Source: a virus. Taken from it: DNA of 64,000 bases. Below the pieces are notes generated by a model. The model was not told the origin of the DNA. It made no database searches and was given only the letters and a program-made list of their open reading frames with translations. Numbering within the stretch: the first letter of the stretch is position 1; each line of letters opens with the position of its first letter. The stretch is from the IMG/VR virus record IMGVR_UViG_3300027917_000019, positions 62,001 to 126,000 of that record. One strand, given 5' to 3'. Made by a program: the position numbers and the translations under genes. Below are positions 1 to 64,000 of this stretch, piece by piece.

Positions 1-1
1 C

Positions 2-1873
2 AGTTTGATACGTCATGGTAAGTACTTTATACGTGCTGAGCATGAAACCACGTCTGCTAGTGCAGATATAGGAGGCGGCGTTGACGGAACAGTCACTCTC
101 ATTGCAGATGAAGGAGCAATTGGAAACACATATTCAGTCGAAGTCGTTGTACCTGCCGGAACATCTCCTCTGTCGGTATCCCGTATCGGTAACGCTATTA
201 CAGTTGACCTCGCTGTGTCTTCTGGAGTTCCTGTCGCCGGATCAAACAGAGCCATCGATATCAGGAATGCAATTATTGCTGCCTATACGGATGTAACTCC
301 TGTTGTATCAGGAACGGGGCTAGACCCGTTGACTGCTGCAGAGGGTCCTACCTCATTCACAGGCGGGACAGACGCTATCGTCGCTGAGAGTGGTGACTTT
401 GATATTCGTATCGTAACTGTAGAGAGGCTAAAGAAGGACTACCTGTTTGGTATTCCTTTGAAGTCCACTAACGTTAAGTTGCCTAAGTTTGATCCTGCGT
501 CTATAACAGGGGTGACGGTAACAGAAGTCTCTGCAACGCACCCTATTGGGTTTGGAGAGCTTTCGTACAATTACTCTACAAACGATACGGCTAATGCTAC
601 TGCGACAATAGGCTCCGGCGCTGACGGTACTGTTACAGTGACCGCAGACGAAACTGGAACTACGGCTGGGTCTGCTGGAAACTCTCTCTTTGTAGAGGTG
701 GTGGTTCCTGCAGGAACAAGCGCGTTGAGTGCTGCTTTGGTTGGAAATGTATTGACCATTTCACTCGACGTAACTGGAGGCGTACCTAACGGAGCTGCTA
801 ACACAGCAACGCTAGTTGCTGCAGCCATCACCGCCCTTGACGAGTTCTCTGCAACAGCTTCTGGCACAGGAGCTACGTCCTTGTCTGTTGCTGAAGGCCC
901 CACGCAGCTTACTGGTGGGTTAACTGATACTATCCGCATGTTGAGTTGGAAGGGTGGTCCTCTTGTTTCTATACCAACTGCGGGCACATATATCCTTCGT
1001 TCTGGTTTGACGGGGCCTGCCAAGAAGCTCTCTTGCGATACTGCTGGGTCTAACGACTACATCTGTGTTAGAGTAAGGTCTACAGCCTTACTACCTTCCA
1101 ATAACGTTGCTGAAGAGCTTCTCATTGAAACACAAGAGCTAAACGACGATGCCCTTGGAAAGTACCTAGAACAAGCTATTTGTTGGTTGGAGCAGGACCT
1201 GCTAGCCGTTTATTTGGAACCTACCAACGTAGTAACAGACAGAGACCCAACTACCATTCAGTATTCAGCGGGCGTTAACTCACCGACCCCCATCTTTACA
1301 GATACGGATTACGATTTCATTGTTTCTCCGTTGACGTACTTCGTTCCTCGCTCGTCCGGTTCTTGGGTACAGATTTGGACCCCATACCGTCAGATACTTC
1401 GTGTAGACTCTTTGTTTGGGTCTATCGCCAACACCCGAGTGATTGATATTGATCTAGAGTGGATTGAGCACTCTATCCAAGGCGGGCTGATTCAGTTGGT
1501 TCCGTTTAACCAGGAAGTGGCTTTCAACTTCGTAGGTCTTATTTGGGTGAACGCGATTCGCGGTGCTGCCGAGCTTCCAAACTTCTGGCACTTCAACATG
1601 ATCGTTGGTATCCGAGACCTGTGTGGAGACATCATCGAGATCATAGCGAAGAAGGCTGCTATCGAGGCGCTGACGGCTGCAGCGTTGGCTTTCCGTCCTG
1701 GACTAGGGTCTCTTAGCCTAAGCAGAGACGGCATCTCTGAGAGCGTTTCTTACATGACCTCCCAACAGTATGGTATCTATACTGGTACTATTAATTCATA
1801 CAAGGAATGGATTACTGAAAACCAGAAACTCCTTAGAGCTAAGTATCGTGGTCTTGATTGGATGGTTGTCTAA
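2..1873 (+). CDS. virion structural protein, 5'-truncated by window edge
   Basis: The frame is open from the first bases of the window, so the true start lies upstream; TTG at 5 is only the first possible start inside. About 620 residues are visible. The N-terminal half carries two copies of a roughly 105-residue beta-rich module (about 53-385 and 590-930), each beginning with a G-DGTV-T--AD pattern and ending in a GPT-(F/L)TGG motif. The C-terminal half is different, with many aromatic residues and a helical stretch near codons 535-560. Position just before neck-type genes and the tail sheath makes a virion role (head-tail connector or head-associated protein) likely. I do not recognise the exact family. 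Confidence 0.6.
   Translation, partial: SLIRHGKYFIRAEHETTSASADIGGGVDGTVTLIADEGAIGNTYSVEVVVPAGTSPLSVSRIGNAITVDLAVSSGVPVAGSNRAIDIRNAIIAAYTDVTPVVSGTGLDPLTAAEGPTSFTGGTDAIVAESGDFDIRIVTVERLKKDYLFGIPLKSTNVKLPKFDPASITGVTVTEVSATHPIGFGELSYNYSTNDTANATATIGSGADGTVTVTADETGTTAGSAGNSLFVEVVVPAGTSALSAALVGNVLTISLDVTGGVPNGAANTATLVAAAITALDEFSATASGTGATSLSVAEGPTQLTGGLTDTIRMLSWKGGPLVSIPTAGTYILRSGLTGPAKKLSCDTAGSNDYICVRVRSTALLPSNNVAEELLIETQELNDDALGKYLEQAICWLEQDLLAVYLEPTNVVTDRDPTTIQYSAGVNSPTPIFTDTDYDFIVSPLTYFVPRSSGSWVQIWTPYRQILRVDSLFGSIANTRVIDIDLEWIEHSIQGGLIQLVPFNQEVAFNFVGLIWVNAIRGAAELPNFWHFNMIVGIRDLCGDIIEIIAKKAAIEALTAAALAFRPGLGSLSLSRDGISESVSYMTSQQYGIYTGTINSYKEWITENQKLLRAKYRGLDWMVV
53..930 (+). repeat. tandem duplicated beta-module inside the first gene
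   Basis: Two protein-level copies, about 53-385 and 590-930, share the order DGTV-T, AD(E), GN-(Y/L)-VEVVVPAGTS, a short (I/L)T--L-V--GVP strand, and a final AEGPT-TGG. They are separated by about 65 residues of unrelated sequence. Similarity is clear in protein but DNA has diverged, so the duplication is old. Confidence 0.65.
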
Positions 1874-2667
1874 TGTCTAAAGTATTTGACGTAGACTGGG
1901 ACTTTGCCCTACTTGAAGAGGTAATCCAAAGCCGTGGCGACGATGTCATTCACGAAACGGGAGTTTCGTGTCCGTGTCGTAGGGAGGATGCTTATGCGTC
2001 CACCATTATTCAAGACAATAAGCCCGCTACGCAACGCCGTCTGGATTGTGAACAGTGTGGCGGTGTTGGCTGGCTTTGGAGAGACGCTAAGATTGTAAAA
2101 GGATTGGTTACTAGTGTAGAGGCTGGTCGTAATCGTCAACTGCTGGAAATGGGGTACGCAGTACCAGGAGATGCTACGTTTTCTCCGTCTCTAAATGCGG
2201 GGCAACTACACGACTTCGATAAGATCACTTTCCTTTATGCGGCCCCTGTGGGGGATGGCCAAATCATTATGCGCAACAGTGCAAACCTAGAGGACAACGG
2301 TTTGCTCAAGCTAGGGTTGGAAGACAATGAAGACCGTCTGTGGTATGAGGCGGGCTGTGTGTTTTGGTGTGAAGATGAAAACGGTCGTGTATATCAACAG
2401 AACACAGATTTCACTGTCAGCGGAAAAACCCTAAGTTGGGTCGGGGCTAAGCCCAGTGATGGGGTCTTCTATACTGTGAAGTATAATGCATACCTTGAGT
2501 GGATTATCTACGCTACACCTATGACACGTTTTGATAGGAATCGTAAGCTGGGCCAGCGCGTACTTCTCAGGAAGGTTCATGTCGCCTATCAGAATGATTT
2601 CGATTTCGACACCGCTGCAAAGAGACAAGCCCAAGAGGTTTCCTTCACAACCAAGACGACTATCTGA
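1873..2667 (+). CDS. Cys-rich neck/head-completion-like protein
   Basis: 264 residues, starting at an ATG that overlaps the preceding stop as TAATG. The N-terminal quarter has a CPC motif followed about 30 residues later by C-x2-CGG-G, a likely structural zinc site (four cysteines at about residues 34-70). The rest is predicted beta-rich with several Trp and Tyr and a conserved-looking FTVSGKTLSW segment. Many contractile-tailed phages carry a similarly sized Cys-rich protein between head and sheath genes. The neck assignment rests on this position; no enzymatic motif is visible. Confidence 0.45.
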   Translation: MSKVFDVDWDFALLEEVIQSRGDDVIHETGVSCPCRREDAYASTIIQDNKPATQRRLDCEQCGGVGWLWRDAKIVKGLVTSVEAGRNRQLLEMGYAVPGDATFSPSLNAGQLHDFDKITFLYAAPVGDGQIIMRNSANLEDNGLLKLGLEDNEDRLWYEAGCVFWCEDENGRVYQQNTDFTVSGKTLSWVGAKPSDGVFYTVKYNAYLEWIIYATPMTRFDRNRKLGQRVLLRKVHVAYQNDFDFDTAAKRQAQEVSFTTKTTI

Positions 2668-3278
2668 TGTCATTTGTTAGTTACAATGCAGGTCCTCAAC
2701 CTTCTATTGAGGTAAGTGTTCCTGCCAAGCTTCTCAATATCGATAACTTCGATGCGAAGATGGAAGAGGCTATTTTTGAAGCAGCTATCGAGGCTAGGAA
2801 TTTCTGGGAAACTACAGCAGGGCAGCGCCTCAACTCTAGTAGAACTAGGTATCAAGAAGCCATTGGTATGGAGCAGGTAAGTGACACGGAAGTGCACTTG
2901 AAGCTTACTACTCCCTTTGCTGTGGCAATCGAAAATGGCTGGACGCAAGGAGACCAGAAGCCCGGCTTTTTGGCGTCCAGCAAGATTAAGGCGGGACCGG
3001 TTAGGAAGATTCCCCGAGCCATTGCCGCTAAGTTTCAGCATAATCGGCCTGCGTGTACAAAGTGGATGATCATCCCGTTGAACACACAACGAAAGTTTCC
3101 CATGGGACGTCCTGGAGCCTTCCGAACTTTTACAGACAAGCAGACGGGCATGTGGCCTACTAATGCCAAGACGCGCAAGGGTGTCTTCATCGCTAAGGAT
3201 GTCGCAGACGAGTTGGGAACCAACATTCTCCCTAAGCATATTGAGAAGGTTATCGATGAGTTGGTGAGTCAAAAATGA
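2667..3278 (+). CDS. tail-completion / neck protein (HK97 gp10-like)
   Basis: 203 residues, start ATG overlapping the previous stop as TGATG. An N-terminal helix rich in Glu and Ala is followed by a basic region containing FAVAIENGWTQG, a central (P/G)-rich stretch and a C-terminal helix ending in LVSQK. Small basic alpha/beta proteins placed between connector genes and the sheath are typically head-tail joining or tail-completion factors. An antisense frame spans almost the whole gene but is judged a shadow. The exact family cannot be proven without a profile search. Confidence 0.45.
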   Translation: MSFVSYNAGPQPSIEVSVPAKLLNIDNFDAKMEEAIFEAAIEARNFWETTAGQRLNSSRTRYQEAIGMEQVSDTEVHLKLTTPFAVAIENGWTQGDQKPGFLASSKIKAGPVRKIPRAIAAKFQHNRPACTKWMIIPLNTQRKFPMGRPGAFRTFTDKQTGMWPTNAKTRKGVFIAKDVADELGTNILPKHIEKVIDELVSQK

Positions 3279-4330
3279 GTGTCATCCCTGAAATCATTCT
3301 ACATCGTGTCATTGTGCAAGGTTTGCGAGAAATCCGTCAGGATCCTCGTAGACTTGATACGTTGTTTAAGAACTTGGATCAGCGCACGCTCCAAGCGATG
3401 AAGGATACTATCCTCAAACAGAGCATCAACTTCACGATTAACTACCCCAGAAGTGACCTAAAGACCCCAACAATCGCTCTGCTTCTCAAGAGTGAACAGG
3501 AAGCGCAGACCTTTTTGGGAGACCTCATGGGGGCAGGTACGAACTACGGGATGCCCGATCAAGACCTTACGATTGACACGTTAGGGTCTCACGGGGCGTC
3601 CGAGTCTGGTTTGAGTGGGCTCCCATTCAAGGTAGCAGGCGGTCTGCAGTTTTCTGCACTTGAGTATGATCCGGTTAATGATATTACAACGGCAATCTTC
3701 ATTGAAGAACAACAAGAAGATTTAGCTGCTATTCTGGAACAATTCCCTGTGATTCCTAGCTTCGATGCCTACGTATCTGGAGGAACAGGCGCCGGTCAAG
3801 TTCATCGTATTTTAGAAATCGACAGTAATTCTCTTGACATAGAGGGGCAGTTCGATCCACAATTGGATAGTTCCAGCATAGTGGACGTTCGATCTACGGA
3901 TACCACAAGTCTGGCGGTTGGTGAGCCCTCTCGTGTTTACCCCGCTGGTGCCGTCAACTTGCTCCGTAAGGGAGCAAATTATGACACACAGTACCAGCTA
4001 TCGGTAATCGCTGGTCACCAAGACGAGGTCTTATACCTCTATTCAGTTCTGAAGGCCATCCTTTTCTCCCAGAAGATGTTCATGGAGGACCAAGGATTAA
4101 TGGCTTTGAAGATATCGGGCTCTGATTATGCCCCTCGTACGGAGTATCTTCCTACGGAGGTTTTTCAGAGAACGATGATTCTTCGCTTCACCTATCCCTT
4201 CAGTTTCTTGGAAGAGATTGATCTTCCGACAAGTATGGAAGTTACTGTCAATCCTAGGGACCCTAATACTCTTGAAGAGTGTGGGTCTGTATTGATTGAC
4301 ATCGAGTTTGACGAGGTTACTACAATCTAA
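3275..4330 (+). CDS. neck or tail-terminator-like structural protein
   Basis: 351 residues, ATGA overlap with the upstream gene. It is acidic to neutral, with no signal peptide or membrane segment. The middle (about residues 150-230) is rich in Ser, Gly and Asp in short strands, and the ends are mixed alpha/beta. The gene lies immediately before a small basic gene and the sheath, which is where contractile phages encode the tail terminator or neck. I do not recognise a specific family, so the function is inferred from position only. Confidence 0.4.
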   Translation: MSVIPEIILHRVIVQGLREIRQDPRRLDTLFKNLDQRTLQAMKDTILKQSINFTINYPRSDLKTPTIALLLKSEQEAQTFLGDLMGAGTNYGMPDQDLTIDTLGSHGASESGLSGLPFKVAGGLQFSALEYDPVNDITTAIFIEEQQEDLAAILEQFPVIPSFDAYVSGGTGAGQVHRILEIDSNSLDIEGQFDPQLDSSSIVDVRSTDTTSLAVGEPSRVYPAGAVNLLRKGANYDTQYQLSVIAGHQDEVLYLYSVLKAILFSQKMFMEDQGLMALKISGSDYAPRTEYLPTEVFQRTMILRFTYPFSFLEEIDLPTSMEVTVNPRDPNTLEECGSVLIDIEFDEVTTI

Positions 4331-4338
4331 GGGACGAT

Positions 4339-4563
4339 ATGTCTAAACGCACAAAGAACTACAACACTACAGAAGAAGTTACAGAAGAAGTTAAAGTACC
4401 CGTCAAGGTAGTACGTCGTCGCCACCGCAAGGTGAGCTTTGAACAGTGGGCACGCGCTCGTGGAGTAAAACAACACCACAAGGGGGGGCTAAAGGCGCAT
4501 GTTTCAAATCCCAACATTCCCAGATCTTATGAAGACTGGGACCTAGTTTTCGCTGACTACTGA
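4339..4563 (+). CDS. small basic protein of unknown function
   Basis: 74 residues. The start ATG follows the previous stop by 8 nt. The N-terminal third alternates Thr and Glu, the centre is strongly basic (VVRRRHRKVSFEQWARARG) and the end is acidic and aromatic (DWDLVFADY). The context is the tail-structure operon directly before the sheath. It could be a small minor virion protein or assembly factor. No family recognised. Confidence 0.6.
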   Translation: MSKRTKNYNTTEEVTEEVKVPVKVVRRRHRKVSFEQWARARGVKQHHKGGLKAHVSNPNIPRSYEDWDLVFADY

Positions 4564-4580
4564 TGCCAGGAGTCCAATAA

Positions 4581-6947
4581 ATGAGTCGCTCAGTCACTTT
4601 TAACGGTATTACAAGGTTCCGTCCTGGTGGAATTACCAAGGTCAATGCGGACGCATTGAACCAAGTTGGTATTTCAGCAGCTAGCGTTGTTGGACTTATT
4701 GGTGAGTCTGACGGCGGGGCCCCTGGTTCTGTCAGTGGTCTCATCTCCCTTCGCGATCCTTCTGAAGCTGCCAGCTTGTTCCGTGCGGGGCCGCTAGTAG
4801 ACGCTATCCGTTTGGCTTTCCAATCTTCTGGAGATCCAGACATCCCGGGTGGTGCAGCAGAAGTTGTTATCTATAAGGCTAATGCTTCTACACAAAGCTC
4901 TATTCATGTTCCGGACCCTGCAGGTACCCTTCTTTCAGACACCGCAGCGGGTACTGGATCTACTACAGTTATCGACTTGGTTACCAGTAGTGCACTTGTA
5001 GTAGATTCTCTTGCCGGCCGTTGGGTAGACGTTACTCTCGCAGGTCTCCCCGGATCCCCCACTGTTCGTAGACGAATTGTTTCTAACACAGTTGACTCTC
5101 TTACAGTCACTCCGGCAATGCCTGCAACTGCTACAGCTGCCGACGTAGTAATTGTCCGTCCAACCCTCTTTGAGCTAACCTCTGTTGATTATGGTGCTCA
5201 CACAGAAGGGCTTGAAGTAGACGTTACACGCAACGACACTTCTGGAGCGTATCAGGTTACGGTTTCTTTTGAGGGAGAAGATCAAGTTTCTGAAAGCCTC
5301 GGTGGTCAGAACTTCCTCCAGCTTTACTATCGTGGTGGTCCAAACGACGTTGCTCAGACGACTATCACAACTCCAGGTACTATTACCGCTACGTTCTTTG
5401 ATGTAGCTGCAACACTCATTGCTGCGGCCCATGATGATATGAGTGTCATTGTCACCAACCCTGCTACTGGGAACTTTGAACAGCATAGGATTTCTACCAA
5501 CGGCGTAGGAGATGTGACCTTGGCTGCCCCGGGGTTCTCTGCAGACTTCCTAGCAGAAATTCAGGCAGCTACCGGGGCTACTGTCACAGTAGACATCATC
5601 TCAGTGACTGATGCAACGGCTCAGATTACCGGCGCAAGTGGTGTGGCTACTGCACTAGTCAGCACAATTACTGGAGTAGCTGGAGACAACCTTTCCCTTA
5701 CCATTTCTGCAACGGAGACCGTGCAGTCTCTAGTTGATCGAATCAACCAGAACAGTAACTATCTTGCTGTAGTTCCTAGTGGTATCAATGCTCAGACTTC
5801 GCTAGCTTCGGCGTTTGACTTCGGAGTTGCTGCAATCAACATCCAGAGAAGTATCGCTGTGAACGGCGGCCTCGGATTTAGACAAGACCTCGCACAAGTT
5901 GTTGCTTGGTTTAACGACTACTCAGAGAAGCTCGACGCTGTTAGGTATACAGTAGACACCACAGATGGTGCTTTCCTGCCCGCTACGGCTGCGCTCATCG
6001 ATGCTCTTTTCCTTGAGCCGTTCTCTCTTGTAGGTGGTGCGCGAGGAGCGTCTTCTAACTCTTCGTGGCAGAGCGGGTTTGACGCCATGCTCTTGCGTAG
6101 AGTGGATAATGTCGTTCCTCTAATCGATGAAGACCTTGTTAATGAGGGTCTTGGTTCTACTGCAACATGGGCTTCCGTAGCTGCACAGCTTGCAGACCAT
6201 GTATCCCTTGGACGCGGCGCCGCTGGCCTTGAGCGTGGTGGTTATGTTGGGTTCCAGGGCACTAAGTCTGAGATTATTGCTGCAGCCAACTCTATCAACG
6301 ACCAGGATGTTCAGCTAGTTGCACAGAACCCCACAGTCCTTGACGCCACTGGTACTCTTGTGGAGCAGGGACCCAGGCAGCTTGCTGTTATGGCTGCATC
6401 TATGAGGTCTGGAGTTCAGGAGATTGGTGAGCCTCTTACTTTCAAGTTCTTGAGAGTATCTGGTCTTACTCAGGATGCTTCATGGGATCCTCGTGATCTA
6501 ACAGACTCAGCAGACTTGATCATCGCTGGTGTTCTCTTTGCAGAAACAGTTCCTGGTCAGGGTACACGCTGGGTCAGAGACCTCACCACTTGGGTAAAGG
6601 ACGACAACCTCGCATACTCAGAGGGCTCTGTTCGTTCTGTAGTTCGCGCTGTAACGTATCAGCTTCGCACACTTCTTGAAGAGCGTTTCACTGGTAAGAA
6701 GGCAGTGCCTGCAACTATTAATGCTGTAAAGGATACAGCTACTACACTTTTGGAGTCTTTTAGACAAGACAACGTCATTGTAGATAGTAAGGATCCTACG
6801 ACGGGTGCGACTATTCGTGCTTATCACAATATGAAAGTGTATACTTCTGGAGATGTCCTCAAGCTGAATGTTGGCATCTTCCCTGTACCTGGAATCAACT
6901 TCCAGCTTTCCGAGATTTTCCTCCAGCTCCCGACTCAGTCGGCATAA
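4581..6947 (+). CDS. tail sheath protein
   Basis: 788 residues, start ATG preceded by AGGAG. The N-terminus (PGGITKVNADAL, then VVGLIGESDGG) and the C-terminal part (TTWVKDDNLAYSEGSVRSVVR, then FQLSEIFLQLP) are typical of contractile-tail sheath proteins. The sheath polymerises around the tube and contracts to drive it through the host envelope. At nearly 800 residues it is well above the usual 400-660 residue range. Inserted beta-rich modules occupy roughly residues 115-430, one resembling modules in the next gene and in baseplate proteins. Position just upstream of tube, chaperone and tape-measure genes supports the call. Confidence 0.92.
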   Translation: MSRSVTFNGITRFRPGGITKVNADALNQVGISAASVVGLIGESDGGAPGSVSGLISLRDPSEAASLFRAGPLVDAIRLAFQSSGDPDIPGGAAEVVIYKANASTQSSIHVPDPAGTLLSDTAAGTGSTTVIDLVTSSALVVDSLAGRWVDVTLAGLPGSPTVRRRIVSNTVDSLTVTPAMPATATAADVVIVRPTLFELTSVDYGAHTEGLEVDVTRNDTSGAYQVTVSFEGEDQVSESLGGQNFLQLYYRGGPNDVAQTTITTPGTITATFFDVAATLIAAAHDDMSVIVTNPATGNFEQHRISTNGVGDVTLAAPGFSADFLAEIQAATGATVTVDIISVTDATAQITGASGVATALVSTITGVAGDNLSLTISATETVQSLVDRINQNSNYLAVVPSGINAQTSLASAFDFGVAAINIQRSIAVNGGLGFRQDLAQVVAWFNDYSEKLDAVRYTVDTTDGAFLPATAALIDALFLEPFSLVGGARGASSNSSWQSGFDAMLLRRVDNVVPLIDEDLVNEGLGSTATWASVAAQLADHVSLGRGAAGLERGGYVGFQGTKSEIIAAANSINDQDVQLVAQNPTVLDATGTLVEQGPRQLAVMAASMRSGVQEIGEPLTFKFLRVSGLTQDASWDPRDLTDSADLIIAGVLFAETVPGQGTRWVRDLTTWVKDDNLAYSEGSVRSVVRAVTYQLRTLLEERFTGKKAVPATINAVKDTATTLLESFRQDNVIVDSKDPTTGATIRAYHNMKVYTSGDVLKLNVGIFPVPGINFQLSEIFLQLPTQSA

Positions 6948-6969
6948 GTGATTTTCTAAGGAGAAATTG

Positions 6970-8601
6970 ATGCCTGCCCTTCCTTCCGTTGTTACTACAT
7001 TCTTGACAAGACTCAAGAGTTCTCTAAGTCAGGGATCTGATCTTGGCTCGAACGTTCGTGGAGCCGCTCAGAATTACCTCCTTGCGCAGGACCTTGCTGC
7101 TGCTTTGGACCTTCTTCAGGATGCCATGGATCAGTCTACTCCCCTAACGGTAGTAGACGGAACCACCTCATCCCTACAGGATGGTGTACAGGCGACCGGG
7201 TCTCTCACCTTTACTGGTTTGGCAATCGATGGTCAAACAGTGACCATCGGCACCAAGGTATATACTTGGCAGAATACTCTCACAGACGTGGATGGTAATG
7301 TTCTGGTTGGTGGAACCGCTGCTGCTTGTGTTACCAACCTTGTAAATGCCATTAACTTGGGTGCAGGTGCCGGTACAACATACGCTGCATCTATGACGGC
7401 TCACCCGTCTGTTACAGCAATCGACGACACTGGTGATGTAGTAACCGTTACAGCTATCACTTCAGGTGTTGCTGGTAATGCTATTGCGACCACTGAAAAT
7501 GGTACGAACATGTCTTGGGGCGCAGCAACCTTGACAGGCGGTGTTGACGCCTTCGGTCCTGAGGAGCTTGCTGGGCACGTAGTGGTCTTTGGAGCCGCTA
7601 CTACCACAGTTGCTCTTCGTGGAGTTGAAGCACGCATTAAGACCAGCACCCCTGCAGGACTCACCTTTGAGAGTGCACTTCCGGCTACGCCTGTAGCTGG
7701 TGATACTTACACCATTCGTGGTGGTTGGTTCGACTCTCATCTGGCCGAGTTGCGTCAGGGTCAGGGAGTTGCAGACGCACCGCGTGGCAGTGTCTACGGC
7801 ACTTATAGAGTTGCTGTAGATGCCCTCGTTACGGCTCTCCGCAGGCGCGGTACTCACGCCAGCCAGACTCTCACGTTCTCAGGACTCGCTGTTGACACAC
7901 AGACTGTGGTAATCGGGTCTAAGACCTACACTTGGCAGGATACTCTTACCGACTCGGATGGTAACGTCCTAATTGGCGGAACTGCAGAAGCGTGCATTGA
8001 TAACCTTGTAGCAGCTATTACCCTCGGCGCGGGTGCTGGTACAGTGTATGCCGCATCTATGACGTTGCATCCAACAGCAACGGCAGAAAAGACTTCTGCA
8101 ACTACGATGCTTGCCCGTGCAAAGTTGGTAGGACCGAACGGTGATGACATCGCTACTACCGAAACGGGTACTAACACAGCTTGGGGCGCAGCAACCATGG
8201 CTGGCGGCGCAGCCGGCGGTTCTGGTGTAGTTGCTGAGCGTACGATTAGTCGTCCTGGATTGCAGACTGCTGCTGGGTCTACCACTACTGTTGTGGTTTT
8301 GGACCAGCAGGGTGGCGGCGATTTCCGCATCGATCAGTTCCGAGGAATGAAGATTGTTGTGGGCGCAGAAGCTCCGCGCATCATCTCTTCCAGTAACGAG
8401 ACCTCTGTTACTGTAGCTCCTCCCCTTTCTGGAGCACCTGCAGCTTCTACAGCAGTTACTATTACTGTTCCTGTAGACGATGTTGGCAGTTCCTCTCACC
8501 TTCGTGTTCACCCTGGCGCACAACCGGGCGAAAACGCAGTACTCTCAGATTTGCTTGATCAGCTGGAAACCATTGTGGAATCCTACGTTCTTCCGGTCTG
8601 A
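6970..8601 (+). CDS. modular tail-associated structural protein
   Basis: 543 residues. ATG at 6970 is preferred over TTG at 6967 because AAGGAGA lies just upstream at good spacing. A short helical N-terminus is followed by beta-rich modules: two copies of an approximately 115-residue repeat (nt about 7195-7545 and 7861-8215) and smaller capping modules with VAGDTYTIR-type ends. It sits between the sheath and tube genes. Plausible roles are a tail-decorating protein or one that joins sheath to tube or neck. The family is not recognised. Composition (high Ala, Thr, Gly, Val) matches the other virion proteins here. Confidence 0.55.
   Translation: MPALPSVVTTFLTRLKSSLSQGSDLGSNVRGAAQNYLLAQDLAAALDLLQDAMDQSTPLTVVDGTTSSLQDGVQATGSLTFTGLAIDGQTVTIGTKVYTWQNTLTDVDGNVLVGGTAAACVTNLVNAINLGAGAGTTYAASMTAHPSVTAIDDTGDVVTVTAITSGVAGNAIATTENGTNMSWGAATLTGGVDAFGPEELAGHVVVFGAATTTVALRGVEARIKTSTPAGLTFESALPATPVAGDTYTIRGGWFDSHLAELRQGQGVADAPRGSVYGTYRVAVDALVTALRRRGTHASQTLTFSGLAVDTQTVVIGSKTYTWQDTLTDSDGNVLIGGTAEACIDNLVAAITLGAGAGTVYAASMTLHPTATAEKTSATTMLARAKLVGPNGDDIATTETGTNTAWGAATMAGGAAGGSGVVAERTISRPGLQTAAGSTTTVVVLDQQGGGDFRIDQFRGMKIVVGAEAPRIISSSNETSVTVAPPLSGAPAASTAVTITVPVDDVGSSSHLRVHPGAQPGENAVLSDLLDQLETIVESYVLPV
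7195..8215 (+). repeat. internal duplication of ~115-residue beta module
   Basis: Copy 1 (about 7195-7545) and copy 2 (about 7861-8215) share the pattern TVTIG-K-YTWQ-TLTD-DGNVL-GGTA-AC--NLV-AI-LGAGAGT-YAASMT and end in (S/A)WGAAT-(T/A)GG. The nucleotide sequences also remain visibly similar over the YTWQ-to-AGT block, so this is a younger duplication than the one in the first gene. Confidence 0.75.
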
Positions 8602-8609
8602 GTGATTAT

Positions 8610-8661
8610 GGACAGGGGAGGGGCGTAGTGTCGTCCCCTCCACTAGCCCCTTTCCCTGTCC
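8610..8661 (+). terminator. long stem-loop between structural gene and tube gene
   Basis: An outer stem pairs GGACAGGG-AGGGGC (8610-8624) with GCCCCTTTCCCTGTCC (8646-8661). An inner stem pairs TAGTG (8626-8630) with CACTA (8641-8645), leaving a 10-nt loop. It is not followed by a T-run, so it is not a classic intrinsic terminator. It could terminate weakly, protect or punctuate the mRNA, or set the level of the abundant tube transcript. Confidence 0.6.
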
Positions 8662-8673
8662 CCCTAATTACGC

Positions 8674-8679
8674 TATAAT
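8674..8679 (+). promoter_or_regulatory. -10-like box upstream of tube gene
   Basis: A perfect TATAAT lies 17 nt before the tube ATG and directly after the long hairpin. A 17-bp spacer places TTTCCC (weak) in the -35 position, inside the hairpin arm. The combination suggests a separate tube transcript, but the -35 is poor. Confidence 0.4.
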
Positions 8680-8696
8680 CCTCTCAGGAGTATTTG

Positions 8697-9128
8697 ATGG
8701 CTTCCAAAACCTTTAGTGGCGCAAGAGCGATTTTCCTAATCGACGCGGTTCCGATTGCATTCGCAGGCGGGGTTAGTGGCGAAGAGATGATCGACTATGA
8801 GCCGATCGACGTCCTGAATCTCCTTGAGGTGAAGGAATTTGTACCCACCTCTTATAGAGCGTCTCTAAATGCACAGATTTTCCGCGTGGTTGGAGAATCT
8901 CTCAAGAAGCTTGGCATCTTGCCGAGACAAGAAGACATCATCTCCTCAGGTGATCTTGAGGCGGCGATTCAAGATGATGCCCGTGTAGCTACGGGAAATA
9001 CTGTTGCGTTGTTCCAGGGCGTTCGTTGCTCCGGACACACGTTCGATGTTACTGCTCGTGGTATTGTTCAGGACAATGTAAGCTTCGTTGCTATCCGCGT
9101 CCTTGACGAATTTGAAAACCCGGTCTGA
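8697..9128 (+). CDS. tail tube protein
   Basis: 143 residues. ATG at 8697 is chosen because CAGGAG sits 8 nt upstream. The sequence has the gp19-like tube pattern: an N-terminal SGARAIFLIDAVPIAFAGG, then VLEVKEFVPTSYRASLNAQ and FRVVGESLKKLG, and a C-terminal strand SFVAIRVLDEFENP. The protein stacks as hexameric rings inside the sheath to form the DNA and effector conduit. Order sheath, structural protein, tube, chaperones, tape measure is normal for contractile tails. An upstream hairpin and TATAAT may allow independent high expression. Confidence 0.85.
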   Translation: MASKTFSGARAIFLIDAVPIAFAGGVSGEEMIDYEPIDVLNLLEVKEFVPTSYRASLNAQIFRVVGESLKKLGILPRQEDIISSGDLEAAIQDDARVATGNTVALFQGVRCSGHTFDVTARGIVQDNVSFVAIRVLDEFENPV

Positions 9129-9146
9129 TAGATTGGGAGGGGATTT

Positions 9147-9686
9147 ATGACACAACCTAAAAAGCTTCCTGTAAAGAATGGTATAACTGCTCGTCAAAAG
9201 TTGCTTAAGACTTTTTCTATAGACTACACATCTCCTATTGATGATGTGCGTTATGTAGGAAAGTTTACTACGCGAAAGTTGACTATTGCCGACATGGCCA
9301 CCCTTGGAGTGCGTAAGGCTCAACTCAATGGTGGTATGCATCACGACAGCTCAAATCCGGGTATGGGAGTAGATAGTAGCACTGATGATTTCAATGCGAT
9401 GATCTCTCATCTTGATCTAGCTCTAGAAGAAACTCCCGTATGGTGGGATTTGGAGAAGATCACAGACTCTGATTTGGTTGCGCTGATCTTTGAGGAGGTG
9501 GTCGCTCACGAGAACTCCTTTTTTAGACCCAGAAGGGAACGAAGTGAATCTGGCGTCGTCGGAGAACAAAATGACGATGTGGGAGTTGGCGAAGGAGTGG
9601 GCGAGGGTGATCAAGCGCAAGCCGGAGCCGGTGGAAGCGCTGGCTCGGTGGTGGACGAAGAAGTTCAAGCTGCCTTGGAACCATGA
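9147..9686 (+). CDS. tail assembly chaperone, zero-frame product (gpG-like)
   Basis: 179 residues, start ATG after GGGAGGGG. Residues 1-126 look like a normal compact protein (GKFTTRKLTIADMATLG, then LDLALEETPVWWDLEKI). After TTT TTT at 9519-9524 the frame becomes a Gly/Glu/Ala-rich tail with unnatural composition, while the +1 frame takes over with protein-like sequence. This is the architecture of tail-assembly chaperones encoded just before the tape measure: a short product and a longer frameshift fusion, both of which coat the tape measure during tail assembly. The short product would be made by most ribosomes. Confidence 0.75.
   Translation: MTQPKKLPVKNGITARQKLLKTFSIDYTSPIDDVRYVGKFTTRKLTIADMATLGVRKAQLNGGMHHDSSNPGMGVDSSTDDFNAMISHLDLALEETPVWWDLEKITDSDLVALIFEEVVAHENSFFRPRRERSESGVVGEQNDDVGVGEGVGEGDQAQAGAGGSAGSVVDEEVQAALEP
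9519..9524 (+). promoter_or_regulatory. probable programmed frameshift site (TTTTTT, +1 or -2)
   Basis: Zero-frame codons are TCC TTT TTT AGA. Phe-tRNA can re-pair on the six-T run after moving two back or one forward, and the next codon is then TTA GAC CCA in the downstream chaperone frame. A -1 slip is excluded because it reads TAG at 9524-9526. Slipping gives a fusion of about 306-307 residues. Confidence 0.6.
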
Positions 9687-10068
9687 TCTATTTCAAGAGA
9701 GAAATATGCTCGACCTCATGGTTGAGTATTGGCTCGACAGGTTCGATGAGTCTCCTCTTGAAGTACACCGCAACGCAGACGGCTTCATTCAGTTGAAGGA
9801 TACTGGCGATCCTCTCATCGATAAATGGGAAGAGAAGATTGCTCAGGGTGATGAACCGGATCTTTGGGAAGCTTTCAGTCCTGAAGCGAGGGAACAACTG
9901 AACCGTGCACGTGCGAGAGCTTCTAAAATACAAGCTCAAGGTGGGTATACAATTGCCGACGCTATGGAGCGCGTTGGGCGTGAGGCTCGCGCACAAGGTC
10001 TCGACGATCCCTCAAGACACACTCAGCGCCCCTATAGGTTGGATACCTTTGGAGATGGCACAGATTAA
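9523..10068 (+). CDS. tail assembly chaperone, shifted-frame extension (gpT-like)
   Basis: The frame is open from before 9490 and runs 181 codons beyond 9523 to the TAA at 10066-10068. It reads LDPEGNEVNLASSENKM and continues with an alpha-helical, charged sequence (WELAKEWARVIKRKPEPVEAL, then a C-terminal RARARASKIQAQGGY region). It most likely forms the C-terminal half of the frameshift fusion with the 9147 gene. An alternative is independent initiation at ATG 9571, which has GGAG 6 nt upstream. Its stop overlaps the tape-measure ATG as TAATG, as expected for a chaperone coupled to its client. Confidence 0.7.
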   Translation, partial: LDPEGNEVNLASSENKMTMWELAKEWARVIKRKPEPVEALARWWTKKFKLPWNHDLFQERNMLDLMVEYWLDRFDESPLEVHRNADGFIQLKDTGDPLIDKWEEKIAQGDEPDLWEAFSPEAREQLNRARARASKIQAQGGYTIADAMERVGREARAQGLDDPSRHTQRPYRLDTFGDGTD

Positions 10069-12410
10069 TGGCTGATGACACTACTCAAGAAGTAACTATC
10101 AAAATTCTCGGTGAAGCTGAGTCGTTTAAGAAGTCAGTAAAACAAGCGACTAAGCTCACCACGGATTTGGAAAAGCTGTCTTCTCGATACCGCAAGAGCG
10201 GTATGGGGCAAGCTAAAGCTTTAGATAAGATTACTGGGAAGCATAACAAGTCTCAGCGAGATGCAGGTAAGAAAGCCTTCGAAATGGAGAAGAAACTCCA
10301 GAAGGTTATCAAAGACAACATCAAAGAAATTCAGAAGCAGCAGAAGGCATTCAAGGGAAATGCTCTTGCAGTAAAAGAAGAGTTGAAGGCCCTCAAGGAG
10401 TTGGAGAAGCAGCATCGAAAAATTGCTGCATTCCGTAAGAAGACTGGATACCGCAGCATGGGTGAACGCTTTGGGGGTGGTGCTCGTGCTGTAGGGCGTG
10501 GTTTGGGTAGTGGTGTGCGGGGGGTAGGCCAAGGAGTTATGGCCCTTGGCGGCATGATCATGGGTGCCGTAACCGCAATTGTCGGAACCCTCATTTCAAC
10601 TGTCACCAGTCAAATCCGACAAGGATATGCGTCCTACATTAACTACGGTAGGGCTAGAGCGGGTCTTGGAGGCATGGGGGCATTCAGGGGTAACGGCCGT
10701 CGTGCATTTGGCACTGCCATGAAGTTGGGGTTCTCTAAGACAGAGACCGTCCAACAGATGCGCAATGTTGGTAGAGTTACAGGTAACATCAACGCAGTGA
10801 CACAAGCCCAGGCGGCTGCACGCTCCTTTGGTGGAGATGTGGGAGAAGTCGCTGGGTTCATGGGAACCCTTACCCGAGGTGGTCAAGGCTTTGGTGGACT
10901 CGCTGGTAAGGGTGGTGAGCGTACTCTTCGCCGTGTCATGTCTCACGCCTTCTCCTCCGGGTTGGATCACTCTCGTGCTGGAGAACACTTGGCTGCTGTT
11001 GCTTCTGGTGTTAAGGCAGCACAAACCGTAACTGGCGGAAGAGTCAACGCAGACCAGATTTCTGCTATGCTCTCGTTCTTTGGACGAAGTGGCATGCCTG
11101 GTCTTCAAGGTGCTGCTGGTATGGCGCAGCTTGGTAAGCTTGACCAAACAATCAAGAAGGCCGGATTTGGTGGAGGCGGTGACCCTACATCTGCTCTAAT
11201 CTATCAGGCTTTGGGATTTGGTCAGGCAGGTGGTACTGCTAGTTTCTATGAGGCCACTAAGCAGGCACAGCGTGGAATCTTCGGCGAGGGAGGCGCTGGT
11301 AACCTTATGAAGGTTTGGGAGCGTTTTGGTCAAACAGGTGGAGGCATAGGAACTCAGAAGACCAACATAGAGCTTTCCAACGCAACGGGGATGTCTTTGG
11401 ATGTCATTGAGTCGATAAACGACGTGATCCTAAAGAGCGGCGGCACGATTGAGGCGCAGAAGAAGATCGCAGAGATAACAAAACAACAGCTTCCAGTGCA
11501 GAAGCAGATTCTATTGGCTACCCAAGAAGGACATTTGAAGGTTGCTGAGCGTGTTGCTTTCTTGGAAAACCGTTTGGTTACTATAGGTGAAGCTACTGCC
11601 GAGTCTATTGAGAAACTTCAGGACATTTTCAACGATGTTGTTGATACGTTTTTGCCGACCGCAGTAGTTGCTCTCAAAGTCATTGCTGAAGTGGTTTCTA
11701 ACATTTGGTTCTGGTTGAAGGACTTTGGTCGTAGCTACAACGAGTCTGCAATAGAGAAGAAGAAGCTTGCAGGGATCAGTGCTGAGCGCGAGAACATTCT
11801 CAAGAAGTACGCTTCTGGTGAATATGATCGAGCAAAGGCTGCTGAAATGATGAGACAAAATGCAGCTAAGGCAGGAGCTGCCAGAGCAGCACTACAAGAT
11901 GATGTAGATCCCATCCTCGATGCATATGATGCACTAGTAGATGTTGGCCACCGTACTGGACAGGCTGTTGGAGCTATTGCTCCTGACGTTAAATCCAGGT
12001 GGCAACAAAGACAAGCTGTAGAAGCGGCAGCTGTTCGTTTGAAGCAGAGGTCGCTAATAGACGCGACAAACATTGCCGGTACTGCCTATAGAGGACGTGC
12101 TTTGGAATTTCAGAGTCGTATTGGGCAAGATGTTGCTAGGATAGGAGAGCTTTCTGGTATTTCTGAACCCACGGAAGCTCAGCGACATGAGTTGGAAACA
12201 CTGCGTGCGCGTAAGAGAGATCTTGAGCGTCGTCGTGATGAGGCTGTAAGAGAACAGGTCCAAGAAGAAGCCCAAGAATCAGGAGTGGGCGCAGGACTGA
12301 CTTCAGGGTCTCCAATCGCTTCTCGTGATGACCCCGCTTCTTTCCGCGCTAGTGGATCAATGCAAGCACCTACTACATACGTAGGTAGGGGCAGAACGGC
12401 ATACGGGTAA
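10068..12410 (+). CDS. tape measure protein
   Basis: 780 residues, start ATG overlapping the previous stop. The N-terminal 140 residues are highly charged and coiled-coil-like with many Lys, followed by a Gly-rich segment and a hydrophobic stretch near residues 150-185 (VMALGGMIMGAVTAIVG). A second hydrophobic region lies around residues 530-560, and the C-terminus returns to charged helices. Tape measure proteins set tail length and are ejected ahead of DNA, with hydrophobic segments helping membrane passage. At about 1.5 angstrom per residue, 780 residues would imply a tail near 115 nm. Position after the chaperones is diagnostic. Confidence 0.88.
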   Translation: MADDTTQEVTIKILGEAESFKKSVKQATKLTTDLEKLSSRYRKSGMGQAKALDKITGKHNKSQRDAGKKAFEMEKKLQKVIKDNIKEIQKQQKAFKGNALAVKEELKALKELEKQHRKIAAFRKKTGYRSMGERFGGGARAVGRGLGSGVRGVGQGVMALGGMIMGAVTAIVGTLISTVTSQIRQGYASYINYGRARAGLGGMGAFRGNGRRAFGTAMKLGFSKTETVQQMRNVGRVTGNINAVTQAQAAARSFGGDVGEVAGFMGTLTRGGQGFGGLAGKGGERTLRRVMSHAFSSGLDHSRAGEHLAAVASGVKAAQTVTGGRVNADQISAMLSFFGRSGMPGLQGAAGMAQLGKLDQTIKKAGFGGGGDPTSALIYQALGFGQAGGTASFYEATKQAQRGIFGEGGAGNLMKVWERFGQTGGGIGTQKTNIELSNATGMSLDVIESINDVILKSGGTIEAQKKIAEITKQQLPVQKQILLATQEGHLKVAERVAFLENRLVTIGEATAESIEKLQDIFNDVVDTFLPTAVVALKVIAEVVSNIWFWLKDFGRSYNESAIEKKKLAGISAERENILKKYASGEYDRAKAAEMMRQNAAKAGAARAALQDDVDPILDAYDALVDVGHRTGQAVGAIAPDVKSRWQQRQAVEAAAVRLKQRSLIDATNIAGTAYRGRALEFQSRIGQDVARIGELSGISEPTEAQRHELETLRARKRDLERRRDEAVREQVQEEAQESGVGAGLTSGSPIASRDDPASFRASGSMQAPTTYVGRGRTAYG

Positions 12411-12413
12411 TAG

Positions 12414-15400
12414 ATGTCAGCAATTGACTCTGGGGCGCCCGAATCAGGGGCAGATAGTGTAGATGGGTTGCGTAGGTACACTACGCGCATCAAAGTACTA
12501 GTTCATTCGCATAATCATGCCGATGGCCCTATAAATCTTTCCGACGATGTAATGTCCTGTCAACTCGGTAAGAATATCAAGGGAGTTGGCAGAGCTAATA
12601 TTGCGGTAGTAGCTAGAAATAGCTACTTGAACATGCTTTATCCAAACGACTACATCAACATCTATTTCGATGTGGGTGATGGTAAGGGGTGGGTGCGTAC
12701 TTTCTTTGGGCTGATAGACCGCGTAGAAGAGGACATCACCGTTGCTGAAAACGGAGTACCTACCACGCTCTACCACATCATCGCTACAGACTTCCAGAAG
12801 ATCTTCCAGAAGACTAACATCTACTTCAACCCCCACCTGTTCGACAGACCCGACATGTCTGGTGAGGACTTCAACGCATTCAACATCGGTGGTGTTGTGT
12901 TGATGACGCGCGGTATTCGTGTACAGGGTAGTCCTGCGGACATGGTTACCAACCAGATTTTGTTGCAGATTGGATTTGGAAGTCAATGGAAACTCCCAGA
13001 TAGTTATCCTGCTGCTGTTGAAGACCGCTTTGCAAATCAACGTGCACAATATGCACAAGACAGGTTGTTTGAGTCTGTTAGCAATTTGATGACTCCAGAA
13101 GAGTCAGATCGCTTGCGTACAATTCTACAAGAGCGTGGCCTCAATGCGTACGCGCTCGACACAGAGGATGAGGTCACTTCTGCACTTACAAGCAATGCAG
13201 GAGATAGTTTGTCTTCTGGGGATGCTTCAGAACGCACTGCAGCAGCTATACAAGCTGTTGGATTAGACCGCGCTGACGTTGAGGCAGGGGAACTGACAGC
13301 CCTCACATCTACTACAGATGTTGGGAGCATGGCTAGAATCCTTTCAGACGCGCGCATTAGGCAACAACTCTTTGGCAGTGGGTTGTCAAACGAGAGCCAA
13401 CAGATAGCGCGAGAAGCTATCAACAGCTACATAGGCACGGAGTTGGTTTCTAGGAATGCTACTAACATCGTAGACATTATGAATGTCTTTGACTTCGTAG
13501 AACGTAGAGCCATCGACGGTTATGCTTTTGACCTTGCTATCTGGGAGAAGCAAGGGCCTCTTGAGAGTATCCTTCGTTCTGTGTCTAACGAAGCTATCAA
13601 TGAGTTGTTTTTTGACCTTCGCCCGCTTACGACAATTCCTGAGGGGGGAGAAGACCCTAACGTATTCCACAAGGCAGGAACCGATTGGGATTACCGTCCT
13701 GATGAAATTGGTGGAAACAAACCAGACGTTACAAACCGCGCTAGCGGTGTTCGATACATGCCTTCTGTGGTTATGCGTGAATACCCGTGGGCTACCACAC
13801 ACAGAATCGACGCTAGCGGTGTAGACGTCAGCGTTGGTAACAATGACGGCCAGTCAGGGAACTTGGGTATCATCTACTTTGGTGGTATATTCTCCAACCG
13901 TCCTAATGAACCGGGTCGACACCTTGTTGGAATACCGGTCTTGAATCTTGAAGAACAGGTAAACGGATTCCGAGGACCTAATCGTACTTACAAGCATTTG
14001 GATGTAGCTGTAATCTCTGAAACGGAAATACGACAGACACGTCTTGGGCGTTCAGATGCTGAGCACTTCAACCTCTTTGAGATGTGGACTGAGGGCGTTT
14101 CTGGTCCAGAGATGCGCTACTACATGTACGACTTCCTGCCTATTATCACCCCTATTCACATTCAGAGGCACGGACTGCGTACTCGTACGGTAACCACTAG
14201 ATTCTCTAGGTATCCGCCTGCGTTGTCTAGAAATCTTCGACCGCAAGCAGAAACACCTGCGGAGGAGGAAGTAGAAGAGGCAGAAGTAACTGCAGCGGAG
14301 GCGCCAAGGGAGGAGAGAGAATTAGTTCCTCCCGTGGGAGCACACCCCTCATTACATTTCAGAAATATAAACCAGATGGCATATGGTTATCGTCCGCGTG
14401 ATGGAGGTTGGACTTTCCATAACGGCATCGATATTTACGGAGACGGTCCAGATCTTTCTGTGTATCCTTTCAGTGTACAAAAGGAAGGAAAGTCTCAAGG
14501 GCAGGTAGATGTAGTAGCTATTGCTGATGGTTTGATTGTAGGGTCAATGGCACAAGGAACTATGTCTAAGTATGGAAATGCAGTTGCTATTTACCACCCG
14601 CAATATGATGTAATTTCTTGGTATGCTCACCTCGCTCATCGTGAAGAGCTTACAGGGAATGTAGATGCAAGTAGACGTAGAGCGGATGCTTTCAACAGGG
14701 AGTATACTACTATCGGTAGCAGTAGTAGGTTTACTCCCATCCCTGTTCGAAGAGGACAAAAGATAGGATCAGTAGGGGTTACGCAGGGGGTTAGTGATGG
14801 AGATCCTAATGCAATCTTTCGCACAGACCGTGCTCACCTGCACTTTGAAATTATGCATAGGGTACCGTCTAGAAATCACGACGCTACTCCAATTATTCCC
14901 TACACCACGCTTGCCCGCACCAGTCCTAAGCCGCCCGGATCGAACCCATACGGCGAAGATCCTGTTGAATGGTTTGCCTCTCATGGAGTAGATTTAGAAG
15001 CTGAAATTAGAGCGCTTGGAGACACCCCCACAGCCTCAGACTTCGATGAAGAAACCAGTATTGATGACACTGATGAAGTAGCTCCTACCGCAGAATCTCG
15101 AATAGCTTCTGGAATAGAGGATGAGGTATCAACAACCCTTACTACAACCCGCCAGCAAACCATGCGTGGTGTGGTGGATTCAATAGACCAGAGAAAGCAA
15201 ATTGGTCGTTGGGCGTTGTTGCAGGACCATTGGTATCAGCACAACCTTGAGTATCTTTCTGGGTCTGTTGTTATGCGTGGTGCTCCTGAGATTCGTATAG
15301 GGTACCGCCTGGACATCAAAGAACGCCGTACTAGTTTCTATGTAGAAGGTGTGCAGCATTCTTGGCAGTACCCCAACGAGATGCAGACTACCCTTCAGGT

Positions 15401-15917
15401 AACTCGTGGACAGCCTAATAACCCGTATCCGGCGTATGCTCTTCCGCCAACGCAAGGCTTCAATAGTCCTCCTGAGGCACGACGCGGGGCTTCAAGGTTG
15501 GCTCACTTCTTCGTCGTGCCAGATCCCATAGCTATTCGCAGAGCCATTGCTTTGCGAGACAACTCTGCGGGTAATGTAGTTTCCCATGAAAGGGCTAACA
15601 AGAACTTCTTGAATATAATCGACGATAGTAGATATTTCACAGAGTTTGGCTATGGAGAAGGACCTCGTGGATTGCTTTTGCCCACCAGTCAAGAGTTTGA
15701 TTCTCCTGCTGCAGCTCTTGCAGAGATTGCGGCGGCTTCTGACATCAGTGAGGAGGAAGCTAGGGAACAACTACGTGCGGCTGGACTAGAGGTTGGAGAG
15801 AATGGTGTTGTGCGTACAGACATAGACCCAGAAGGTGTGAGTACTCCGCTTTCTGGAGCTACTGAAGGTGCAACCAGCTTTGATGGTGTTCCTGTTCCTG
15901 GGTTAGACCAGTGGTGA
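12414..15917 (+). CDS. baseplate hub protein with M23 peptidase domain
   Basis: 1167 residues. The N-terminal approximately 200 residues (FFGLIDRVEEDITVAENG, then YHIIATDFQKIFQKTNIYF) resemble hub proteins of the gpD/gp44 kind. An Asp/Glu/Ala-rich linker precedes an M23 (LytM-type) endopeptidase with zinc ligands H669 and D673 (HNGID) and the HLH motif at H808/H810. The C-terminus returns to hub-like sequence (SFYVEGVQHSWQYP). The enzyme should cut peptide cross-links in peptidoglycan when the tail penetrates. The peptidase sits between hub halves, so the domain looks inserted. Start ATG lies 3 nt after the tape-measure stop. Confidence 0.82.
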   Translation: MSAIDSGAPESGADSVDGLRRYTTRIKVLVHSHNHADGPINLSDDVMSCQLGKNIKGVGRANIAVVARNSYLNMLYPNDYINIYFDVGDGKGWVRTFFGLIDRVEEDITVAENGVPTTLYHIIATDFQKIFQKTNIYFNPHLFDRPDMSGEDFNAFNIGGVVLMTRGIRVQGSPADMVTNQILLQIGFGSQWKLPDSYPAAVEDRFANQRAQYAQDRLFESVSNLMTPEESDRLRTILQERGLNAYALDTEDEVTSALTSNAGDSLSSGDASERTAAAIQAVGLDRADVEAGELTALTSTTDVGSMARILSDARIRQQLFGSGLSNESQQIAREAINSYIGTELVSRNATNIVDIMNVFDFVERRAIDGYAFDLAIWEKQGPLESILRSVSNEAINELFFDLRPLTTIPEGGEDPNVFHKAGTDWDYRPDEIGGNKPDVTNRASGVRYMPSVVMREYPWATTHRIDASGVDVSVGNNDGQSGNLGIIYFGGIFSNRPNEPGRHLVGIPVLNLEEQVNGFRGPNRTYKHLDVAVISETEIRQTRLGRSDAEHFNLFEMWTEGVSGPEMRYYMYDFLPIITPIHIQRHGLRTRTVTTRFSRYPPALSRNLRPQAETPAEEEVEEAEVTAAEAPREERELVPPVGAHPSLHFRNINQMAYGYRPRDGGWTFHNGIDIYGDGPDLSVYPFSVQKEGKSQGQVDVVAIADGLIVGSMAQGTMSKYGNAVAIYHPQYDVISWYAHLAHREELTGNVDASRRRADAFNREYTTIGSSSRFTPIPVRRGQKIGSVGVTQGVSDGDPNAIFRTDRAHLHFEIMHRVPSRNHDATPIIPYTTLARTSPKPPGSNPYGEDPVEWFASHGVDLEAEIRALGDTPTASDFDEETSIDDTDEVAPTAESRIASGIEDEVSTTLTTTRQQTMRGVVDSIDQRKQIGRWALLQDHWYQHNLEYLSGSVVMRGAPEIRIGYRLDIKERRTSFYVEGVQHSWQYPNEMQTTLQVTRGQPNNPYPAYALPPTQGFNSPPEARRGASRLAHFFVVPDPIAIRRAIALRDNSAGNVVSHERANKNFLNIIDDSRYFTEFGYGEGPRGLLLPTSQEFDSPAAALAEIAAASDISEEEAREQLRAAGLEVGENGVVRTDIDPEGVSTPLSGATEGATSFDGVPVPGLDQW

Positions 15918-15923
15918 TAAACG

Positions 15924-17336
15924 ATGAGTAATGACTGGCGTCCTATAGTTGGTATCGATAGAGGCCCTGTTCAGCAAGGTTTGGTAACAGATCCTGCTGA
16001 TTATGAGCACTATCAAATGAACAGCCTTATGTTGGGTGTCATTCTTGAGGTGTATCCTTCCGACTCCGAACTTAACCGAACAGCCCACATCTCTGAACAG
16101 CGTCGAGGATTTTACCACGAAGCTAAAGTGCTATTGGTAAACACCAACTCTTCTTCTAACCTTCTTGTCGACCACGCGGTTATTTGCCCATCTGTTCACA
16201 CAGGATTAGACGACTACTATGAACATCTTCCTCGTGGAAGTTCTAACCGCGTAGATGGTGAACGTTACGTTGTTGGTGGTGCTAACGTAGACCCGTACGA
16301 TCTAGATGGTGATTGGTGTGTTGTAGGCTTTATGGGGGGAAGTTTGGACCAACCCTTCATAGTCGCGTGGTGGCCTCATCCTAGGAATGTTTACGACGCT
16401 GCTACCAGCGGGAACGCTAATGCGAATAGGACTGGGGTACCCCAGTCGTTAGACCAGAAGAACAGATACTTTCGTAGAATAAATGGAGTTGAGCATGTTG
16501 TTACTGGACGCGGAGATATCTACCTATCCACAACGTATGCCAACTCAGACCTTCGCTTCGGCACTGACATTCCTGCAACCAAAGGGCGCTTCCCTCGCAG
16601 CCTGAAGGCAGAAGAGGGAGGGTCTATTCTACTTGAAGTTAAGCCTACACAGACTTTAGAACTATCTTGGGACGAACAAATAGATGGTGCTGGGATACGC
16701 CGTGGAAGTGAGGCTGAGCTTCCTCAAACTAACCCTCCTCCAACAACGAGGCAAAACGCTTCAGCTACCCCACGTACAAAAACGTACGTGAAAATTGACC
16801 AAGAAGAGTTTCGTGTAGATGTTCCTGAGGATGTCAAAGTCACTAGTGGCAAGCGTGTTCGAATCTTCTGCGAGGATACAACTACCCTTTTTGCTACCAA
16901 CCTGCTAGAATTGGAAGCAGCACAGGTATCACTCGCAGGAACTTCGGGTATTACGCTTGACAGTGATACAGGTAACATTTCCCTCAGTGCAGCTACTCTA
17001 GTAGACTTGATATCACAAGCTGCAATGAATCTCACAGCTTCCGGTGCTATTACCATTGGTGGGTCTTCGGTGACCATTGGCCCATCTACTCCTGGCGCTG
17101 GAACAATAAGCTCTACAGATACAGGCGTTGCACTAGGAACAGGTGCAGTGGATGCTATTGTTAGGGGAACGGCATTGGACACGGCGTGGGCACCTGTCAG
17201 TACAACGTTAACAGCTGTTCCGGCTGCTGCCGACTTGGCATCAGCTATAACCTTGGCAAACGCAAATAAGGCAGCTATTCTAGCATTGATAGCGGCCCTT
17301 GCTGGCAGTCTTTCAACTACAAATACTACGGGATAA
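15924..17336 (+). CDS. baseplate spike / central puncturing protein
   Basis: 470 residues. An OB-fold-like region occurs around residues 90-150 (DGDWCVVGFMGGSLDQPFIVAWWPHPRN), typical of gpV/gp5-type spikes. A C-terminal beta-helix follows, built from short repeats (SLAGTSGITLDSDTGNISLSA and similar), then a Ser/Thr-rich tail. Such trimers form the needle that pierces the outer membrane. Neighbours are the hub with M23 peptidase and the LysM/gp25 fusion. The C-terminal tip shows no obvious HxH iron site or PAAR repeat. The stop overlaps the next ATG as TAATG. Confidence 0.78.
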   Translation: MSNDWRPIVGIDRGPVQQGLVTDPADYEHYQMNSLMLGVILEVYPSDSELNRTAHISEQRRGFYHEAKVLLVNTNSSSNLLVDHAVICPSVHTGLDDYYEHLPRGSSNRVDGERYVVGGANVDPYDLDGDWCVVGFMGGSLDQPFIVAWWPHPRNVYDAATSGNANANRTGVPQSLDQKNRYFRRINGVEHVVTGRGDIYLSTTYANSDLRFGTDIPATKGRFPRSLKAEEGGSILLEVKPTQTLELSWDEQIDGAGIRRGSEAELPQTNPPPTTRQNASATPRTKTYVKIDQEEFRVDVPEDVKVTSGKRVRIFCEDTTTLFATNLLELEAAQVSLAGTSGITLDSDTGNISLSAATLVDLISQAAMNLTASGAITIGGSSVTIGPSTPGAGTISSTDTGVALGTGAVDAIVRGTALDTAWAPVSTTLTAVPAAADLASAITLANANKAAILALIAALAGSLSTTNTTG

Positions 17337-19282
17337 TGGCAACAGGAAACTCTCCCATTCTTTTGCGCGGTTCTACTGTCTCTCGTTTTACAGACGAGCA
17401 GCGTACAGAGCGTGTGAATTTGGGTGCACAAATCACACCCACGATTCAGAGACTGTATAGCATCTTCTTGTGGGATTTGGATGCTGGTGAGATTCTAGTA
17501 TCTCGTCCTTCTTTGGACCCTGCAGAGCGCACTGACAGGGCTGAGTATTTCTTCACGACGCCCCCCAAGGTTCACGATATGACTGAACCGTTTGCTACTC
17601 GCATTATTGCCACACAAAACGGTGGTAAGTACATTGAGTCACACGGTTCTATTTTCAAAGAGATTCGTGTGTCGGGAAACACGGGGTTGCGCCCGCGTAA
17701 GAAGCTTCCGAACGTCATCCCTCTATTGCCTACTTCTTCATTCTTGGGCGTAGCTGAAGCGTTTACAGCAACGGGGTTTGGTAACGAGATTCGTAAGATC
17801 CCCTCAGAAGAGAAGACTGGCTTTGACGATATCCACTTTCTGCGAAACATCTTTCGTAGGTACTCAGACTCCAAGGGCCGTAATGAGCGCCTGATTATGG
17901 TGTGGAGAAATGTCAAGGATGATGATTACTGGGTTGTAGAGCCACGTTCATTCAAACTCCTTCAGAATTCATCTTCACCGCTTACGTACGGGTATCAACT
18001 GGATATGCAGGGGTTGTCCAAGTTCGACCCTTCATTGGCTGTAGTTACTGCTGTAGCAGATCCTCTTGAAGCTCTGAGAAACATTTCGAGGTTCTTCTCT
18101 CGTATTCAAGAGTTCAAGCAGAACTTGTTGTCTTCTTTCTTGGTTGTTGCCACACAGATTAAGCGAATTCAGGGAGCTGGCCACTTCCTGATGAATAACT
18201 CACTAGGGTCTTTGACTGCTGTGATTCAAGGACTTACGGCGATTACCTCTGCAACTTCAGACGTGGCCCCTGGTCTACAGAGAACAGTTAGAGAAGCTAA
18301 GGACAACTTCAACGCGGCGCTTGCTGATCTCACTGCACCTCTAGAGCTTGCAACTCCGAGCGCTTCTTTTACTCCTGAACAAGAGAAGCACCTAAACAAC
18401 TTTGGGACACTAATCAATACTGTGCGTAAAGTCTTGCGCATACTTGACTTCATTCAGATTGAGCCGACCCTGCAAGACAACATCTCTACGAGCGAGGATG
18501 GCGTCAGGCGTCGAGCACGTGGCACCTATCGTACGCCGGGGGGAGGCACAGGGTCTCCGACGTCTCCACGCACTGCAGGGGATCCTACGTACATTGGAAG
18601 TTCAAGCTCTCCCTCTGCCGTAGCTGAGGCTAGAGTTGGGGTTGGAGAGACAATCCGAGACCTTTCTATGCGTTTGTTGGGAGACTTCAGGCGTTGGCAC
18701 GAGCTAGTTCTTTTGAACGATCTCAGAGCACCCTTTGTTTCTGATGGGGCACTCACTCCAGGAGTTCTAGCGCCTGGGGACGTTATTCTTTATCCCACAC
18801 CGATTGGCGTTACTGATCCTTCTAGAATTTCTCCCAGGATGCTTACAGACGCGGAAACTGAGAACCAAGACCAGAACGTATCTGGAATCATTTCTCAGAC
18901 GTATGGACGTGACCTGCGTTTGAAGTCTGTGGAAACAGATCTTACAGACCTGGCAGTGAACCAACGGGGAGACATTTCCACTATAGTTGGTATTCCCAAC
19001 GTCAAGCAGGCAATTCTTATCAAGTTTGCTACAGAGCAAGGGACGCTTCCTGCACACCCAGGGTTTGGTGCTCGCTTCCCTATCGGTTCTAAAGCAGACG
19101 TGGTGTCTTTCAATGAGTTCCGTATAAACACACTTTCTACTTTACAAAGCGATCCCCGTATTACAGACGTGTCCAGACTAGAGTTCAAGTCTCTTGCTGA
19201 CGTTTTGGTTGTAAGTGCTGAAGTCATCTTGCAGGACGGGGCAGATTTCCTAAACACTGACTTCGCTCTCCGTAGGTTCTAA
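17336..19282 (+). CDS. LysM and gp25-like baseplate wedge fusion protein
   Basis: 648 residues. The N-terminal about 230 residues are a beta-rich phage domain (LIMVWRNVKDDDYWVVEPRSFK), followed by a helical region to about residue 380 and a low-complexity Gly/Thr/Ser linker. A LysM-like domain follows (about residues 435-485: VGETIRDLSMRLLGD, HELVLLNDL, LAPGDVILYP). The last 130 residues match the gp25/W wedge pattern (FATEQGTLPAHPGFGARFP). In T4, LysM (gp53) and gp25 are separate wedge subunits; here they seem fused. It is flanked by spike and J-wedge genes, as expected for baseplate assembly. Confidence 0.75.
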   Translation: MATGNSPILLRGSTVSRFTDEQRTERVNLGAQITPTIQRLYSIFLWDLDAGEILVSRPSLDPAERTDRAEYFFTTPPKVHDMTEPFATRIIATQNGGKYIESHGSIFKEIRVSGNTGLRPRKKLPNVIPLLPTSSFLGVAEAFTATGFGNEIRKIPSEEKTGFDDIHFLRNIFRRYSDSKGRNERLIMVWRNVKDDDYWVVEPRSFKLLQNSSSPLTYGYQLDMQGLSKFDPSLAVVTAVADPLEALRNISRFFSRIQEFKQNLLSSFLVVATQIKRIQGAGHFLMNNSLGSLTAVIQGLTAITSATSDVAPGLQRTVREAKDNFNAALADLTAPLELATPSASFTPEQEKHLNNFGTLINTVRKVLRILDFIQIEPTLQDNISTSEDGVRRRARGTYRTPGGGTGSPTSPRTAGDPTYIGSSSSPSAVAEARVGVGETIRDLSMRLLGDFRRWHELVLLNDLRAPFVSDGALTPGVLAPGDVILYPTPIGVTDPSRISPRMLTDAETENQDQNVSGIISQTYGRDLRLKSVETDLTDLAVNQRGDISTIVGIPNVKQAILIKFATEQGTLPAHPGFGARFPIGSKADVVSFNEFRINTLSTLQSDPRITDVSRLEFKSLADVLVVSAEVILQDGADFLNTDFALRRF

Positions 19283-19283
19283 T

Positions 19284-21122
19284 ATGCCTTTCGTCCCTCG
19301 CACTTACGAGCAAATTCTTGAAAGCATGATTGCTCACGTTCAAGCTAACACGATCATCTCCGATTGGACGGTAGGTTCTGTTGCTAGAACTATCCTTGAA
19401 GCATCGGCATTAGAAGATGACGAGCAGTATTTCCAGATGGTACAGTTGTTGGATGCATTCCGCATCACAACGGCCAGAGGGGAAGACCTAGACAGACGTT
19501 TGGCTGATTTCGGAATTGTTCGTAGAGACGCACAAACAGCTACTTGTCGTGTTCGTTTCTTTGATGCAAACCTAATCACAGAACAACTTGCGCAAGAAGA
19601 GGCTGTTGGCGCTTCATCTATAGTTCTGTTTGACTCTTCTGCGTTCCCTACCTCTGGATATCCATATGTAGTTCGTATTGCGGAGGGAACTACTCGTGTT
19701 CAAAATTTGACAGTGACGGCGAACGTTATTTCAACAAACACTCTTACACTATCTACTACCTTGGACAATAACATGGTAGTAGGTGACAGGGTGTCTTTGG
19801 TGACGGGGGCGTCTTCTCACACCATAAATACTGGAACAAGTGTGCAGGCACCTCCAACCGTTTCTGAAGCCCCGAGGCTCTTTGTTACACAGGAGCCTGG
19901 TTTCATCGCTGCTGGTAACTTCTTCTCCAACGAAGTCATCGTAAAGGCACAAGCTAGTGGAACCGCTGGTAATGTAGGTGCTGGGCGCATTACACAGTTC
20001 GCAAGTGGTCCTCCATTCCCTGGTGGTGGTGTAATCAATCAAGTAGCCGGCTCTGGTGGTGAGCTGCGTGAGAGTGACTTCGATTTTAGACAACGCGCCC
20101 TAGACCAACTGCAGGCACTATCAAGAGGAACCCCTCTAGCACTTCGTACAGCAGCGATTGGTGTTACTGACGAAAACACTGGACAAACTTCCGTCAGCGC
20201 TAACATTATTGAAGATTTTGCAGCAGACGAGGTCATCGTATACATTGACGACGGTACTGGATTGGTGCCAGATGTAATTGCCTTGGCTAGTGATTCTTTG
20301 GGGAGTGCTGTTAGTATTGGTGCGGGCGTTATCACTTTGGTAGATTCATCGCAGTTCCCGAGTTCTGGAACAGTGTTGATTGAGACAGATGCATCTTTGA
20401 ACCCTTCGGAGTTGTTGGACTACGTGTCAAAAGATGATACACTCAACACCCTAACGCTTTCAGGAACCGCAGCCAGCGCACACGACATAAGCTCTACAGT
20501 GTTGTTTGTTGATGAGGTAACGAGTAGTGCAGAGTCTGGGCAACGAAGGTTTGAGCTACAGAATCCTCCAGTAGTGCGAGGAACAGACCGTATTTTTGTC
20601 AACCCAGGGTCTGGTTGGATTGAACAAACACCTGATACTGATTATCGTTTGAATCGCGGTACCGGGGAATTTCAGTTCGTATCTTTAGGTGGTGTAGCTA
20701 CCGGTACGGCTATTGTGGGACACTATTCATATTACACCAACCTCATCAGAACGGTTCAACGAGTGCTTGAAGGAGATTTGGACAGCTCCAGCGCATATCC
20801 TGGTGTGAAGGCGGCAGGAATTTTCTTGAGCGTTGAGGCTCCGAATATCAAGCGTGTCACAGTTGTTGCTTCCATTTCTGCTTCTATTGGGTTTGTCGAA
20901 AGCGACCTTGCTCCTCAAGTACAATCCCAAATAGAGACCTACATCAACTCCCTTAAGATTGGTGAAGATGTAATTCGCTCTAAGCTCATTGACGTGGCTT
21001 ATAGAGTTCGAGGTCTGCAGGACATCACAATTGCGTTGCCTACCAGCAACATTACTATTCTAGAAAATCAGCTGCCCGTACCTTTTGCAGCTGATGGGAC
21101 ATCTCTAGTAACCATTCTATGA
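19284..21122 (+). CDS. baseplate J-like wedge protein
   Basis: 612 residues, ATG one base after the preceding stop. The N-terminus (YEQILESMIAHVQANTIISDW-VGSVARTILEA, then GEDLDRRLADFGIVRR) is the hallmark of baseplate J proteins (P2 gpJ, T4 gp6). The centre contains RESDFDFRQRALDQLQALSRGTPLALRTA, also conserved in J proteins. Two short beta modules are inserted (about residues 105-180 and 345-410), each with an (I/L)-DSS-FP--G pattern shared with the next gene. The protein builds the wedge ring around the hub and triggers sheath contraction. Confidence 0.88.
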   Translation: MPFVPRTYEQILESMIAHVQANTIISDWTVGSVARTILEASALEDDEQYFQMVQLLDAFRITTARGEDLDRRLADFGIVRRDAQTATCRVRFFDANLITEQLAQEEAVGASSIVLFDSSAFPTSGYPYVVRIAEGTTRVQNLTVTANVISTNTLTLSTTLDNNMVVGDRVSLVTGASSHTINTGTSVQAPPTVSEAPRLFVTQEPGFIAAGNFFSNEVIVKAQASGTAGNVGAGRITQFASGPPFPGGGVINQVAGSGGELRESDFDFRQRALDQLQALSRGTPLALRTAAIGVTDENTGQTSVSANIIEDFAADEVIVYIDDGTGLVPDVIALASDSLGSAVSIGAGVITLVDSSQFPSSGTVLIETDASLNPSELLDYVSKDDTLNTLTLSGTAASAHDISSTVLFVDEVTSSAESGQRRFELQNPPVVRGTDRIFVNPGSGWIEQTPDTDYRLNRGTGEFQFVSLGGVATGTAIVGHYSYYTNLIRTVQRVLEGDLDSSSAYPGVKAAGIFLSVEAPNIKRVTVVASISASIGFVESDLAPQVQSQIETYINSLKIGEDVIRSKLIDVAYRVRGLQDITIALPTSNITILENQLPVPFAADGTSLVTIL

Positions 21123-24100
21123 CGACTGAAACCAACCAGAGCGCGATAGCTGAAGTACGTGATCAACTTTCAATTGATTACGCAGACGGAAAGTATCTAA
21201 ACAACGCTACAGCAAACTTGGGGCTTACACGTCCTGTGTTTGGTTTTAGTGACGACGCTTGGCGTGCTATTACCAAGGTGTTGGCCCTTCAGTTTAAGCA
21301 GGTTCGTAATAAGTTCCACGACGTTCTGTCAATAATCCTTGGCCCGCGCATTACCGAGACAGCTACACTTTCAACTGCCGTTGCTGTTGACGATCGTCAA
21401 CTAGTAGTCACGGATTCTAGTAGGCTACCACAAACAGGCACGTTGATTTTGGATGAGGGACAGGCTACTGAAGAAACTATTACCTACAGCTTCATTGATC
21501 GTAGAACACACACAATCTACCTTAACGACCTTGCTACGCAAACACACGCTGCATATCCTAGTGGTGATGTAGAGACTCCGTTGATTTGGCCTGGGGTTGC
21601 AACAGACGCAACGCTGTATGTTCATGTAACTGATGCGCGAAATATTGCCACTGTTCCTGTGACTGCCGTAATAGGTCGTGGAACGTCAGCTGAAGAAGTG
21701 GTTACTATTACAGCTGTAGATACGGATACTGGCGCGTTGACTATCTCTCCAGCGTTGTCTAATACACACGCAAGTTACGTACCCTCTCCTGTGCAGAATG
21801 CGCTTGCGCAGGATTACCAAGCCAGTGCTGAGTTCTTGGTATTGAACAGCTCCCTACAGTTTCCTGACGAAGGTTTTGTGCTTCTAGGGGCAAGCTCTTC
21901 TTCCTTTACAGTGACGGGAGGTTCTGCAGCATCTATAACGGTTGCTGCCTCTACATTCACTGCAGATAGGCACGTTGGAAACTTGCTAGTATTTGATGGG
22001 AATATCACGGCAGCGTTGGCAGGAGTAGAGGCACAAGTATCTGCTAACACTGCTAGCAGCGTTACATTCAAGGTTTCTCTTCCTACCAATCCAGTAGCTG
22101 GAGACACTTTTTCTATTCGTGTCGCAGAGAAATTTACTAGAAATGTATTTGCAGATAACGCCCTTCAACTATCTAGAGATATCGTTGATGTAGCTCTTTC
22201 TAGTGGAACTGAAGTAGAATTGCTTAGAGAGAAGGCGACAGTAACGCTGGCACCCGTGAAGGTTGTGGGAACGGGCTGGGACGTCATTCAGACAGACCCA
22301 AAGAACATTGAGATTCTAATTCCTGCGACCCTGGCGGACATCAACACGGTTCGCAGCGCGTCCTATCTACACCCGGCCCCTATTACGCCATTTTCTACTA
22401 CTTTAGCTTCATTAGCCTCTATCGGAGATACAACACTAACGTTGACCTCTGTTTCAGGATTGCCCGCTGCCGGACAGTTGATCATAGACTCTGGGGGTGC
22501 TAATGAAGAGTTCTTGGGCTACGCTAGACAGCGTATTGTAGATGTGGCACTGCCGGCTCCTGCGTCTACAGTAAACGTAATTACAGTAGCAACTGGAGGT
22601 CTCACCGCTGCGGCACACGTAGGCGCAACGGTATATATTGGTGGTGAAGATTTTGCTGTAAATACTTCTCGTACAGTCATTGCTAACACCGCCACAACAA
22701 TTACGGTGTATTCTGCAGGTTCTGGAGAACCTCTCACAAACGAGCAAGTTGATGCTTTGGTAGCTGGGGATGTAGAAGTTTGGCTGTACCATGAGGATAC
22801 TGTAGACGTTCAAAACCAAACAGTTGGTATTGCTCACGCGGCGTTAGAAACAGTTGATTACGACCAGACTGTTGATTCTACAACTCTTCCTGGGGGCGGA
22901 ACAGGGACTAACCAAAGCGGAGATGTTTGGGCAGACGATAATACTTTCCCCGGTGGTTACTTGTATGATATTTCACGCGATGCCCCTGCAGTGGCCGCAG
23001 ACATAACTACCCTGTCTGAACCTCTGGCTGGGCCCACAACGCTGGTTGTGGACACGCACGTGACCCGTACAGCCTTGGAAGTCGCAGATGCGTCCCTGTT
23101 CCCGTTGGGGGCAGTATCGCCGTTCACGGCCGTCCTGGGCCGTGGAAGCGGCAACCGAGAGATTATCACCGTCTCAGACGTCAACTTGAAACAACGTGTT
23201 AGTACTACAGTAGCTGCCCCAGGGTCTTCTGCTACAGATACCATCGTTCCAGTAACACTTCTAACAGGTGCAGGGGTAGCCGATGACCTTCCCAACGTAA
23301 AGGGATATCGCGTTTTGTTGGACAAGGGCGGTGCTAACGAGGAAGTAATATACGTAACAGGAACATTGACTTCTCCAAACAGGCTTGTGTGTGACCCAAC
23401 TACGGAGCCCCACGTTGCTGGAGAAACTGTAGAATTGCTTGCGGACGTTCTCAGTGTAAACCCCTTAGATGATGAGCATGTAGGGGCCTTGAAACTCAAC
23501 CAAAGGACGGATCGCTGGCCTGGTGGCCCTGTGGTTACTTTGACTGCCGCTGCTTCTGTAGGGGATGTTGTCGTTACTTTGAGCAGTAACGCTGAGTTCC
23601 CTACATTTGGTAGGTGTCGTATTGAAGCTGAGGATTACAACTACAGCGTAGGTACTGGAAACACTCTCAACATTTTGGATCCGGGAGGGATTCGCAGAGC
23701 TTCTAGCATTTCTGACGCGGTAGTTCTTTTGGCTACTAAGCAAACTGCAGAGCTAGTAGAAGTTCAGTATGATTCTATCGAAGTGGCCTCTACAACAGGT
23801 TTCCCAACGGCAGGTGGTGACGTAATTTTGAACTTCGGTAAGGGAGTTCCTAATGCCGAAAGCACGTTGGACTTGGCAGTTTCTCCCCCAATAGCTACTA
23901 TTGACCTAGTAGACACGTCACTTTTTCCTACAGGATCTTATCCGTATGAGGTTATAATCAACCCAGGAGCCGGAGAGTCAGAGGAGCGTGTATTAGTTAC
24001 AAACAATAATACAACTCTAGATAGACTTACTCTCGATTCTAACGTCAACATCGCCCATCCCATCGGTACAGTGGTCACCTTTACCTCTGGTGACCAAGAG

Positions 24101-24340
24101 ACACTTTCCTACACCAGCGTGGATGGTGCAACAACCCTTCGATTTTCTACTCCGGTTGTGCTACAATCTAATCACTCGACTACCGAGACAGTGATTCAAT
24201 CTCCTGGACGTAGTACCCCCGGCACAGACGGCTATTCTTTCCCCTTCCGCATGCCGACAGACCTACTCTTCCGTATCCAGTTTTTGTTTGACTTGATTAG
24301 GGCAGCCGGCGTACAAGTCACTGTCATTGAGCAAAGATAA
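21119..24340 (+). CDS. large modular baseplate wedge or fibre-linker protein
   Basis: 1073 residues, ATGA overlap with the J gene. Residues 1-80 look like a docking region (FSDDAWRAITKVLALQFKQV). Beyond that, the protein is a chain of perhaps seven short beta modules with recurring motifs such as (L/I)-V-DSS-LP--G-LI-DEG, ITYS, TIYL and AH-AG-T-V. One module (about residues 260-340) closely resembles a module in the 6970 gene, ending NPVAGDTFSIR. The C-terminus is short and helical (LFRIQFLFDLIRAAGVQV). Position between the J wedge and the tailspike suggests it connects baseplate to host-recognition fibres. Confidence 0.6.
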   Translation: MTTETNQSAIAEVRDQLSIDYADGKYLNNATANLGLTRPVFGFSDDAWRAITKVLALQFKQVRNKFHDVLSIILGPRITETATLSTAVAVDDRQLVVTDSSRLPQTGTLILDEGQATEETITYSFIDRRTHTIYLNDLATQTHAAYPSGDVETPLIWPGVATDATLYVHVTDARNIATVPVTAVIGRGTSAEEVVTITAVDTDTGALTISPALSNTHASYVPSPVQNALAQDYQASAEFLVLNSSLQFPDEGFVLLGASSSSFTVTGGSAASITVAASTFTADRHVGNLLVFDGNITAALAGVEAQVSANTASSVTFKVSLPTNPVAGDTFSIRVAEKFTRNVFADNALQLSRDIVDVALSSGTEVELLREKATVTLAPVKVVGTGWDVIQTDPKNIEILIPATLADINTVRSASYLHPAPITPFSTTLASLASIGDTTLTLTSVSGLPAAGQLIIDSGGANEEFLGYARQRIVDVALPAPASTVNVITVATGGLTAAAHVGATVYIGGEDFAVNTSRTVIANTATTITVYSAGSGEPLTNEQVDALVAGDVEVWLYHEDTVDVQNQTVGIAHAALETVDYDQTVDSTTLPGGGTGTNQSGDVWADDNTFPGGYLYDISRDAPAVAADITTLSEPLAGPTTLVVDTHVTRTALEVADASLFPLGAVSPFTAVLGRGSGNREIITVSDVNLKQRVSTTVAAPGSSATDTIVPVTLLTGAGVADDLPNVKGYRVLLDKGGANEEVIYVTGTLTSPNRLVCDPTTEPHVAGETVELLADVLSVNPLDDEHVGALKLNQRTDRWPGGPVVTLTAAASVGDVVVTLSSNAEFPTFGRCRIEAEDYNYSVGTGNTLNILDPGGIRRASSISDAVVLLATKQTAELVEVQYDSIEVASTTGFPTAGGDVILNFGKGVPNAESTLDLAVSPPIATIDLVDTSLFPTGSYPYEVIINPGAGESEERVLVTNNNTTLDRLTLDSNVNIAHPIGTVVTFTSGDQETLSYTSVDGATTLRFSTPVVLQSNHSTTETVIQSPGRSTPGTDGYSFPFRMPTDLLFRIQFLFDLIRAAGVQVTVIEQR

Positions 24341-24343
24341 TCT

Positions 24344-27300
24344 ATGCCTAAGTCTCTAAAAGTACATGCCAACGAGCGTGTTGATATCCCGGATTTTGAA
24401 CGCGCCGCAAATGACTACACCAATGAGCGTGCAGCATTTGAAGAAGAGCGTCTCGTTCTAGACAGACGATCTCGTGTTCTAGAAGGATTTCGTGTCAAGA
24501 TTGAGGATCAAACCGCCACACCTGGTGCCATTACTGTGTTTAACGGAACGGCGTTGGATCGTGATGGATACTCGCTACACGATGAAGAGCAGGCAGATGC
24601 TAGTGTAACCCTAACCCTTTCGGGGGCGGCAACTACGTTTTATCTAGAAGTAGAGCTTGCAACGGCAGATACGGACACGGATGCTCGCGAATTCTGGGAT
24701 CCTACGTTTGATAACGGAGCACCGCCTGCAGTTGACGGCGCAGAATTTGCAATTCCTGTAGCTACTAGAGTCACTCCTACATGGCGAATCGTACAGCCTG
24801 TTTCTACTACAGCTTTTGCTTCAACAGCAGACCCTGGCAGTACAAAGATTCCTCTGGCGATCTTGACTACTGACGGCTCTAACGTAATCAACGGTACGTC
24901 TACCGTAGGGCTTGTCCAGGTGGATGCCGCGTCTGTAACAGAGTCTTCCATTACCGCTGGAGGTACTTTGTTGAGAGTTTTCGATTCTAGACTGTTGGGT
25001 AACGTTGGAGACGACGTAATTCTTGGGTTTGGTCTTGGTACTTCAGAGACAGCAACCCTTACAGCAAACGACAAGGATAACGGAATTATCCAGTTTGCTG
25101 CATCTACTAATGCCCACGGTGTTGGTGAAATTGTACAGGCGGCTGGTACTGGGCGCCTCATGCAAGAGAAGCAAGACCCAAACAACTCCTCAGCCCATCC
25201 CGATAACACAAGACGTTTGTGGCAGGGAGATGAAGTTCGCGGTGGTGCTCTTACTCAGTCTAAGGACGCAGTTGCTGATCGAGATGATCTAAACGTTCGT
25301 ACTCTCAAAGACAAGCTGGATATGTATGATGGCTTGATTAGAGAGTTGAAGTGGGGAGCGTTTGATCCTGCAACAACAAGCGTTACTCCTCCCACAGTGT
25401 TTGCCTCACGGCCTAGGTATTTCCACAATGCAGGATCTGTTGCGGGTTCTCGCGCCGTTACTCTTACCATTGGTAACGGCACTTCAACGTTTGGAGACTA
25501 CAACGGTACGGATGAGAATGTTTTCCTAAATGCTTTGAACGCGCTGCCTAACACAGGCGGGGCTATTCACGTGAAGGCAGGAACTTATCAGATCGGTAAT
25601 CAGGTGGGGTTTGCAACTGCCGGAAAAGATGTAGTCTTTACGGCTGAATATGGTACAGTTGTTGTTGAACAACGTAATAGCGGTGGTGCTGCGTTCTTGA
25701 TAAACCAGTCTGGAGATCTCATCGGTTTCCATGGGTTTATTTTCAACGTTGCCGGAACGGGTACACAAGATATCTTCGAAGCCAGCGCAGGACGCTGGGA
25801 GATGCGCAACTGCGACATCAACGGAAGTGTGTTGGCGTCTGGTGCTTCTACCTCATTAGTACTAGATTGGCATGGAGTAAACATCGTTTCCGCTACAGGT
25901 AATGAGGCGTTCTACACCACCAAGACAGGTACGGGTGTTAGTGGTCTAGTAACCAAGTGTGAGTTTAGAACCACGACAGACACGTCTGTAGATGATGTGA
26001 GTCTTCGTGGCTTGTTCACTAGTTGTCGTTTTAACGCCTGCAGATTCCAGGGAGCAACAACGTATGCTTACCGCTGTGTTGAATTGGCTGCCGGTTTGGA
26101 CGTGCAGTTTACCAACTGCTTTTTCCAAGGACGTCGTGCGGTTGAAGTAGACACAACAGTAAATGCAACGTTTACTGGTTGCTTTTTCCTTACACAGGCT
26201 AACACACTAGATGCAGGTATCCTTCTAACGGCTACAGATAGCGCACTTTTCAACGGTTGTCATATCCACCATCAGGAGAGCAGCGCTCCCGATACCTCGT
26301 CTACCCCTATGATTGCTATGTTTCTTGACGGTGCTAGTGAAGGTACAACCATTTCTGGTTGTACTTTTGAAGGAGAGTCGGGGGCAACAATCTATACAGT
26401 GGGAATTGCTTGTGGAGCAACTACTACACGTGCTGCGCAGGTGCGAATCACTGGGTGTGATTTCAAGTGGATGTATGTGGGGGTTTACCTCGACACAACC
26501 ACAGCTGGTGTAGCTCCTCCTGGGTCTACATTCAACGTTTCAAACTGTACGGTTGATTTTGACGCTTTGGCATATTCCGAGGTTTACGGAATTGTTGCAG
26601 CAGGGGGGCCTGAGGTTGAACTAAATGTCAGCAACTGTACTGTTTCTAACGGACACAACGCGGACAGTTGTATTGGTATCGGTTTCGTAGACATGGAGAC
26701 CGATTCTCGACTTATTGTAGACGGTTGTACGGTAGAAGGTTTGGGAACAGTCTCAGGGTCTGGATCTGTGTTTGGGATTTTGTGCACCGGTACTGCAGCT
26801 GTAGACGAGGGTAGTGCGATTATTTCTAACAACCACGTTAGAACACTAGCTACAAGTTCAACGCAGTGTGCTGGTATTTTTGTGAACGGTATCGAACGTG
26901 CTGTCATAACGGGTAACGTAGTAGAAGGACTCACCACCGTCACTGGTACGATCAGTGCTGTAGGTACTGGTCCTGGTTTGGGCGCTGGACACGAAGCACT
27001 AGTCATTTCAGACAACATCATTCAGAATATGACCGCTGCAACGTCAGGAACTATTAAGGCTGTTGAAGTTCTCTCTTTCCCGCAGACGGTTGTAAAGGGG
27101 AACATCATTCACGGTATCGCAACAGCTACTACTACAGGCAGTAGGGCAATTGAAATCACTGCTGCAACGCAGAGCGTGATTGTAGGCAGTAACAACATCT
27201 TCATGGAAGCGGGCGCTTCTCCGGCTGGTGATGACGTTCAGTATTGTGTTTACGTTGACGTACCTAGTCTTGGTATGGCTATCATTGAGAACAACGCGAT

Positions 27301-27943
27301 CAAGATGGGAGACGTAGCGTCTCGTGGGATCAAGGTAGACCCCAATAGCCCTGGCGTAGCGTATGGAGGAGTATCTATTGCTGGCAATACCATCTCTGAC
27401 ATGACAGCGGCTGGTGCTAAGGGTATAGAAGTTACAGGGCCGAGTAACTTTGACACTTCTGGGCCTGTGAGCGTTACAGGAAACACCATTCAAGTTAGCG
27501 CATATAATGCAACTCATGGAGGTATCATCATAGTAGGTAACTCAGGGTTCGAGCTTGAAGGCGTGGCCATTACCGGTAACAATATTTGGGCAACTAACAC
27601 CACCAATACAAGAACTGCTGGTTACGCAAACGCAGGTATTGGACTAACATACTGTGACTACGTATCAGTTTCCGGCAACACGGTTCGTTGGAATCAGGCT
27701 GGTACTTCAAGTGGAGAAGGTATAGTTGCTGATAACTGTCAGCAGGGGGCCATTGCTGGGAACATCGTCACTCCTGCCTCTACTGGTGGAAACGAAATCT
27801 CACATACGGGTGGAGATTTTGCTATCGTCGGAAACTGTGTTGGTGGTGGCGGACAAGCCGGTACTGTTGGTGGAGTCGGTTCTACTTACACAGTTGATCC
27901 AACCGCTGGCACACCTGAGCCTCTTAACCACCTCGGCCCGTGA
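24344..27943 (+). CDS. beta-helix tailspike / receptor-binding protein
   Basis: 1199 residues. A helical N-terminus (NDYTNERAAFEEERLVLDRR) probably docks to the baseplate, followed by a beta region to about residue 330. From about residue 370 to 1150 there are many right-handed parallel beta-helix coils, with repeated (I/V)-(G/S)N-(I/V)-- patterns such as ISGCTFEG, NVSNCTV and VSGNTVR. Such spikes bind and often degrade surface polysaccharide. No catalytic residues can be assigned by eye. The gene ends before a small hairpin at 27952. Confidence 0.82.
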   Translation: MPKSLKVHANERVDIPDFERAANDYTNERAAFEEERLVLDRRSRVLEGFRVKIEDQTATPGAITVFNGTALDRDGYSLHDEEQADASVTLTLSGAATTFYLEVELATADTDTDAREFWDPTFDNGAPPAVDGAEFAIPVATRVTPTWRIVQPVSTTAFASTADPGSTKIPLAILTTDGSNVINGTSTVGLVQVDAASVTESSITAGGTLLRVFDSRLLGNVGDDVILGFGLGTSETATLTANDKDNGIIQFAASTNAHGVGEIVQAAGTGRLMQEKQDPNNSSAHPDNTRRLWQGDEVRGGALTQSKDAVADRDDLNVRTLKDKLDMYDGLIRELKWGAFDPATTSVTPPTVFASRPRYFHNAGSVAGSRAVTLTIGNGTSTFGDYNGTDENVFLNALNALPNTGGAIHVKAGTYQIGNQVGFATAGKDVVFTAEYGTVVVEQRNSGGAAFLINQSGDLIGFHGFIFNVAGTGTQDIFEASAGRWEMRNCDINGSVLASGASTSLVLDWHGVNIVSATGNEAFYTTKTGTGVSGLVTKCEFRTTTDTSVDDVSLRGLFTSCRFNACRFQGATTYAYRCVELAAGLDVQFTNCFFQGRRAVEVDTTVNATFTGCFFLTQANTLDAGILLTATDSALFNGCHIHHQESSAPDTSSTPMIAMFLDGASEGTTISGCTFEGESGATIYTVGIACGATTTRAAQVRITGCDFKWMYVGVYLDTTTAGVAPPGSTFNVSNCTVDFDALAYSEVYGIVAAGGPEVELNVSNCTVSNGHNADSCIGIGFVDMETDSRLIVDGCTVEGLGTVSGSGSVFGILCTGTAAVDEGSAIISNNHVRTLATSSTQCAGIFVNGIERAVITGNVVEGLTTVTGTISAVGTGPGLGAGHEALVISDNIIQNMTAATSGTIKAVEVLSFPQTVVKGNIIHGIATATTTGSRAIEITAATQSVIVGSNNIFMEAGASPAGDDVQYCVYVDVPSLGMAIIENNAIKMGDVASRGIKVDPNSPGVAYGGVSIAGNTISDMTAAGAKGIEVTGPSNFDTSGPVSVTGNTIQVSAYNATHGGIIIVGNSGFELEGVAITGNNIWATNTTNTRTAGYANAGIGLTYCDYVSVSGNTVRWNQAGTSSGEGIVADNCQQGAIAGNIVTPASTGGNEISHTGGDFAIVGNCVGGGGQAGTVGGVGSTYTVDPTAGTPEPLNHLGP

Positions 27944-27951
27944 TCTCTTTC

Positions 27952-27970
27952 ACCCACATAAGTGGGTCTA
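27952..27970 (+). terminator. small hairpin after tailspike gene
   Basis: ACCCAC (27952-27957) pairs with GTGGGT (27962-27967) around an ATAA loop, followed by a short T-rich CTATTT. It lies 8 nt after the tailspike stop. Stem length is modest, so it may be only a partial terminator. Confidence 0.4.
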
Positions 27971-27988
27971 TTTGGAAAAGGTAATTTC

Positions 27989-28429
27989 ATGCGTAAGCTA
28001 TTTGCACTTGTTACATTCGCTATTGTTGGGTTCTTCCCGCTATTGGCGCTCGCACAGGATCCGGCTGCCGCACCTGAGGGGCTGGAAACACTCGCTCCCC
28101 TCATTGATGCTGCACAGGGTGGCCGTTGGAGCCTCTTTGCGTCTCTCCTAATCATGCTTCTTGTTTGGGTAGCTACAAAGGCTCCTGTTGTCAAGGACTG
28201 GATTAAGGGTGAAGCCCGTATCTGGACGGCCGCAGTTGCTGGTATGTTGGCTGCATTTGCAGCATCTGTGTATGTAGGTTCTACTGAAGGCGCTGTTGAT
28301 TGGCTTGCTGCTATTCTTGAAGGTCTTTCAGTAGGTCTTGCAGCTGGTGGTTTGTGGTCGCTTATTGGTAGGAAGATTGCCAAGAAGCCGATCGATGCTG
28401 ACGGTGACGGTGTTCTAGACGCGGAGTGA
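27989..28429 (+). CDS. multi-pass membrane protein, holin-like
   Basis: 146 residues from ATG 27989, which has AAAAGG 7-8 nt upstream; an in-frame GTG at 27962 lies inside a hairpin and is less likely. The N-terminus looks like a signal peptide (RKLFALVTFAIVGFFPLLALAQ, cleavage near Ala-Gln), then three hydrophobic segments follow (around residues 45-65, 80-100 and 107-128). The C-terminus carries DADGDGVLDAE, a calcium-binding-loop style motif. Size and topology fit a holin, but it sits inside the tail fibre genes rather than next to the lysozyme. Alternatives are a membrane anchor or an export protein. Confidence 0.45.
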   Translation: MRKLFALVTFAIVGFFPLLALAQDPAAAPEGLETLAPLIDAAQGGRWSLFASLLIMLLVWVATKAPVVKDWIKGEARIWTAAVAGMLAAFAASVYVGSTEGAVDWLAAILEGLSVGLAAGGLWSLIGRKIAKKPIDADGDGVLDAE

Positions 28430-28432
28430 GCT

Positions 28433-29425
28433 TTGGCTTTTACGATCACACAAGAGTTCCCGCTTAGTGACCACGAAGCGTGGTGGCTTCTCAAAGAGAA
28501 GTTAGTTGCTGCTGGCGCGTCTGTAAAGTCGTCTAGTGATGCAACAACATATGGTGCTGGTGATAACTTGTCGGCAGGTGGCCCATACCCTCAATCAGGG
28601 GCTGGGTCATTTGCCAACACCAATGCGTGGATGGTGATTCAATTCCCTGCTGTTGGTGGTGTGACTCGTGAAGTTTGCTTTCAAAAAACGGCATCCGTAG
28701 GTCGCATCGTATTCTACTACTCGTCTGATGGCACAGGCTTTAGTGGAGGAACTGCTACCGTGCGCCCAACTGCAACTGATGAGCAGTTTCTACAGAACAA
28801 TGGAGACAACGTTCACGAAGTAGCTAATCCACAAGAAACAGAAGTGACTTTTTGGGTCGGTGACGCTACCGAAGGTTACTCTTGGATGATGCAGGTTCGT
28901 CAGCAAGGTTTTAAGTGGATTTTGTCTCTTTCGTTCATGGATGTCGTTACTTCGCCAGTAACAGGGGACACAGATCCTTGTGTGATGTGTTGCCACACAG
29001 ATAACTCCAACTCTCCCTTCTCTTCTTCAGGTGGGGTCTTTAGCGCAACTGCAGTCAACAATGCAACTTCAACTAACATTGCCGGTTGGCTTGACAAGGG
29101 TGGATTAGATGAGTGGGTGGCATGGCCTCTGTGTTATCCGGGGATGACTGCAGGTACTGGGGGTGCTGTACAAATTTGGCACAGGGGCGTTAATGCTTGG
29201 CAGGGTCCTAACGATGCTGGCAACTACGACATGATGCCTGCAGTGTATTCACGAGGAGAACAAACGTTCACAAGTAACTCTAAAGGCTTTAAGGGGATTT
29301 CTAGGCTGTTTAGAATCATTCCCTCCTTGTATGAGCACGCTAGAGTTAGTGCTGATGGATTGCTTGTGGCTAATGAGGGTATTGTAAGACCTTGGTCAGC
29401 TGCCCTACCTAAGGTGTGGTATTGA
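28433..29425 (+). CDS. Trp-rich tail/fibre protein, paralogue of next gene (TTG start)
   Basis: 330 residues. The start is TTG at 28433, with GGAG 6 nt upstream and no better ATG nearby; the resulting N-terminus (MAFT-TQEF) matches the next gene (MAWTAEF). Shared landmarks with that gene are N-AW near residue 60, a GF-GG turn, MD-VT, N-PFS and a C-terminal G-SRLFR. It is predicted globular and beta-rich, without signal peptide. Location downstream of the tailspike suggests an accessory receptor-binding or baseplate-decorating protein. No known family recognised. Confidence 0.55.
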   Translation: MAFTITQEFPLSDHEAWWLLKEKLVAAGASVKSSSDATTYGAGDNLSAGGPYPQSGAGSFANTNAWMVIQFPAVGGVTREVCFQKTASVGRIVFYYSSDGTGFSGGTATVRPTATDEQFLQNNGDNVHEVANPQETEVTFWVGDATEGYSWMMQVRQQGFKWILSLSFMDVVTSPVTGDTDPCVMCCHTDNSNSPFSSSGGVFSATAVNNATSTNIAGWLDKGGLDEWVAWPLCYPGMTAGTGGAVQIWHRGVNAWQGPNDAGNYDMMPAVYSRGEQTFTSNSKGFKGISRLFRIIPSLYEHARVSADGLLVANEGIVRPWSAALPKVWY

Positions 29426-29426
29426 T

Positions 29427-30611
29427 ATGGCGTGGACGGCAGAGTTTAACGTAGAGTGTGCCAATGTTGCTGAAGCCTTTCTGGCTTGGAAGGATTCTGC
29501 GGTTACTTATGGTGGCATGACTGTCATCTCTTCGGGAGACGGTTCAGGCGGTAATTTTTCCGGACTTGCTGGAGGAGACATCCTTACCGTCGCATCTATG
29601 ACAGATGCTGTGCAGAACAACATCCACAATAATGATGCGTGGTTTCGCGGACAGTGGCCTAACGGACGAGAAATTGTGGTTAGGATGGCGGGGGCATCTA
29701 CTAGCCAGGTATGTATCGCATACTCAGCAGCGGCCGGCTTTACAGGAGCCCAGTACGGGTCTACTGCAGGCGGTAGCGGAACAGACGCAACGGTGGGTGC
29801 ATCTACTCCTCCTAGCGCGGATGATGGGGTTGTTATTCACGTATCTACGGGAGACTTCATAACTTCCACCGGAGTATTGATGTTTCCACGATTTGCTAAT
29901 GGCGGTATTTCTGGTGTAGCAGTAGGGCGTCAAGTTCTCCACATGTTGTGGGGTGGGGCTGATGAAGACTATGCGTGGTATGCATTGTCCTGGCAACATG
30001 GAGAGACCCACCTAGGGCCCATCGGCGGAATGTTTATGGACGCTGTAACCAATGCACCCACTGCGCGTCCAGATGCTATGGTTATTGGTACGTTTGCCGG
30101 TTCCGGTACTAATCCGTTTTCTCATGAATCAAAGATGTTCAATGAGCAGGGCTACCACACAGGCTATAGTGGGGCTAGCGGCGGTCGTGCGTATTCTTGG
30201 CTTACTGGTGTAAGAACGGCTGCCGGAGGGTTTGGAGCAGGGCCTCCAGACCCCACAAGCACTAAAGACACAGAGATGCAGTCTGTGCATGTTATGCAAT
30301 TTGGGTCTGTAGGAGCCCCTCAGTATAACTTGTGGGATCCTAATGGAATTGTAGTTCCTGCTGACGGCATTGTTCACGGAACAGATGCAACGAGCGGTCT
30401 TTACAACACGTTTGGCCCAGCACAGTGGTGGGCTTGTAGATACCCGTACCTTGGAGAGCCTGCACGTCAGGGATATATAGGCTCTAGCCGCCTTTTCCGT
30501 TTTGGAAATACTGGAGATGGTATGCGAGACTTGAGTACTGATCTCAACTGGCGCTGTATTGGTGGCGTTTGGTGTCGTTGGGACGGTGTTACTGGAACGG
30601 TGCTTGTCTAA
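29427..30611 (+). CDS. Trp-rich tail/fibre protein, paralogue of previous gene
   Basis: 394 residues, ATG one base after the previous stop region. It aligns by eye with the upstream gene along its whole length: DAWFRGQWP near residue 70, REIV-R, AYSAA-GF-GA, GMFMDAVTNAPTARPDAM, TNPFSHES, and C-terminal YIGSSRLFRF. Composition is rich in Gly, Trp and Met. The pair probably arose by duplication and divergence, which is common among host-contact proteins under selection. Its stop overlaps the next ATG as TAATG. Confidence 0.55.
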   Translation: MAWTAEFNVECANVAEAFLAWKDSAVTYGGMTVISSGDGSGGNFSGLAGGDILTVASMTDAVQNNIHNNDAWFRGQWPNGREIVVRMAGASTSQVCIAYSAAAGFTGAQYGSTAGGSGTDATVGASTPPSADDGVVIHVSTGDFITSTGVLMFPRFANGGISGVAVGRQVLHMLWGGADEDYAWYALSWQHGETHLGPIGGMFMDAVTNAPTARPDAMVIGTFAGSGTNPFSHESKMFNEQGYHTGYSGASGGRAYSWLTGVRTAAGGFGAGPPDPTSTKDTEMQSVHVMQFGSVGAPQYNLWDPNGIVVPADGIVHGTDATSGLYNTFGPAQWWACRYPYLGEPARQGYIGSSRLFRFGNTGDGMRDLSTDLNWRCIGGVWCRWDGVTGTVLV

Positions 30612-31717
30612 TGGCCAGTTGGAACTATGAAACAGAAGTAGCTGCAGATACTCCGCTACATTGGTGGAAACTTAGTGATCCTTCAGGTACGGCGGCTAAA
30701 GATGACGGTAGTGCTGCTGAAGATGGTACGTATACTGGAACAGCCGGCGAGCGCCTCATAAACCAAGACCCTATTATTTGGGGAGCAAATCCAGGTCCTC
30801 AGGGGCGTGCAGTAAAGTGGAATGAAGATGCAGGCGCATTGGATGACGGCTACATGGTGCGTACTGAACCCACACTCCCTACGACTGCGATTGCTTGTGA
30901 ATTTTGGATTGAGAATCCCTCAGACGTCGTAACAACCTGGCCACTTTCCTACGTTATCACTGGCCCTGTACTGGAGTTTGCGGTAGAGTTTGTCTCAACA
31001 TCAACAATCAGAACACACATTAAGGGTACTGCGACTTCACAAACTCTTATCAGCCCACTCAACTCTATCGCAGACGGTAGAGCACATCATATTTACGTAG
31101 ATTGGCGTAATAGTGACGGGCGTTTGCGTTTGTTCCTTGACGGTGTACAACACGATGAGAACACTGCCATTCAGACAAGCGCTACGTTGACCGCAGGAGG
31201 AACGCTCATGCTGGCACAGAACCAGAGCGCTCCGGGAACGCCAGGGGCAGCCGCAGATGCTTACGAAGGGCGTATGGACCAAGTAGCTATCTACTCAGCA
31301 CCCTTGTCGGACGCCCGTATTCGTGTTCACGCAAGTGCGGGACTTATCAGGTACGCAGGGATTGAAGACCACGCCGACGCACTAACTGTAGATGAGTTTG
31401 TTGTAATGGGCACAGCAGCCCCTAACTTTGTACTAGTAGCATTTGATCCTCTACGAGGAGATGTAACCGCTCAGACAGCAACAACTTTGACCTTTACCCT
31501 CACACAAGTAGCGGGTACGTTAGTCCCCGCAGACGTTACTGTACAAATACAAGGACAAACTATCTATACAGCAGGAACCTTCTATGGAGAGTATACTGGG
31601 TCTTCTGTTGCTGACTTAGGGGCGGGGGTGTTTCAGTTTAGCTTGGTTAAGGCCACAGATTGGTCTACAGCGTCTAGACAAGAAGTTACTGTTTATCTTC
31701 CGGGTGAAACTCCGTAA
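30611..31717 (+). CDS. LamG/concanavalin-like lectin domain tail protein
   Basis: 368 residues; ATG 30611 forms a TAATG overlap and is preferred over upstream in-frame starts. Residues about 15-250 form a LamG-type jellyroll: ADTPLHWWKLSD, then CEFWIENPSD, ADGRAHHIYVDWRNSDGRLRLFLDG and RMDQVAIYSAPLSDARIRVH, all typical of laminin G-like phage and bacterial proteins. The C-terminal third is a separate beta domain. These lectin folds usually bind glycans, so a role in receptor binding is likely. Confidence 0.7.
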   Translation: MASWNYETEVAADTPLHWWKLSDPSGTAAKDDGSAAEDGTYTGTAGERLINQDPIIWGANPGPQGRAVKWNEDAGALDDGYMVRTEPTLPTTAIACEFWIENPSDVVTTWPLSYVITGPVLEFAVEFVSTSTIRTHIKGTATSQTLISPLNSIADGRAHHIYVDWRNSDGRLRLFLDGVQHDENTAIQTSATLTAGGTLMLAQNQSAPGTPGAAADAYEGRMDQVAIYSAPLSDARIRVHASAGLIRYAGIEDHADALTVDEFVVMGTAAPNFVLVAFDPLRGDVTAQTATTLTFTLTQVAGTLVPADVTVQIQGQTIYTAGTFYGEYTGSSVADLGAGVFQFSLVKATDWSTASRQEVTVYLPGETP

Positions 31718-32208
31718 TGCCTGTTTCTCTCTACTTTACTGTTGAAGAACTACCTGCGGTAGACATACTGGCGCACGATACTATCATCATAACGTTTGAA
31801 CAACCGGTTGTGATAGACTCTGCTTTCTTTGACGTAACTAACTACGACATTGGTATTGTTGAAGGTGTGGGGCTGATTCAGGTAAAAGAGATTCTTTCTC
31901 CGATTGCAGATGCCGCAACATTGGAGGGTGGGCGCCCTCTAACAACCACTTATGTCATCCTACACACAGAACCTCCCACGGCAGGGACACATTACAGACT
32001 GACCGCTACAGGGCTTACAGGGACTACAGGAGGCACTGTAGCGGGCTCTAGTGAATTCATTGGGCGTAGGACTAAGACACAGTCTCTAATTCAATCTATG
32101 CCGGCACACTATGACACTCGCCCGCCTTCTGTGATACGAAACATTTTGACAGCTATAGGTATTTCTGACGAGATTATAGGCGGGTCCCGTTCTGATCGAA
32201 TACTGTAA
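31717..32208 (+). CDS. small Ig-like beta structural protein
   Basis: 163 residues, TAATG overlap. The first 110 residues read as a fibronectin/SbsA-like Ig fold (TIIITFEQPVVIDSAFFDVTNYDI, then AGTHYRLTATGLTGTTGG). The remaining 50 residues are more polar and helical (SLIQSMPAHYDTRPPSVIRNILTAIG), which may dock onto another tail part. No signal peptide. It is the last gene of the apparent fibre block before the lysis genes. Function is inferred from context. Confidence 0.5.
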   Translation: MPVSLYFTVEELPAVDILAHDTIIITFEQPVVIDSAFFDVTNYDIGIVEGVGLIQVKEILSPIADAATLEGGRPLTTTYVILHTEPPTAGTHYRLTATGLTGTTGGTVAGSSEFIGRRTKTQSLIQSMPAHYDTRPPSVIRNILTAIGISDEIIGGSRSDRIL

Positions 32209-32218
32209 GTGAGGGAAC

Positions 32219-32626
32219 ATGAGCGTAATGGATGATGTTCTTGCTGCCATTCAGCGAGACAAGGAAAAGACACAGACAGGGGATGGCGGCTGGATTGGCG
32301 CTCTTGTAGCTGGTATAATCGTCATAATTGTGACTGCTGTTTTTGCCTTCATCGCTTGGAAGAAGGGTAAAGAAGTATCTAGGATACTTCACGAGCAAGC
32401 TGTTCAGGAAGAGGATGCACACCAAGCGCGCATTGATATCATCCTCTCTGAAGGTGAAGAAGCAGCCCAGAAAGCTCTGCAGGAGGCTGAGGCTGCGCGC
32501 GTGTCTATAGAAGCGTTGGAAGAAAAACGACAACGCCTAGAGGAGGAACATCGTGAGATACGTAAGAAGATTGATGCTATCACTAGTTGGGATGACGTTG
32601 ATAGCTTCCTTGGCGGGAACCGCTGA
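32219..32626 (+). CDS. membrane-anchored coiled-coil protein, i-spanin-like
   Basis: 135 residues. A short polar N-terminus is followed by one transmembrane segment (about residues 25-46: WIGALVAGIIVIIVTAVFAFIAW) and a long Glu/Ala/Arg-rich coiled coil to about residue 115. This topology matches inner-membrane spanins. The next gene begins out of frame inside it, as in classical overlapping spanin pairs. The partner lacks a lipobox, so assignment as a spanin pair is tentative. The lysozyme gene follows closely. Confidence 0.5.
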   Translation: MSVMDDVLAAIQRDKEKTQTGDGGWIGALVAGIIVIIVTAVFAFIAWKKGKEVSRILHEQAVQEEDAHQARIDIILSEGEEAAQKALQEAEAARVSIEALEEKRQRLEEEHREIRKKIDAITSWDDVDSFLGGNR

Positions 32627-33020
32627 GGCTCAACCCTCTATTAGATTCCCCGATCACACCACTATAGTTGTGGATGGGGTACGTTATGAGGGCTTTGATT
32701 TAGAAGGTTTCAGACAGCTTCTATTGATAGATGCTGACTTGTTGTACGCCACTAGATTTATCGTTCTTCTTCAAGAGGAAATTGCCACTCTTGTTGAAGA
32801 GGGAGATCTTCTAAGAGAAGTCATAGCTGAGTCGCAACTACAGATTGAGACACTACAGGCTGAGAGAGACCGTCTTCGTGCTAAGTGGGAAGAAGAGAAT
32901 CGTCTTCGTTTAGATTGTGAGAATTCTCCTGACTTCCTTAGCTGGGCTGGTTGGGGGTTGGCAGGAGCCTTTTCCGTGGCTACATTGGTGCTTGGCCTTG
33001 TCGTAGGCTTTGCTTTGTAA
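32553..33020 (+). CDS. secreted/membrane partner nested in preceding gene
   Basis: 155 residues. GTG at 32553 is the start because a perfect AGGAGG lies 6 nt upstream, inside the coding sequence of the previous gene; the overlap is 74 nt. The N-terminus is a signal peptide (LMLSLVGMTLIASLAGTAEA), the middle (about residues 65-120) is an acidic coiled coil, and the C-terminus is a hydrophobic segment (about 130-154). There is no Cys after the signal, so it is not an obvious lipoprotein o-spanin. It may be an inner-membrane partner in an unusual spanin or lysis regulator. Confidence 0.55.
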   Translation: MRYVRRLMLSLVGMTLIASLAGTAEAQPSIRFPDHTTIVVDGVRYEGFDLEGFRQLLLIDADLLYATRFIVLLQEEIATLVEEGDLLREVIAESQLQIETLQAERDRLRAKWEEENRLRLDCENSPDFLSWAGWGLAGAFSVATLVLGLVVGFAL

Positions 33021-33031
33021 TTGAGGTAGAC

Positions 33032-33874
33032 ATGAGAAGACAACCGGATCCTTACAGAGGACCCACTACGCTAGGTATAGATGTCTCTTCTTGGCAAGGG
33101 CACATCCTCTGGGACACCTTAATTAAGGTTGACAGGAATAATGTTTCTTTTGCAATTTGCAGAACTGGGGATGGAATAACCCCAGATAAGAACTTCATTA
33201 GAAACTGGACAGAGTCTAAGAAGGTAGGATTGATTAGAGGATCCTATCACTACTTCCGTGCTGATAGAGACGGTAAGGCTCAAGCCGACCTCATCCTCAA
33301 GCTTCTAAAGGATGCAGGAGGGCTCACAGTGGAAGACCTTCCTCCCGCCATTGACATAGAAGCGGGTGCAGCTACAAACCTGCCCGGAGGAGTTGTTTCA
33401 GGGACTGATAAACTCTCTGCAGATGTTGTAGTAGAGGAGAGTCTAGAGTTTTTGGAGACTCTTGAAAAAGCGCTAGGAGTTACGCCAATTGTCTACACAG
33501 GTCAGGCATTCCATTGGTGGTTGAGTCAAGCTCGTCCTGAACTAGCTGTGAAGTTTACCAAGTATCCGCTTTGGGTTCCGTCCTACACTAGCATTCCTAT
33601 CATTCCTGCAGATACAGAAGGTAACCTGTTCCCCTGGCCTCAGTGGCATATTTGGCAATTTACCAAGTCTGGAACTGTACCTGGAATCAGAGGGTCTGTA
33701 GACCTAAATAAGTTCCGAGGCACCTTAGAAGAGTTTCAAGCATTCGTCGCATCTTTGCATCTCAAAGCCGAGACTAATTTGGTTGTAGATCCGAAGGACC
33801 TCATTCGCGACGAAATGAAGAAGCTCATTGAGCGCTTGGCGTTCCTTCAGATGCAGTTGGACACCAGTGCCTGA
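33032..33874 (+). CDS. GH25-family lysozyme (endolysin)
   Basis: 280 residues from ATG 33032, which has GAGG upstream; an upstream frame extension is not needed. Residues about 14-240 form a GH25 muramidase: LGIDVSSWQG (D17), GSYHYFRAD, the catalytic D-x-E at D108/E110 (AIDIEAG), VYTGQ, PLWVPSY, and the closing IWQFT and VDLNKF. The C-terminus has a short helical tail. The enzyme cleaves beta-1,4 bonds between N-acetylmuramic acid and N-acetylglucosamine. No signal peptide is visible, so export probably depends on a holin. Confidence 0.9.
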   Translation: MRRQPDPYRGPTTLGIDVSSWQGHILWDTLIKVDRNNVSFAICRTGDGITPDKNFIRNWTESKKVGLIRGSYHYFRADRDGKAQADLILKLLKDAGGLTVEDLPPAIDIEAGAATNLPGGVVSGTDKLSADVVVEESLEFLETLEKALGVTPIVYTGQAFHWWLSQARPELAVKFTKYPLWVPSYTSIPIIPADTEGNLFPWPQWHIWQFTKSGTVPGIRGSVDLNKFRGTLEEFQAFVASLHLKAETNLVVDPKDLIRDEMKKLIERLAFLQMQLDTSA

Positions 33875-34349
33875 CCCTATTTTCTATTTCATGACGCCCT
33901 GGCGTCCGAGCATGCGTGATCGTGTCGATGTAATGACTGACGGTCAACGCACCGTATTCATACCCCTGAAGTATCTATATCCTGAGTGTTTGGTTCTCAT
34001 AGAGAAAGAACCAAAGCTTTACCCTCTGCAATGTTTGCGTACTTCGTGTCACAGAGACAAGAACTGTATGAATGTTTTGGCAGGAAGGGTGAAGTACTTC
34101 TTCGACAGGGTAACACCAGAAGCGGGGTTGATAATTGCTTACTACAAGTGGAGGGACCAACCGAATCTTCTTAGGGCGGGGGTATTTGACGCTGATTTTA
34201 GAGAGCCCAGACAGATTGTGTGTAGAATGTCTGCGTTCCGTAGATTTCAGAGGGAAGGGGATAACTATCGATGGGATCCTCCATCAGAGTTTTACCTGCT
34301 CAATACACCGCAGGAGATCATCCCTACGAAGGGATTGATCCATGAGTAA
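33867..34349 (+). CDS. hypothetical protein with Cys cluster
   Basis: 160 residues from GTG 33867, chosen because GTGCCTGA gives the 8-nt overlap used at several other junctions; ATG 33891 or 33912 are alternatives, and no strong Shine-Dalgarno decides. A Cys-x4-CHRDKNC cluster near residues 55-66 may bind metal. Arg and aromatic residues are frequent. The gene sits between the lysozyme and an adenine methyltransferase, at the switch from virion to DNA-metabolism genes. No family recognised. Confidence 0.5.
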   Translation: MPDPIFYFMTPWRPSMRDRVDVMTDGQRTVFIPLKYLYPECLVLIEKEPKLYPLQCLRTSCHRDKNCMNVLAGRVKYFFDRVTPEAGLIIAYYKWRDQPNLLRAGVFDADFREPRQIVCRMSAFRRFQREGDNYRWDPPSEFYLLNTPQEIIPTKGLIHE

Positions 34350-34884
34350 GTATGCCATCATTTATGCAGATCCTCCGTGGGACTACAAGGGACAGCGACA
34401 GCATAATGGCAAGGGTGGTGTAGATACTGGCGGTGCGATCGTTCATTATCCTACTATGACGTTAGATGAGCTGAAGCAGTTGGATGTAGCGTCTATATCA
34501 GAGACTGACAGTTTGTTGTTTTTGTGGACTACTTCTCCGCATCTGGATCAAGCTATTGAGCTACTCAAAGCGTGGGGGTTCCAATGGGCTACTGTGGGGT
34601 TTGTGTGGGACAAACAGCGCGTGAATCCTGGGTTCTATACGATGTCTCAATGCGAGCTTTGTCTCATTGGTAAGCGTGGGAAAATCCCACAACCTAGAGG
34701 CGCTAGAAACATTAGACAATTGCTTTCTGTTAAGCGTACAGAGCACAGCACAAAACCGGAAGAAGTTAGAAGACGTATAGAGTTGATGTTTCCTGACTGT
34801 AAAAAGGTAGAGTTGTTTGCCAGAACCAAGGTGCCGGGCTGGGATAGTTTTGGGAATGAGATCGAATCTGACATATCACTATGA
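34342..34884 (+). CDS. MT-A70-type adenine methyltransferase
   Basis: 180 residues. The DPPW catalytic motif is at residues 10-13 in an AIIYADPPW context, followed by the MT-A70 patterns LLFLWTTSPHLDQAIELLKAWGF and WDKQRVNPGFYT. The C-terminal part (EHSTKPEEVRRRIELMFPDC, KVELFART) is also characteristic. It should transfer a methyl group from S-adenosylmethionine to N6 of adenine in DNA or RNA. The most likely role in a phage is protection from host restriction. ATGAGTAA forms an 8-nt overlap with the preceding gene. Confidence 0.88.
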   Translation: MSKYAIIYADPPWDYKGQRQHNGKGGVDTGGAIVHYPTMTLDELKQLDVASISETDSLLFLWTTSPHLDQAIELLKAWGFQWATVGFVWDKQRVNPGFYTMSQCELCLIGKRGKIPQPRGARNIRQLLSVKRTEHSTKPEEVRRRIELMFPDCKKVELFARTKVPGWDSFGNEIESDISL

Positions 34885-36329
34885 AATCTGAAATTCACAT
34901 CTACGGATCCATGTCTGTACTAAAAGGGGACTACCCTAAGAGTGCTATACACATAGCCACGTCTTATCCGGTAGCAGGTGCAGAGTGGAGTAAGTCGTAC
35001 CAAAGAGGTTTGTGGGATGGGCGTAAACGTCTATTCAACAAAAGAACTGGGGCGTTTCCTACAGGACTTGTAGCCACTGTAGGCGAAGTCTGTGATGATA
35101 TGGGCTATGAGGTGGAGATCGTTGACCACCGTCCCGTACCTACTGTTGGTAACAGGACTTTTGATATACAAGGCGTGTCTATGACCGGTAACTATGCCTA
35201 TCAGTTGAGCGCCTGTAAAGCTATGGTTGACCAGAAGCAGGGTATTGTGAAGGTAGCGACCAATGGAGGAAAGACTGAGATCGCCTGTGCTGTGACAAAC
35301 TATCTAGGGTTGAAGACCCTATTTGTGGTTACTTCTAGAGAACTGCTGTACCAAGCTAGAGAACGTTTCAAAACCAGACTTGGACTTACCGATAAAGAGA
35401 TTGGTATAGTTGGTGACGGGCATTGGTCCCCGGGGTCTCTTGTAACCATTGCCACCGTAGGAACGCTTGAGTCGAGAATTGACACACAAGAGTGCCAAGA
35501 CTTGGTTCAAAATACTGAAGTTCTCTTTCTAGACGAGTGCCACCACGTTGGGAGTGAGACTTGGTACACCGTCAGTGTACTTTGCCCCGCATTCTACAGG
35601 TTTGGGCTTAGTGGAACGCCTCTTGATCGTACTGACGGTGCTAACCTCAGGTTGATTGCTGCAACCGGCTCTGTAATCTTCGAAGTGAACAACAAAGAGC
35701 TTGTTGAGTTGGGCATTAGTGCGAAAGCAGAAATCATCTTCGATCAGATTACACAACCGATCTTGAAGAAGAACATCCGCTACCCAACCGCGTACAAACA
35801 AGGAGTTTCAGAAAATCCAGAGCTTCTTGAACGTGTTGTGGAGTGGACACAGGTGTTTAAGCAGCAAGGTTTGGGAACTTTGATCTTGGTTGAGGAGATC
35901 GCCCAGGGAAACCTACTCGACAATATGTTGTGGACACAAACAAATGGTGTGTTTATTCCCCATCAATTCATCTACGGCGAAGAGGATACAGATGTTCGAC
36001 AGAAGGCGTTGAAGGACTTCGCTTCTGGTAACCTTCCAGTCTTGATTGCGTCCACCATCTTAGATGAGGGAGTAGATGTTCCTACAATCGATGCTCTTAT
36101 CCTAGCAGGATCTAGGAAGAGCAGAATACGAACGATGCAGCGTCTCGGTAGAGGACTGCGCGGTAAGAAGTTAATAGTAGTTGAGTTCGCAAATTACTGT
36201 CACAAATACCTTACCAAGCACTCGCTGAAGAGGTTGGAGGACTATAAGGCAGAAGACTGCTTCGGTATACATATGTCCGGGCCAGACGCAGTACTGGTTA
36301 AGAAGTTGTGGGCAGGTGAAGATGCGTAA
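34881..36329 (+). CDS. SF2 DNA helicase, UvsW-like
   Basis: 482 residues, ATGA overlap. Residues 1-100 form a distinct N-terminal domain as in UvsW. The helicase core follows: motif I TNGGKTE (about residues 128-134), motif Ia SRELLYQA, motif II DECHH (D218-H222), motif III SGTP, and C-terminal motifs V/VI (LDEGVDVP and QRLGRGLRG). In T4-like phages UvsW unwinds branched DNA and R-loops, moving from origin-driven to recombination-driven replication. RecA, UvsY-like and SbcCD genes downstream support that role. Confidence 0.85.
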   Translation: MKSEIHIYGSMSVLKGDYPKSAIHIATSYPVAGAEWSKSYQRGLWDGRKRLFNKRTGAFPTGLVATVGEVCDDMGYEVEIVDHRPVPTVGNRTFDIQGVSMTGNYAYQLSACKAMVDQKQGIVKVATNGGKTEIACAVTNYLGLKTLFVVTSRELLYQARERFKTRLGLTDKEIGIVGDGHWSPGSLVTIATVGTLESRIDTQECQDLVQNTEVLFLDECHHVGSETWYTVSVLCPAFYRFGLSGTPLDRTDGANLRLIAATGSVIFEVNNKELVELGISAKAEIIFDQITQPILKKNIRYPTAYKQGVSENPELLERVVEWTQVFKQQGLGTLILVEEIAQGNLLDNMLWTQTNGVFIPHQFIYGEEDTDVRQKALKDFASGNLPVLIASTILDEGVDVPTIDALILAGSRKSRIRTMQRLGRGLRGKKLIVVEFANYCHKYLTKHSLKRLEDYKAEDCFGIHMSGPDAVLVKKLWAGEDA

Positions 36330-36660
36330 AAGAAGTTCACCGGAAGAAGTACCTGTTGATGTTAATGGCAACATACTCAGGGCTGGTCGTGGTAGAGATG
36401 TTCACTCTTTCACCTCAGGGAAAGACACTTTCATAACAGCTTTAGCTTTACACCGAGCTTGGAAACACGGCGCTGCTTATCGCATTTTGATGATTGACAC
36501 GTCGTGTGGGAAGACTTATCCAATGTTTGCCGGGGATTTTTTTGCTATGATGAAAACAGTGTCGATGTATAAGGGAGAAATTCTAGGCGAATGGGGATAC
36601 TGCCAAAAGTCTTCTTACTACGGAATCTATTTGGTTCAGGAAATTGACACAGATGAGTAA
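36322..36660 (+). CDS. hypothetical protein
   Basis: 112 residues from ATG 36322 (AGGTG upstream, ATGCGTAA 8-nt overlap with the helicase stop); GTG 36316 is possible. Basic N-terminus, then mixed alpha/beta with several Cys and Tyr. It lies between the helicase and the DEDD exonuclease in one translational chain. No family or motif recognised. Confidence 0.6.
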   Translation: MRKRSSPEEVPVDVNGNILRAGRGRDVHSFTSGKDTFITALALHRAWKHGAAYRILMIDTSCGKTYPMFAGDFFAMMKTVSMYKGEILGEWGYCQKSSYYGIYLVQEIDTDE

Positions 36661-37297
36661 GCCAGAAATCTACATCGCATTTGACATTGAAGCTGACGGC
36701 CCGTGCCCCGGTTTGTACAGCATGCTTAGTTTGGGTTGTGCTGCTTATCTTCCTGATGGGACACTGGTAGACACTTTCTACACGAATCTGGAGCTTCTAG
36801 AAGGGGCTCAGCAACACCCAGACACAATGGAGTGGTGGAAGGGACAGCCTGACGCATGGGAGCAGTGTCGTAAGAACCTAGAGGTTCCTGAGGTGGCTAT
36901 GGAGCGTTTTGATACGTGGATAGCCTCTCTTTCTCACAAGTGGAAGCCTACGGCAGTTGCTTATCCTGCGGGGTTTGATTGGCCCTTCTTGTTTTACTAC
37001 TGTCATCGATTCCTAAACCACTGTCCTTTGGGCTTCATTTGTATCGATATGAAGACCCTAGGTATGGCACTTTTGGGAACTACGTACCGAGAGACTGCAA
37101 AGAAGCGTATGCCGGAGAGGTGGTTCAATACTACACTCCCACACGATCACAATGCCCTCAACGATGCGGTTGAGCAGGGGTATACTTTCGTTCAGATGTG
37201 GAAAGACCTGCATCCAGAGAAAAAGTTGCGGGTTGTGGAGATCGACCCTCCCAGGAGTCTTACAGAAACCTTTGGTAAGCTTCCCAATTGCTCGTGA
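36653..37297 (+). CDS. DEDD-family 3'-5' exonuclease (DnaQ-like)
   Basis: 214 residues from ATG 36653 (ATGAGTAA 8-nt overlap). Exo I is FDIEADGP (D11, E13), Exo II is in PAGFDWPF, and Exo III is HNALNDA (H166, D171), giving a DEDDh catalytic set. The fold matches oligoribonuclease/DnaQ exonucleases that remove nucleotides from 3' ends. The phage polymerase has its own proofreading domain, so this enzyme may instead act in DNA repair or RNA turnover. It ends a tightly packed run; a promoter-like element follows. Confidence 0.82.
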   Translation: MSKPEIYIAFDIEADGPCPGLYSMLSLGCAAYLPDGTLVDTFYTNLELLEGAQQHPDTMEWWKGQPDAWEQCRKNLEVPEVAMERFDTWIASLSHKWKPTAVAYPAGFDWPFLFYYCHRFLNHCPLGFICIDMKTLGMALLGTTYRETAKKRMPERWFNTTLPHDHNALNDAVEQGYTFVQMWKDLHPEKKLRVVEIDPPRSLTETFGKLPNCS

Positions 37298-37305
37298 GTT
37301 CTGAA

Positions 37306-37334
37306 TCGACTGAATAGCCGGATCGTGATATAAT
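37306..37334 (+). promoter_or_regulatory. sigma70-type promoter with extended -10
   Basis: TCGACT (37306-37311) matches four of six -35 consensus bases. After a 17-bp spacer comes TATAAT (37329-37334) preceded by TG at 37326-37327, an extended -10. The following ATG at 37341 would be at or within 1-2 nt of the predicted transcription start. It occupies the only gap (43 nt) for several kilobases. Confidence 0.6.
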
Positions 37335-37340
37335 CTGGGG

Positions 37341-37787
37341 ATGGTTCTCCGGATTCAAGACATTCAGCCCGGCGATCAACTCCAGATTTGGATGCGCAAT
37401 GGGTTAGCGATTTGCCCAGTAGTTACGGGCAAAGGTGTGCCTTACTACAAGGTTCCTGCTCGCCCACGAAGAGCCCGTGCTGGGGACCACACAAGGTTCT
37501 TTGGTAGGGTGGTTCAGAACCAACCTGACAAGACTATTATTACGGTATACGTATCTCCTTACAACTCTTGGAGACAACCGACCGCTGATGGGATACCTAA
37601 GCAAGTTGACTTAGCCTATTCTGCGTTAGAGCGTGTACGAAAGCTTTCAGCAGTTGCTTTCGAGGCTCGCGTAAAAACTGTTGGTGATAAAGCTACAAGA
37701 ACTACGCGACGACCTGGTAGCGTAGCCAGCTTTGGTGGGACGGACTTCCGTCCATATCACACAGTGACGGAAGTGCTTCTCCGATGA
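37341..37787 (+). CDS. hypothetical basic protein, possibly leaderless
   Basis: 148 residues from ATG 37341. The N-terminus (IQDIQPGDQLQIWMRNG) suggests a small beta-barrel-like domain, and the C-terminal half is basic with helices. GGGG sits directly against the ATG, too close for a normal ribosome site, and the -10 box ends 6 nt upstream, so translation could be leaderless. ATG 37392 is a poor alternative. ATGA overlap with the J-domain gene follows. No family recognised. Confidence 0.55.
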   Translation: MVLRIQDIQPGDQLQIWMRNGLAICPVVTGKGVPYYKVPARPRRARAGDHTRFFGRVVQNQPDKTIITVYVSPYNSWRQPTADGIPKQVDLAYSALERVRKLSAVAFEARVKTVGDKATRTTRRPGSVASFGGTDFRPYHTVTEVLLR

Positions 37788-38245
37788 GATTTGAGGCGTG
37801 TGACAACTCGCCTCAGTTTTATCGTGTGAGAGAAACTAACAAGGCGCTGGTAGAGTTTCTTAGATACTCAGTGAAGCAGTCATTGAGATACTATGAAGAA
37901 GGGGCGTGGTATATTCATGTTTCTCAAGCGCTCAGCCTATCGCAGCTTGCGTATGCGACCCAAGGTCAGCTAAACTATGCAGCACTGCCCGCAGACATTC
38001 AAATGCGTATCGCTGAGGAGAAGGTATACTGGCGTCGAGGATCTCCCACTCCCGAGTGGAGGGCGTTAGAGGGAGTGTCTAAGGCACAGGCGTATGAACA
38101 ACTCTACTTGACTCCAGACGCGCCTGAGGAGGTTGTGAAGGCTGTGTGGCGCACCCTGGCTAAGATGCACCACCCTGATAGGGGTGGAGACGAAGAAACG
38201 TTCAAGAAACTGCAAGAGGCGTACGAGAAGGTGACAAGTGATTAA
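37784..38245 (+). CDS. J-domain protein
   Basis: 153 residues, ATGA overlap. The first 95 residues are an unrelated, partly helical domain. The C-terminal 55 residues form a DnaJ J-domain: AYEQLYLTPDAPEEVVKAVWRTLA, the HPD motif at H130-D132 (HHPDRGGDEETF) and LQEAYEKV. J-domains stimulate the ATPase of host DnaK, so the phage may direct host chaperone activity to a bound client. Position next to a methyltransferase gives no further hint of client. The J-domain is C-terminal, unlike canonical DnaJ. Confidence 0.8.
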   Translation: MRFEACDNSPQFYRVRETNKALVEFLRYSVKQSLRYYEEGAWYIHVSQALSLSQLAYATQGQLNYAALPADIQMRIAEEKVYWRRGSPTPEWRALEGVSKAQAYEQLYLTPDAPEEVVKAVWRTLAKMHHPDRGGDEETFKKLQEAYEKVTSD

Positions 38246-38966
38246 CATACTTCAAGGGGACAATCTGACGCTGTTAGCAACTTTAGAGGATGAAAGTTTT
38301 CACCTAATCTATATCGACCCTCCCTTCAATACCGGGAAGGTCCAGAAAAACCATCAAGGGGCGTACAACGACGCCTTTGATGACTTTTTGGATTGGATAG
38401 CACCTAGAATTGAAGAAGCCTATCGTCTGCTAACTGATGACGGTTCTTTTTTCATTCACATGGATTATCGAGAGATTCACTATGTGAAAATCTTGTGTGA
38501 CAAAATCTTTGGTCGTGACTGCTTTATGAACGAGATTGTGTGGGCATACGATTATGGAGGACGTTCCAAACGAAAGTGGTCGGCAAAGCACGACACAATT
38601 CTTTGGTATGTAAAGGATCCTGGTAGTTACACTTTCAATTTTGACGTTATGGACCGCATACCATACATGGCCCCCGGACTTGTAGGAAAAGAGAAGGCGG
38701 CCCGTGGGAAAACTCCAACAGATGTCTGGTGGCACACTATCGTACCTACCAACGGTAAAGAGCGTACAGGGTACCCTACACAGAAGCCGCTTGGAATTCT
38801 GGAGCGTATAATTAGGGTTCATTCAAATCCTGGGGACTACGTATTGGACTTCTTCGCAGGATCTGGAACTACGGGAGAAGCTGCTGTTAAGCACGACAGA
38901 CACGTCACACTAATTGATGAGAACCCGGAAGCTATTGCTGTTATGAAGAAACGTTTGGGGCAATGA
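38238..38966 (+). CDS. beta-class DNA methyltransferase (N6A/N4C)
   Basis: 242 residues from GTG 38238, supported by AAGG upstream and the 8-nt GTGATTAA overlap. The catalytic DPPFN motif is at D27-N31 and the SAM-binding FAGSGTT motif at residues 206-212; this order (catalytic first) defines the beta class. RTGYPTQKPLGILERII is also typical. It methylates adenine N6 or cytosine N4 in a specific sequence not deducible here. Together with the MT-A70 enzyme it gives the phage two potential anti-restriction modifications. Confidence 0.9.
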   Translation: MINILQGDNLTLLATLEDESFHLIYIDPPFNTGKVQKNHQGAYNDAFDDFLDWIAPRIEEAYRLLTDDGSFFIHMDYREIHYVKILCDKIFGRDCFMNEIVWAYDYGGRSKRKWSAKHDTILWYVKDPGSYTFNFDVMDRIPYMAPGLVGKEKAARGKTPTDVWWHTIVPTNGKERTGYPTQKPLGILERIIRVHSNPGDYVLDFFAGSGTTGEAAVKHDRHVTLIDENPEAIAVMKKRLGQ

Positions 38967-39604
38967 CAGACATTCTTGAAGTACTCAGAGCGCGCAGACT
39001 ACGTTCAATAAAAGCCAGCATTGCTTTCAATGAGAAACGCGATGCGATGGTTAGTGAAAAGGCCAAGGTCGTAAAGGAAACGCTGTCTACGTTAGACGGG
39101 TCTGAACCTAAGGACGTAGAAGAAGTGCGAATGGCCGCTTTGTACTATCGTATGGTAGATGAGTACTACGCCAACCCAGCCATTAGGATGCCCCACACGA
39201 TGACGTCTAAGGGGTTGTCTCTGTGGCGAAGAGTGGTTATATCGTGTGCAGAAGCAGGAGTCGATCAAGAAGCGTACATGCGTGCCCAATTCGACTACTT
39301 TCACAAATGCTTCGGACGCCCACCCAAAATCTATCAGTTGGCAACTGATAAGGCACAAGAACGTGCGATAGCGTACGTTGCTGCCAACAAAGTCACGAAG
39401 AGAGTAGTAGGCAACGACATTCGTCACAAGGCGGATGTCGCTTCTGTTATGCGTTCTGCAGAAAAGCAGATGCTTACTATTTGTCGTGCGCAAGACATGA
39501 CTAGGGAAGAAGTGTACAGGAATCTCGTGATTCCTGGGTTCATTACATTCCCTAAGGTGTATTTGGACGCTGATCCTATTTACAAGAAGGTCATAGATGA
39601 ATGA
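38963..39604 (+). CDS. hypothetical protein
   Basis: 213 residues, ATGA overlap with the methyltransferase. Largely helical and charged, with an internal segment LWRRVVISCAEAGVDQEAYMRAQFDYFHKCFGRPPKIYQL that could be a DNA- or protein-binding helical bundle. No catalytic motif or membrane segment. It directly precedes a tiny membrane gene and the replicative helicase, so a replication-linked role is possible. No family recognised. Confidence 0.6.
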   Translation: MTDILEVLRARRLRSIKASIAFNEKRDAMVSEKAKVVKETLSTLDGSEPKDVEEVRMAALYYRMVDEYYANPAIRMPHTMTSKGLSLWRRVVISCAEAGVDQEAYMRAQFDYFHKCFGRPPKIYQLATDKAQERAIAYVAANKVTKRVVGNDIRHKADVASVMRSAEKQMLTICRAQDMTREEVYRNLVIPGFITFPKVYLDADPIYKKVIDE

Positions 39605-39704
39605 GTGGATTTGGTTCTCTGTAGATGCGAGCATTCTTGTGCTTCTCGTGATTTGGTTTGTTATGGATCGTTGTAACCTCTACTTTCGTGGTGTTGAGGG
39701 ATGA
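39597..39704 (+). CDS. 35-residue membrane microprotein
   Basis: ATG 39597 has AAGAAGG 6 nt upstream, overlaps the previous stop by 8 nt (ATGAATGA) and overlaps the helicase start as ATGA at its own end. The product has a short acidic N-terminus with two Trp, one hydrophobic segment of about 15 residues (SILVLLVIWFVM) and a positively charged C-terminus. It is therefore a single-pass membrane peptide. It fits exactly into the coupled chain, which argues strongly that it is translated. Function unknown. Confidence 0.7.
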   Translation: MNEWIWFSVDASILVLLVIWFVMDRCNLYFRGVEG

Positions 39705-41098
39705 GCAGTCAGTTTTCAGACAGTCGTGAGTACCAAATCAAACTGCTCGCATACATGTTGAATAACCACGATTTCTGCACAATTGCAGGGGACGTGTTGA
39801 AAGATGAGCATTTCTCTGACAAGGCTTTGCAGTGGTTCTTTGAGACTTTGCGGGATGCAAAGGTCAAACTCACGTCTGCATCTCTACAACAGGAGATGGT
39901 GAAGGCTGTCCAGGCAAAGACGATTCGAGAAGATGAAATTGACAAGTATCTTGAGTACTTCAACTTCCTCAAGGTAAAGCCTCTTCCTGTAGAAGAAGAG
40001 CACATCAACAACGAGTTGGGAACCTTCATCAGAACACAGGCTACGAAGTTAGCCCTGCAGGATTCTTGGAACCTCGCTAAGAATGAGCAGTGGGAGGAGA
40101 TTGTCACTAAGCTACAGGATGCAGTAAATCAAGGGCTCGATGTTCTAACTCTCGGAAACTTCTACTTTCAAGACTACCAACAGAGACTTAGCGACCGTTT
40201 GAACGCAGTCAAGGTTGAGAGGCTTCCTACAGGCATTCCAGACTTGGATGACCTCATGTATGGGGGGCTTAGACTCAAGCAGCTTGGTCTTGTGGCAGGA
40301 GGAACAGGTAGAGGTAAGTCTATCTTTTTAGCGTGGCTTGCACAGGTTTCTATCCTTCTTGGGAAGAAAGTTGTGTACTACACGATGGAGCTTAGTACTG
40401 AGGACGTAGCTGAGCGTTTTGACAGTTTGTTTACTAAGGTCAAGATCAACGACTTGAAGACATACAACAACGCAGTATTTAGCTCACTTTCTACAATGTC
40501 TTCAAAGTTCTCAGACCACCTTGTAATCAAAGAGTATCCGCCTGACACTGCAACTGTAGGAACACTCAAGGCACACCTTAGACAGCTCGCAGGTGTTGGG
40601 TTTATTCCCGATTTGGTCATTGTAGACTACTTGGACCTTGTTAAGCCACACAGAACCTACAACTCTTCTCACGAAGAACTAGATGCTATCACCAAGGCGC
40701 TGCGAGGGTTAGCAGTTGAGTACGCCACTAGAGTTTGGACGGCCACTCAGCTCAATCGTGCCGGGATGGCAATGGAAACCCCAGACGAAACAGCTATTGC
40801 GGGGGCCGTGTCGAAGCTTTTCACCGTAGATTTTGCACTTCTGATGGCGCAAACGCAAGAAGAGCGTGAAGATGAGTTGATCAGACTACTCATAGCTAAG
40901 AGTCGTATAGGTCCGGCAGGTAGAACCATCAAATTAGACACAGACTACAGTAGAATGGCTTTCTATAGGCCGCCTCCTATTCCGGCAGCTACAACAGTTG
41001 TTCCTCCTCCAACACCCGTTAAGAAGGATAATGACACAGACGTGTTAGGACAGGTTGATGGAGTTACTGAAGAAGATGGTAAACTAGTACTTGAGTAA
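39701..41098 (+). CDS. replicative DNA helicase, DnaB family
   Basis: 465 residues. The N-terminal domain (about 1-110) is helical as in DnaB. The RecA-like core has Walker A GGTGRGKS (about residues 200-207), a YYTMELSTEDVAERF segment, and Walker B-like VIVDYLDLV near residue 310, followed by WTATQLNRAG, all typical of DnaB/gp41 helicases. The C-terminus ends in a Pro/Asp/Val-rich tail. The hexamer should unwind DNA ahead of the phage polymerase; a primase gene lies 0.4 kb downstream. Confidence 0.9.
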   Translation: MSSQFSDSREYQIKLLAYMLNNHDFCTIAGDVLKDEHFSDKALQWFFETLRDAKVKLTSASLQQEMVKAVQAKTIREDEIDKYLEYFNFLKVKPLPVEEEHINNELGTFIRTQATKLALQDSWNLAKNEQWEEIVTKLQDAVNQGLDVLTLGNFYFQDYQQRLSDRLNAVKVERLPTGIPDLDDLMYGGLRLKQLGLVAGGTGRGKSIFLAWLAQVSILLGKKVVYYTMELSTEDVAERFDSLFTKVKINDLKTYNNAVFSSLSTMSSKFSDHLVIKEYPPDTATVGTLKAHLRQLAGVGFIPDLVIVDYLDLVKPHRTYNSSHEELDAITKALRGLAVEYATRVWTATQLNRAGMAMETPDETAIAGAVSKLFTVDFALLMAQTQEEREDELIRLLIAKSRIGPAGRTIKLDTDYSRMAFYRPPPIPAATTVVPPPTPVKKDNDTDVLGQVDGVTEEDGKLVLE

Positions 41099-41101
41099 AC
41101 A

Positions 41102-41524
41102 ATGACCAAACAGGCAGGGCCTCCCTTTTTCGCTAAGATGAAGTCTCTTACGGCCGGTACGTGCAGCTTCTGCGGTAAGCCTAAAACAGCCGTAATCTGC
41201 GCTCACTTTACAGGGAAGTCCATCTGCTGGGAATGTATCTATGTTGCAAAAGTGACCTTGGGAGAGATTCCTACTACTGCGATTAGTTGTTATTCGTGTG
41301 GGTCACATGCTGGGTTTACTCTTCAATATCCGCTGGTTCAAGTAGACTGGATCTTTAGTGGTGTAGATGCACAAAAAGAGATCATCTACACAATCAAGAA
41401 CACAACTAACATGTTTCAAAGCCACTACAGACCTACTAAGGCTGTATGCTCTAAGTGTCGCGCCCCTATTCCTTTGGACATCTTGAAGTACAACAAATAT
41501 GTCAAACAAGCACATAATGCGTAA
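41102..41524 (+). CDS. zinc-ribbon protein
   Basis: 140 residues, start 3 nt after the helicase stop. Three Cys pairs are visible: CSFCGK with ICWECI near residues 21-47 (resembling the ClpX-type zinc finger spacing), CYSC near residue 63, and CSKC near residue 120. Two zinc sites are therefore likely. There is no catalytic motif. Placement between DnaB-type helicase and primase suggests a replication accessory or DNA-binding factor. Confidence 0.6.
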   Translation: MTKQAGPPFFAKMKSLTAGTCSFCGKPKTAVICAHFTGKSICWECIYVAKVTLGEIPTTAISCYSCGSHAGFTLQYPLVQVDWIFSGVDAQKEIIYTIKNTTNMFQSHYRPTKAVCSKCRAPIPLDILKYNKYVKQAHNA

Positions 41525-42602
41525 CGTTCAAGAAGACTTTGATTGGGAAAGTTATCTTGAAGACAACTATTCTGTGCGAAGAGTTTCTGGCAAGAATGGC
41601 TTAGAGATTCGAATATGCTGTCCAGCCTGTGGAGAAACAAAGTATAAGTGCTATGTCAATCCTTCAAGAAACGCCTTCTATTGCTTCAAATGTGACTTTA
41701 GAACCGGTAGCCGATACAACCTTTTGGATTTCGTTGCCATCACAGAGAACATCACAAAAGGACAGGCCCTTTTACGTCTCGTGCGTGAGTATAAACCGGT
41801 TGCCCCTGAAGAACCTTCGTTTACTTTCGGAGACCCCACACATAACAGTGCCGTTTTTTTGGATGCAAATACGCCCCACTTTCCAGAAATGAAGCACATC
41901 TCTGGGCTACCAGAGGAAGCTGTCAAGTTAGAGGTTGAAGAGGGTAACAAATATTGGGAATACGTTAAGAGCCGTGGATTCACAGAAGAACATCTCAGAG
42001 CAACAAACCTTCACTATATTCCCGACCGTAGAGTTCCCTTCTACGACTCTGAAGGAAAGTTTCGCGGTAACCTCGGTAACCGCATCGTCATTCCAATCTA
42101 CGGACAAGACGGCGCGTTGGTTTCCTGGTTGGCTCGAACAATCTCTTCCGGAGAGTCACATAAGTACCTCAACGCCCCTGGATCTGACCTTTCAAAGACA
42201 GTATGGCCCTTTTCTCTACCTTACCCCGGAGCGCCAGTAGTTTTGGTTGAGGGCGTCATAGACGCTTTGGGAGTGCGTCAAGTTCCTGATACGGCTGCAT
42301 ACGCCACGTTTGGGAAACGCATTAGCAAGGAACAGATACAACTTCTTAAGTGTTGGGGCGTCCAGGAGGTTGTCTTGTGGTATGACAAAAAGGATGCCCA
42401 CAAAGAAATGATCTCTGAGGTAGAGAGGCTCAAGATGCACTTCAGGGAAGTGTATGTTCTTGACCTCTCGAATTGGCCAAAGGATAAGGATCCTGGAAGC
42501 TTCTTGAGTGATACGCAAGGAACTGCTATGATAAAGGACACGCTTGAAAAGCGTATCAGTGTGTATTCCTTGGAGTATGAGCAATGGAAGATGGCCTTCT
42601 AA
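41517..42602 (+). CDS. DNA primase, CHC2/Toprim type
   Basis: 361 residues from ATG 41517, chosen for the 8-nt ATGCGTAA overlap; ATG 41499 is an alternative. The N-terminal zinc site uses C35, C38, C56 and C59 (CCPAC then YCFKC). The Toprim domain begins near VLVEGVIDALG (E245 catalytic) and continues through VLWYDKKDAHKE. Core text between them (GNRIVIPIYGQDG, SWLARTI, KYLNAPG) is typical of DnaG-like phage primases. The product makes RNA primers for lagging-strand synthesis with the adjacent helicase. Confidence 0.85.
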   Translation: MRNVQEDFDWESYLEDNYSVRRVSGKNGLEIRICCPACGETKYKCYVNPSRNAFYCFKCDFRTGSRYNLLDFVAITENITKGQALLRLVREYKPVAPEEPSFTFGDPTHNSAVFLDANTPHFPEMKHISGLPEEAVKLEVEEGNKYWEYVKSRGFTEEHLRATNLHYIPDRRVPFYDSEGKFRGNLGNRIVIPIYGQDGALVSWLARTISSGESHKYLNAPGSDLSKTVWPFSLPYPGAPVVLVEGVIDALGVRQVPDTAAYATFGKRISKEQIQLLKCWGVQEVVLWYDKKDAHKEMISEVERLKMHFREVYVLDLSNWPKDKDPGSFLSDTQGTAMIKDTLEKRISVYSLEYEQWKMAF

Positions 42603-43015
42603 GGCAGATAGTCGTAGTGACTAGTCCAACTCTTTTGCCATCAGGAGCCGACCACGCAACTACAGTTGCTGCTTTGTGTAGAGATAACCAACTAGTATTG
42701 CTTCTACACTTTGGAGATGAGCGTTATAACTTTCCAGAAAATCACTGCCTACCCTACAACGCGCGAGTAGTTCATTACGACTATGAAACGCTTGACGAGT
42801 CCCTAGCAGAGCTAGAGAGTTACTTGTCTGGATTTGGTGTAGGAATGATTTCCAGACACAAAATGAACGGTACGCACTTGCCATTCGTGTTGGGGGGATC
42901 TATCTTGCAGGTGCCTAGGGGAGTTCAGCTCTCCTTCCTTGATAGTCGGTCAGAATTGCCTGAATTGGAAAAAACAACCGTCAGTATTCCTGACGCGGAG
43001 TGGGACTTTGACTGA
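42584..43015 (+). CDS. hypothetical protein with acidic C-terminus
   Basis: 143 residues; ATG 42584 has GGAG 8 nt upstream and overlaps the primase by 19 nt. The sequence is mixed alpha/beta (QIVVVTSPTLLPSGADH, then LVLLLHFGDERYNFPEN) and may be a small Rossmann-like domain. It ends in AEWDFD, similar to the acidic Trp-Asp ends of two other proteins here. No family recognised. Confidence 0.6.
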   Translation: MEDGLLRQIVVVTSPTLLPSGADHATTVAALCRDNQLVLLLHFGDERYNFPENHCLPYNARVVHYDYETLDESLAELESYLSGFGVGMISRHKMNGTHLPFVLGGSILQVPRGVQLSFLDSRSELPELEKTTVSIPDAEWDFD

Positions 43016-43460
43016 ATCTCTTAAAATTCCTCTAGTTACTGCACCAATCAAAGTTGGGACCCGCGTAGGGTTGTTTGCTTCTTACCTAGAAGAAGAAGGA
43101 CAGCGAGTGTTTCGCTTCTATGGCTGGGGTACGTATGAGGGAGATTTCCTGTTCGGTGATGAGGAGCCGGGGGTTCCGTATCAGACGGCGCAAGAGAAGG
43201 CTGATTTGTTTGACGCTCGCGGTGTAATCACGGCTCCCCGCCTGCGTCTAGACGACGGCACCCTGACTTGGGGGCTTCTTGTTTGGTGGGACGAAGAATC
43301 TCGTATAAACACCTATATTGAACAAGCCGACTCGGTGATTCAGGTGGATTTGAAATCTGCCATGGCCGGTTTCAAAGCTAATGTAACTCAATGCAAAGAA
43401 TTCGTGCATCTTCTTAAATGGGTCAACACATATAACACTGAAAAATCACCAGGAAACTAA
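43008..43460 (+). CDS. hypothetical protein (TTG start)
   Basis: 150 residues from TTG 43008. GGAG lies 7 nt upstream and TTGACTGA gives the 8-nt overlap seen at other junctions, so TTG is convincing; further upstream starts would overlap the previous gene heavily. The product is beta-rich with many Trp, Tyr and Gly and a Glu-rich stretch, resembling a small SH3/PHA-type domain, but I do not recognise a family. Its stop overlaps the AAA+ gene as TAATG. Confidence 0.6.
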   Translation: MTESLKIPLVTAPIKVGTRVGLFASYLEEEGQRVFRFYGWGTYEGDFLFGDEEPGVPYQTAQEKADLFDARGVITAPRLRLDDGTLTWGLLVWWDEESRINTYIEQADSVIQVDLKSAMAGFKANVTQCKEFVHLLKWVNTYNTEKSPGN

Positions 43461-44545
43461 TGCCCACTGACGCCAAACACCAAGACCTTATTAGCTCTCA
43501 GGTTTCGAAGATTGCACACGCGGCGGATCGTGTGACCAAGAGTTTTTCACTGTCCCAGACTTTCAACGTTCAGTTGGGCCCTGTGATGAAGAAGGGTTCT
43601 CCAGTAACTGATGACAACGGACAGGTTAAGTACAAGGATAAGCAAATTATTGGATTCAAAGACCCAGGTCCTTTGACTCCTACAATTAACCCGCACTACA
43701 AGTTTCCTAAGCAAGATCTCATCATGTTCTTGATGGCTATGTCCAACAAGGACTCGATTTACCTGCAAGGCCATTCCGGTACTGGTAAGACTGCAATGGT
43801 AAATCAGATCGCCGCTAGGTTGAACTACAACGTGGTTCAGGTGAACTTTGACGGGCACCTACTTCGTGGAGATCTCGTTGGCGATATCAAGATCGTCAAT
43901 GGTGCTACGAAGTTTAGGTATGGACTAGTACCGCTAGGGTTCACGCTCCCGGGGACCATCCTACTTTTCGATGAGGTAGATGCTGTGGCGCCTGAGACTG
44001 CGTTTGTTCTTCAACGGGCGATCTCAGATGATCGTAAGATGCTTCTACACGAGACAAACGAGATTTTTGAACTACACCCGCAGAATTGCATCGTAGCTAC
44101 CGCAAACACTTCTGGGATGGGAGATGACTCCAGTCTGTATGTAGCTGGTACAAACGTGCAGAACTTCTCGTTCCAAAACCGTTGGGACACCGTCATGCAG
44201 ATCGATTACTTGTCCCCTGAAGATGAGGAAGATGTTCTCAAGAAGTTGTTCCCGAAGGCAGACGGGAGTATCATCAAAAGTGTTGTGGCTGTGATGGCAA
44301 GTGCCCGAGAAAGTTTCAGGGGTGGAAAGCTCTCTGCCCCACTAACCACTCGTGACAGCATTCGCTGGCTTCAGAAGCTTAGTATGTGGCCTCTACCTAT
44401 GATGGCTGCGGAATATACCTTCCTCAACCGCATGACTACTGAAGACGCTATGGCTGTTGCTGGCGTCATTCAGCGTATTTTCAGGCTTCCTAAAAAGGAC
44501 TCTACCAAGTTCATTTCTAGTTCCACATCAACTAAGAGGTTGTAA
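43460..44545 (+). CDS. AAA+ ATPase, CobS/MoxR type
   Basis: 361 residues. Walker A GHSGTGKT is at 104-111 and Walker B LLFDEVDA (D171, E172) follows. IVATANT (sensor 1) and FQNRWDTVMQIDYLSP (arginine-finger/sensor region) are typical of MoxR/CobS chaperone ATPases. The N-terminal 80 residues are a separate domain. CobS normally works with CobT in cobalt chelation, and MoxR ATPases work with VWA proteins; the CobT-like VWA gene lies 354 bp downstream. In a phage the target is unknown. Ring ATPase remodelling of a protein or metal complex is inferred. Confidence 0.85.
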   Translation: MPTDAKHQDLISSQVSKIAHAADRVTKSFSLSQTFNVQLGPVMKKGSPVTDDNGQVKYKDKQIIGFKDPGPLTPTINPHYKFPKQDLIMFLMAMSNKDSIYLQGHSGTGKTAMVNQIAARLNYNVVQVNFDGHLLRGDLVGDIKIVNGATKFRYGLVPLGFTLPGTILLFDEVDAVAPETAFVLQRAISDDRKMLLHETNEIFELHPQNCIVATANTSGMGDDSSLYVAGTNVQNFSFQNRWDTVMQIDYLSPEDEEDVLKKLFPKADGSIIKSVVAVMASARESFRGGKLSAPLTTRDSIRWLQKLSMWPLPMMAAEYTFLNRMTTEDAMAVAGVIQRIFRLPKKDSTKFISSSTSTKRL

Positions 44546-44820
44546 TGGACAAGGACACTCTACTTAGTGTGTTTTTTATTATCGGCATTCTGGCGGGAAC
44601 AATCGGACTGTTGATAGGAACAATACGGTGTGCAACTGCGGATAAAGATTCCCACAAGCAAGCTCAGTGCAGTACGTTATGTTCCGCAGCGGGTGGACAA
44701 TTGGAAAGCACTGATGAGTATGCGTGGCGCCATCAGTACTGTTTCTGTCAACTTCCTGACCGTAAGGTGATAATCAACCGAGGAAACGGTGTGGTTATTC
44801 GAATCACGAGGGAACACTAA
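44545..44820 (+). CDS. small membrane protein with Cys-rich tail
   Basis: 91 residues, TAATG overlap with the AAA+ gene. One hydrophobic segment (about residues 7-27: LLSVFFIIGILAGTIGLLIGT) is followed by a polar domain with six cysteines (C29, C42, C46, and later CFC). If the N-terminus is inside, the Cys-rich part would be periplasmic and could form disulphides. It lies between the AAA+ and VWA genes, so it may anchor that complex to the membrane. No family recognised. Confidence 0.6.
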   Translation: MDKDTLLSVFFIIGILAGTIGLLIGTIRCATADKDSHKQAQCSTLCSAAGGQLESTDEYAWRHQYCFCQLPDRKVIINRGNGVVIRITREH

Positions 44821-44821
44821 C

Positions 44822-44899
44822 GTGGTTGAAATCCTATCGTTTGCTGTGATCCTTCCCTGTGTGCTCATTATCCTCGTTTTGATTTTCTGGGGGGACTAG
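44822..44899 (+). CDS. 25-residue membrane microprotein
   Basis: GTG 44822 is preceded by GAGGG about 9 nt upstream, and the TAG stop overlaps the next GTG (TAGTG). The product is almost entirely one hydrophobic helix (LSFAVILPCVLIILVLIFW) with a short acidic end. It exactly fills the gap between two genes in an otherwise gapless operon, which supports translation. It could be a regulator or subunit of neighbouring membrane proteins. It is very short, so confidence is moderate. Confidence 0.55.
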   Translation: MVEILSFAVILPCVLIILVLIFWGD

Positions 44900-46692
44900 T
44901 GGCTCGTCGTGTCACCGAAAGCGTCCTTGAACGTACTGCGAAGCTATTGACGGCTAAGCATAATATCAAGGTACAGTTTAAGCCTGGTGTTGCAGAAACT
45001 AAGGGCAACGTGATCACGTTGCCCACACTGCCTGATAATGCTGACCAGGAATTGATTGACGCGATGCAGGGATACTTGGACCAGCAGGCAGGAAACATTT
45101 TGTTCTCAGACAGGAGCGTTAGTAATTCTCTGAAGAATAAAGCCACACGTAGCAAGAAAGCTGCACAACTGAAAGAGATATTTCAGGTTGTTGAAAACGC
45201 TCGTGTTGAATCTTGCATGGAGAATATCTACCCTGGTTGTGAGGTGAACTTCACCAACGCTCACTGGTGGTTTTACAGCCATCTTCGTGAGAATTGGGAC
45301 AAGTCTGTCATGGGTAAGGAAGTAGTCTCTAAGTTTTCGAAGATTCTTGCTGCCAGTTTTCTTGAGCTTCGCCACAGGAATACAGACTTTTACGAAAACT
45401 TCATCAGTAAAGAGGTTCGCGAGAAGGCTGATAAGGTTGTTGAAACAGTAGTTAAGAATGCTCCTAAGGATACACAAGACTCTCTAAAGCTTGCTGAGGA
45501 GATTCTTAAGCTTCTTGAGGAAGAGGCCGAGGAGGACGAGAAGAACCGTCCAGATGACGGGGGTGCCGCAGACGCAGAGGGCACCGAGCAATCTCCGATG
45601 GCTATGCCTTCTCAGGGGACTAAACAACAATCTGAGAATAAGGGCCAAGAAAGGGCGAAGAGTGCTGGGGATCTGTCTAAGGCTTTGGCTCAGGCGGCCC
45701 AGCAAGAGATTTCTGAGCGAGGAGACCCAAACAAGACTGGTTCCTCATATTGGAGTAGGGATCGCTCCTATGAACACGGGTTGGACGATAAGATTGGGTA
45801 TTCAATTTTCGATACTTCTCAAGATTCTATCGAAACTCTCCCGGAGCGTACTACTCCTACCCATGGGGATTACCTCAACTCTTTGAGGAACGAAAGTCGC
45901 CAATTTACCTCTATCATGCGCTTCAAGCTCATAAACACCCTCAGGGCGTCCTCTAAGCGCCGCTGGGTCGGGGGCAAGCCGGAGGGACGTCTAGATGCTA
46001 GGCAGGCTCATAAGGCTATCCTGGGCGTCTCACAGGACGTTTACAAGACGCGCCAGAAAAAGGTTCATCTCGACACTGCTGTAGCTCTCGCCATCGATCA
46101 TTCGGGAAGTATGAGTGGTCGTGCGCTAGAGCTAGCCGCTGAGAGTGCAATTGTTCTAGGGGATGTATTTGATCCTCTGAAGATTCCGTTCATGGTGTAT
46201 GGGTATAGTACTCGTGGGACGCCCAGGACATACCCTGAGTATGATGAACAGCAATTATATTCTCGCTGGTCAAACTTGTGGATTCGTTACTACAAAACTT
46301 TCAACGAATCTTGGAATAAAGGAGCGCTGAAGCTCACGCACGCACGAGACAATTGTCAAGCTAATACGCTCGATGGAGAATCTGTGCTACATGGAATTCA
46401 GCACTTGCTTGCGCGCCCAGAAAAGCGTAAGATACTATTGGTGATGAATGATGGGCATCCTTACCCGGGACATGGACATACGGGACGTTGCCAAGGGTAT
46501 TTGAAGTCTATCGTCGCCGCAGGCACACAGGCTGGTGTGGAAATTATTGCCTTTGGCATCCAATCTGCTGACGTAAAAGAGTACTATCCAAATCATGTGG
46601 TGATTAACGATTTGGAAGACTTGGTGAAAGAGCCTTTGAGAAAGATTGATGGAATTCTTCGTCAAGGAATGCTAAAGGCAATGAGGGGTTGA
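44899..46692 (+). CDS. CobT-like VWA-domain protein
   Basis: 597 residues from GTG 44899 (GGGGGG upstream, TAGTG overlap). The N-terminal 200 residues (VFEN-type helical region) resemble CobT. A long acidic, Gln/Ser-rich linker follows (about residues 205-275). A C-terminal VWA domain carries the MIDAS DxSxS at D400, S402 and S404 (AIDHSGSMSGRAL), with LLVMNDGHP near 515. CobT binds metal and pairs with CobS ATPases. The adjacent CobS/MoxR-type gene makes a two-part ATPase/VWA machine likely. Its substrate in this phage is unknown. Confidence 0.85.
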   Translation: MARRVTESVLERTAKLLTAKHNIKVQFKPGVAETKGNVITLPTLPDNADQELIDAMQGYLDQQAGNILFSDRSVSNSLKNKATRSKKAAQLKEIFQVVENARVESCMENIYPGCEVNFTNAHWWFYSHLRENWDKSVMGKEVVSKFSKILAASFLELRHRNTDFYENFISKEVREKADKVVETVVKNAPKDTQDSLKLAEEILKLLEEEAEEDEKNRPDDGGAADAEGTEQSPMAMPSQGTKQQSENKGQERAKSAGDLSKALAQAAQQEISERGDPNKTGSSYWSRDRSYEHGLDDKIGYSIFDTSQDSIETLPERTTPTHGDYLNSLRNESRQFTSIMRFKLINTLRASSKRRWVGGKPEGRLDARQAHKAILGVSQDVYKTRQKKVHLDTAVALAIDHSGSMSGRALELAAESAIVLGDVFDPLKIPFMVYGYSTRGTPRTYPEYDEQQLYSRWSNLWIRYYKTFNESWNKGALKLTHARDNCQANTLDGESVLHGIQHLLARPEKRKILLVMNDGHPYPGHGHTGRCQGYLKSIVAAGTQAGVEIIAFGIQSADVKEYYPNHVVINDLEDLVKEPLRKIDGILRQGMLKAMRG

Positions 46693-46693
46693 A

Positions 46694-47092
46694 ATGGCAG
46701 CGTGTAGATATTGTGGTTATAAGGTTCGCCAGTGTGTTTGTGCAAACACCACGTCAGATGGACTTAGTTTTACAACATATGCTGAAGAGGCTGGGGCTAC
46801 AGCACTTTATCCAAATCGCGGAGATAACATCGTCTATCCCACACTTGGAATTGCTGGAGAAGCTGGTGAAGTAGCAGAGAAAGTAAAGAAACTCATCCGA
46901 GATAAGGGTGGAGTTGTCGATGATGAATTCAGGGAAGCTATCAAGAAGGAATTGGGTGACGTGCTGTGGTACCTAACAGCAGCTTCCTATGAACTAGGGT
47001 TTACGCTTGAAGATGTGGCTAAAGCTAACCTAGACAAGTTGTATTCTCGCCGCGCTCGCGGAAAGATTCATGGCGAGGGTGATGATCGCTGA
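46694..47092 (+). CDS. MazG-like nucleotide pyrophosphohydrolase with zinc knuckle
   Basis: 132 residues, start ATG after GAGGGG. The N-terminal 16 residues form a C-x2-CG-x5-C-x-C zinc knuckle (CRYCGYKVRQCVC). The rest is MazG-type: TYAEEAGATALYP, GIAGEAGEVAEKVKK (EE catalytic), KKELGDVLWYLTAASYELG and a final ANLDKLYSR. MazG enzymes hydrolyse NTPs or alarmones and can lower host stress signalling during infection. The zinc addition is unusual, and the same knuckle occurs as a stand-alone 42-residue protein at 62499. Confidence 0.82.
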   Translation: MAACRYCGYKVRQCVCANTTSDGLSFTTYAEEAGATALYPNRGDNIVYPTLGIAGEAGEVAEKVKKLIRDKGGVVDDEFREAIKKELGDVLWYLTAASYELGFTLEDVAKANLDKLYSRRARGKIHGEGDDR

Positions 47093-47105
47093 TTGAGGGG
47101 TAAAT

Positions 47106-48419
47106 ATGGGGCGTTTGCTTTGTTTGGTTGTTGTATTGTTGGCTAGTTGCGCAAGACCAGAGCGCCATCCACCAGACCTTAGAGCAGACGCTGGTTATGC
47201 TGCCCTTGTTTGTGACGAGACTACAGACCTCCTAACAGATATCAATCATTGTGGGGCCTGTGAAGCTGCTTGTCCTACAGCAGATGCTGATCAGTGCGTT
47301 GATGGGGTGTGTATGTGTGGTTCTCACGAGACATGCATACCTGGGTATGACTGTCGCAATGGCAACTGCGTACCGCGCGATACTTCAGGAAGATTTTGTG
47401 AGTTTGACAGCACTTGTGGTGCAGGATTTGCGTGCATTGAAGGACATTGCTCTCGTTTGGAGTGTGTACCTGAAATCTGCGATGGGTATGACAACGATTG
47501 TGACGGCATCGTAGACAACTCAGGAGCTACACCCCTGTCTGGTTGGTGTTCTGGGACAGAGGTGGCAGTCCCCGGTTCTGTTATGGCGCCGTGCACTGTT
47601 GGGATCCGTCTTTGTGTTGAGGGGGCTTGGGGAGAGTGTCTAGGAGATGTTCCTCCCGTTCCTGAAGTAGGTTTGTTGGCTTGTGATGGCGCCGATAACG
47701 ACTGTGACGGGTGTGTTGACGGAGTGATTGAGTCAGGGGTTTGTGTATCTCAAGAACCTGTCGGTATTGACGTCTTGTTTCTCATCGACACTTCTGGGTC
47801 TATGACTAACAAGATTCATATCGTAAAACAGGCAACCAATCTATTTAGCACCCGCCTTTCAACTAGCTCTAACATCCACTATGGGATTGAGACGGTTCCA
47901 GGACCAGTAGATGGAACTCCAGCGCTGTATCAAGACCTAACTGATTTCGCTACATTTAAGGCTGCGCTGCAAACACTTCCACACGGTGGTAGTGGGTCAG
48001 AGCCGCAGTGGGATGCTGTAGTTGAAGCTCTTGACGGAACACTGTCTGTTTCGTGGACTTCTGGGGCTGCAAAGATCATCATCCTGTTCACAGACGAGGG
48101 AGGACAGACAACACGTGCCCGCCGCACATCTCCAGTGCTTCCGCCTGTCTATGAGGCAGAGATGTGTGCGGCTGTAGTAGCCGCTGGAGTAGCGTTTATT
48201 CCTGTAGTAACTGCTCCATATGCAGGAGATTTCGACGACTGTGCCTACCGCAGTGTAACGCTACCTTCTTTTGGTTTGTATGCAGGAACGGGGACTGCGT
48301 GCACGGAAGACGCAGACTGTGATGGCAGCGATACGTGTGAGGCCGCTGTTTGTGTCTCTGCAGCCGTAATAGAAATGGTCAACAATCTGGAAGTTGTTAT
48401 TGCAAATCCTTGTGGGTAG
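47106..48419 (+). CDS. secreted VWA lipoprotein with MopE-like repeats
   Basis: 437 residues. A lipoprotein signal peptide ends in lipobox LASC with acylated Cys at residue 15. Cys-rich repeats follow, including two CDG-DNDCDG motifs (starting at C125 and C193) typical of MopE-like and similar proteins from myxobacteria and relatives. A VWA domain (about 222-375) has the MIDAS DTSGS (D228, S230, S232). A third Cys/Asp repeat (DADCDGSDTCE) lies near the end. The mature protein should sit on the outer or inner membrane surface, bind Ca or Mg and perhaps ligand. It was probably acquired from a host genome. Confidence 0.82.
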   Translation: MGRLLCLVVVLLASCARPERHPPDLRADAGYAALVCDETTDLLTDINHCGACEAACPTADADQCVDGVCMCGSHETCIPGYDCRNGNCVPRDTSGRFCEFDSTCGAGFACIEGHCSRLECVPEICDGYDNDCDGIVDNSGATPLSGWCSGTEVAVPGSVMAPCTVGIRLCVEGAWGECLGDVPPVPEVGLLACDGADNDCDGCVDGVIESGVCVSQEPVGIDVLFLIDTSGSMTNKIHIVKQATNLFSTRLSTSSNIHYGIETVPGPVDGTPALYQDLTDFATFKAALQTLPHGGSGSEPQWDAVVEALDGTLSVSWTSGAAKIIILFTDEGGQTTRARRTSPVLPPVYEAEMCAAVVAAGVAFIPVVTAPYAGDFDDCAYRSVTLPSFGLYAGTGTACTEDADCDGSDTCEAAVCVSAAVIEMVNNLEVVIANPCG

Positions 48420-48421
48420 TT

Positions 48422-48862
48422 ATGGCTGATAGTGAACTTAAGTATTTGCGTCCGGGGCATGTAAACCTGGACAGACCTTGTGACAAAATCGCCCTGCACG
48501 CCGCTAAGTGCCTACCCGGGACTGGGGAAATGCCTTCGCACTGGCAGTGGGAGTCACAGGAGTCGTTTCTAGAACGCTATTCTGACTTGGGTCCCTTGGT
48601 GTGGGCCAAGACTGCGTCCTATCACATGCTCTTGATAAACGGTAGACACGCATTCAGAATCTGGACAGACTCCCCCAAGACAGCTTTAACTGATGTTTGT
48701 AACGAACTTGCAGCTGATTTAGTGGGTGTTTTCGACATTCTTGACGTTCCAACATCTACTCAACGAAAAACCAAACCAATGACAAAACGCATACGTTTGA
48801 CGTCAACTAGAGACGTAGAGATTCTGCTACTACAGACAATTCTCACATTTGGACTCGTATAA
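48422..48862 (+). CDS. hypothetical protein
   Basis: 146 residues from ATG 48422; upstream in-frame codons are inside the previous gene and lack a ribosome site. The sequence is mixed, with several Trp, and has a central segment SYHMLLINGRHAFRIWTDSPKTALTDVCNEL. The C-terminus is hydrophobic (VEILLLQTILTFGLV). The stop overlaps the next ATG as TAATG. No motif or family recognised. Confidence 0.6.
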   Translation: MADSELKYLRPGHVNLDRPCDKIALHAAKCLPGTGEMPSHWQWESQESFLERYSDLGPLVWAKTASYHMLLINGRHAFRIWTDSPKTALTDVCNELAADLVGVFDILDVPTSTQRKTKPMTKRIRLTSTRDVEILLLQTILTFGLV

Positions 48863-49173
48863 TGCCGTATATTGTAAACACCTTCCAGTGCTGCTCGTGT
48901 GGTCACGAGTTTGAAGAGATGTGGATGAAGAAACATGGGGACGATAGCGAGAAGCCGTGGGAAGGTATTGTGGCGTGTCCTGATTGTGAGGGGGAAGATT
49001 TGAAGAGACTCATCTCTGCTACAGGTATAGCTACGTTCAGTATAATGGACCGTGCAGCGCAGATGGAGTCTTTGAAGAAGCGCTCATCAGATCATACTAA
49101 GAAGCTAATGAAAACTGAGAGAGATAGAATTCAAAAGCAGCTAGATCAGAAGCCTAAGGGTGTAGGCGGATGA
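48862..49173 (+). CDS. FmdB-like zinc-ribbon protein
   Basis: 103 residues, TAATG overlap. The N-terminal zinc ribbon has CCSCGHEFEE (C-x2-C) and, 25 residues later, VACPDCEG (C-x2-C), the FmdB regulatory-protein pattern. A C-terminal basic helix (KKLMKTERDRIQKQLDQKPKG) could bind nucleic acid. Phages often encode such small ribbons, with undefined roles. It overlaps the next gene by 4 nt (ATGA). Confidence 0.7.
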   Translation: MPYIVNTFQCCSCGHEFEEMWMKKHGDDSEKPWEGIVACPDCEGEDLKRLISATGIATFSIMDRAAQMESLKKRSSDHTKKLMKTERDRIQKQLDQKPKGVGG

Positions 49174-49877
49174 GCAAAAAAGAAAAGAAGGCATTGGACC
49201 TCTTGCAGAAACCTGTTCACGTGGCTATATTGCGTCCTGCACACGTACAGAAGCTGGCACAAGAGGGGAAGTTGCCACAGAGACTTCTGTCCATCCCCGT
49301 GCGCAACATACCGGATCTTCCAGACGGAAAGCCGGCGCCTACAGAGAAGCCGGTTGCAAGCTATGCTGCAGCGGCGCGGAGAGGTGCTAAGGCGCGTAGA
49401 GAAGTGATGCTTCGCACCAAGCTTCACGTAATCCATAACAACGTGCCCCCGTTGCCAAAAGACCAACAGCCTCCTTGCCATGATTGTAAAAACTCAGCGT
49501 GCTGTTATGCCTTCATGGTCAACATAACGGCAGAAGAATACGAAAGTGGGTTGTACGGGGATTACGCAGTAAAGCTCACACACAAGGACGCTGAAAATCT
49601 TGGTGACGGAAGGTTTGCTCGTATTGCGACAATGAGGACACCGGCTGTACACGACATAGTTGAAGGGCAGCCACAATACTATCTTGAAGGCCCTGTAGGG
49701 CGTGCATGCCCGATGCTTCAGGAAGACGGGAAGTGTGGCATTTATGAGAAGCGACCAATTACTTGTAGGGTTTACACCTGTGTTGGGGATAAGCGCATAA
49801 CTGAAGAGATGAGAAACGGCGATATAGACATTGAAGAAGCGTTGATGAACTGGATGGTGGACTATCGTGCTGAGTGA
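49170..49877 (+). CDS. YkgJ/CxxCxxCC-type metal-binding protein
   Basis: 235 residues, ATGA overlap. A basic N-terminal 100 residues is followed by the family core: CHDCKNSACC (C-x2-C-x4-CC), then CPMLQEDGKCGIYEKRPITCRVYTC. This pattern marks the YkgJ/zinc- or iron-sulphur-binding family, in which eight Cys form the site. Function of the family is unclear (possibly ferredoxin-like or metal handling). It sits directly before the DNA polymerase, overlapping it by 11 nt. The N-terminal extension is unusual. Confidence 0.78.
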   Translation: MSKKEKKALDLLQKPVHVAILRPAHVQKLAQEGKLPQRLLSIPVRNIPDLPDGKPAPTEKPVASYAAAARRGAKARREVMLRTKLHVIHNNVPPLPKDQQPPCHDCKNSACCYAFMVNITAEEYESGLYGDYAVKLTHKDAENLGDGRFARIATMRTPAVHDIVEGQPQYYLEGPVGRACPMLQEDGKCGIYEKRPITCRVYTCVGDKRITEEMRNGDIDIEEALMNWMVDYRAE

Positions 49878-52065
49878 AGTCAAAGAATATGATGTAGTCA
49901 ATCAAGTTCCTATGACTCGTTTTGACGGGGTAGAGCATTGCAAGCTTTACCTAGTTAACACCAAGTCTGAGTGGAGCGCTTTCTTTGAACTTCTTATGAA
50001 GCAGAAATTGGTAGCGTGCGATACAGAAACTAGCGGGTTTCATTACTTCAAGGATGATAGAATTTGCGGTCTTTCCTTTGGTTGGGGGAAGACCCATTTT
50101 TACATTCCTGTTAGACATCTTGAATCTATTACAGGCGGTCCTCCTCCCCCACAGTTGTCCATGGATGACATTCGTGAGGACCTCATAGCCTTCTTTAGTC
50201 AAGAAGACGTTTGTACCATTTGGCACAACTGGAAGTTTGACGCGCATTTTTACCGCGCTGATGGAATTGAGATCCTAACGAAGATTCACGATACGCGCAC
50301 CTTGTGGCACTTCTACGATGAGAATGCTCCTGGAAAACTAAAGGTAATCGCATCAGGTTGGACAGACGATTTGGGGCGTAGGCACAGAGGAATCGTTCAT
50401 AAGGCTGCCAACTTGTCTGAAAAGCAAATTGATAAGTGGCGTTCTGAAGAGGCGAGGGCTAGACGTAAAGCGTTTTCTGCGCTTGTGATGCAGAAGGCAG
50501 ATGAGCTTCAGAGAGATCCTAAGTATCAAGGGTTCAATCGTAGAGACTTGAAGAAGTCTATAGCGGTTCCTATGCTGAAGAACCACATCTATTATGACGC
50601 ACATAAGGATGATGTTCACTACGGATATATTCCCGTTCCGTTGATGTGTAGGTATGCTGGTTTGGATACTTTCCTAACATGGTCTATATATGAGTATGTC
50701 ATGAGCAACATGAACTTTACTCGTAGACTTCAAAAGCTGTATAACAACGAGATCAAGCTCGCGCGCGTCCTAATGGAAGCTGAGGAAAAGGGCGTACTAA
50801 TCGATAAAGACTACCTAGAAGACTTAGGGCAACAATACGACGCCGATGTGGAGAAGCTTGAGAAAGAACTCTGCAACCAGCTAGGCAACATCAACATAGG
50901 GTCTAATTCGCAACTCGCTGAGGCACTTCTTGCTACAGGAGTACCTCTTACAGCAAAGACAGACTCAGCTAGAGACTGTGTTGCCTGTGCACAAGGTACT
51001 TGTGTAGAACACTTCTCTGTAGACGCTAAAGCTCTCAAAAAGTTTGAGCACAACTACCCAGCGGTTAAGCTAATACTCGAACATAGAACCCTTACAAAGT
51101 TGAGGAATACCTACGTAACCGGCATTCTCAACAAACTTACGGACGACAACATCCTACATTGCTCGTTCAACCAGAACGTGAAGACTGGACGAATGTCGTC
51201 CAATGACCCCAACCTACAAAACATCCCTGGGCGTGATACAAGCATACGTAGAGCATTCGTTTGTCCTGGTGATGATTGGGTTTTTGTATTCTTAGACTAT
51301 TCACAGGTAGAAGTTAGACTAACCGCGCATTATTCACAGGACCCCCTGCTACTAGACGCATATGCAAGAGGTCAGGACGTACACACACGCACTTTCTGTG
51401 AGATGTTTGGGCATGAGTACTCAGAAGTTGTTGCGGTATTAGCTAACGAGACACACCCCAAATATAAGGAATACTCCGCACTTCGAACCATTGCTAAGCG
51501 CATCAACTTCGGAATCATCTATGGTGTAGGTGCTCCCGGTCTTAGTGAACAGATCCCTCGACCCAAGCAGCACGAACATCTTAGCAACCGAGAGTGGGTC
51601 AAAGTTTGTCAAGATTTCATCGACCAGTATTTGGACAAGTATCTAGGAGTAAGGCGTTTTGTAAATGAAGGCAAGCGTACCGTTAGGCGTTACCAACAGA
51701 TGGAGAATTCCTTCGGTCGCATTCGTCATCTACCACACGCGAAGGCATGTAGAATCCTCCAAGATAAGAGCAAGTTCTGGCTAGAAGCACGCGCAGGAAG
51801 ACAAGGTGTCAACTTCTTGATTCAAGGTGATGCTGCAGACGTGTTTAAGACAGCAACCGTCAGGGTGGCTGAACTTCTTCGTGGAAAGAAGTCTCATATC
51901 GTGAACTTTGTACACGACGAAATTCAGATATACATGCACAAATCTGAGATTCCCTTGCTCAAAGAAATCAAACGACAGATGGAGGATTTCCCCCAGTTTA
52001 CCGTACCTCTACTAGTCGATATACAGTTCAGCACAACAAACTGGGCTTCAAAGGAAAATATCTAA
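49867..52065 (+). CDS. family A DNA polymerase
   Basis: 732 residues from GTG 49867. The 3'-5' exonuclease domain starts at D52-E54 (CDTETSG) with the IWHNWKFD motif. A polymerase domain follows with motif A DYSQVEVRLTAH (D477), O-helix motif KRINFGIIYGVG and motif C VHDE (D684, E685). Conserved GRMSSNDPNLQNIP is also present. No 5' nuclease domain is seen. It is the likely phage replicase, working with the DnaB-like helicase and primase encoded upstream. A Cys-containing insert lies between exonuclease and polymerase domains (about residues 365-385). Confidence 0.95.
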   Translation: MLSEVKEYDVVNQVPMTRFDGVEHCKLYLVNTKSEWSAFFELLMKQKLVACDTETSGFHYFKDDRICGLSFGWGKTHFYIPVRHLESITGGPPPPQLSMDDIREDLIAFFSQEDVCTIWHNWKFDAHFYRADGIEILTKIHDTRTLWHFYDENAPGKLKVIASGWTDDLGRRHRGIVHKAANLSEKQIDKWRSEEARARRKAFSALVMQKADELQRDPKYQGFNRRDLKKSIAVPMLKNHIYYDAHKDDVHYGYIPVPLMCRYAGLDTFLTWSIYEYVMSNMNFTRRLQKLYNNEIKLARVLMEAEEKGVLIDKDYLEDLGQQYDADVEKLEKELCNQLGNINIGSNSQLAEALLATGVPLTAKTDSARDCVACAQGTCVEHFSVDAKALKKFEHNYPAVKLILEHRTLTKLRNTYVTGILNKLTDDNILHCSFNQNVKTGRMSSNDPNLQNIPGRDTSIRRAFVCPGDDWVFVFLDYSQVEVRLTAHYSQDPLLLDAYARGQDVHTRTFCEMFGHEYSEVVAVLANETHPKYKEYSALRTIAKRINFGIIYGVGAPGLSEQIPRPKQHEHLSNREWVKVCQDFIDQYLDKYLGVRRFVNEGKRTVRRYQQMENSFGRIRHLPHAKACRILQDKSKFWLEARAGRQGVNFLIQGDAADVFKTATVRVAELLRGKKSHIVNFVHDEIQIYMHKSEIPLLKEIKRQMEDFPQFTVPLLVDIQFSTTNWASKENI

Positions 52066-52775
52066 TGGATGAGACCCTAACCTCTATTACTATCATTTTG
52101 GATCGTTCCGGCTCCATGAGTCCTCTTCGAAACGACGTCATCGAAGGTGTGAATGCCTTCATTCGAGACCAGCAAAAGACAGAAGGCAAGGCTACCGTCA
52201 GCTTGGTGCAGTTTGATGATCGCTACGAAGAGAACTACATGAATCTTCCTCTTGAGAAGGCTGAGTTCCTTTCTGAGGAAACTTACGAACCTCGCGGGCT
52301 TACTGCACTCTTGGACGCTGTAGGGCGTTGTGTCAAGAATGCTAAGCAGCGTGTAAAAGAGATGCCCAAGGCTAAACGACCTGCAAAGAACATTGTCTTG
52401 ATATTCACAGACGGTGCTGAAAATGCTTCCCAAGAGTGGACTAAGGAAAAGGTGGCAGCACTGGTAAAGAAGCAAGAAGACAAGCACAACTGGAAGTTTG
52501 TATTCTTGGGGGCTAATATCGATTCCTTTGGCACCGCCTCTTCATACGGAATCTCTGCTGGATCTACATCCAATTTCAACGCAAGCTCCAAGGGCATCAG
52601 GTCTGCTCTTTACGGCGCAAGTAATGCTGTAACATACGCACGTAATCAAAGCACAGAAGAGTATACTGAAACAGCAACTCTTCTTAGGAGTGCGGGTGTG
52701 GATGAGAACATTGACGACAACTCTGTTACTGGAACAGAATTCGACGTAACAACTAACACAGAGGAAAACAAGTGA
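52065..52775 (+). CDS. soluble VWA-domain protein
   Basis: 236 residues, TAATG overlap with the polymerase. A VWA domain begins almost at the start: ILDRSGSMS gives the MIDAS DxSxS (D13, S15, S17). LTALLDAV supplies the MIDAS Thr and VLIFTDGAENAS the last strand. The C-terminal 60 residues are Asn/Ser/Thr-rich and probably flexible. No signal peptide or membrane segment. VWA domains mediate metal-dependent protein contacts. It is the third VWA protein in 8 kb and may be an adaptor for the CobS-like ATPase or for DNA metabolism. Confidence 0.82.
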   Translation: MDETLTSITIILDRSGSMSPLRNDVIEGVNAFIRDQQKTEGKATVSLVQFDDRYEENYMNLPLEKAEFLSEETYEPRGLTALLDAVGRCVKNAKQRVKEMPKAKRPAKNIVLIFTDGAENASQEWTKEKVAALVKKQEDKHNWKFVFLGANIDSFGTASSYGISAGSTSNFNASSKGIRSALYGASNAVTYARNQSTEEYTETATLLRSAGVDENIDDNSVTGTEFDVTTNTEENK

Positions 52776-53026
52776 AAGAACTACTTAGGCCGACATATCG
52801 ACGTGTTACAGGGATACACGTCGATGCTCAACCTGCTGGGAATCCTGTTCATGTAAATGATTGTACTGTAACGGTAGCACAACACTGGACAGATGCGTCA
52901 ATTACAGACCTCACAGTATTCCTGCTCAAGTTTGTAGTAGCTGCCGTTCCGGCAGTGGCTCTTACCTTCCTAATCTACATGCTAACCTTTCTAGCTGTTG
53001 CAACAGCTTCAGGACTGCTGCGATGA
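52772..53026 (+). CDS. small membrane protein
   Basis: 84 residues from GTG 52772 (GAGG upstream, GTGA overlap). The N-terminal 45 residues are polar and basic; the C-terminus has a long hydrophobic region (about residues 47-80: FLLKFVVAAVPAVALTFLIYMLTFLAVATA) that may span the membrane once or twice. The stop overlaps the next gene as ATGA. Function unknown. Confidence 0.65.
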   Translation: MKELLRPTYRRVTGIHVDAQPAGNPVHVNDCTVTVAQHWTDASITDLTVFLLKFVVAAVPAVALTFLIYMLTFLAVATASGLLR

Positions 53027-53511
53027 GTGATGAAATACTAGATCAGGAATATGATGTCGATGGTGTAGCTCATCGCTCAGAGTTGGCGAAAGATCTTGAC
53101 ATTGATCGCTTGAATTTGAGTGAGGAGTTCGAAAAGCACAGTAAGCGCTATGCTTGGTATGCAACTGCTTACGAACTATGCCTTGACAAAGAACGTCGCC
53201 TCAAGGCAGAGCTAGGCAGGGCGTACGCCCATTTGGATGCTCAAGCGCGTGCCAACATGACGAGTAATGGCATTCGTATCAGCGAAAAGAAGGTAGAAAA
53301 CATGGTAATTACTGCCTCTGATTATGTGGCGCTCCAAGAGGAATATCATGAAGCGCAGCGCATGACAGGCTTGCTAAAAGCTGCTCGCGATGCTATGATC
53401 AGCAAGAAAGATTGCCTGGTATCACTAGGCGCCAATATTCGTGCGGAACTTGCTAGTGACCCTAGCCTCCTTCAAGAGATGTACCGCACAAAACACGGAA
53501 ACCAGAAGTAA
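53023..53511 (+). CDS. UvsY-like recombination mediator (putative)
   Basis: 162 residues from ATG 53023 (ATGA overlap). The product is almost all helical, with charged heptads (SEEFEKHSKRYAWYATAYELCLDKERRLKAELGRAY, then EYHEAQRMTGLLKAARDAMIS). T4 UvsY has the same size class, helical build and genomic link to the SSB gene. Here it sits directly before a gp32-like SSB and, beyond a terminator, recA. UvsY loads recombinase onto SSB-coated DNA. The assignment rests on context and architecture; direct sequence identity with UvsY is not obvious. Confidence 0.5.
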   Translation: MSDEILDQEYDVDGVAHRSELAKDLDIDRLNLSEEFEKHSKRYAWYATAYELCLDKERRLKAELGRAYAHLDAQARANMTSNGIRISEKKVENMVITASDYVALQEEYHEAQRMTGLLKAARDAMISKKDCLVSLGANIRAELASDPSLLQEMYRTKHGNQK

Positions 53512-53541
53512 CTATTACAACCCGTACAATGGAGAAAAACC

Positions 53542-54414
53542 ATGGGACTAGATTGGGATAAACTAAATCAGCAAAAGCAACGTCTTGATACAAAGCTCTC
53601 TAAGGGTGGAGGTGGAACACGCGCCAGATTCTGGAGACCCCAGGATGGCGAAAACCGCATCCGCATCATGCCCAGTTGGACTGGAGAAGGCGACTTCTCT
53701 GGACAGTTTTGGCGCGAAATCGGACAGCATTGGAATGTGTCCGAGGAACAGCGCGGTCCTGTTCTTTGTCCAAAGAACACGCCGTACCTTACAGGGCCTT
53801 GTCCTATCTGCCAATTCGTTGACGAACTAAAGAAGTTGAAGAGTGATACGCACGCTCAGGAAGTAGCAAAGGATTTGCGTTCTAAGACGGCGTTCCTTCT
53901 CAATATCGTTGACGTCAACGATCTTACGTACACAGCGGCAGACGTAGCCGAGTTTAAGAAGGCTCGTCCTGAAGCTGATGTACCGTTCGAGGTTGGTCAC
54001 GTAAAGGTACAGGTTTATGCTTGTCCCTCTACAGTGTTCAATCAGATCTTGTCCACCATCCAGGTAAACGGAACAGACGTTACTGACCCCCAGGCGGGCC
54101 ATGACGTCACCATCCGCAAGTCTGGTAAGGGACTGAAGACTCGCTACGAAACGACTATCGTGCTTAAGAGCACAGTAGCCCCGCCCGTAGAGACTCTTCC
54201 TGATCTTAGCAGCGTCGGGTATTCTATGAGCGTGGAAGATCTCACTGATCTTCTTGCAGGTGGTGCGGGCGTGGAGTTCATGTCCACGTTTAAAAACGCC
54301 CTGCCTACTGCTACATCACTTGTAGGCGCTCCTAGGGACGACGAAGGGGAAGACGATGGGAGTGACGAAGATGCCGCCGCTCTCAGGGAAAAGATGCTAG
54401 CTGCTGTTAGCTGA
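53542..54414 (+). CDS. gp32-like single-stranded DNA-binding protein
   Basis: 290 residues, ATG with GGAG 7 nt upstream. An N-terminal basic arm (GLDWDKLNQQKQRLDTKL) is followed by an OB-fold region with FWRPQDGENRIRIMP and a Cys-rich loop LCPKNTPYLTGPCPIC, a zinc site as in T4 gp32. The C-terminus is strongly acidic (DDEGEDDGSDEDAA), the protein-interaction tail. It coats ssDNA during replication and recombination. A 30-nt gap with a TACAAT box precedes it, and a strong intrinsic terminator follows. Confidence 0.85.
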   Translation: MGLDWDKLNQQKQRLDTKLSKGGGGTRARFWRPQDGENRIRIMPSWTGEGDFSGQFWREIGQHWNVSEEQRGPVLCPKNTPYLTGPCPICQFVDELKKLKSDTHAQEVAKDLRSKTAFLLNIVDVNDLTYTAADVAEFKKARPEADVPFEVGHVKVQVYACPSTVFNQILSTIQVNGTDVTDPQAGHDVTIRKSGKGLKTRYETTIVLKSTVAPPVETLPDLSSVGYSMSVEDLTDLLAGGAGVEFMSTFKNALPTATSLVGAPRDDEGEDDGSDEDAAALREKMLAAVS

Positions 54415-54422
54415 TTTGTTGT

Positions 54423-54473
54423 GGGTAGGTCTAGGGCGTTGAGTTTAGCGCCCTAGATCTACCCATTTTTCTT
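54423..54473 (+). terminator. strong intrinsic terminator between SSB and recA genes
   Basis: A 16-bp stem (54423-54438 with 54449-54464, one G-U pair) encloses a 10-nt loop and is followed by ATTTTTCTT. It is the best terminator in the window. It ends the SSB transcript or lowers readthrough into recA, which then begins with GGAG and ATG 54484. Confidence 0.85.
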
Positions 54474-54483
54474 GGAGACAACT

Positions 54484-55494
54484 ATGAACAAAGAAGCAGC
54501 AAGACAGGCAGCGATTGCCGCAATTGAAAAAGCGTTTGGTAAGAATACAATCACAGCCGCTAGTGACTATGCTGCTCCTGATGTAGAAGTTATTCCCAGT
54601 GGTTCATTGGGAATTGATTTCCTATCGGGAATTGGCGGGTACGCTAGAGGGCGTATCATTGAGATTTACGGCCCCAATGCCAGCGGTAAGACAACACTCA
54701 CACTACACGCTATCGCAGAAGCCCAAAAGAGGGGCGGTAAGTGTGCGTTTGTAGATGCAGAACATACATTTCATCACGATTACGCACAAGCCATCGGTGT
54801 AAACTTAGAAACCCTAGACCTACACAATCCCGATTCTGGTGAAGAGGCTTTGGAAGTGGTGGATATTCTAACGAAGTCCACTGCTTACGATCTGATCGTA
54901 ATCGATTCAGTGTCTGCCCTCGTACCTAAAAAAGAGATAGAAGGCGAGATGGGCGACAGTCATGTGGGGCTTCAAGCACGCCTCATGGGACAGGCTTGTC
55001 GTAAGCTTGCCGGGTCTGTTAGTAAGACAGGAACTACTGTCATCTTTTTGAACCAACTTCGTACAAAGATTGGAGTCATGTTTGGCTCTCCTGAAACTAC
55101 AAGCGGTGGAAACTCTTTGGCCTTCTATGCTTCCCTTAGACTAGACGTTCGTCGCATCGGTAGCATTAAGTCTGGAGATACTGTCATCGGTGGGCGTACT
55201 CGTGTTAAGGTCGTAAAGAACAAGTTGGCGGGTACTTCATACGCTACGTGTGAGTTTGACATGTACTCCAACAATGAATATGGCGCTGGAATTTCCTATC
55301 ACGGAGAGGTTTTCGAGGCTGCTGTAAAGCTAGGAATCATTGACAAAGCAGCGGCTTGGTACTCTTACAACGAGGAACGTCTAGGACAGGGCAAGGATAA
55401 TGCAGTGTTGGCCTTGAAGAAGCATCCTGAAATATTTGCAGTAGTTGATGCCGCTGTTCGAAAGGAGCTTGGTCTTGTCAAAACCGCTGATTGA
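54484..55494 (+). CDS. RecA-family recombinase
   Basis: 336 residues from ATG 54484 (TTGGAG upstream). Walker [10 protein letters not shown] is at residues 63-71, with VDAEHTF, the [26 protein letters not shown] loop 1 region and [24 protein letters not shown] loop 2, all bacterial RecA hallmarks. The C-terminal domain is short, and it lacks the long acidic tail of E. coli RecA. It catalyses strand exchange in recombination-dependent replication. It is bacterial in type rather than T4 UvsX. An in-frame TTG 54472 lies in the terminator tail and is rejected. Confidence 0.92.
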
Positions 55495-56590
55495 ATTGGT
55501 CGCTTTTTCGGACCTACACGCACACAATTACCGCTATGGCAGTAAGCGTGTGCCTCACCCAAATGCTGGTGGCTTGTTCAATAGTAGGTTGTTGGACTGC
55601 GTTTCTGTTCTACGAGATATAGAGAAGTACTGTGTTGACCACGTTATCAAACACGTACTTTTCGGAGGGGATTTGTTCCATCGCAGGTCCGTACTGCATA
55701 CCGATGTCTTTAATGTGATACATCGTGAGTTCGCAAGAATGAATCAACTGCACTTCACAATGCTTCCAGGAAATCATGACTATAGTGATAGAACTGGGCA
55801 CATTCATTCTCTTGAAGCGTTTTCTCAACTGCCGCATGTAGATGTTTTGGACAAACACAAGCGCTATCTATTTGATCCTGAAGATCATAGTACCTGTATG
55901 GCTATTCTCCCCGTTCCGTACACAGATGATCGAGAGGAAGCGAAAAAGCGTTTAGAGCACGCTGGTGAGCTTGCTGAGAACCAAAACGTACCCACACTTC
56001 TTTTGGCGCACCTGGGTATGCAGGGAGCAACTGTAGGAAGCGACTATGTACTTGTTTCAGATTCAGATATAGGGGTAGCTGATGTCCCGTACGAAAAGTT
56101 CACTGCCTGCCTCTTCGGACACTACCACCAACACCAACAATTGTTTAGAAACGGTTGGTACATCGGAGCCACCCATCAACACAACTGGGGAGACGCAAAC
56201 ACAAACAGAGGATTCTTACACATCAGAGTCTTCGACGACAGAATTGAGTTTGTTCAAGTCCCTACTAGTGCCCCACGCTTTTTCAACATACAAGAAGTCG
56301 ACCCTGACGCTGTGGAAGTTCACCCACGTGATTTCGTTCGCTATCATACGAGAGCAGGGGGAATCAGGGACGTTCGTGAAGTGGAACAAAGATACAATAA
56401 CCACCACGTGGAAATTATCGAACACAACGAAACCGAACAAGAAGATCTCAGACTCCCTGAAGGAACTCTTGAACCCCGCGCACTGGTCGAAAGCTGGGTC
56501 AGCTCCAAAAACACCGACAAAGACTCCACAGAAGCCAAAATAGCGTTGGGTAAAGAGCTGCTAGCTGAGGCAGAGGATGAGGTACTATGA
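55475..56590 (+). CDS. sbcD: SbcD-type nuclease subunit (gp47-like)
   Basis: 371 residues from TTG 55475, which has AAAGGAG 7 nt upstream; it overlaps recA by 20 nt. Metallophosphoesterase motifs in order: D13-x-H15 (FSDLHAHN), GGDLFH, GNHD (G99-D102), LLLAHLG and GHYHQH (G215-H218). This is the Mre11/SbcD set that binds two metal ions and cuts DNA ends. The SbcC gene lies two genes downstream. The complex processes double-strand breaks and hairpins ahead of RecA. A long +1-frame reading region inside it is considered a shadow. Confidence 0.88.
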
Positions 56591-56856
56591 GCAATCAAAT
56601 AATCATTACAGACTCTCAGCAAGTGTTTCAGATCGACTGTAATGTTGATCTCGTTGTGCCTGACGACGGGACTGAATACCATTCTGCAGACCTTGTGTGG
56701 GCAGGAGCTTTGAACTCTGTTCGTAAACATGCCGAAGGACTAGTAGTTCCCGGCAAGAAATATTCGGTCAAGGTTATAGCAGTCATCATTGAACTACCTG
56801 ATGAACTTGAAGATACTACAAAGGGGCTAAATGAGGTTTCTAACACTACACGCTGA
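56587..56856 (+). CDS. hypothetical protein between SbcD and SbcC
   Basis: 89 residues, ATGA overlap with the SbcD gene and 26-nt overlap with the SbcC gene. Mixed beta sequence (IIITDSQQVFQIDCNVDLVVPDD, then VPGKKYSVKVIAVIIELPDE). No motif. Its position inside the sbcD-sbcC pair suggests a role with that nuclease, but this is only inferred. It could be a dimer-stabilising or regulatory subunit. Confidence 0.55.
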   Translation: MSNQIIITDSQQVFQIDCNVDLVVPDDGTEYHSADLVWAGALNSVRKHAEGLVVPGKKYSVKVIAVIIELPDELEDTTKGLNEVSNTTR

Positions 56857-58756
56857 GAACTTCATGCGTTTGGGGAATGTTTCCCTTCCTTTAGATGGTC
56901 AAGGATTGGTTCTCCTTCTTGGTGAAAACAGGGATGCTTCAAAAGCTTCTAGCAACGGAGCCGGTAAGAGCGCTCTTCTCGATGCCCTCTGTTGGTGTTT
57001 GTGGGGGAAGACTATCCGTGGTAAGAAGGACGACGGTGTTGTTCGTAGAGACGTAGGGCGAGACTGCAAGGTCGTGGTTGAGTGGTTGGACGGAGACTCT
57101 CACTACCGCGTGACTAGATATCGTCTACACACCGGTCCTGAAGCTAAGAAGCCGAACGATGTGGTCTTTGAGGTGAATGGAGAGACTGACGACGGCGCAG
57201 GGATGGCCAAGACTCAGGAGCGCATCATAGAGGCTCTAGGGCTGTCATTCAGGACCTTCCAGGCCATGATGCCAGGTGCTGGGGTCAAGGTGGCAGAGTT
57301 GACAGACGGGGGCGTCAAAGAGCTTCTAGAGACCCTCCTACAGATGGACGTCATCTCCAAAGCACAAGACATCACGAAAAAGAAGCTGGCGGCAATCTCT
57401 GAAGACCTCTTGAATAAGAGAAGAAAGGTCCAACAACTTGAGACCAAGGCTGCAGAGTATCGAGAGCTTATTCAAACGTACTCAGAAGCACAGAAGTCCT
57501 TTGAAGAGGATAAGCGCAAAGAGGTCTTAGACGTTCAGGCAAAGATAGGTGATTTGCTAGATCGTAGAGAACAAGTCCTCGTACGAGTAAAAGCAAAGGA
57601 AGAAGCCCAGAAGACTTTAGACAACGTAACCGCCCGTGCTAGCACCCTTCGTGACGAGAAGAGAGCGGCGCTTATAGCAGAAAAGCAACACAATATTATC
57701 TTGGCGGAATACAATGCAAACTCCAGAGAAACAATTGCTGGGCTTAAGACTGAACTTAGACTTCTCAACGATAAAATCACCAAACTCAAGGGGTTGGGAG
57801 ACGTGTGTGACCACTGCGGCCAAACTATCTCTGGAGAATATAAGTCCCAACAGACGGTTAGGAATCAAGCTGTTTATGAAAAGGCGCTTGAAAATTGTAC
57901 AGATGTAACTGCAAGAATAAACGAGAGTCGAATAGCTTTAGAGGCTAATTGTAGGGCTGCAGAAACAACTGTAAAGAAGCTCTCAGAAGACATTGCTCTT
58001 CTCAACAATCAAGCTATGGAGTTGAAGGCGACTATAACAGACGGGGAGTATGCACAGCGAGAAGCTGACGACTTGTGGGTACAGATGGGCAGCCTTTCTG
58101 AACTTCAGGATGAGATAGTTGCTCGCACAGCACCTTTCAAGGGGCTTATTGCAAACGCAGTAGATAATGAATACGAAATAACTGCTGAGAGTCTTGAAAT
58201 CAAGGCCGCCATAAAGGACCTGGAAGTAACAGAAGAGAACCTCAAGTTCTGGGTTGAGGGTTTCAGTGCTAGAGGTCTTAGAAGCCTAATGTTACAGCAC
58301 GTTACGCCGATACTAAATTCCCGCGTTAAATACTATGCAGACATCTTGACAGACAGTGAAATGACTATCAACTTCTCCACAGAGAGACAACTTCGTAGTG
58401 GTAAGACTAAAGAGGAATTCACCGTTCAAGTGATCCAAAAGGATGGTGATGACTCTTACTGCGGGTCTTCTTCAGGAGAAAGAGCTAAGGCCGATCTTGC
58501 CATTGCGTTCGCATTGGGGGATTTGGCTCAACTCCGCGCGAATAAGAGGATATCTTTCCGTTTCTTGGACGAGCCTTTCGAGTCTATCGATGCCACAGGA
58601 CATGAGAGTATCGTTAGACTTCTCAACGAACAAAGGCTACAATACTCCACCGTTTTCTGCATCACACACAAAGAGTCTTTTCAACAACTGTTTCCCAAAG
58701 CCTTTAAGGTGGTAAAGGAAAACGGTGTTTCAAGATTGGAGCAAGCGCATGAGTAA
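56831..58756 (+). CDS. sbcC: SbcC-type ATPase subunit (gp46-like)
   Basis: 641 residues; AAGGGG sits upstream of ATG 56831. The N-terminal Walker A is SNGAGKS (about 41-47) and the C-terminal parts are the signature SSGERAKADLA (near 546) and Walker B FRFLDEPFESID (D580, E581). Two long coiled-coil arms flank a zinc-hook C326-x2-C329 (CDHC). This is the SMC-like Rad50/SbcC organisation. It is shorter than bacterial SbcC (about 1000 residues), matching phage gp46. With SbcD it opens and trims DNA ends for recombination. Confidence 0.92.
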   Translation: MRFLTLHAENFMRLGNVSLPLDGQGLVLLLGENRDASKASSNGAGKSALLDALCWCLWGKTIRGKKDDGVVRRDVGRDCKVVVEWLDGDSHYRVTRYRLHTGPEAKKPNDVVFEVNGETDDGAGMAKTQERIIEALGLSFRTFQAMMPGAGVKVAELTDGGVKELLETLLQMDVISKAQDITKKKLAAISEDLLNKRRKVQQLETKAAEYRELIQTYSEAQKSFEEDKRKEVLDVQAKIGDLLDRREQVLVRVKAKEEAQKTLDNVTARASTLRDEKRAALIAEKQHNIILAEYNANSRETIAGLKTELRLLNDKITKLKGLGDVCDHCGQTISGEYKSQQTVRNQAVYEKALENCTDVTARINESRIALEANCRAAETTVKKLSEDIALLNNQAMELKATITDGEYAQREADDLWVQMGSLSELQDEIVARTAPFKGLIANAVDNEYEITAESLEIKAAIKDLEVTEENLKFWVEGFSARGLRSLMLQHVTPILNSRVKYYADILTDSEMTINFSTERQLRSGKTKEEFTVQVIQKDGDDSYCGSSSGERAKADLAIAFALGDLAQLRANKRISFRFLDEPFESIDATGHESIVRLLNEQRLQYSTVFCITHKESFQQLFPKAFKVVKENGVSRLEQAHE

Positions 58757-59138
58757 TCGCGACCCTATTGTTGCTTCAAGGAATCCAAAAGGTCCTGGAG
58801 TAGTAGATATTAGCGGCGGTGAGTGGAAGTTTGGGTATCACGGCAGCCTTATCAAGAAGGCGCTATATGAGAAGGTTGGAATGCTTGAGGAGGCCACCAA
58901 AGACATTCTGAATCAGCTTGAGAGAGAATTAGGGGCAAACATGAGCGATGTTGCTGCGCTGTTGGTGGCGGTACATTCTCCCACAATGAACACAAAAGCT
59001 CGCTATATAAAGGCTTTGTGTGAGCGTGCTGTAGAGCTAGATACGATGCGATCTCGTCTTGCGAGGGCTGCTAAAGGGTTTAACGACGACATGGTATACG
59101 TAATCTCACTTTCCGATATGGAAGAGATGGGACTATGA
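58749..59138 (+). CDS. hypothetical protein
   Basis: 129 residues from ATG 58749 (GGAG upstream, ATGAGTAA 8-nt overlap). It is helical, with a basic C-terminus (RARLARAAKG-type region) and no catalytic motif. It lies between the SbcC and dNMP kinase genes. The ATGA overlap with the next gene implies coupling. No family recognised. Confidence 0.6.
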   Translation: MSNRDPIVASRNPKGPGVVDISGGEWKFGYHGSLIKKALYEKVGMLEEATKDILNQLERELGANMSDVAALLVAVHSPTMNTKARYIKALCERAVELDTMRSRLARAAKGFNDDMVYVISLSDMEEMGL

Positions 59139-59920
59139 AGAAGATTGTGGGGATTTCAGGACAATTGGGTAGTGGCAAAGACAGCGCTGCTGACCGACTA
59201 GTTGATGAGTTTGGTTTTGTGAAGGTAGCCTTGGCTGACCCTCTCAAGCGTTATGCATTTCGCGTGTTTGATTTTACAGAGCAGCAGTTGTGGGGTCCTA
59301 GCGAGTTTAGAAACACACCTGACGGGAGATCACGATTTCATACCTGGTGGGCAGACGTAACCGAGAGAGCGGCAGAGTACAATCCTGTTTTTGTTGAAGA
59401 GCTTTTTCCAGAAGAGGGGGATGTAAAGACGGCTGCCTTAGAAGCTCTAGAAGGGTGGTTGAAGCTACTTGCAACCGAGCACCCACGCCTTAGTCCCAGA
59501 GTTATGCTACAGTCGCTAGGTACAGAGTGGGGCAGAACTGTAAAGTCAGACATTTGGATTAGTCATGCTATCGAGGTTTCAGAATATTTGTTAGAGGGCG
59601 GGTTAGTTTACGATCGCTTAGCAGGACTTTTTACTAGTGAGGCATCTGATCCCCCGTCTGGAGTAGTCATTTCTGATGTACGTTTCCACAATGAATTGGA
59701 GCGTATCAAAGAAGCTAATGGCTTTCTCATCAGAATAAAGCGTCCCGATACAGACAATCGAGCAGGTGTTACGGGGATCGAGGGACATCCTTCTGAGAAG
59801 CAACAGAAATCGTTCGATGATGAGCTTTTTAATTACGTCATTGTTAACGACGGAACACTTGACCGCTTCATCGCTGATATTGACACAGCCGGTTTTGTGT
59901 TGACAGGTAGGGCTAAGTGA
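59135..59920 (+). CDS. deoxynucleoside monophosphate kinase (T4 gp1-like)
   Basis: 261 residues, ATGA overlap. The P-loop GQLGSGKDSAAD is at about residues 9-20, and the LID/NMP regions are represented by VALADPLKRYAFRVF and the RVMLQSLGTEWGR segment. VVISDVRFHNELERIK (Walker B-like) and IRIKRPDTDNR follow, characteristic of phage dNMP kinases. It phosphorylates dNMPs to dNDPs for DNA synthesis. A long insert (about residues 50-100) separates the NMP region from the rest. Confidence 0.85.
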   Translation: MKKIVGISGQLGSGKDSAADRLVDEFGFVKVALADPLKRYAFRVFDFTEQQLWGPSEFRNTPDGRSRFHTWWADVTERAAEYNPVFVEELFPEEGDVKTAALEALEGWLKLLATEHPRLSPRVMLQSLGTEWGRTVKSDIWISHAIEVSEYLLEGGLVYDRLAGLFTSEASDPPSGVVISDVRFHNELERIKEANGFLIRIKRPDTDNRAGVTGIEGHPSEKQQKSFDDELFNYVIVNDGTLDRFIADIDTAGFVLTGRAK

Positions 59921-59933
59921 TTAGGTTGTCATC

Positions 59934-60113
59934 ATGACCCGCGCGACAGATGTTTTACTCGTGGTTAACGCACTTACCTTGTGCTTTTTAGGTGGGTTTG
60001 CGTTAGGGTTCGATTTGTATATACAAGGATTTGGTTGCTTACTTGGTGCCTTGGTTTTTGAGCAAGTGCATCATCACAGGAAGAGGGGAAGGCATGCAGA
60101 TAACACAGACTAG
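59934..60113 (+). CDS. 59-residue membrane protein
   Basis: ATG 59934 has AGG upstream after the kinase stop. Two hydrophobic stretches (about residues 7-26 and 30-43: VLLVVNALTLCFLGGFALGF and GFGCLLGALVF) are followed by a His/Arg/Lys-rich tail (HHHRKRGR). It overlaps the next gene by 20 nt. It is a likely two-segment membrane hairpin with a basic cytoplasmic end. Function unknown. Confidence 0.6.
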   Translation: MTRATDVLLVVNALTLCFLGGFALGFDLYIQGFGCLLGALVFEQVHHHRKRGRHADNTD

Positions 60114-60381
60114 GTTTAGGGATCTCAGGGGTAATGCACAGAGTCGCATTCTTGGAGAGGTAGATGAAGTTACGCCTACAGCTCGCGTATTTACAGCCAA
60201 GGGGAAGAAGCGTACTTTGGGCACAGCGGTGGCAGAACATCGTGTGGATATTTGGGGTAATCGTTACATCCTGGTCAACATAAATGCCACCACAGAAGCT
60301 GTAAACCAACAACTCGTGGAGACAGTAAGGGAAAACCTTGCTTACCTTCACCGCAGGATTATCTTCTCCTATGGAAACTGA
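60094..60381 (+). CDS. hypothetical basic protein
   Basis: 95 residues from ATG 60094, which has AGAGGGGAAGG upstream; earlier in-frame codons overlap the previous gene. N-terminus TRFRDLRGNAQSRILGEVDEV, then beta-rich sequence with Arg. No motif, no membrane segment. It overlaps the next gene by 11 nt. Confidence 0.55.
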   Translation: MQITQTRFRDLRGNAQSRILGEVDEVTPTARVFTAKGKKRTLGTAVAEHRVDIWGNRYILVNINATTEAVNQQLVETVRENLAYLHRRIIFSYGN

Positions 60382-60742
60382 AAACGACTGGGCAGATGCT
60401 CTCGGGGACGAAGAATCTTCCCCGCCTGAAGAGGAGATTGTTCTTACAGAAGAGCAGAAGTTGATTCTCATTGCACAGGGAATGCTTCTTCAACAGTTTC
60501 TAGAATCTGAGAAGTTTAGGACTTTTGTCAGCATGAACTATGATCTCATGCGTGACGAAGAGACCAAACTCCTATATGTCGTTGAGGTTCCAGACGACGT
60601 TGCTGCTCAACGCGCTCTTGCGGTCATGAAGACGCACGCGGCAGAGGGTCCTCGCGTGATTACACCGTCGGTTGCTGAGGCGCAGAAGGTCTTGAATGAC
60701 CCAGAGTTCCTCAAGAAAGCAAAGGGCGCACAAAAGGGATGA
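60371..60742 (+). CDS. hypothetical acidic protein
   Basis: 123 residues from ATG 60371. A strongly acidic N-terminus (DWADALGDEESSPPEEEI) precedes a helical region (LILIAQGMLLQQFLESEKF) and a Lys-rich end. The acidic head might bind a DNA-binding protein. No family recognised. ATGA overlap with the following gene. Confidence 0.55.
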   Translation: METENDWADALGDEESSPPEEEIVLTEEQKLILIAQGMLLQQFLESEKFRTFVSMNYDLMRDEETKLLYVVEVPDDVAAQRALAVMKTHAAEGPRVITPSVAEAQKVLNDPEFLKKAKGAQKG

Positions 60743-61029
60743 AAGTATTAGATCGAGTTACCTCCTATGTTTCAAAATTGCTTCTCCCAAAGGCTGATGC
60801 GGAGGATTTTCAGGATTTCTTTGTTGAAGCGTCATACAAGGCGGGACTGAAAGAAGCGTTGGATATTTGTGGTAATGTTCTCGACGAGTGTGACGTCATG
60901 ATTTCTCTATACGAAGATGCAGCTAATGAGCATCCCGTGAGTGAAGCAGCGCAGCGTATCCACACCTACACTGCGCGTAAACAGGGTGTCCTCCAAATCA
61001 GGGACAGGCTTATGTCTCGTCTAGAGTGA
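60739..61029 (+). CDS. hypothetical helical protein
   Basis: 96 residues, ATGA overlap. Entirely helical by composition (DAEDFQDFFVEASYKAGLKEAL, then EAAQRIHTYTARKQGVLQIR). Two cysteines lie in ICGNVLDEC. No catalytic motif or signal peptide. Function unknown. Confidence 0.6.
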   Translation: MKVLDRVTSYVSKLLLPKADAEDFQDFFVEASYKAGLKEALDICGNVLDECDVMISLYEDAANEHPVSEAAQRIHTYTARKQGVLQIRDRLMSRLE

Positions 61030-61030
61030 T

Positions 61031-61648
61031 ATGGCTATCGAGGTTGAAGTAGGCCAAGTTTTTGGAGCTTGGGAAGTTCTAGAGAAACTCAGCTATAAGA
61101 ACAAATACAGGTGTATTTGTCAGGCGTGTGGAGAAACCGTTCAAAACATTAGGGTCTACGATCTCGTAAAAGGAAAGACTCTGATGTGTAAGAACTGTTC
61201 TCAAACAAAGAGTACAGAAATCGCACGCCCATTGGAGTACCACACGTGGATAGCTATGAACCAACGCTGCCACAATCCCAACTCGAAGGACTACAAAAAC
61301 TACGGAGCGCGTGGAATCGTTGTCTGCGACCTCTGGCGCAACTCGTTCGAAGCTTTCTACATGTCCATGGGGCCGCGTCCAGAGCCTCATTACACCATTG
61401 AGCGAATAGATACAAACGGAAACTACGAGCCAGGTAATGTAAAATGGGCAACTCGTGCAGAACAGACACGTAACCAACGTTCTAACGTCAACCTAACTAT
61501 CAACAACGAAACTAAGACAGTAGCGGAATGGGCGCTGCACAAAGACTGTTCAGTCAGTCAGTTTGTGATCTACAAACGACTAAAGCGAGGCTGGGACCCT
61601 GAGCGTGCTGTCTTTGAACCAAATACGGTAACTCCTTCAAATGACTAA
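61031..61648 (+). CDS. HNH-type homing endonuclease-like protein
   Basis: 205 residues. An N-terminal zinc-ribbon region (RCICQACGE, then CKNCSQ) precedes the core HTWIAMNQRCHNPNSKDYKNY-GARGIVVCDLW, SFEAFYMSMGPRP and TIERIDTNGNYEPGNVKWAT, the typical layout of phage free-standing HNH endonucleases. The C-terminus (AEWALHKDCSVSQFVIYKRLKRGW) resembles a DNA-binding AP2/NUMOD-like motif. It likely cuts a specific DNA site and spreads between phage genomes. Surrounding genes are intact and coupled, so any insertion has not broken the operon. Confidence 0.82.
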   Translation: MAIEVEVGQVFGAWEVLEKLSYKNKYRCICQACGETVQNIRVYDLVKGKTLMCKNCSQTKSTEIARPLEYHTWIAMNQRCHNPNSKDYKNYGARGIVVCDLWRNSFEAFYMSMGPRPEPHYTIERIDTNGNYEPGNVKWATRAEQTRNQRSNVNLTINNETKTVAEWALHKDCSVSQFVIYKRLKRGWDPERAVFEPNTVTPSND

Positions 61649-61997
61649 GAAACACCGTGAAATTGAGACTACGCGACTAGAGTACAAGAAGGGAACTTCT
61701 AACAAGTTCTACGAAGTCAGGTTGGTTTACGTGCCTGATATGGACGGATATCAAGTTATACGAAAGTGGGGTAGGATCGGGACGCTTGGAGACAGTAGGA
61801 CAGAATACGTGGGTACGGAGTCTACTGCTTGGGACATGTATGCAGATTACCTTGACGCTAAGGAAGCCAAGGGATACAAGCGGGTTAGCGTTACCAAGGG
61901 TGATGCCGTACCTAAGGCTAAACGGAAGCCTCTGCCTAAGGCCAAGAAAGCTGTTGAAACTAAGACTTGGGCAGAGGATGATTGGGATGTTTTGTGA
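61641..61997 (+). CDS. WGR-domain protein
   Basis: 118 residues, ATGA overlap. The first 75 residues form a WGR domain: KFYEVRLVYVPDMDGYQVIRKWGRIGTLG, then aromatic strands to DYLDAKEAKGYKRV. WGR domains are found in PARP and bacterial DNA-end-binding proteins and probably recognise DNA ends. The C-terminus is a basic linker ending in acidic EDDWDVL, shared in form with two other proteins here. It precedes a resolvase-like nuclease, consistent with DNA repair. Confidence 0.78.
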   Translation: MTKKHREIETTRLEYKKGTSNKFYEVRLVYVPDMDGYQVIRKWGRIGTLGDSRTEYVGTESTAWDMYADYLDAKEAKGYKRVSVTKGDAVPKAKRKPLPKAKKAVETKTWAEDDWDVL

Positions 61998-62527
61998 GCA
62001 AGAAGATCAATAGTAGGAGTAAAGGGAACAGGGGAGAACGTATCCTAGTAAAGAAGTTCTCAAGCTGGTGGGGTAAGGAATTCTACAGAACTCCAGGATC
62101 AGGCTCTTTCGCTACTAGAGGGTACAAGCATGAGGCTATGAGCCTCGCTGGCGATGTTGTTACGACAGATGAGACATTTCCTTTTTGTATCGAGTCTAAG
62201 AACGCAGAAGGGTGGCATCTCGAACAACTTCTAACGTCTCCCAGATGTGACATAATCAAGTGGTGGGAACAGGCTGTTGCTGAAACTCCCGAAGGAAAGA
62301 TTCCTCTCCTCGTGTTCACTAGAAATCACCAACCCCATTTCTTCATGATGCCGATTGACTATTGGTACAAAGTGGCTAATTTGGGGATGGCTTCCCGTTC
62401 AACAGCGGGCTTTATCTTTGAGATAGGCACCACTACAGTCAAATTAGGGCTGTTAGACGAGTTGTTTGAAAGAACCCAACCAGATGCTTGGAGACACCAT
62501 GTCTGCGAAGAAACCCCCCGAGACTGA
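61994..62527 (+). CDS. Holliday junction resolvase-like PD-(D/E)XK nuclease
   Basis: 177 residues from GTG 61994 (GTGA overlap); TTG 61982 is an alternative. Conserved residues E15 (GNRGERILV), D54 (SLAGDVV) and E67-x-K69 (CIESKNAEG) form the nuclease active site, and the GSGSFATRG stretch matches archaeal Hjc-type resolvases. It should cut four-way DNA junctions created during recombination and packaging. The context of WGR, RecA and SbcCD supports this. The target structure is inferred by family. Confidence 0.7.
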   Translation: MSKKINSRSKGNRGERILVKKFSSWWGKEFYRTPGSGSFATRGYKHEAMSLAGDVVTTDETFPFCIESKNAEGWHLEQLLTSPRCDIIKWWEQAVAETPEGKIPLLVFTRNHQPHFFMMPIDYWYKVANLGMASRSTAGFIFEIGTTTVKLGLLDELFERTQPDAWRHHVCEETPRD

Positions 62528-62627
62528 CCGTTCAAAGCTTCCAGAGCCTTCTCTACCTAAGTGCCCCTCTTGCGGTAAGAATCCGTTTGAATGTAAGTGT
62601 GGTACTTGGGAGGACTTGAATAAGTGA
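62499..62627 (+). CDS. 42-residue zinc-knuckle protein
   Basis: ATG 62499 has GGAG 5 nt upstream and overlaps the resolvase gene; its stop overlaps the next start as GTGA. The sequence is a Pro/Lys-rich N-terminus and a C-x2-CG-x5-C-x-C knuckle (CPSCGKNPFECKC) then WEDL. The knuckle spacing equals that fused to the MazG-like protein at 46694. It may be a small nucleic-acid or protein-binding unit. Function unknown. Confidence 0.65.
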   Translation: MSAKKPPETDRSKLPEPSLPKCPSCGKNPFECKCGTWEDLNK

Positions 62628-63418
62628 GCACTAAGGGACGTATCAAGTTCACTGTAGCCGGGGCCCACCCGCAGCTCTACATGTTGCGCGACCACCTCAT
62701 CAAAAGGGGATTTGCTCTCGTTTCTCCAGATGAAGATGTTGATTTTGTACTTCAGGGGGGCTTGACTGGTGCTCCAGAGACTTGGCGGCTTGATTGTCCA
62801 AGTTCTGAAATTCCAGTGCTTCTGTTGAGTAGCGATTGGGTCTATTCAGACCGCGATCTGGCTCTCGGGGTTCGCGACAAAGTTCCCATGCGAGAGGATG
62901 ACCCAATTCTATTGCCATCTTCTGCGGAGCCTACAATCGCAAGTACGCTTCAGTACTTGCAAGCGGAGAACTACTTCCTGCGCTATACAAAGACCATGGT
63001 GCTTCGTATCTTCAACATCTATGGTCCTGATATTAAAGAAGGGTTGATTGTAGACTATCTAGACTGTGTTTGCAACGTTACGCCGTTGCCGATCTATGCG
63101 CCAGGGTACCAAACACGCACGTACTTACATCAGACAGATTTCTTGACAATCTTTGATAGGATGGTCCAGCGTTTTCTAGAAGGAACTACCGGCATTTTCA
63201 ACGTAGGGTCTGAGGAGGAAACTTCCATCAAACGCCTTGCAGACTCTGTTTGGCAACTCGCGTACGGTCCATCAACCCCTGTCCAGGTAGAAAAAGTTAG
63301 GGCACCGCGTTCTTATCGTTGGTGGGTCCTTCCTGACTTGACTCGCACCAAGGCCGTGACTAAGTGGAAAGCTAAGGTCACCCTTCGCACTGGTTTGTGG
63401 GAGATGTTGAATGACTGA
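62624..63418 (+). CDS. degenerate NAD-dependent epimerase/dehydratase-like protein
   Basis: 264 residues from GTG 62624 (GTGA overlap). The fold follows extended SDR enzymes: LLLSSDWVYSD, MVLRIFNIYGPD, and a C-terminal half with RTYLHQTDFL, GIFNVGSEEETSIKRLAD. The classical GxxGxxG nucleotide loop is not seen at the start (VAGAHPQLY instead) and the YxxxK catalytic pair is missing. It may have lost activity and act as a binding protein. A role in sugar modification is possible but unproven. Confidence 0.65.
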   Translation: MSTKGRIKFTVAGAHPQLYMLRDHLIKRGFALVSPDEDVDFVLQGGLTGAPETWRLDCPSSEIPVLLLSSDWVYSDRDLALGVRDKVPMREDDPILLPSSAEPTIASTLQYLQAENYFLRYTKTMVLRIFNIYGPDIKEGLIVDYLDCVCNVTPLPIYAPGYQTRTYLHQTDFLTIFDRMVQRFLEGTTGIFNVGSEEETSIKRLADSVWQLAYGPSTPVQVEKVRAPRSYRWWVLPDLTRTKAVTKWKAKVTLRTGLWEMLND

Positions 63419-63518
63419 AGAAGAAACTATTGCTCTCGAAGCCTACATGCGTACTCCTCCTGATGATACGAAAGGGGAAGTTGAGGTTTCGGAATCAGGC
63501 GAATGGGACGTTCTGTGA
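63411..63518 (+). CDS. 35-residue acidic protein
   Basis: ATG 63411 gives an 8-nt overlap with the previous stop (ATGACTGA). The product is acidic (TEEETIALEAYM, then GEVEVSESGEWDVL) and ends in EWDVL, like the WGR protein. It is too short for the usual gene callers but coupled on both sides. It could be an interaction peptide. Function unknown. Confidence 0.6.
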   Translation: MTEEETIALEAYMRTPPDDTKGEVEVSESGEWDVL

Positions 63519-63808
63519 CAGCACACAACACCACAATAGGACGGATTGACCTTGAACGAAGAGTATTAATCACAATTGGTAAGGTGGAATACAACCTTTC
63601 TGACTATCCCAATGTCATGATCCTGATAGATGGGGAGTGGGTGGAGGGGTGGGTCTGGACTCCGATACCTATCATACGTAGCGCTTATTATCTCAAGGTT
63701 GTATTGGCTATAGAAGATGATTGTGTTCACTTTGTGTATGCACTTCCGAGTGTATGTATCCCGGCAGAAACCTTCCCCTTCATGGACGTAAATGCCTGGA
63801 AATCCTAA
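63515..63808 (+). CDS. hypothetical beta-rich protein
   Basis: 97 residues from GTG 63515, preferred because it gives a GTGA overlap and GGGA 6 nt upstream; ATG 63503 is an alternative. Sequence is beta-rich with several Trp (DGEWVEGWVWTPIPI) and a hydrophobic strand LKVVLAIEDDCVHFVYAL. It overlaps the next gene by 17 nt. No family recognised. Confidence 0.5.
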   Translation: MTAHNTTIGRIDLERRVLITIGKVEYNLSDYPNVMILIDGEWVEGWVWTPIPIIRSAYYLKVVLAIEDDCVHFVYALPSVCIPAETFPFMDVNAWKS

Positions 63809-64000
63809 TCGAAAACTGGTTCTAGTAGCAGATACTCACGATCGGTACGGAATGTTCCCTATGCCGGAAGGGGATATCTTGCTCCACGCAGGAGACTTTA
63901 CCTTTCGAGGACGCCCTGATGAGTTGTCTCGTTTTAATGATTGGTTGGATGCACAAGGTAGCTTTGCCCACAAGGTCATCATCCCAGGTAATCATGATTT
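63792..64000 (+). CDS. metallophosphoesterase, 3'-truncated by window edge
   Basis: The frame starts at ATG 63792 and stays open to the window end; 69 codons are visible. Motifs in order are ADTHDR (D-x-H), HAGDFTF (GD) and PGNHD (GNHD), the first three blocks of calcineurin-like phosphoesterases. The rest of the active site lies outside. It may be a second nuclease or phosphatase besides SbcD. The short spacing between GD and GNHD suggests a small single-domain enzyme. Confidence 0.8.
   Translation, partial: MPGNPNRKLVLVADTHDRYGMFPMPEGDILLHAGDFTFRGRPDELSRFNDWLDAQGSFAHKVIIPGNHD

What the first reader, a model, noticed from the sequence alone, without database searches (positions are those of the whole stretch)
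9490..9686. Programmed +1/-2 frameshift in the tail chaperone pair
Two open frames overlap for about 200 nt just before the tape measure. Zero frame reads TCC TTT TTT AGA at 9516-9527; six T at 9519-9524 allow a slip of +1 or -2 into the frame with LDPEGNEV. A -1 slip hits TAG at once. Most phages use -1 here, and -2 is known for Mu-like tails, so this is a rarer variant. The zero-frame tail after the site is Gly-rich and non-protein-like, while the shifted frame is protein-like to the tape measure start. A start at ATG 9571 with GGAG is a competing explanation.
Basis: partly seen in the sequence, partly recalled or inferred. Interest (0 to 1): 0.68.

Follow-up and report, generated by a model that had tools for sequence, protein, structure and literature searches.

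The report
Frameshifted phage tail-assembly chaperone gene
A large tailed phage (host unknown) makes two versions of a tail-building helper protein because ribosomes sometimes skip one base at a run of six T's; this is a known trick (already annotated in Bacillus phage SPO1), here with an unusual slip sequence and a second overlapping reading frame that evolution has kept open.

Summary
The 9147-9686 frame is a tail assembly chaperone (PHROG 25000; its predicted fold matches the chaperone of Bacillus phage JL). The +1 frame (9523-10068) encodes its C-terminal "T" half. Every relative examined that has both halves shows the same +1/-2 offset: 18 of 18 viral contigs of the window's clade, and all isolated phages with both halves detected. 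The slip codon is homologous: an alignment of the window clade with SPO1-like chaperones runs exactly to the Phe of the slip site. Across the family the site is UUU_C (17/17 isolates, 27/33 clade sequences). The window is a UUU_U variant and two relatives share UUU_U. A -2 slip cannot re-pair at most of these sites, so +1 is ancestral. The competing ATG at 9571 is not conserved. The "non-protein-like" zero-frame tail is not junk: it stays open for 47-58 codons in 17/17 distinct sequences, far beyond chance. The SPO1 record annotates the same +1 slippage and a paper notes TTT-CGC in haloviruses, so this is a variant of a known kind. No product was measured.

The parts
9147..9686 (+). Zero-frame tail assembly chaperone (G-like), 179 aa; residues 1-125 are the conserved domain, 126-179 the tail after the slip site
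   Evidence: phrog_25000 tail assembly chaperone E=5.6e-10; AlphaFold model pLDDT 86.5 matches Tail assembly chaperone of Bacillus phage JL, E=1.2e-7; profile match to SPO1-like G halves E=9.5e-11
9519..9524 (+). Shift site UUU UUU: P-site UUU 9519-9521 slips +1 to UUU 9520-9522; next codon UUA 9523-9525 (Leu)
   Evidence: sequence; homologous position UUU_C in 27/33 clade sequences and 17/17 isolates, UUU_U in window, L232 and L236
9523..10068 (+). T half, read only after the shift: LDPEGNEV...GDGTD (181 codons plus stop TAA)
   Evidence: homologues 25-50% identical in 18 records, always at +1 offset; profile match to T halves of Pseudomonas/Bordetella/Aeromonas/Morganella phages E=3.5e-13
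9525..9686 (+). Dual-coded stretch: zero-frame Gly-rich tail of G and N-terminal part of T
   Evidence: zero frame open 47-58 codons in 17/17 distinct sequences; expected stops 3.1-5.5 each given the T protein
9494..9499 (+). GGAGGT, Shine-Dalgarno-like, 19 nt before the slip codon; role unproven
   Evidence: GGAGG in 15/17 clade sequences against 5.4 expected with amino acids fixed (maximum 11 in 2000 draws)
9571..9573 (+). ATG with GGAG (9561-9564) in the T frame: competing internal start, judged not the main route
   Evidence: not conserved; L229/G019 and G023 have no ATG/GTG/TTG between slip site and RWW motif; lies in a predicted window-only hairpin
10068..12410 (+). Next gene, probable tape measure protein (780 aa)
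   Evidence: position after the chaperone pair and homologues in the same place in relatives; no family match beyond E=0.011
8706..9128 (+). Probable tail tube protein
   Evidence: phrog_985 virion structural protein E=1.1e-9; annotated tail tube genes of SPO1 and EalM-132 lie in the same place
4581..6947 (+). Tail sheath protein (contractile tail)
   Evidence: phrog_279 tail sheath E=1.1e-38

Best explanation
This is a lambda G/GT-type tail chaperone gene that uses +1 ribosomal frameshifting. Most ribosomes read 9147-9686 and make the G form. A minority, holding peptidyl-tRNA-Phe on UUU 9519-9521, slip one base forward onto UUU 9520-9522. They then read UUA (Leu) and continue to 10068, making a G-T fusion of about 306 aa (ENSF-LDPEG at the junction). 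By analogy with lambda (established knowledge), G and the rarer G-T coat the tape measure protein and recruit the tail tube protein. Shown here: both frames, homology of both halves, conserved offset, conserved slip codon, selection on both frames. Inferred: that the shift occurs, its rate, and the chaperone roles.
For: Same offset in 18/18 clade records and in every isolate with both halves found by PHROG 25000 (sites read). The G profile aligns to SPO1-like G halves up to and including the slip Phe, E=9.5e-11; the T profile matches other phages' T halves, E=3.5e-13. The slip tetranucleotide is UUU_C in 17/17 isolates and 27/33 clade members. TTT is used at the slip Phe in 16/17 against 47% elsewhere, p=5e-5. 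The codons of close relatives, TTT CTC AGA AGG in L193 and L197, become the window's TTT TTT AGA by two C-to-T changes without altering frame. T-frame substitutions peak at its third codon position from the first 15 codons after the slip. The SPO1 record states +1 ribosomal slippage for gp10.2-gp11.1. A tRNA-Phe(GAA) gene is on the same phage genome.
Against: No protein, ribosome profile or reporter data. UUU_U lacks the slow CGN codon in the A site and the wobble gain (UUU to UUC) thought to drive UUU_CGN sites. The T6 sequence permits a -2 slip in this phage. After a +1 slip the bases read U_UUU_UUA, a -1 slippery heptamer that could return ribosomes to the zero frame. Three clade sequences (G023, G026/G027, L235) lack re-pairing at UUU_Y.
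Confidence: 0.85

Rival explanations
1. A -2 shift in this phage: tRNA-Phe on the second UUU (9522-9524), with AGA waiting in the A site, slips back two bases onto UUU 9520-9522, then reads UUA; product ENSFF-LDPEG.
For: U6 gives perfect re-pairing only here and perhaps in L236 (ATG TTT TTC); AGA follows. -2 shifts at U-runs are known in other viruses (established knowledge).
Against: Most relatives cannot re-pair after -2 (TCG TTT CTC, AAC TTT CGC), and L232 (AAC TTT TCG) has UUU_U without a -2 option. AGA is not rare (10.3 per 1000 codons) and a tRNA-Arg(UCU) is phage-encoded.
Confidence: 0.1
2. No frameshift: the T half starts on its own at ATG 9571 (GGAG 6 nt upstream) as a separate protein.
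For: ATG with a good ribosome-binding site at 9561-9573.
Against: The T frame is conserved and shows coding-type substitution upstream of that point. The ATG is not conserved; L229/G019 and G023 have no usable start between slip site and RWW. The overlap is kept in all relatives, and separate genes would have no reason to keep it.
Confidence: 0.04
3. RNA polymerase slips on the T6 run, so that some mRNAs carry T5 (or T8), and a standard reading of these gives the fusion.
For: A homopolymer run is present in the window.
Against: T6 is short for transcriptional slippage (established knowledge). The homologous sites in nearly all relatives have only TTT C, where such slippage is not expected, yet keep the same offset.
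Confidence: 0.03
4. Sequencing or assembly error in the T-run; the real gene is one continuous frame.
For: Homopolymer in a metagenome assembly; the only second copy is identical and may share reads.
Against: 18 relatives, none with the T6 run, show the same two-frame arrangement, and identical copies of several of them occur in 2-3 separate records; only T6 is found among T5-T7.
Confidence: 0.02

Closest known systems
Bacillus phage SPO1 gp10.2 / gp11.1 tail assembly chaperone (+1 slippage annotated in NC_011421)
   Same: Same gene position (tube, chaperone pair, tape measure), same +1 offset, homologous G half, Phe UUU slip codon at the homologous residue, UCC before it
   Different: SPO1 has UUU_CGU and a zero-frame tail of about 16 codons; the window has UUU_UUU AGA and a 54-codon tail. 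The T halves of SPO1-like phages do not match the window T profile significantly (E=0.44)
HF1-group and HSTV-2 haloarchaeal myoviruses, TTT-CGC +1 chaperone site (PMC7230728; PMC5009743)
   Same: +1 offset between the two chaperone ORFs before the tape measure, with a UUU_C slip codon in HF2
   Different: No detectable PHROG 25000 match; archaeal hosts; in HF2 the zero frame stops two codons after the slip codon (CGC AGA TAG)
Pseudomonas phages Dolphis and Touem01, Bordetella PHB04, Aeromonas ST4, Morganella Mecenats66 chaperone pairs
   Same: T half is homologous (E=3.5e-13); +1 offset; UUU_CGC/CGA
   Different: UUU_CGN not UUU_U; in Dolphis, Touem01 and PHB04 an AAGGAG lies about 6 nt before the slip codon instead of GGAGGT 19 nt before; the Dolphis and Touem01 records do not annotate slippage
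Phage lambda gpG/gpGT
   Same: Works like it: two overlapping ORFs before the tape measure, short G and frameshifted G-T
   Different: Lambda uses -1 on a slippery heptamer; no sequence match tested
Influenza A PA-X and amalgavirus UUU_CGN +1 sites (PMC3498833, PMC5052127)
   Same: P-site tRNA-Phe slippage on UUU; UCC in the E site of the influenza site, as in the window
   Different: Unrelated eukaryotic viruses; there UUU_C with a CGN A-site codon matters, and UUC_AGA abolished shifting

Membership tests
Tail assembly chaperone of the SPO1/PHROG 25000 type | G-half sequence and fold | tested here: met
   PHROG E=5.6e-10; hhalign E=9.5e-11; Foldseek E=1.2e-7 to phage JL chaperone
Tail assembly chaperone of the SPO1/PHROG 25000 type | T half homologous to known T halves | tested here: met
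   Pseudomonas-type T halves E=3.5e-13; SPO1-like T halves not significant, E=0.44
Tail assembly chaperone of the SPO1/PHROG 25000 type | Position between tail tube and tape measure | tested here: met
   tape measure identity rests on position and conservation
+1 frameshift at UUU_C(GN) | Second frame at +1/-2 offset, conserved among relatives | tested here: met
   18/18 clade records, all isolates with both halves
+1 frameshift at UUU_C(GN) | UUU slip codon that can re-pair at +1 | tested here: met
   UUU_U at 9519-9522
+1 frameshift at UUU_C(GN) | C after UUU and CGN codon in the A site | tested here: not met
   The window has UUU then AGA; clade mostly CTC (12/33) and CGN (10/33)
+1 frameshift at UUU_C(GN) | Fusion protein produced in cells | not testable with these tools
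   needs mass spectrometry or a reporter
Lambda-type -1 frameshift | -1 offset and X_XXY_YYZ heptamer in the zero frame | tested here: not met
   Offset is +1; a -1 shift meets TAG
Mu-type -2 frameshift | -2 slip conserved among relatives | tested here: not met
   No re-pairing at -2 in most relatives

The most novel reading that the evidence does not exclude
The window site is a natural variant in which UUU_U without a slow CGN or stop codon still supports programmed +1 shifting. In this phage clade a GGAGGU element upstream and a selected, dual-coded zero-frame tail of about 50 codons are part of the device, perhaps setting the G to G-T ratio. This would be a +1 design not described before.
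Probability: 0.3. Interest if true: 0.5.

Novelty: new variant of a known kind. Interest (0 to 1): 0.36.

Why it matters
It resolves a +1/-2 ambiguity by comparison: the chaperone shift of contractile-tail phages infecting Bacillus, Staphylococcus, Listeria, Enterococcus, Pseudomonas and Thermus hosts, and of archaeal HF2, sits on a Phe UUU codon at the same place. Exceptions such as the window (UUU_U), L232, L236, G023 and G026 are natural tests of what the site needs. The clade also offers 17 distinct examples of a roughly 150-nt region coding in two frames at once. For annotation: in phages K, P100 and LP65 the T half carries the label 'RNA polymerase beta subunit', which this analysis suggests is wrong.

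Tried and rejected
Tape measure, sheath and chaperone proteins used singly as queries found only the identical contig; the major capsid protein gave the relatives. tblastn of both halves against phage isolates: no match. Sheath alignment too divergent to scan with. A downstream RNA structure: the window alone folds somewhat better than shuffles (z=-2.5), but eight relatives share no structure (2 pairs, -0.15 kcal/mol), so rejected as a stimulator. GGAGGT as ribosome-binding site for a T-frame start: no consistent start codon follows in the T frame, so rejected. Amber suppression rescuing a -1 shift: the phage has a CUA tRNA, but the -1 frame meets TGA a few codons after the TAG, so rejected. 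Solved structures: no homologue. The T-half model was poor (pTM 0.37) and was not used. The count of T-ending codons is biased because the overlap is defined by being open; one search is used instead.

Full report
Observation. The zero frame runs 9147-9686, the T-run is 9519-9524 in TCC TTT TTT AGA, and the +1 frame is open 9487-10068. A -1 slip meets TAG at once, and ATG 9571 has GGAG in front. The window is part of a 165,819-base viral record. A second contig, IMGVR_UViG_3300001687_000026, is identical over at least 18 kb of the window, T-run included. No T5 or T7 version exists in the collection.

Identity. The zero-frame protein matches PHROG 25000, tail assembly chaperone. Its model (pLDDT 86.5) matches predicted structures of known chaperones, including Bacillus phage JL (E=1.2e-7). 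The neighbours fit a contractile tail: sheath 4581-6947, probable tube 8706-9128, M23-peptidase tail protein 12414-15917 and baseplate protein 17336-19282.

Relatives. A capsid-protein scan found 80 loci (capsid 47-78% identical outside the identical contig). Of 50 records searched, 18 contain both chaperone halves; in all 18 the second frame is offset by +1/-2. Further scans gave more, including four contigs in one Myxococcales genome bin. Isolated phages give the same answer: each record with both halves matched by PHROG 25000 is offset +1. Reading the junctions gives UUU_C in 17/17 isolates, UUU_CGN in all but LP65 (UUU_CUC). In the window clade it is UUU_C in 27/33; UUU_U in the window, L232 and L236; and UUU_G, UUC_A and UUC_C once each. 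These counts are of related sequences, not independent events.

Homology of the site. Profile comparison of the G half with SPO1-like G halves ends on the same Phe in both (E=9.5e-11). The T half matches T halves of Pseudomonas, Bordetella, Aeromonas and Morganella phages (E=3.5e-13) but not detectably the SPO1-like ones (E=0.44). Close relatives read TTT CTC AGA AGG (L193, L197); two C-to-T changes give the window's TTT TTT AGA.

Direction. In most relatives a -2 slip would place tRNA-Phe on a codon such as CGU or ACU, which it cannot read; a +1 slip places it on UUC, or on UUU in L232. So the family shifts +1, and parsimony gives +1 here, although U6 alone would also allow -2. For influenza PA-X, whose site UCC_UUU_CGU is like that of SPO1 and K, mass spectrometry showed +1, and P-site slippage on UUU_C was inferred (PMC3498833).

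Both frames are selected. With the T protein fixed and codons drawn at the clade's usage, the zero frame would meet 3.1-5.5 stops in the overlap. The chance of none is 0.0003 for the window and 0.0005-0.025 for the 16 other distinct sequences; these are related sequences, so the product is not a probability. In seven ungapped relatives, substitutions in the overlap peak at the T frame's third codon position from the first 15 codons after the slip (144, 101, 86 at T positions 3, 1, 2), less sharply than beyond the overlap (368, 150, 135). This fits coding in both frames, with T dominant. It also indicates that T is translated upstream of the point matching ATG 9571. Several relatives lack that ATG, and L229/G019 and G023 have no ATG, GTG or TTG between slip site and the RWW motif.

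Other elements. GGAGG lies upstream of the slip codon (19 nt before it in the window) in 15/17 clade sequences, against 5.4 expected with the protein fixed (maximum 11 in 2000 draws). At that distance it is outside the range of known Shine-Dalgarno effects on shifting (established knowledge), so its role is open. No conserved downstream RNA structure was found. The phage encodes tRNA-Phe(GAA), tRNA-Leu(UAA) and tRNA-Arg(UCU), and AGA is not rare (10.3 per 1000), so a hungry AGA codon is an unlikely driver.

Known and new. The SPO1 record annotates +1 ribosomal slippage for this gene pair. A paper on HF1-group haloviruses names a TTT-CGC motif for +1, and a review calls HSTV-2 very likely +1. 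The finding is therefore a variant within a known class. What differs is the UUU_U site without CGN, the long dual-coded zero-frame tail and the GGAGG element. No experiment supports production of the fusion here; that remains the missing step.

Noticed in passing
L013 7263-18624 (G000 27263-38624, upstream of the window): 37 tRNA genes and a tmRNA in a cluster, including one with a CUA anticodon (12246-12318); TAG is the stop of only 3 of 81 ORFs of 200 aa or more. Possible amber suppression in this phage.
   Followed up: partly
NC_005880 60537-61073 (L237), NC_007610 19970-20557 (L239), NC_006565 83529-83975 (L063): The T half of the chaperone is annotated 'RNA polymerase beta subunit' in phages K, P100 and LP65, which looks like a spread misannotation.
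   Followed up: partly
window 9494-9499 and homologous sites: GGAGGT 19 nt before the slip codon, kept in 15/17 clade sequences beyond codon-choice expectation; role unknown.
   Followed up: partly
L206-L209 (JAHFDS010000082, 116, 020, 046): Four different chaperone loci of this kind in one Myxococcales genome bin (nzgw250), all TGG TTT CGC GGG; probably phage contigs and a hint at the host range.
   Followed up: no
L182 (G030 31023-31469): One search reports the T-half match of this relative with one TAG inside and a frame that otherwise stays open for 835 aa; possible readthrough, or chance.
   Followed up: no
G000 about 140-165.8 kb (L016, L017): Mostly minus-strand genes, with G+C 0.54 in L017 against 0.47-0.49 elsewhere; a differently organised end of the record.
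   Followed up: no
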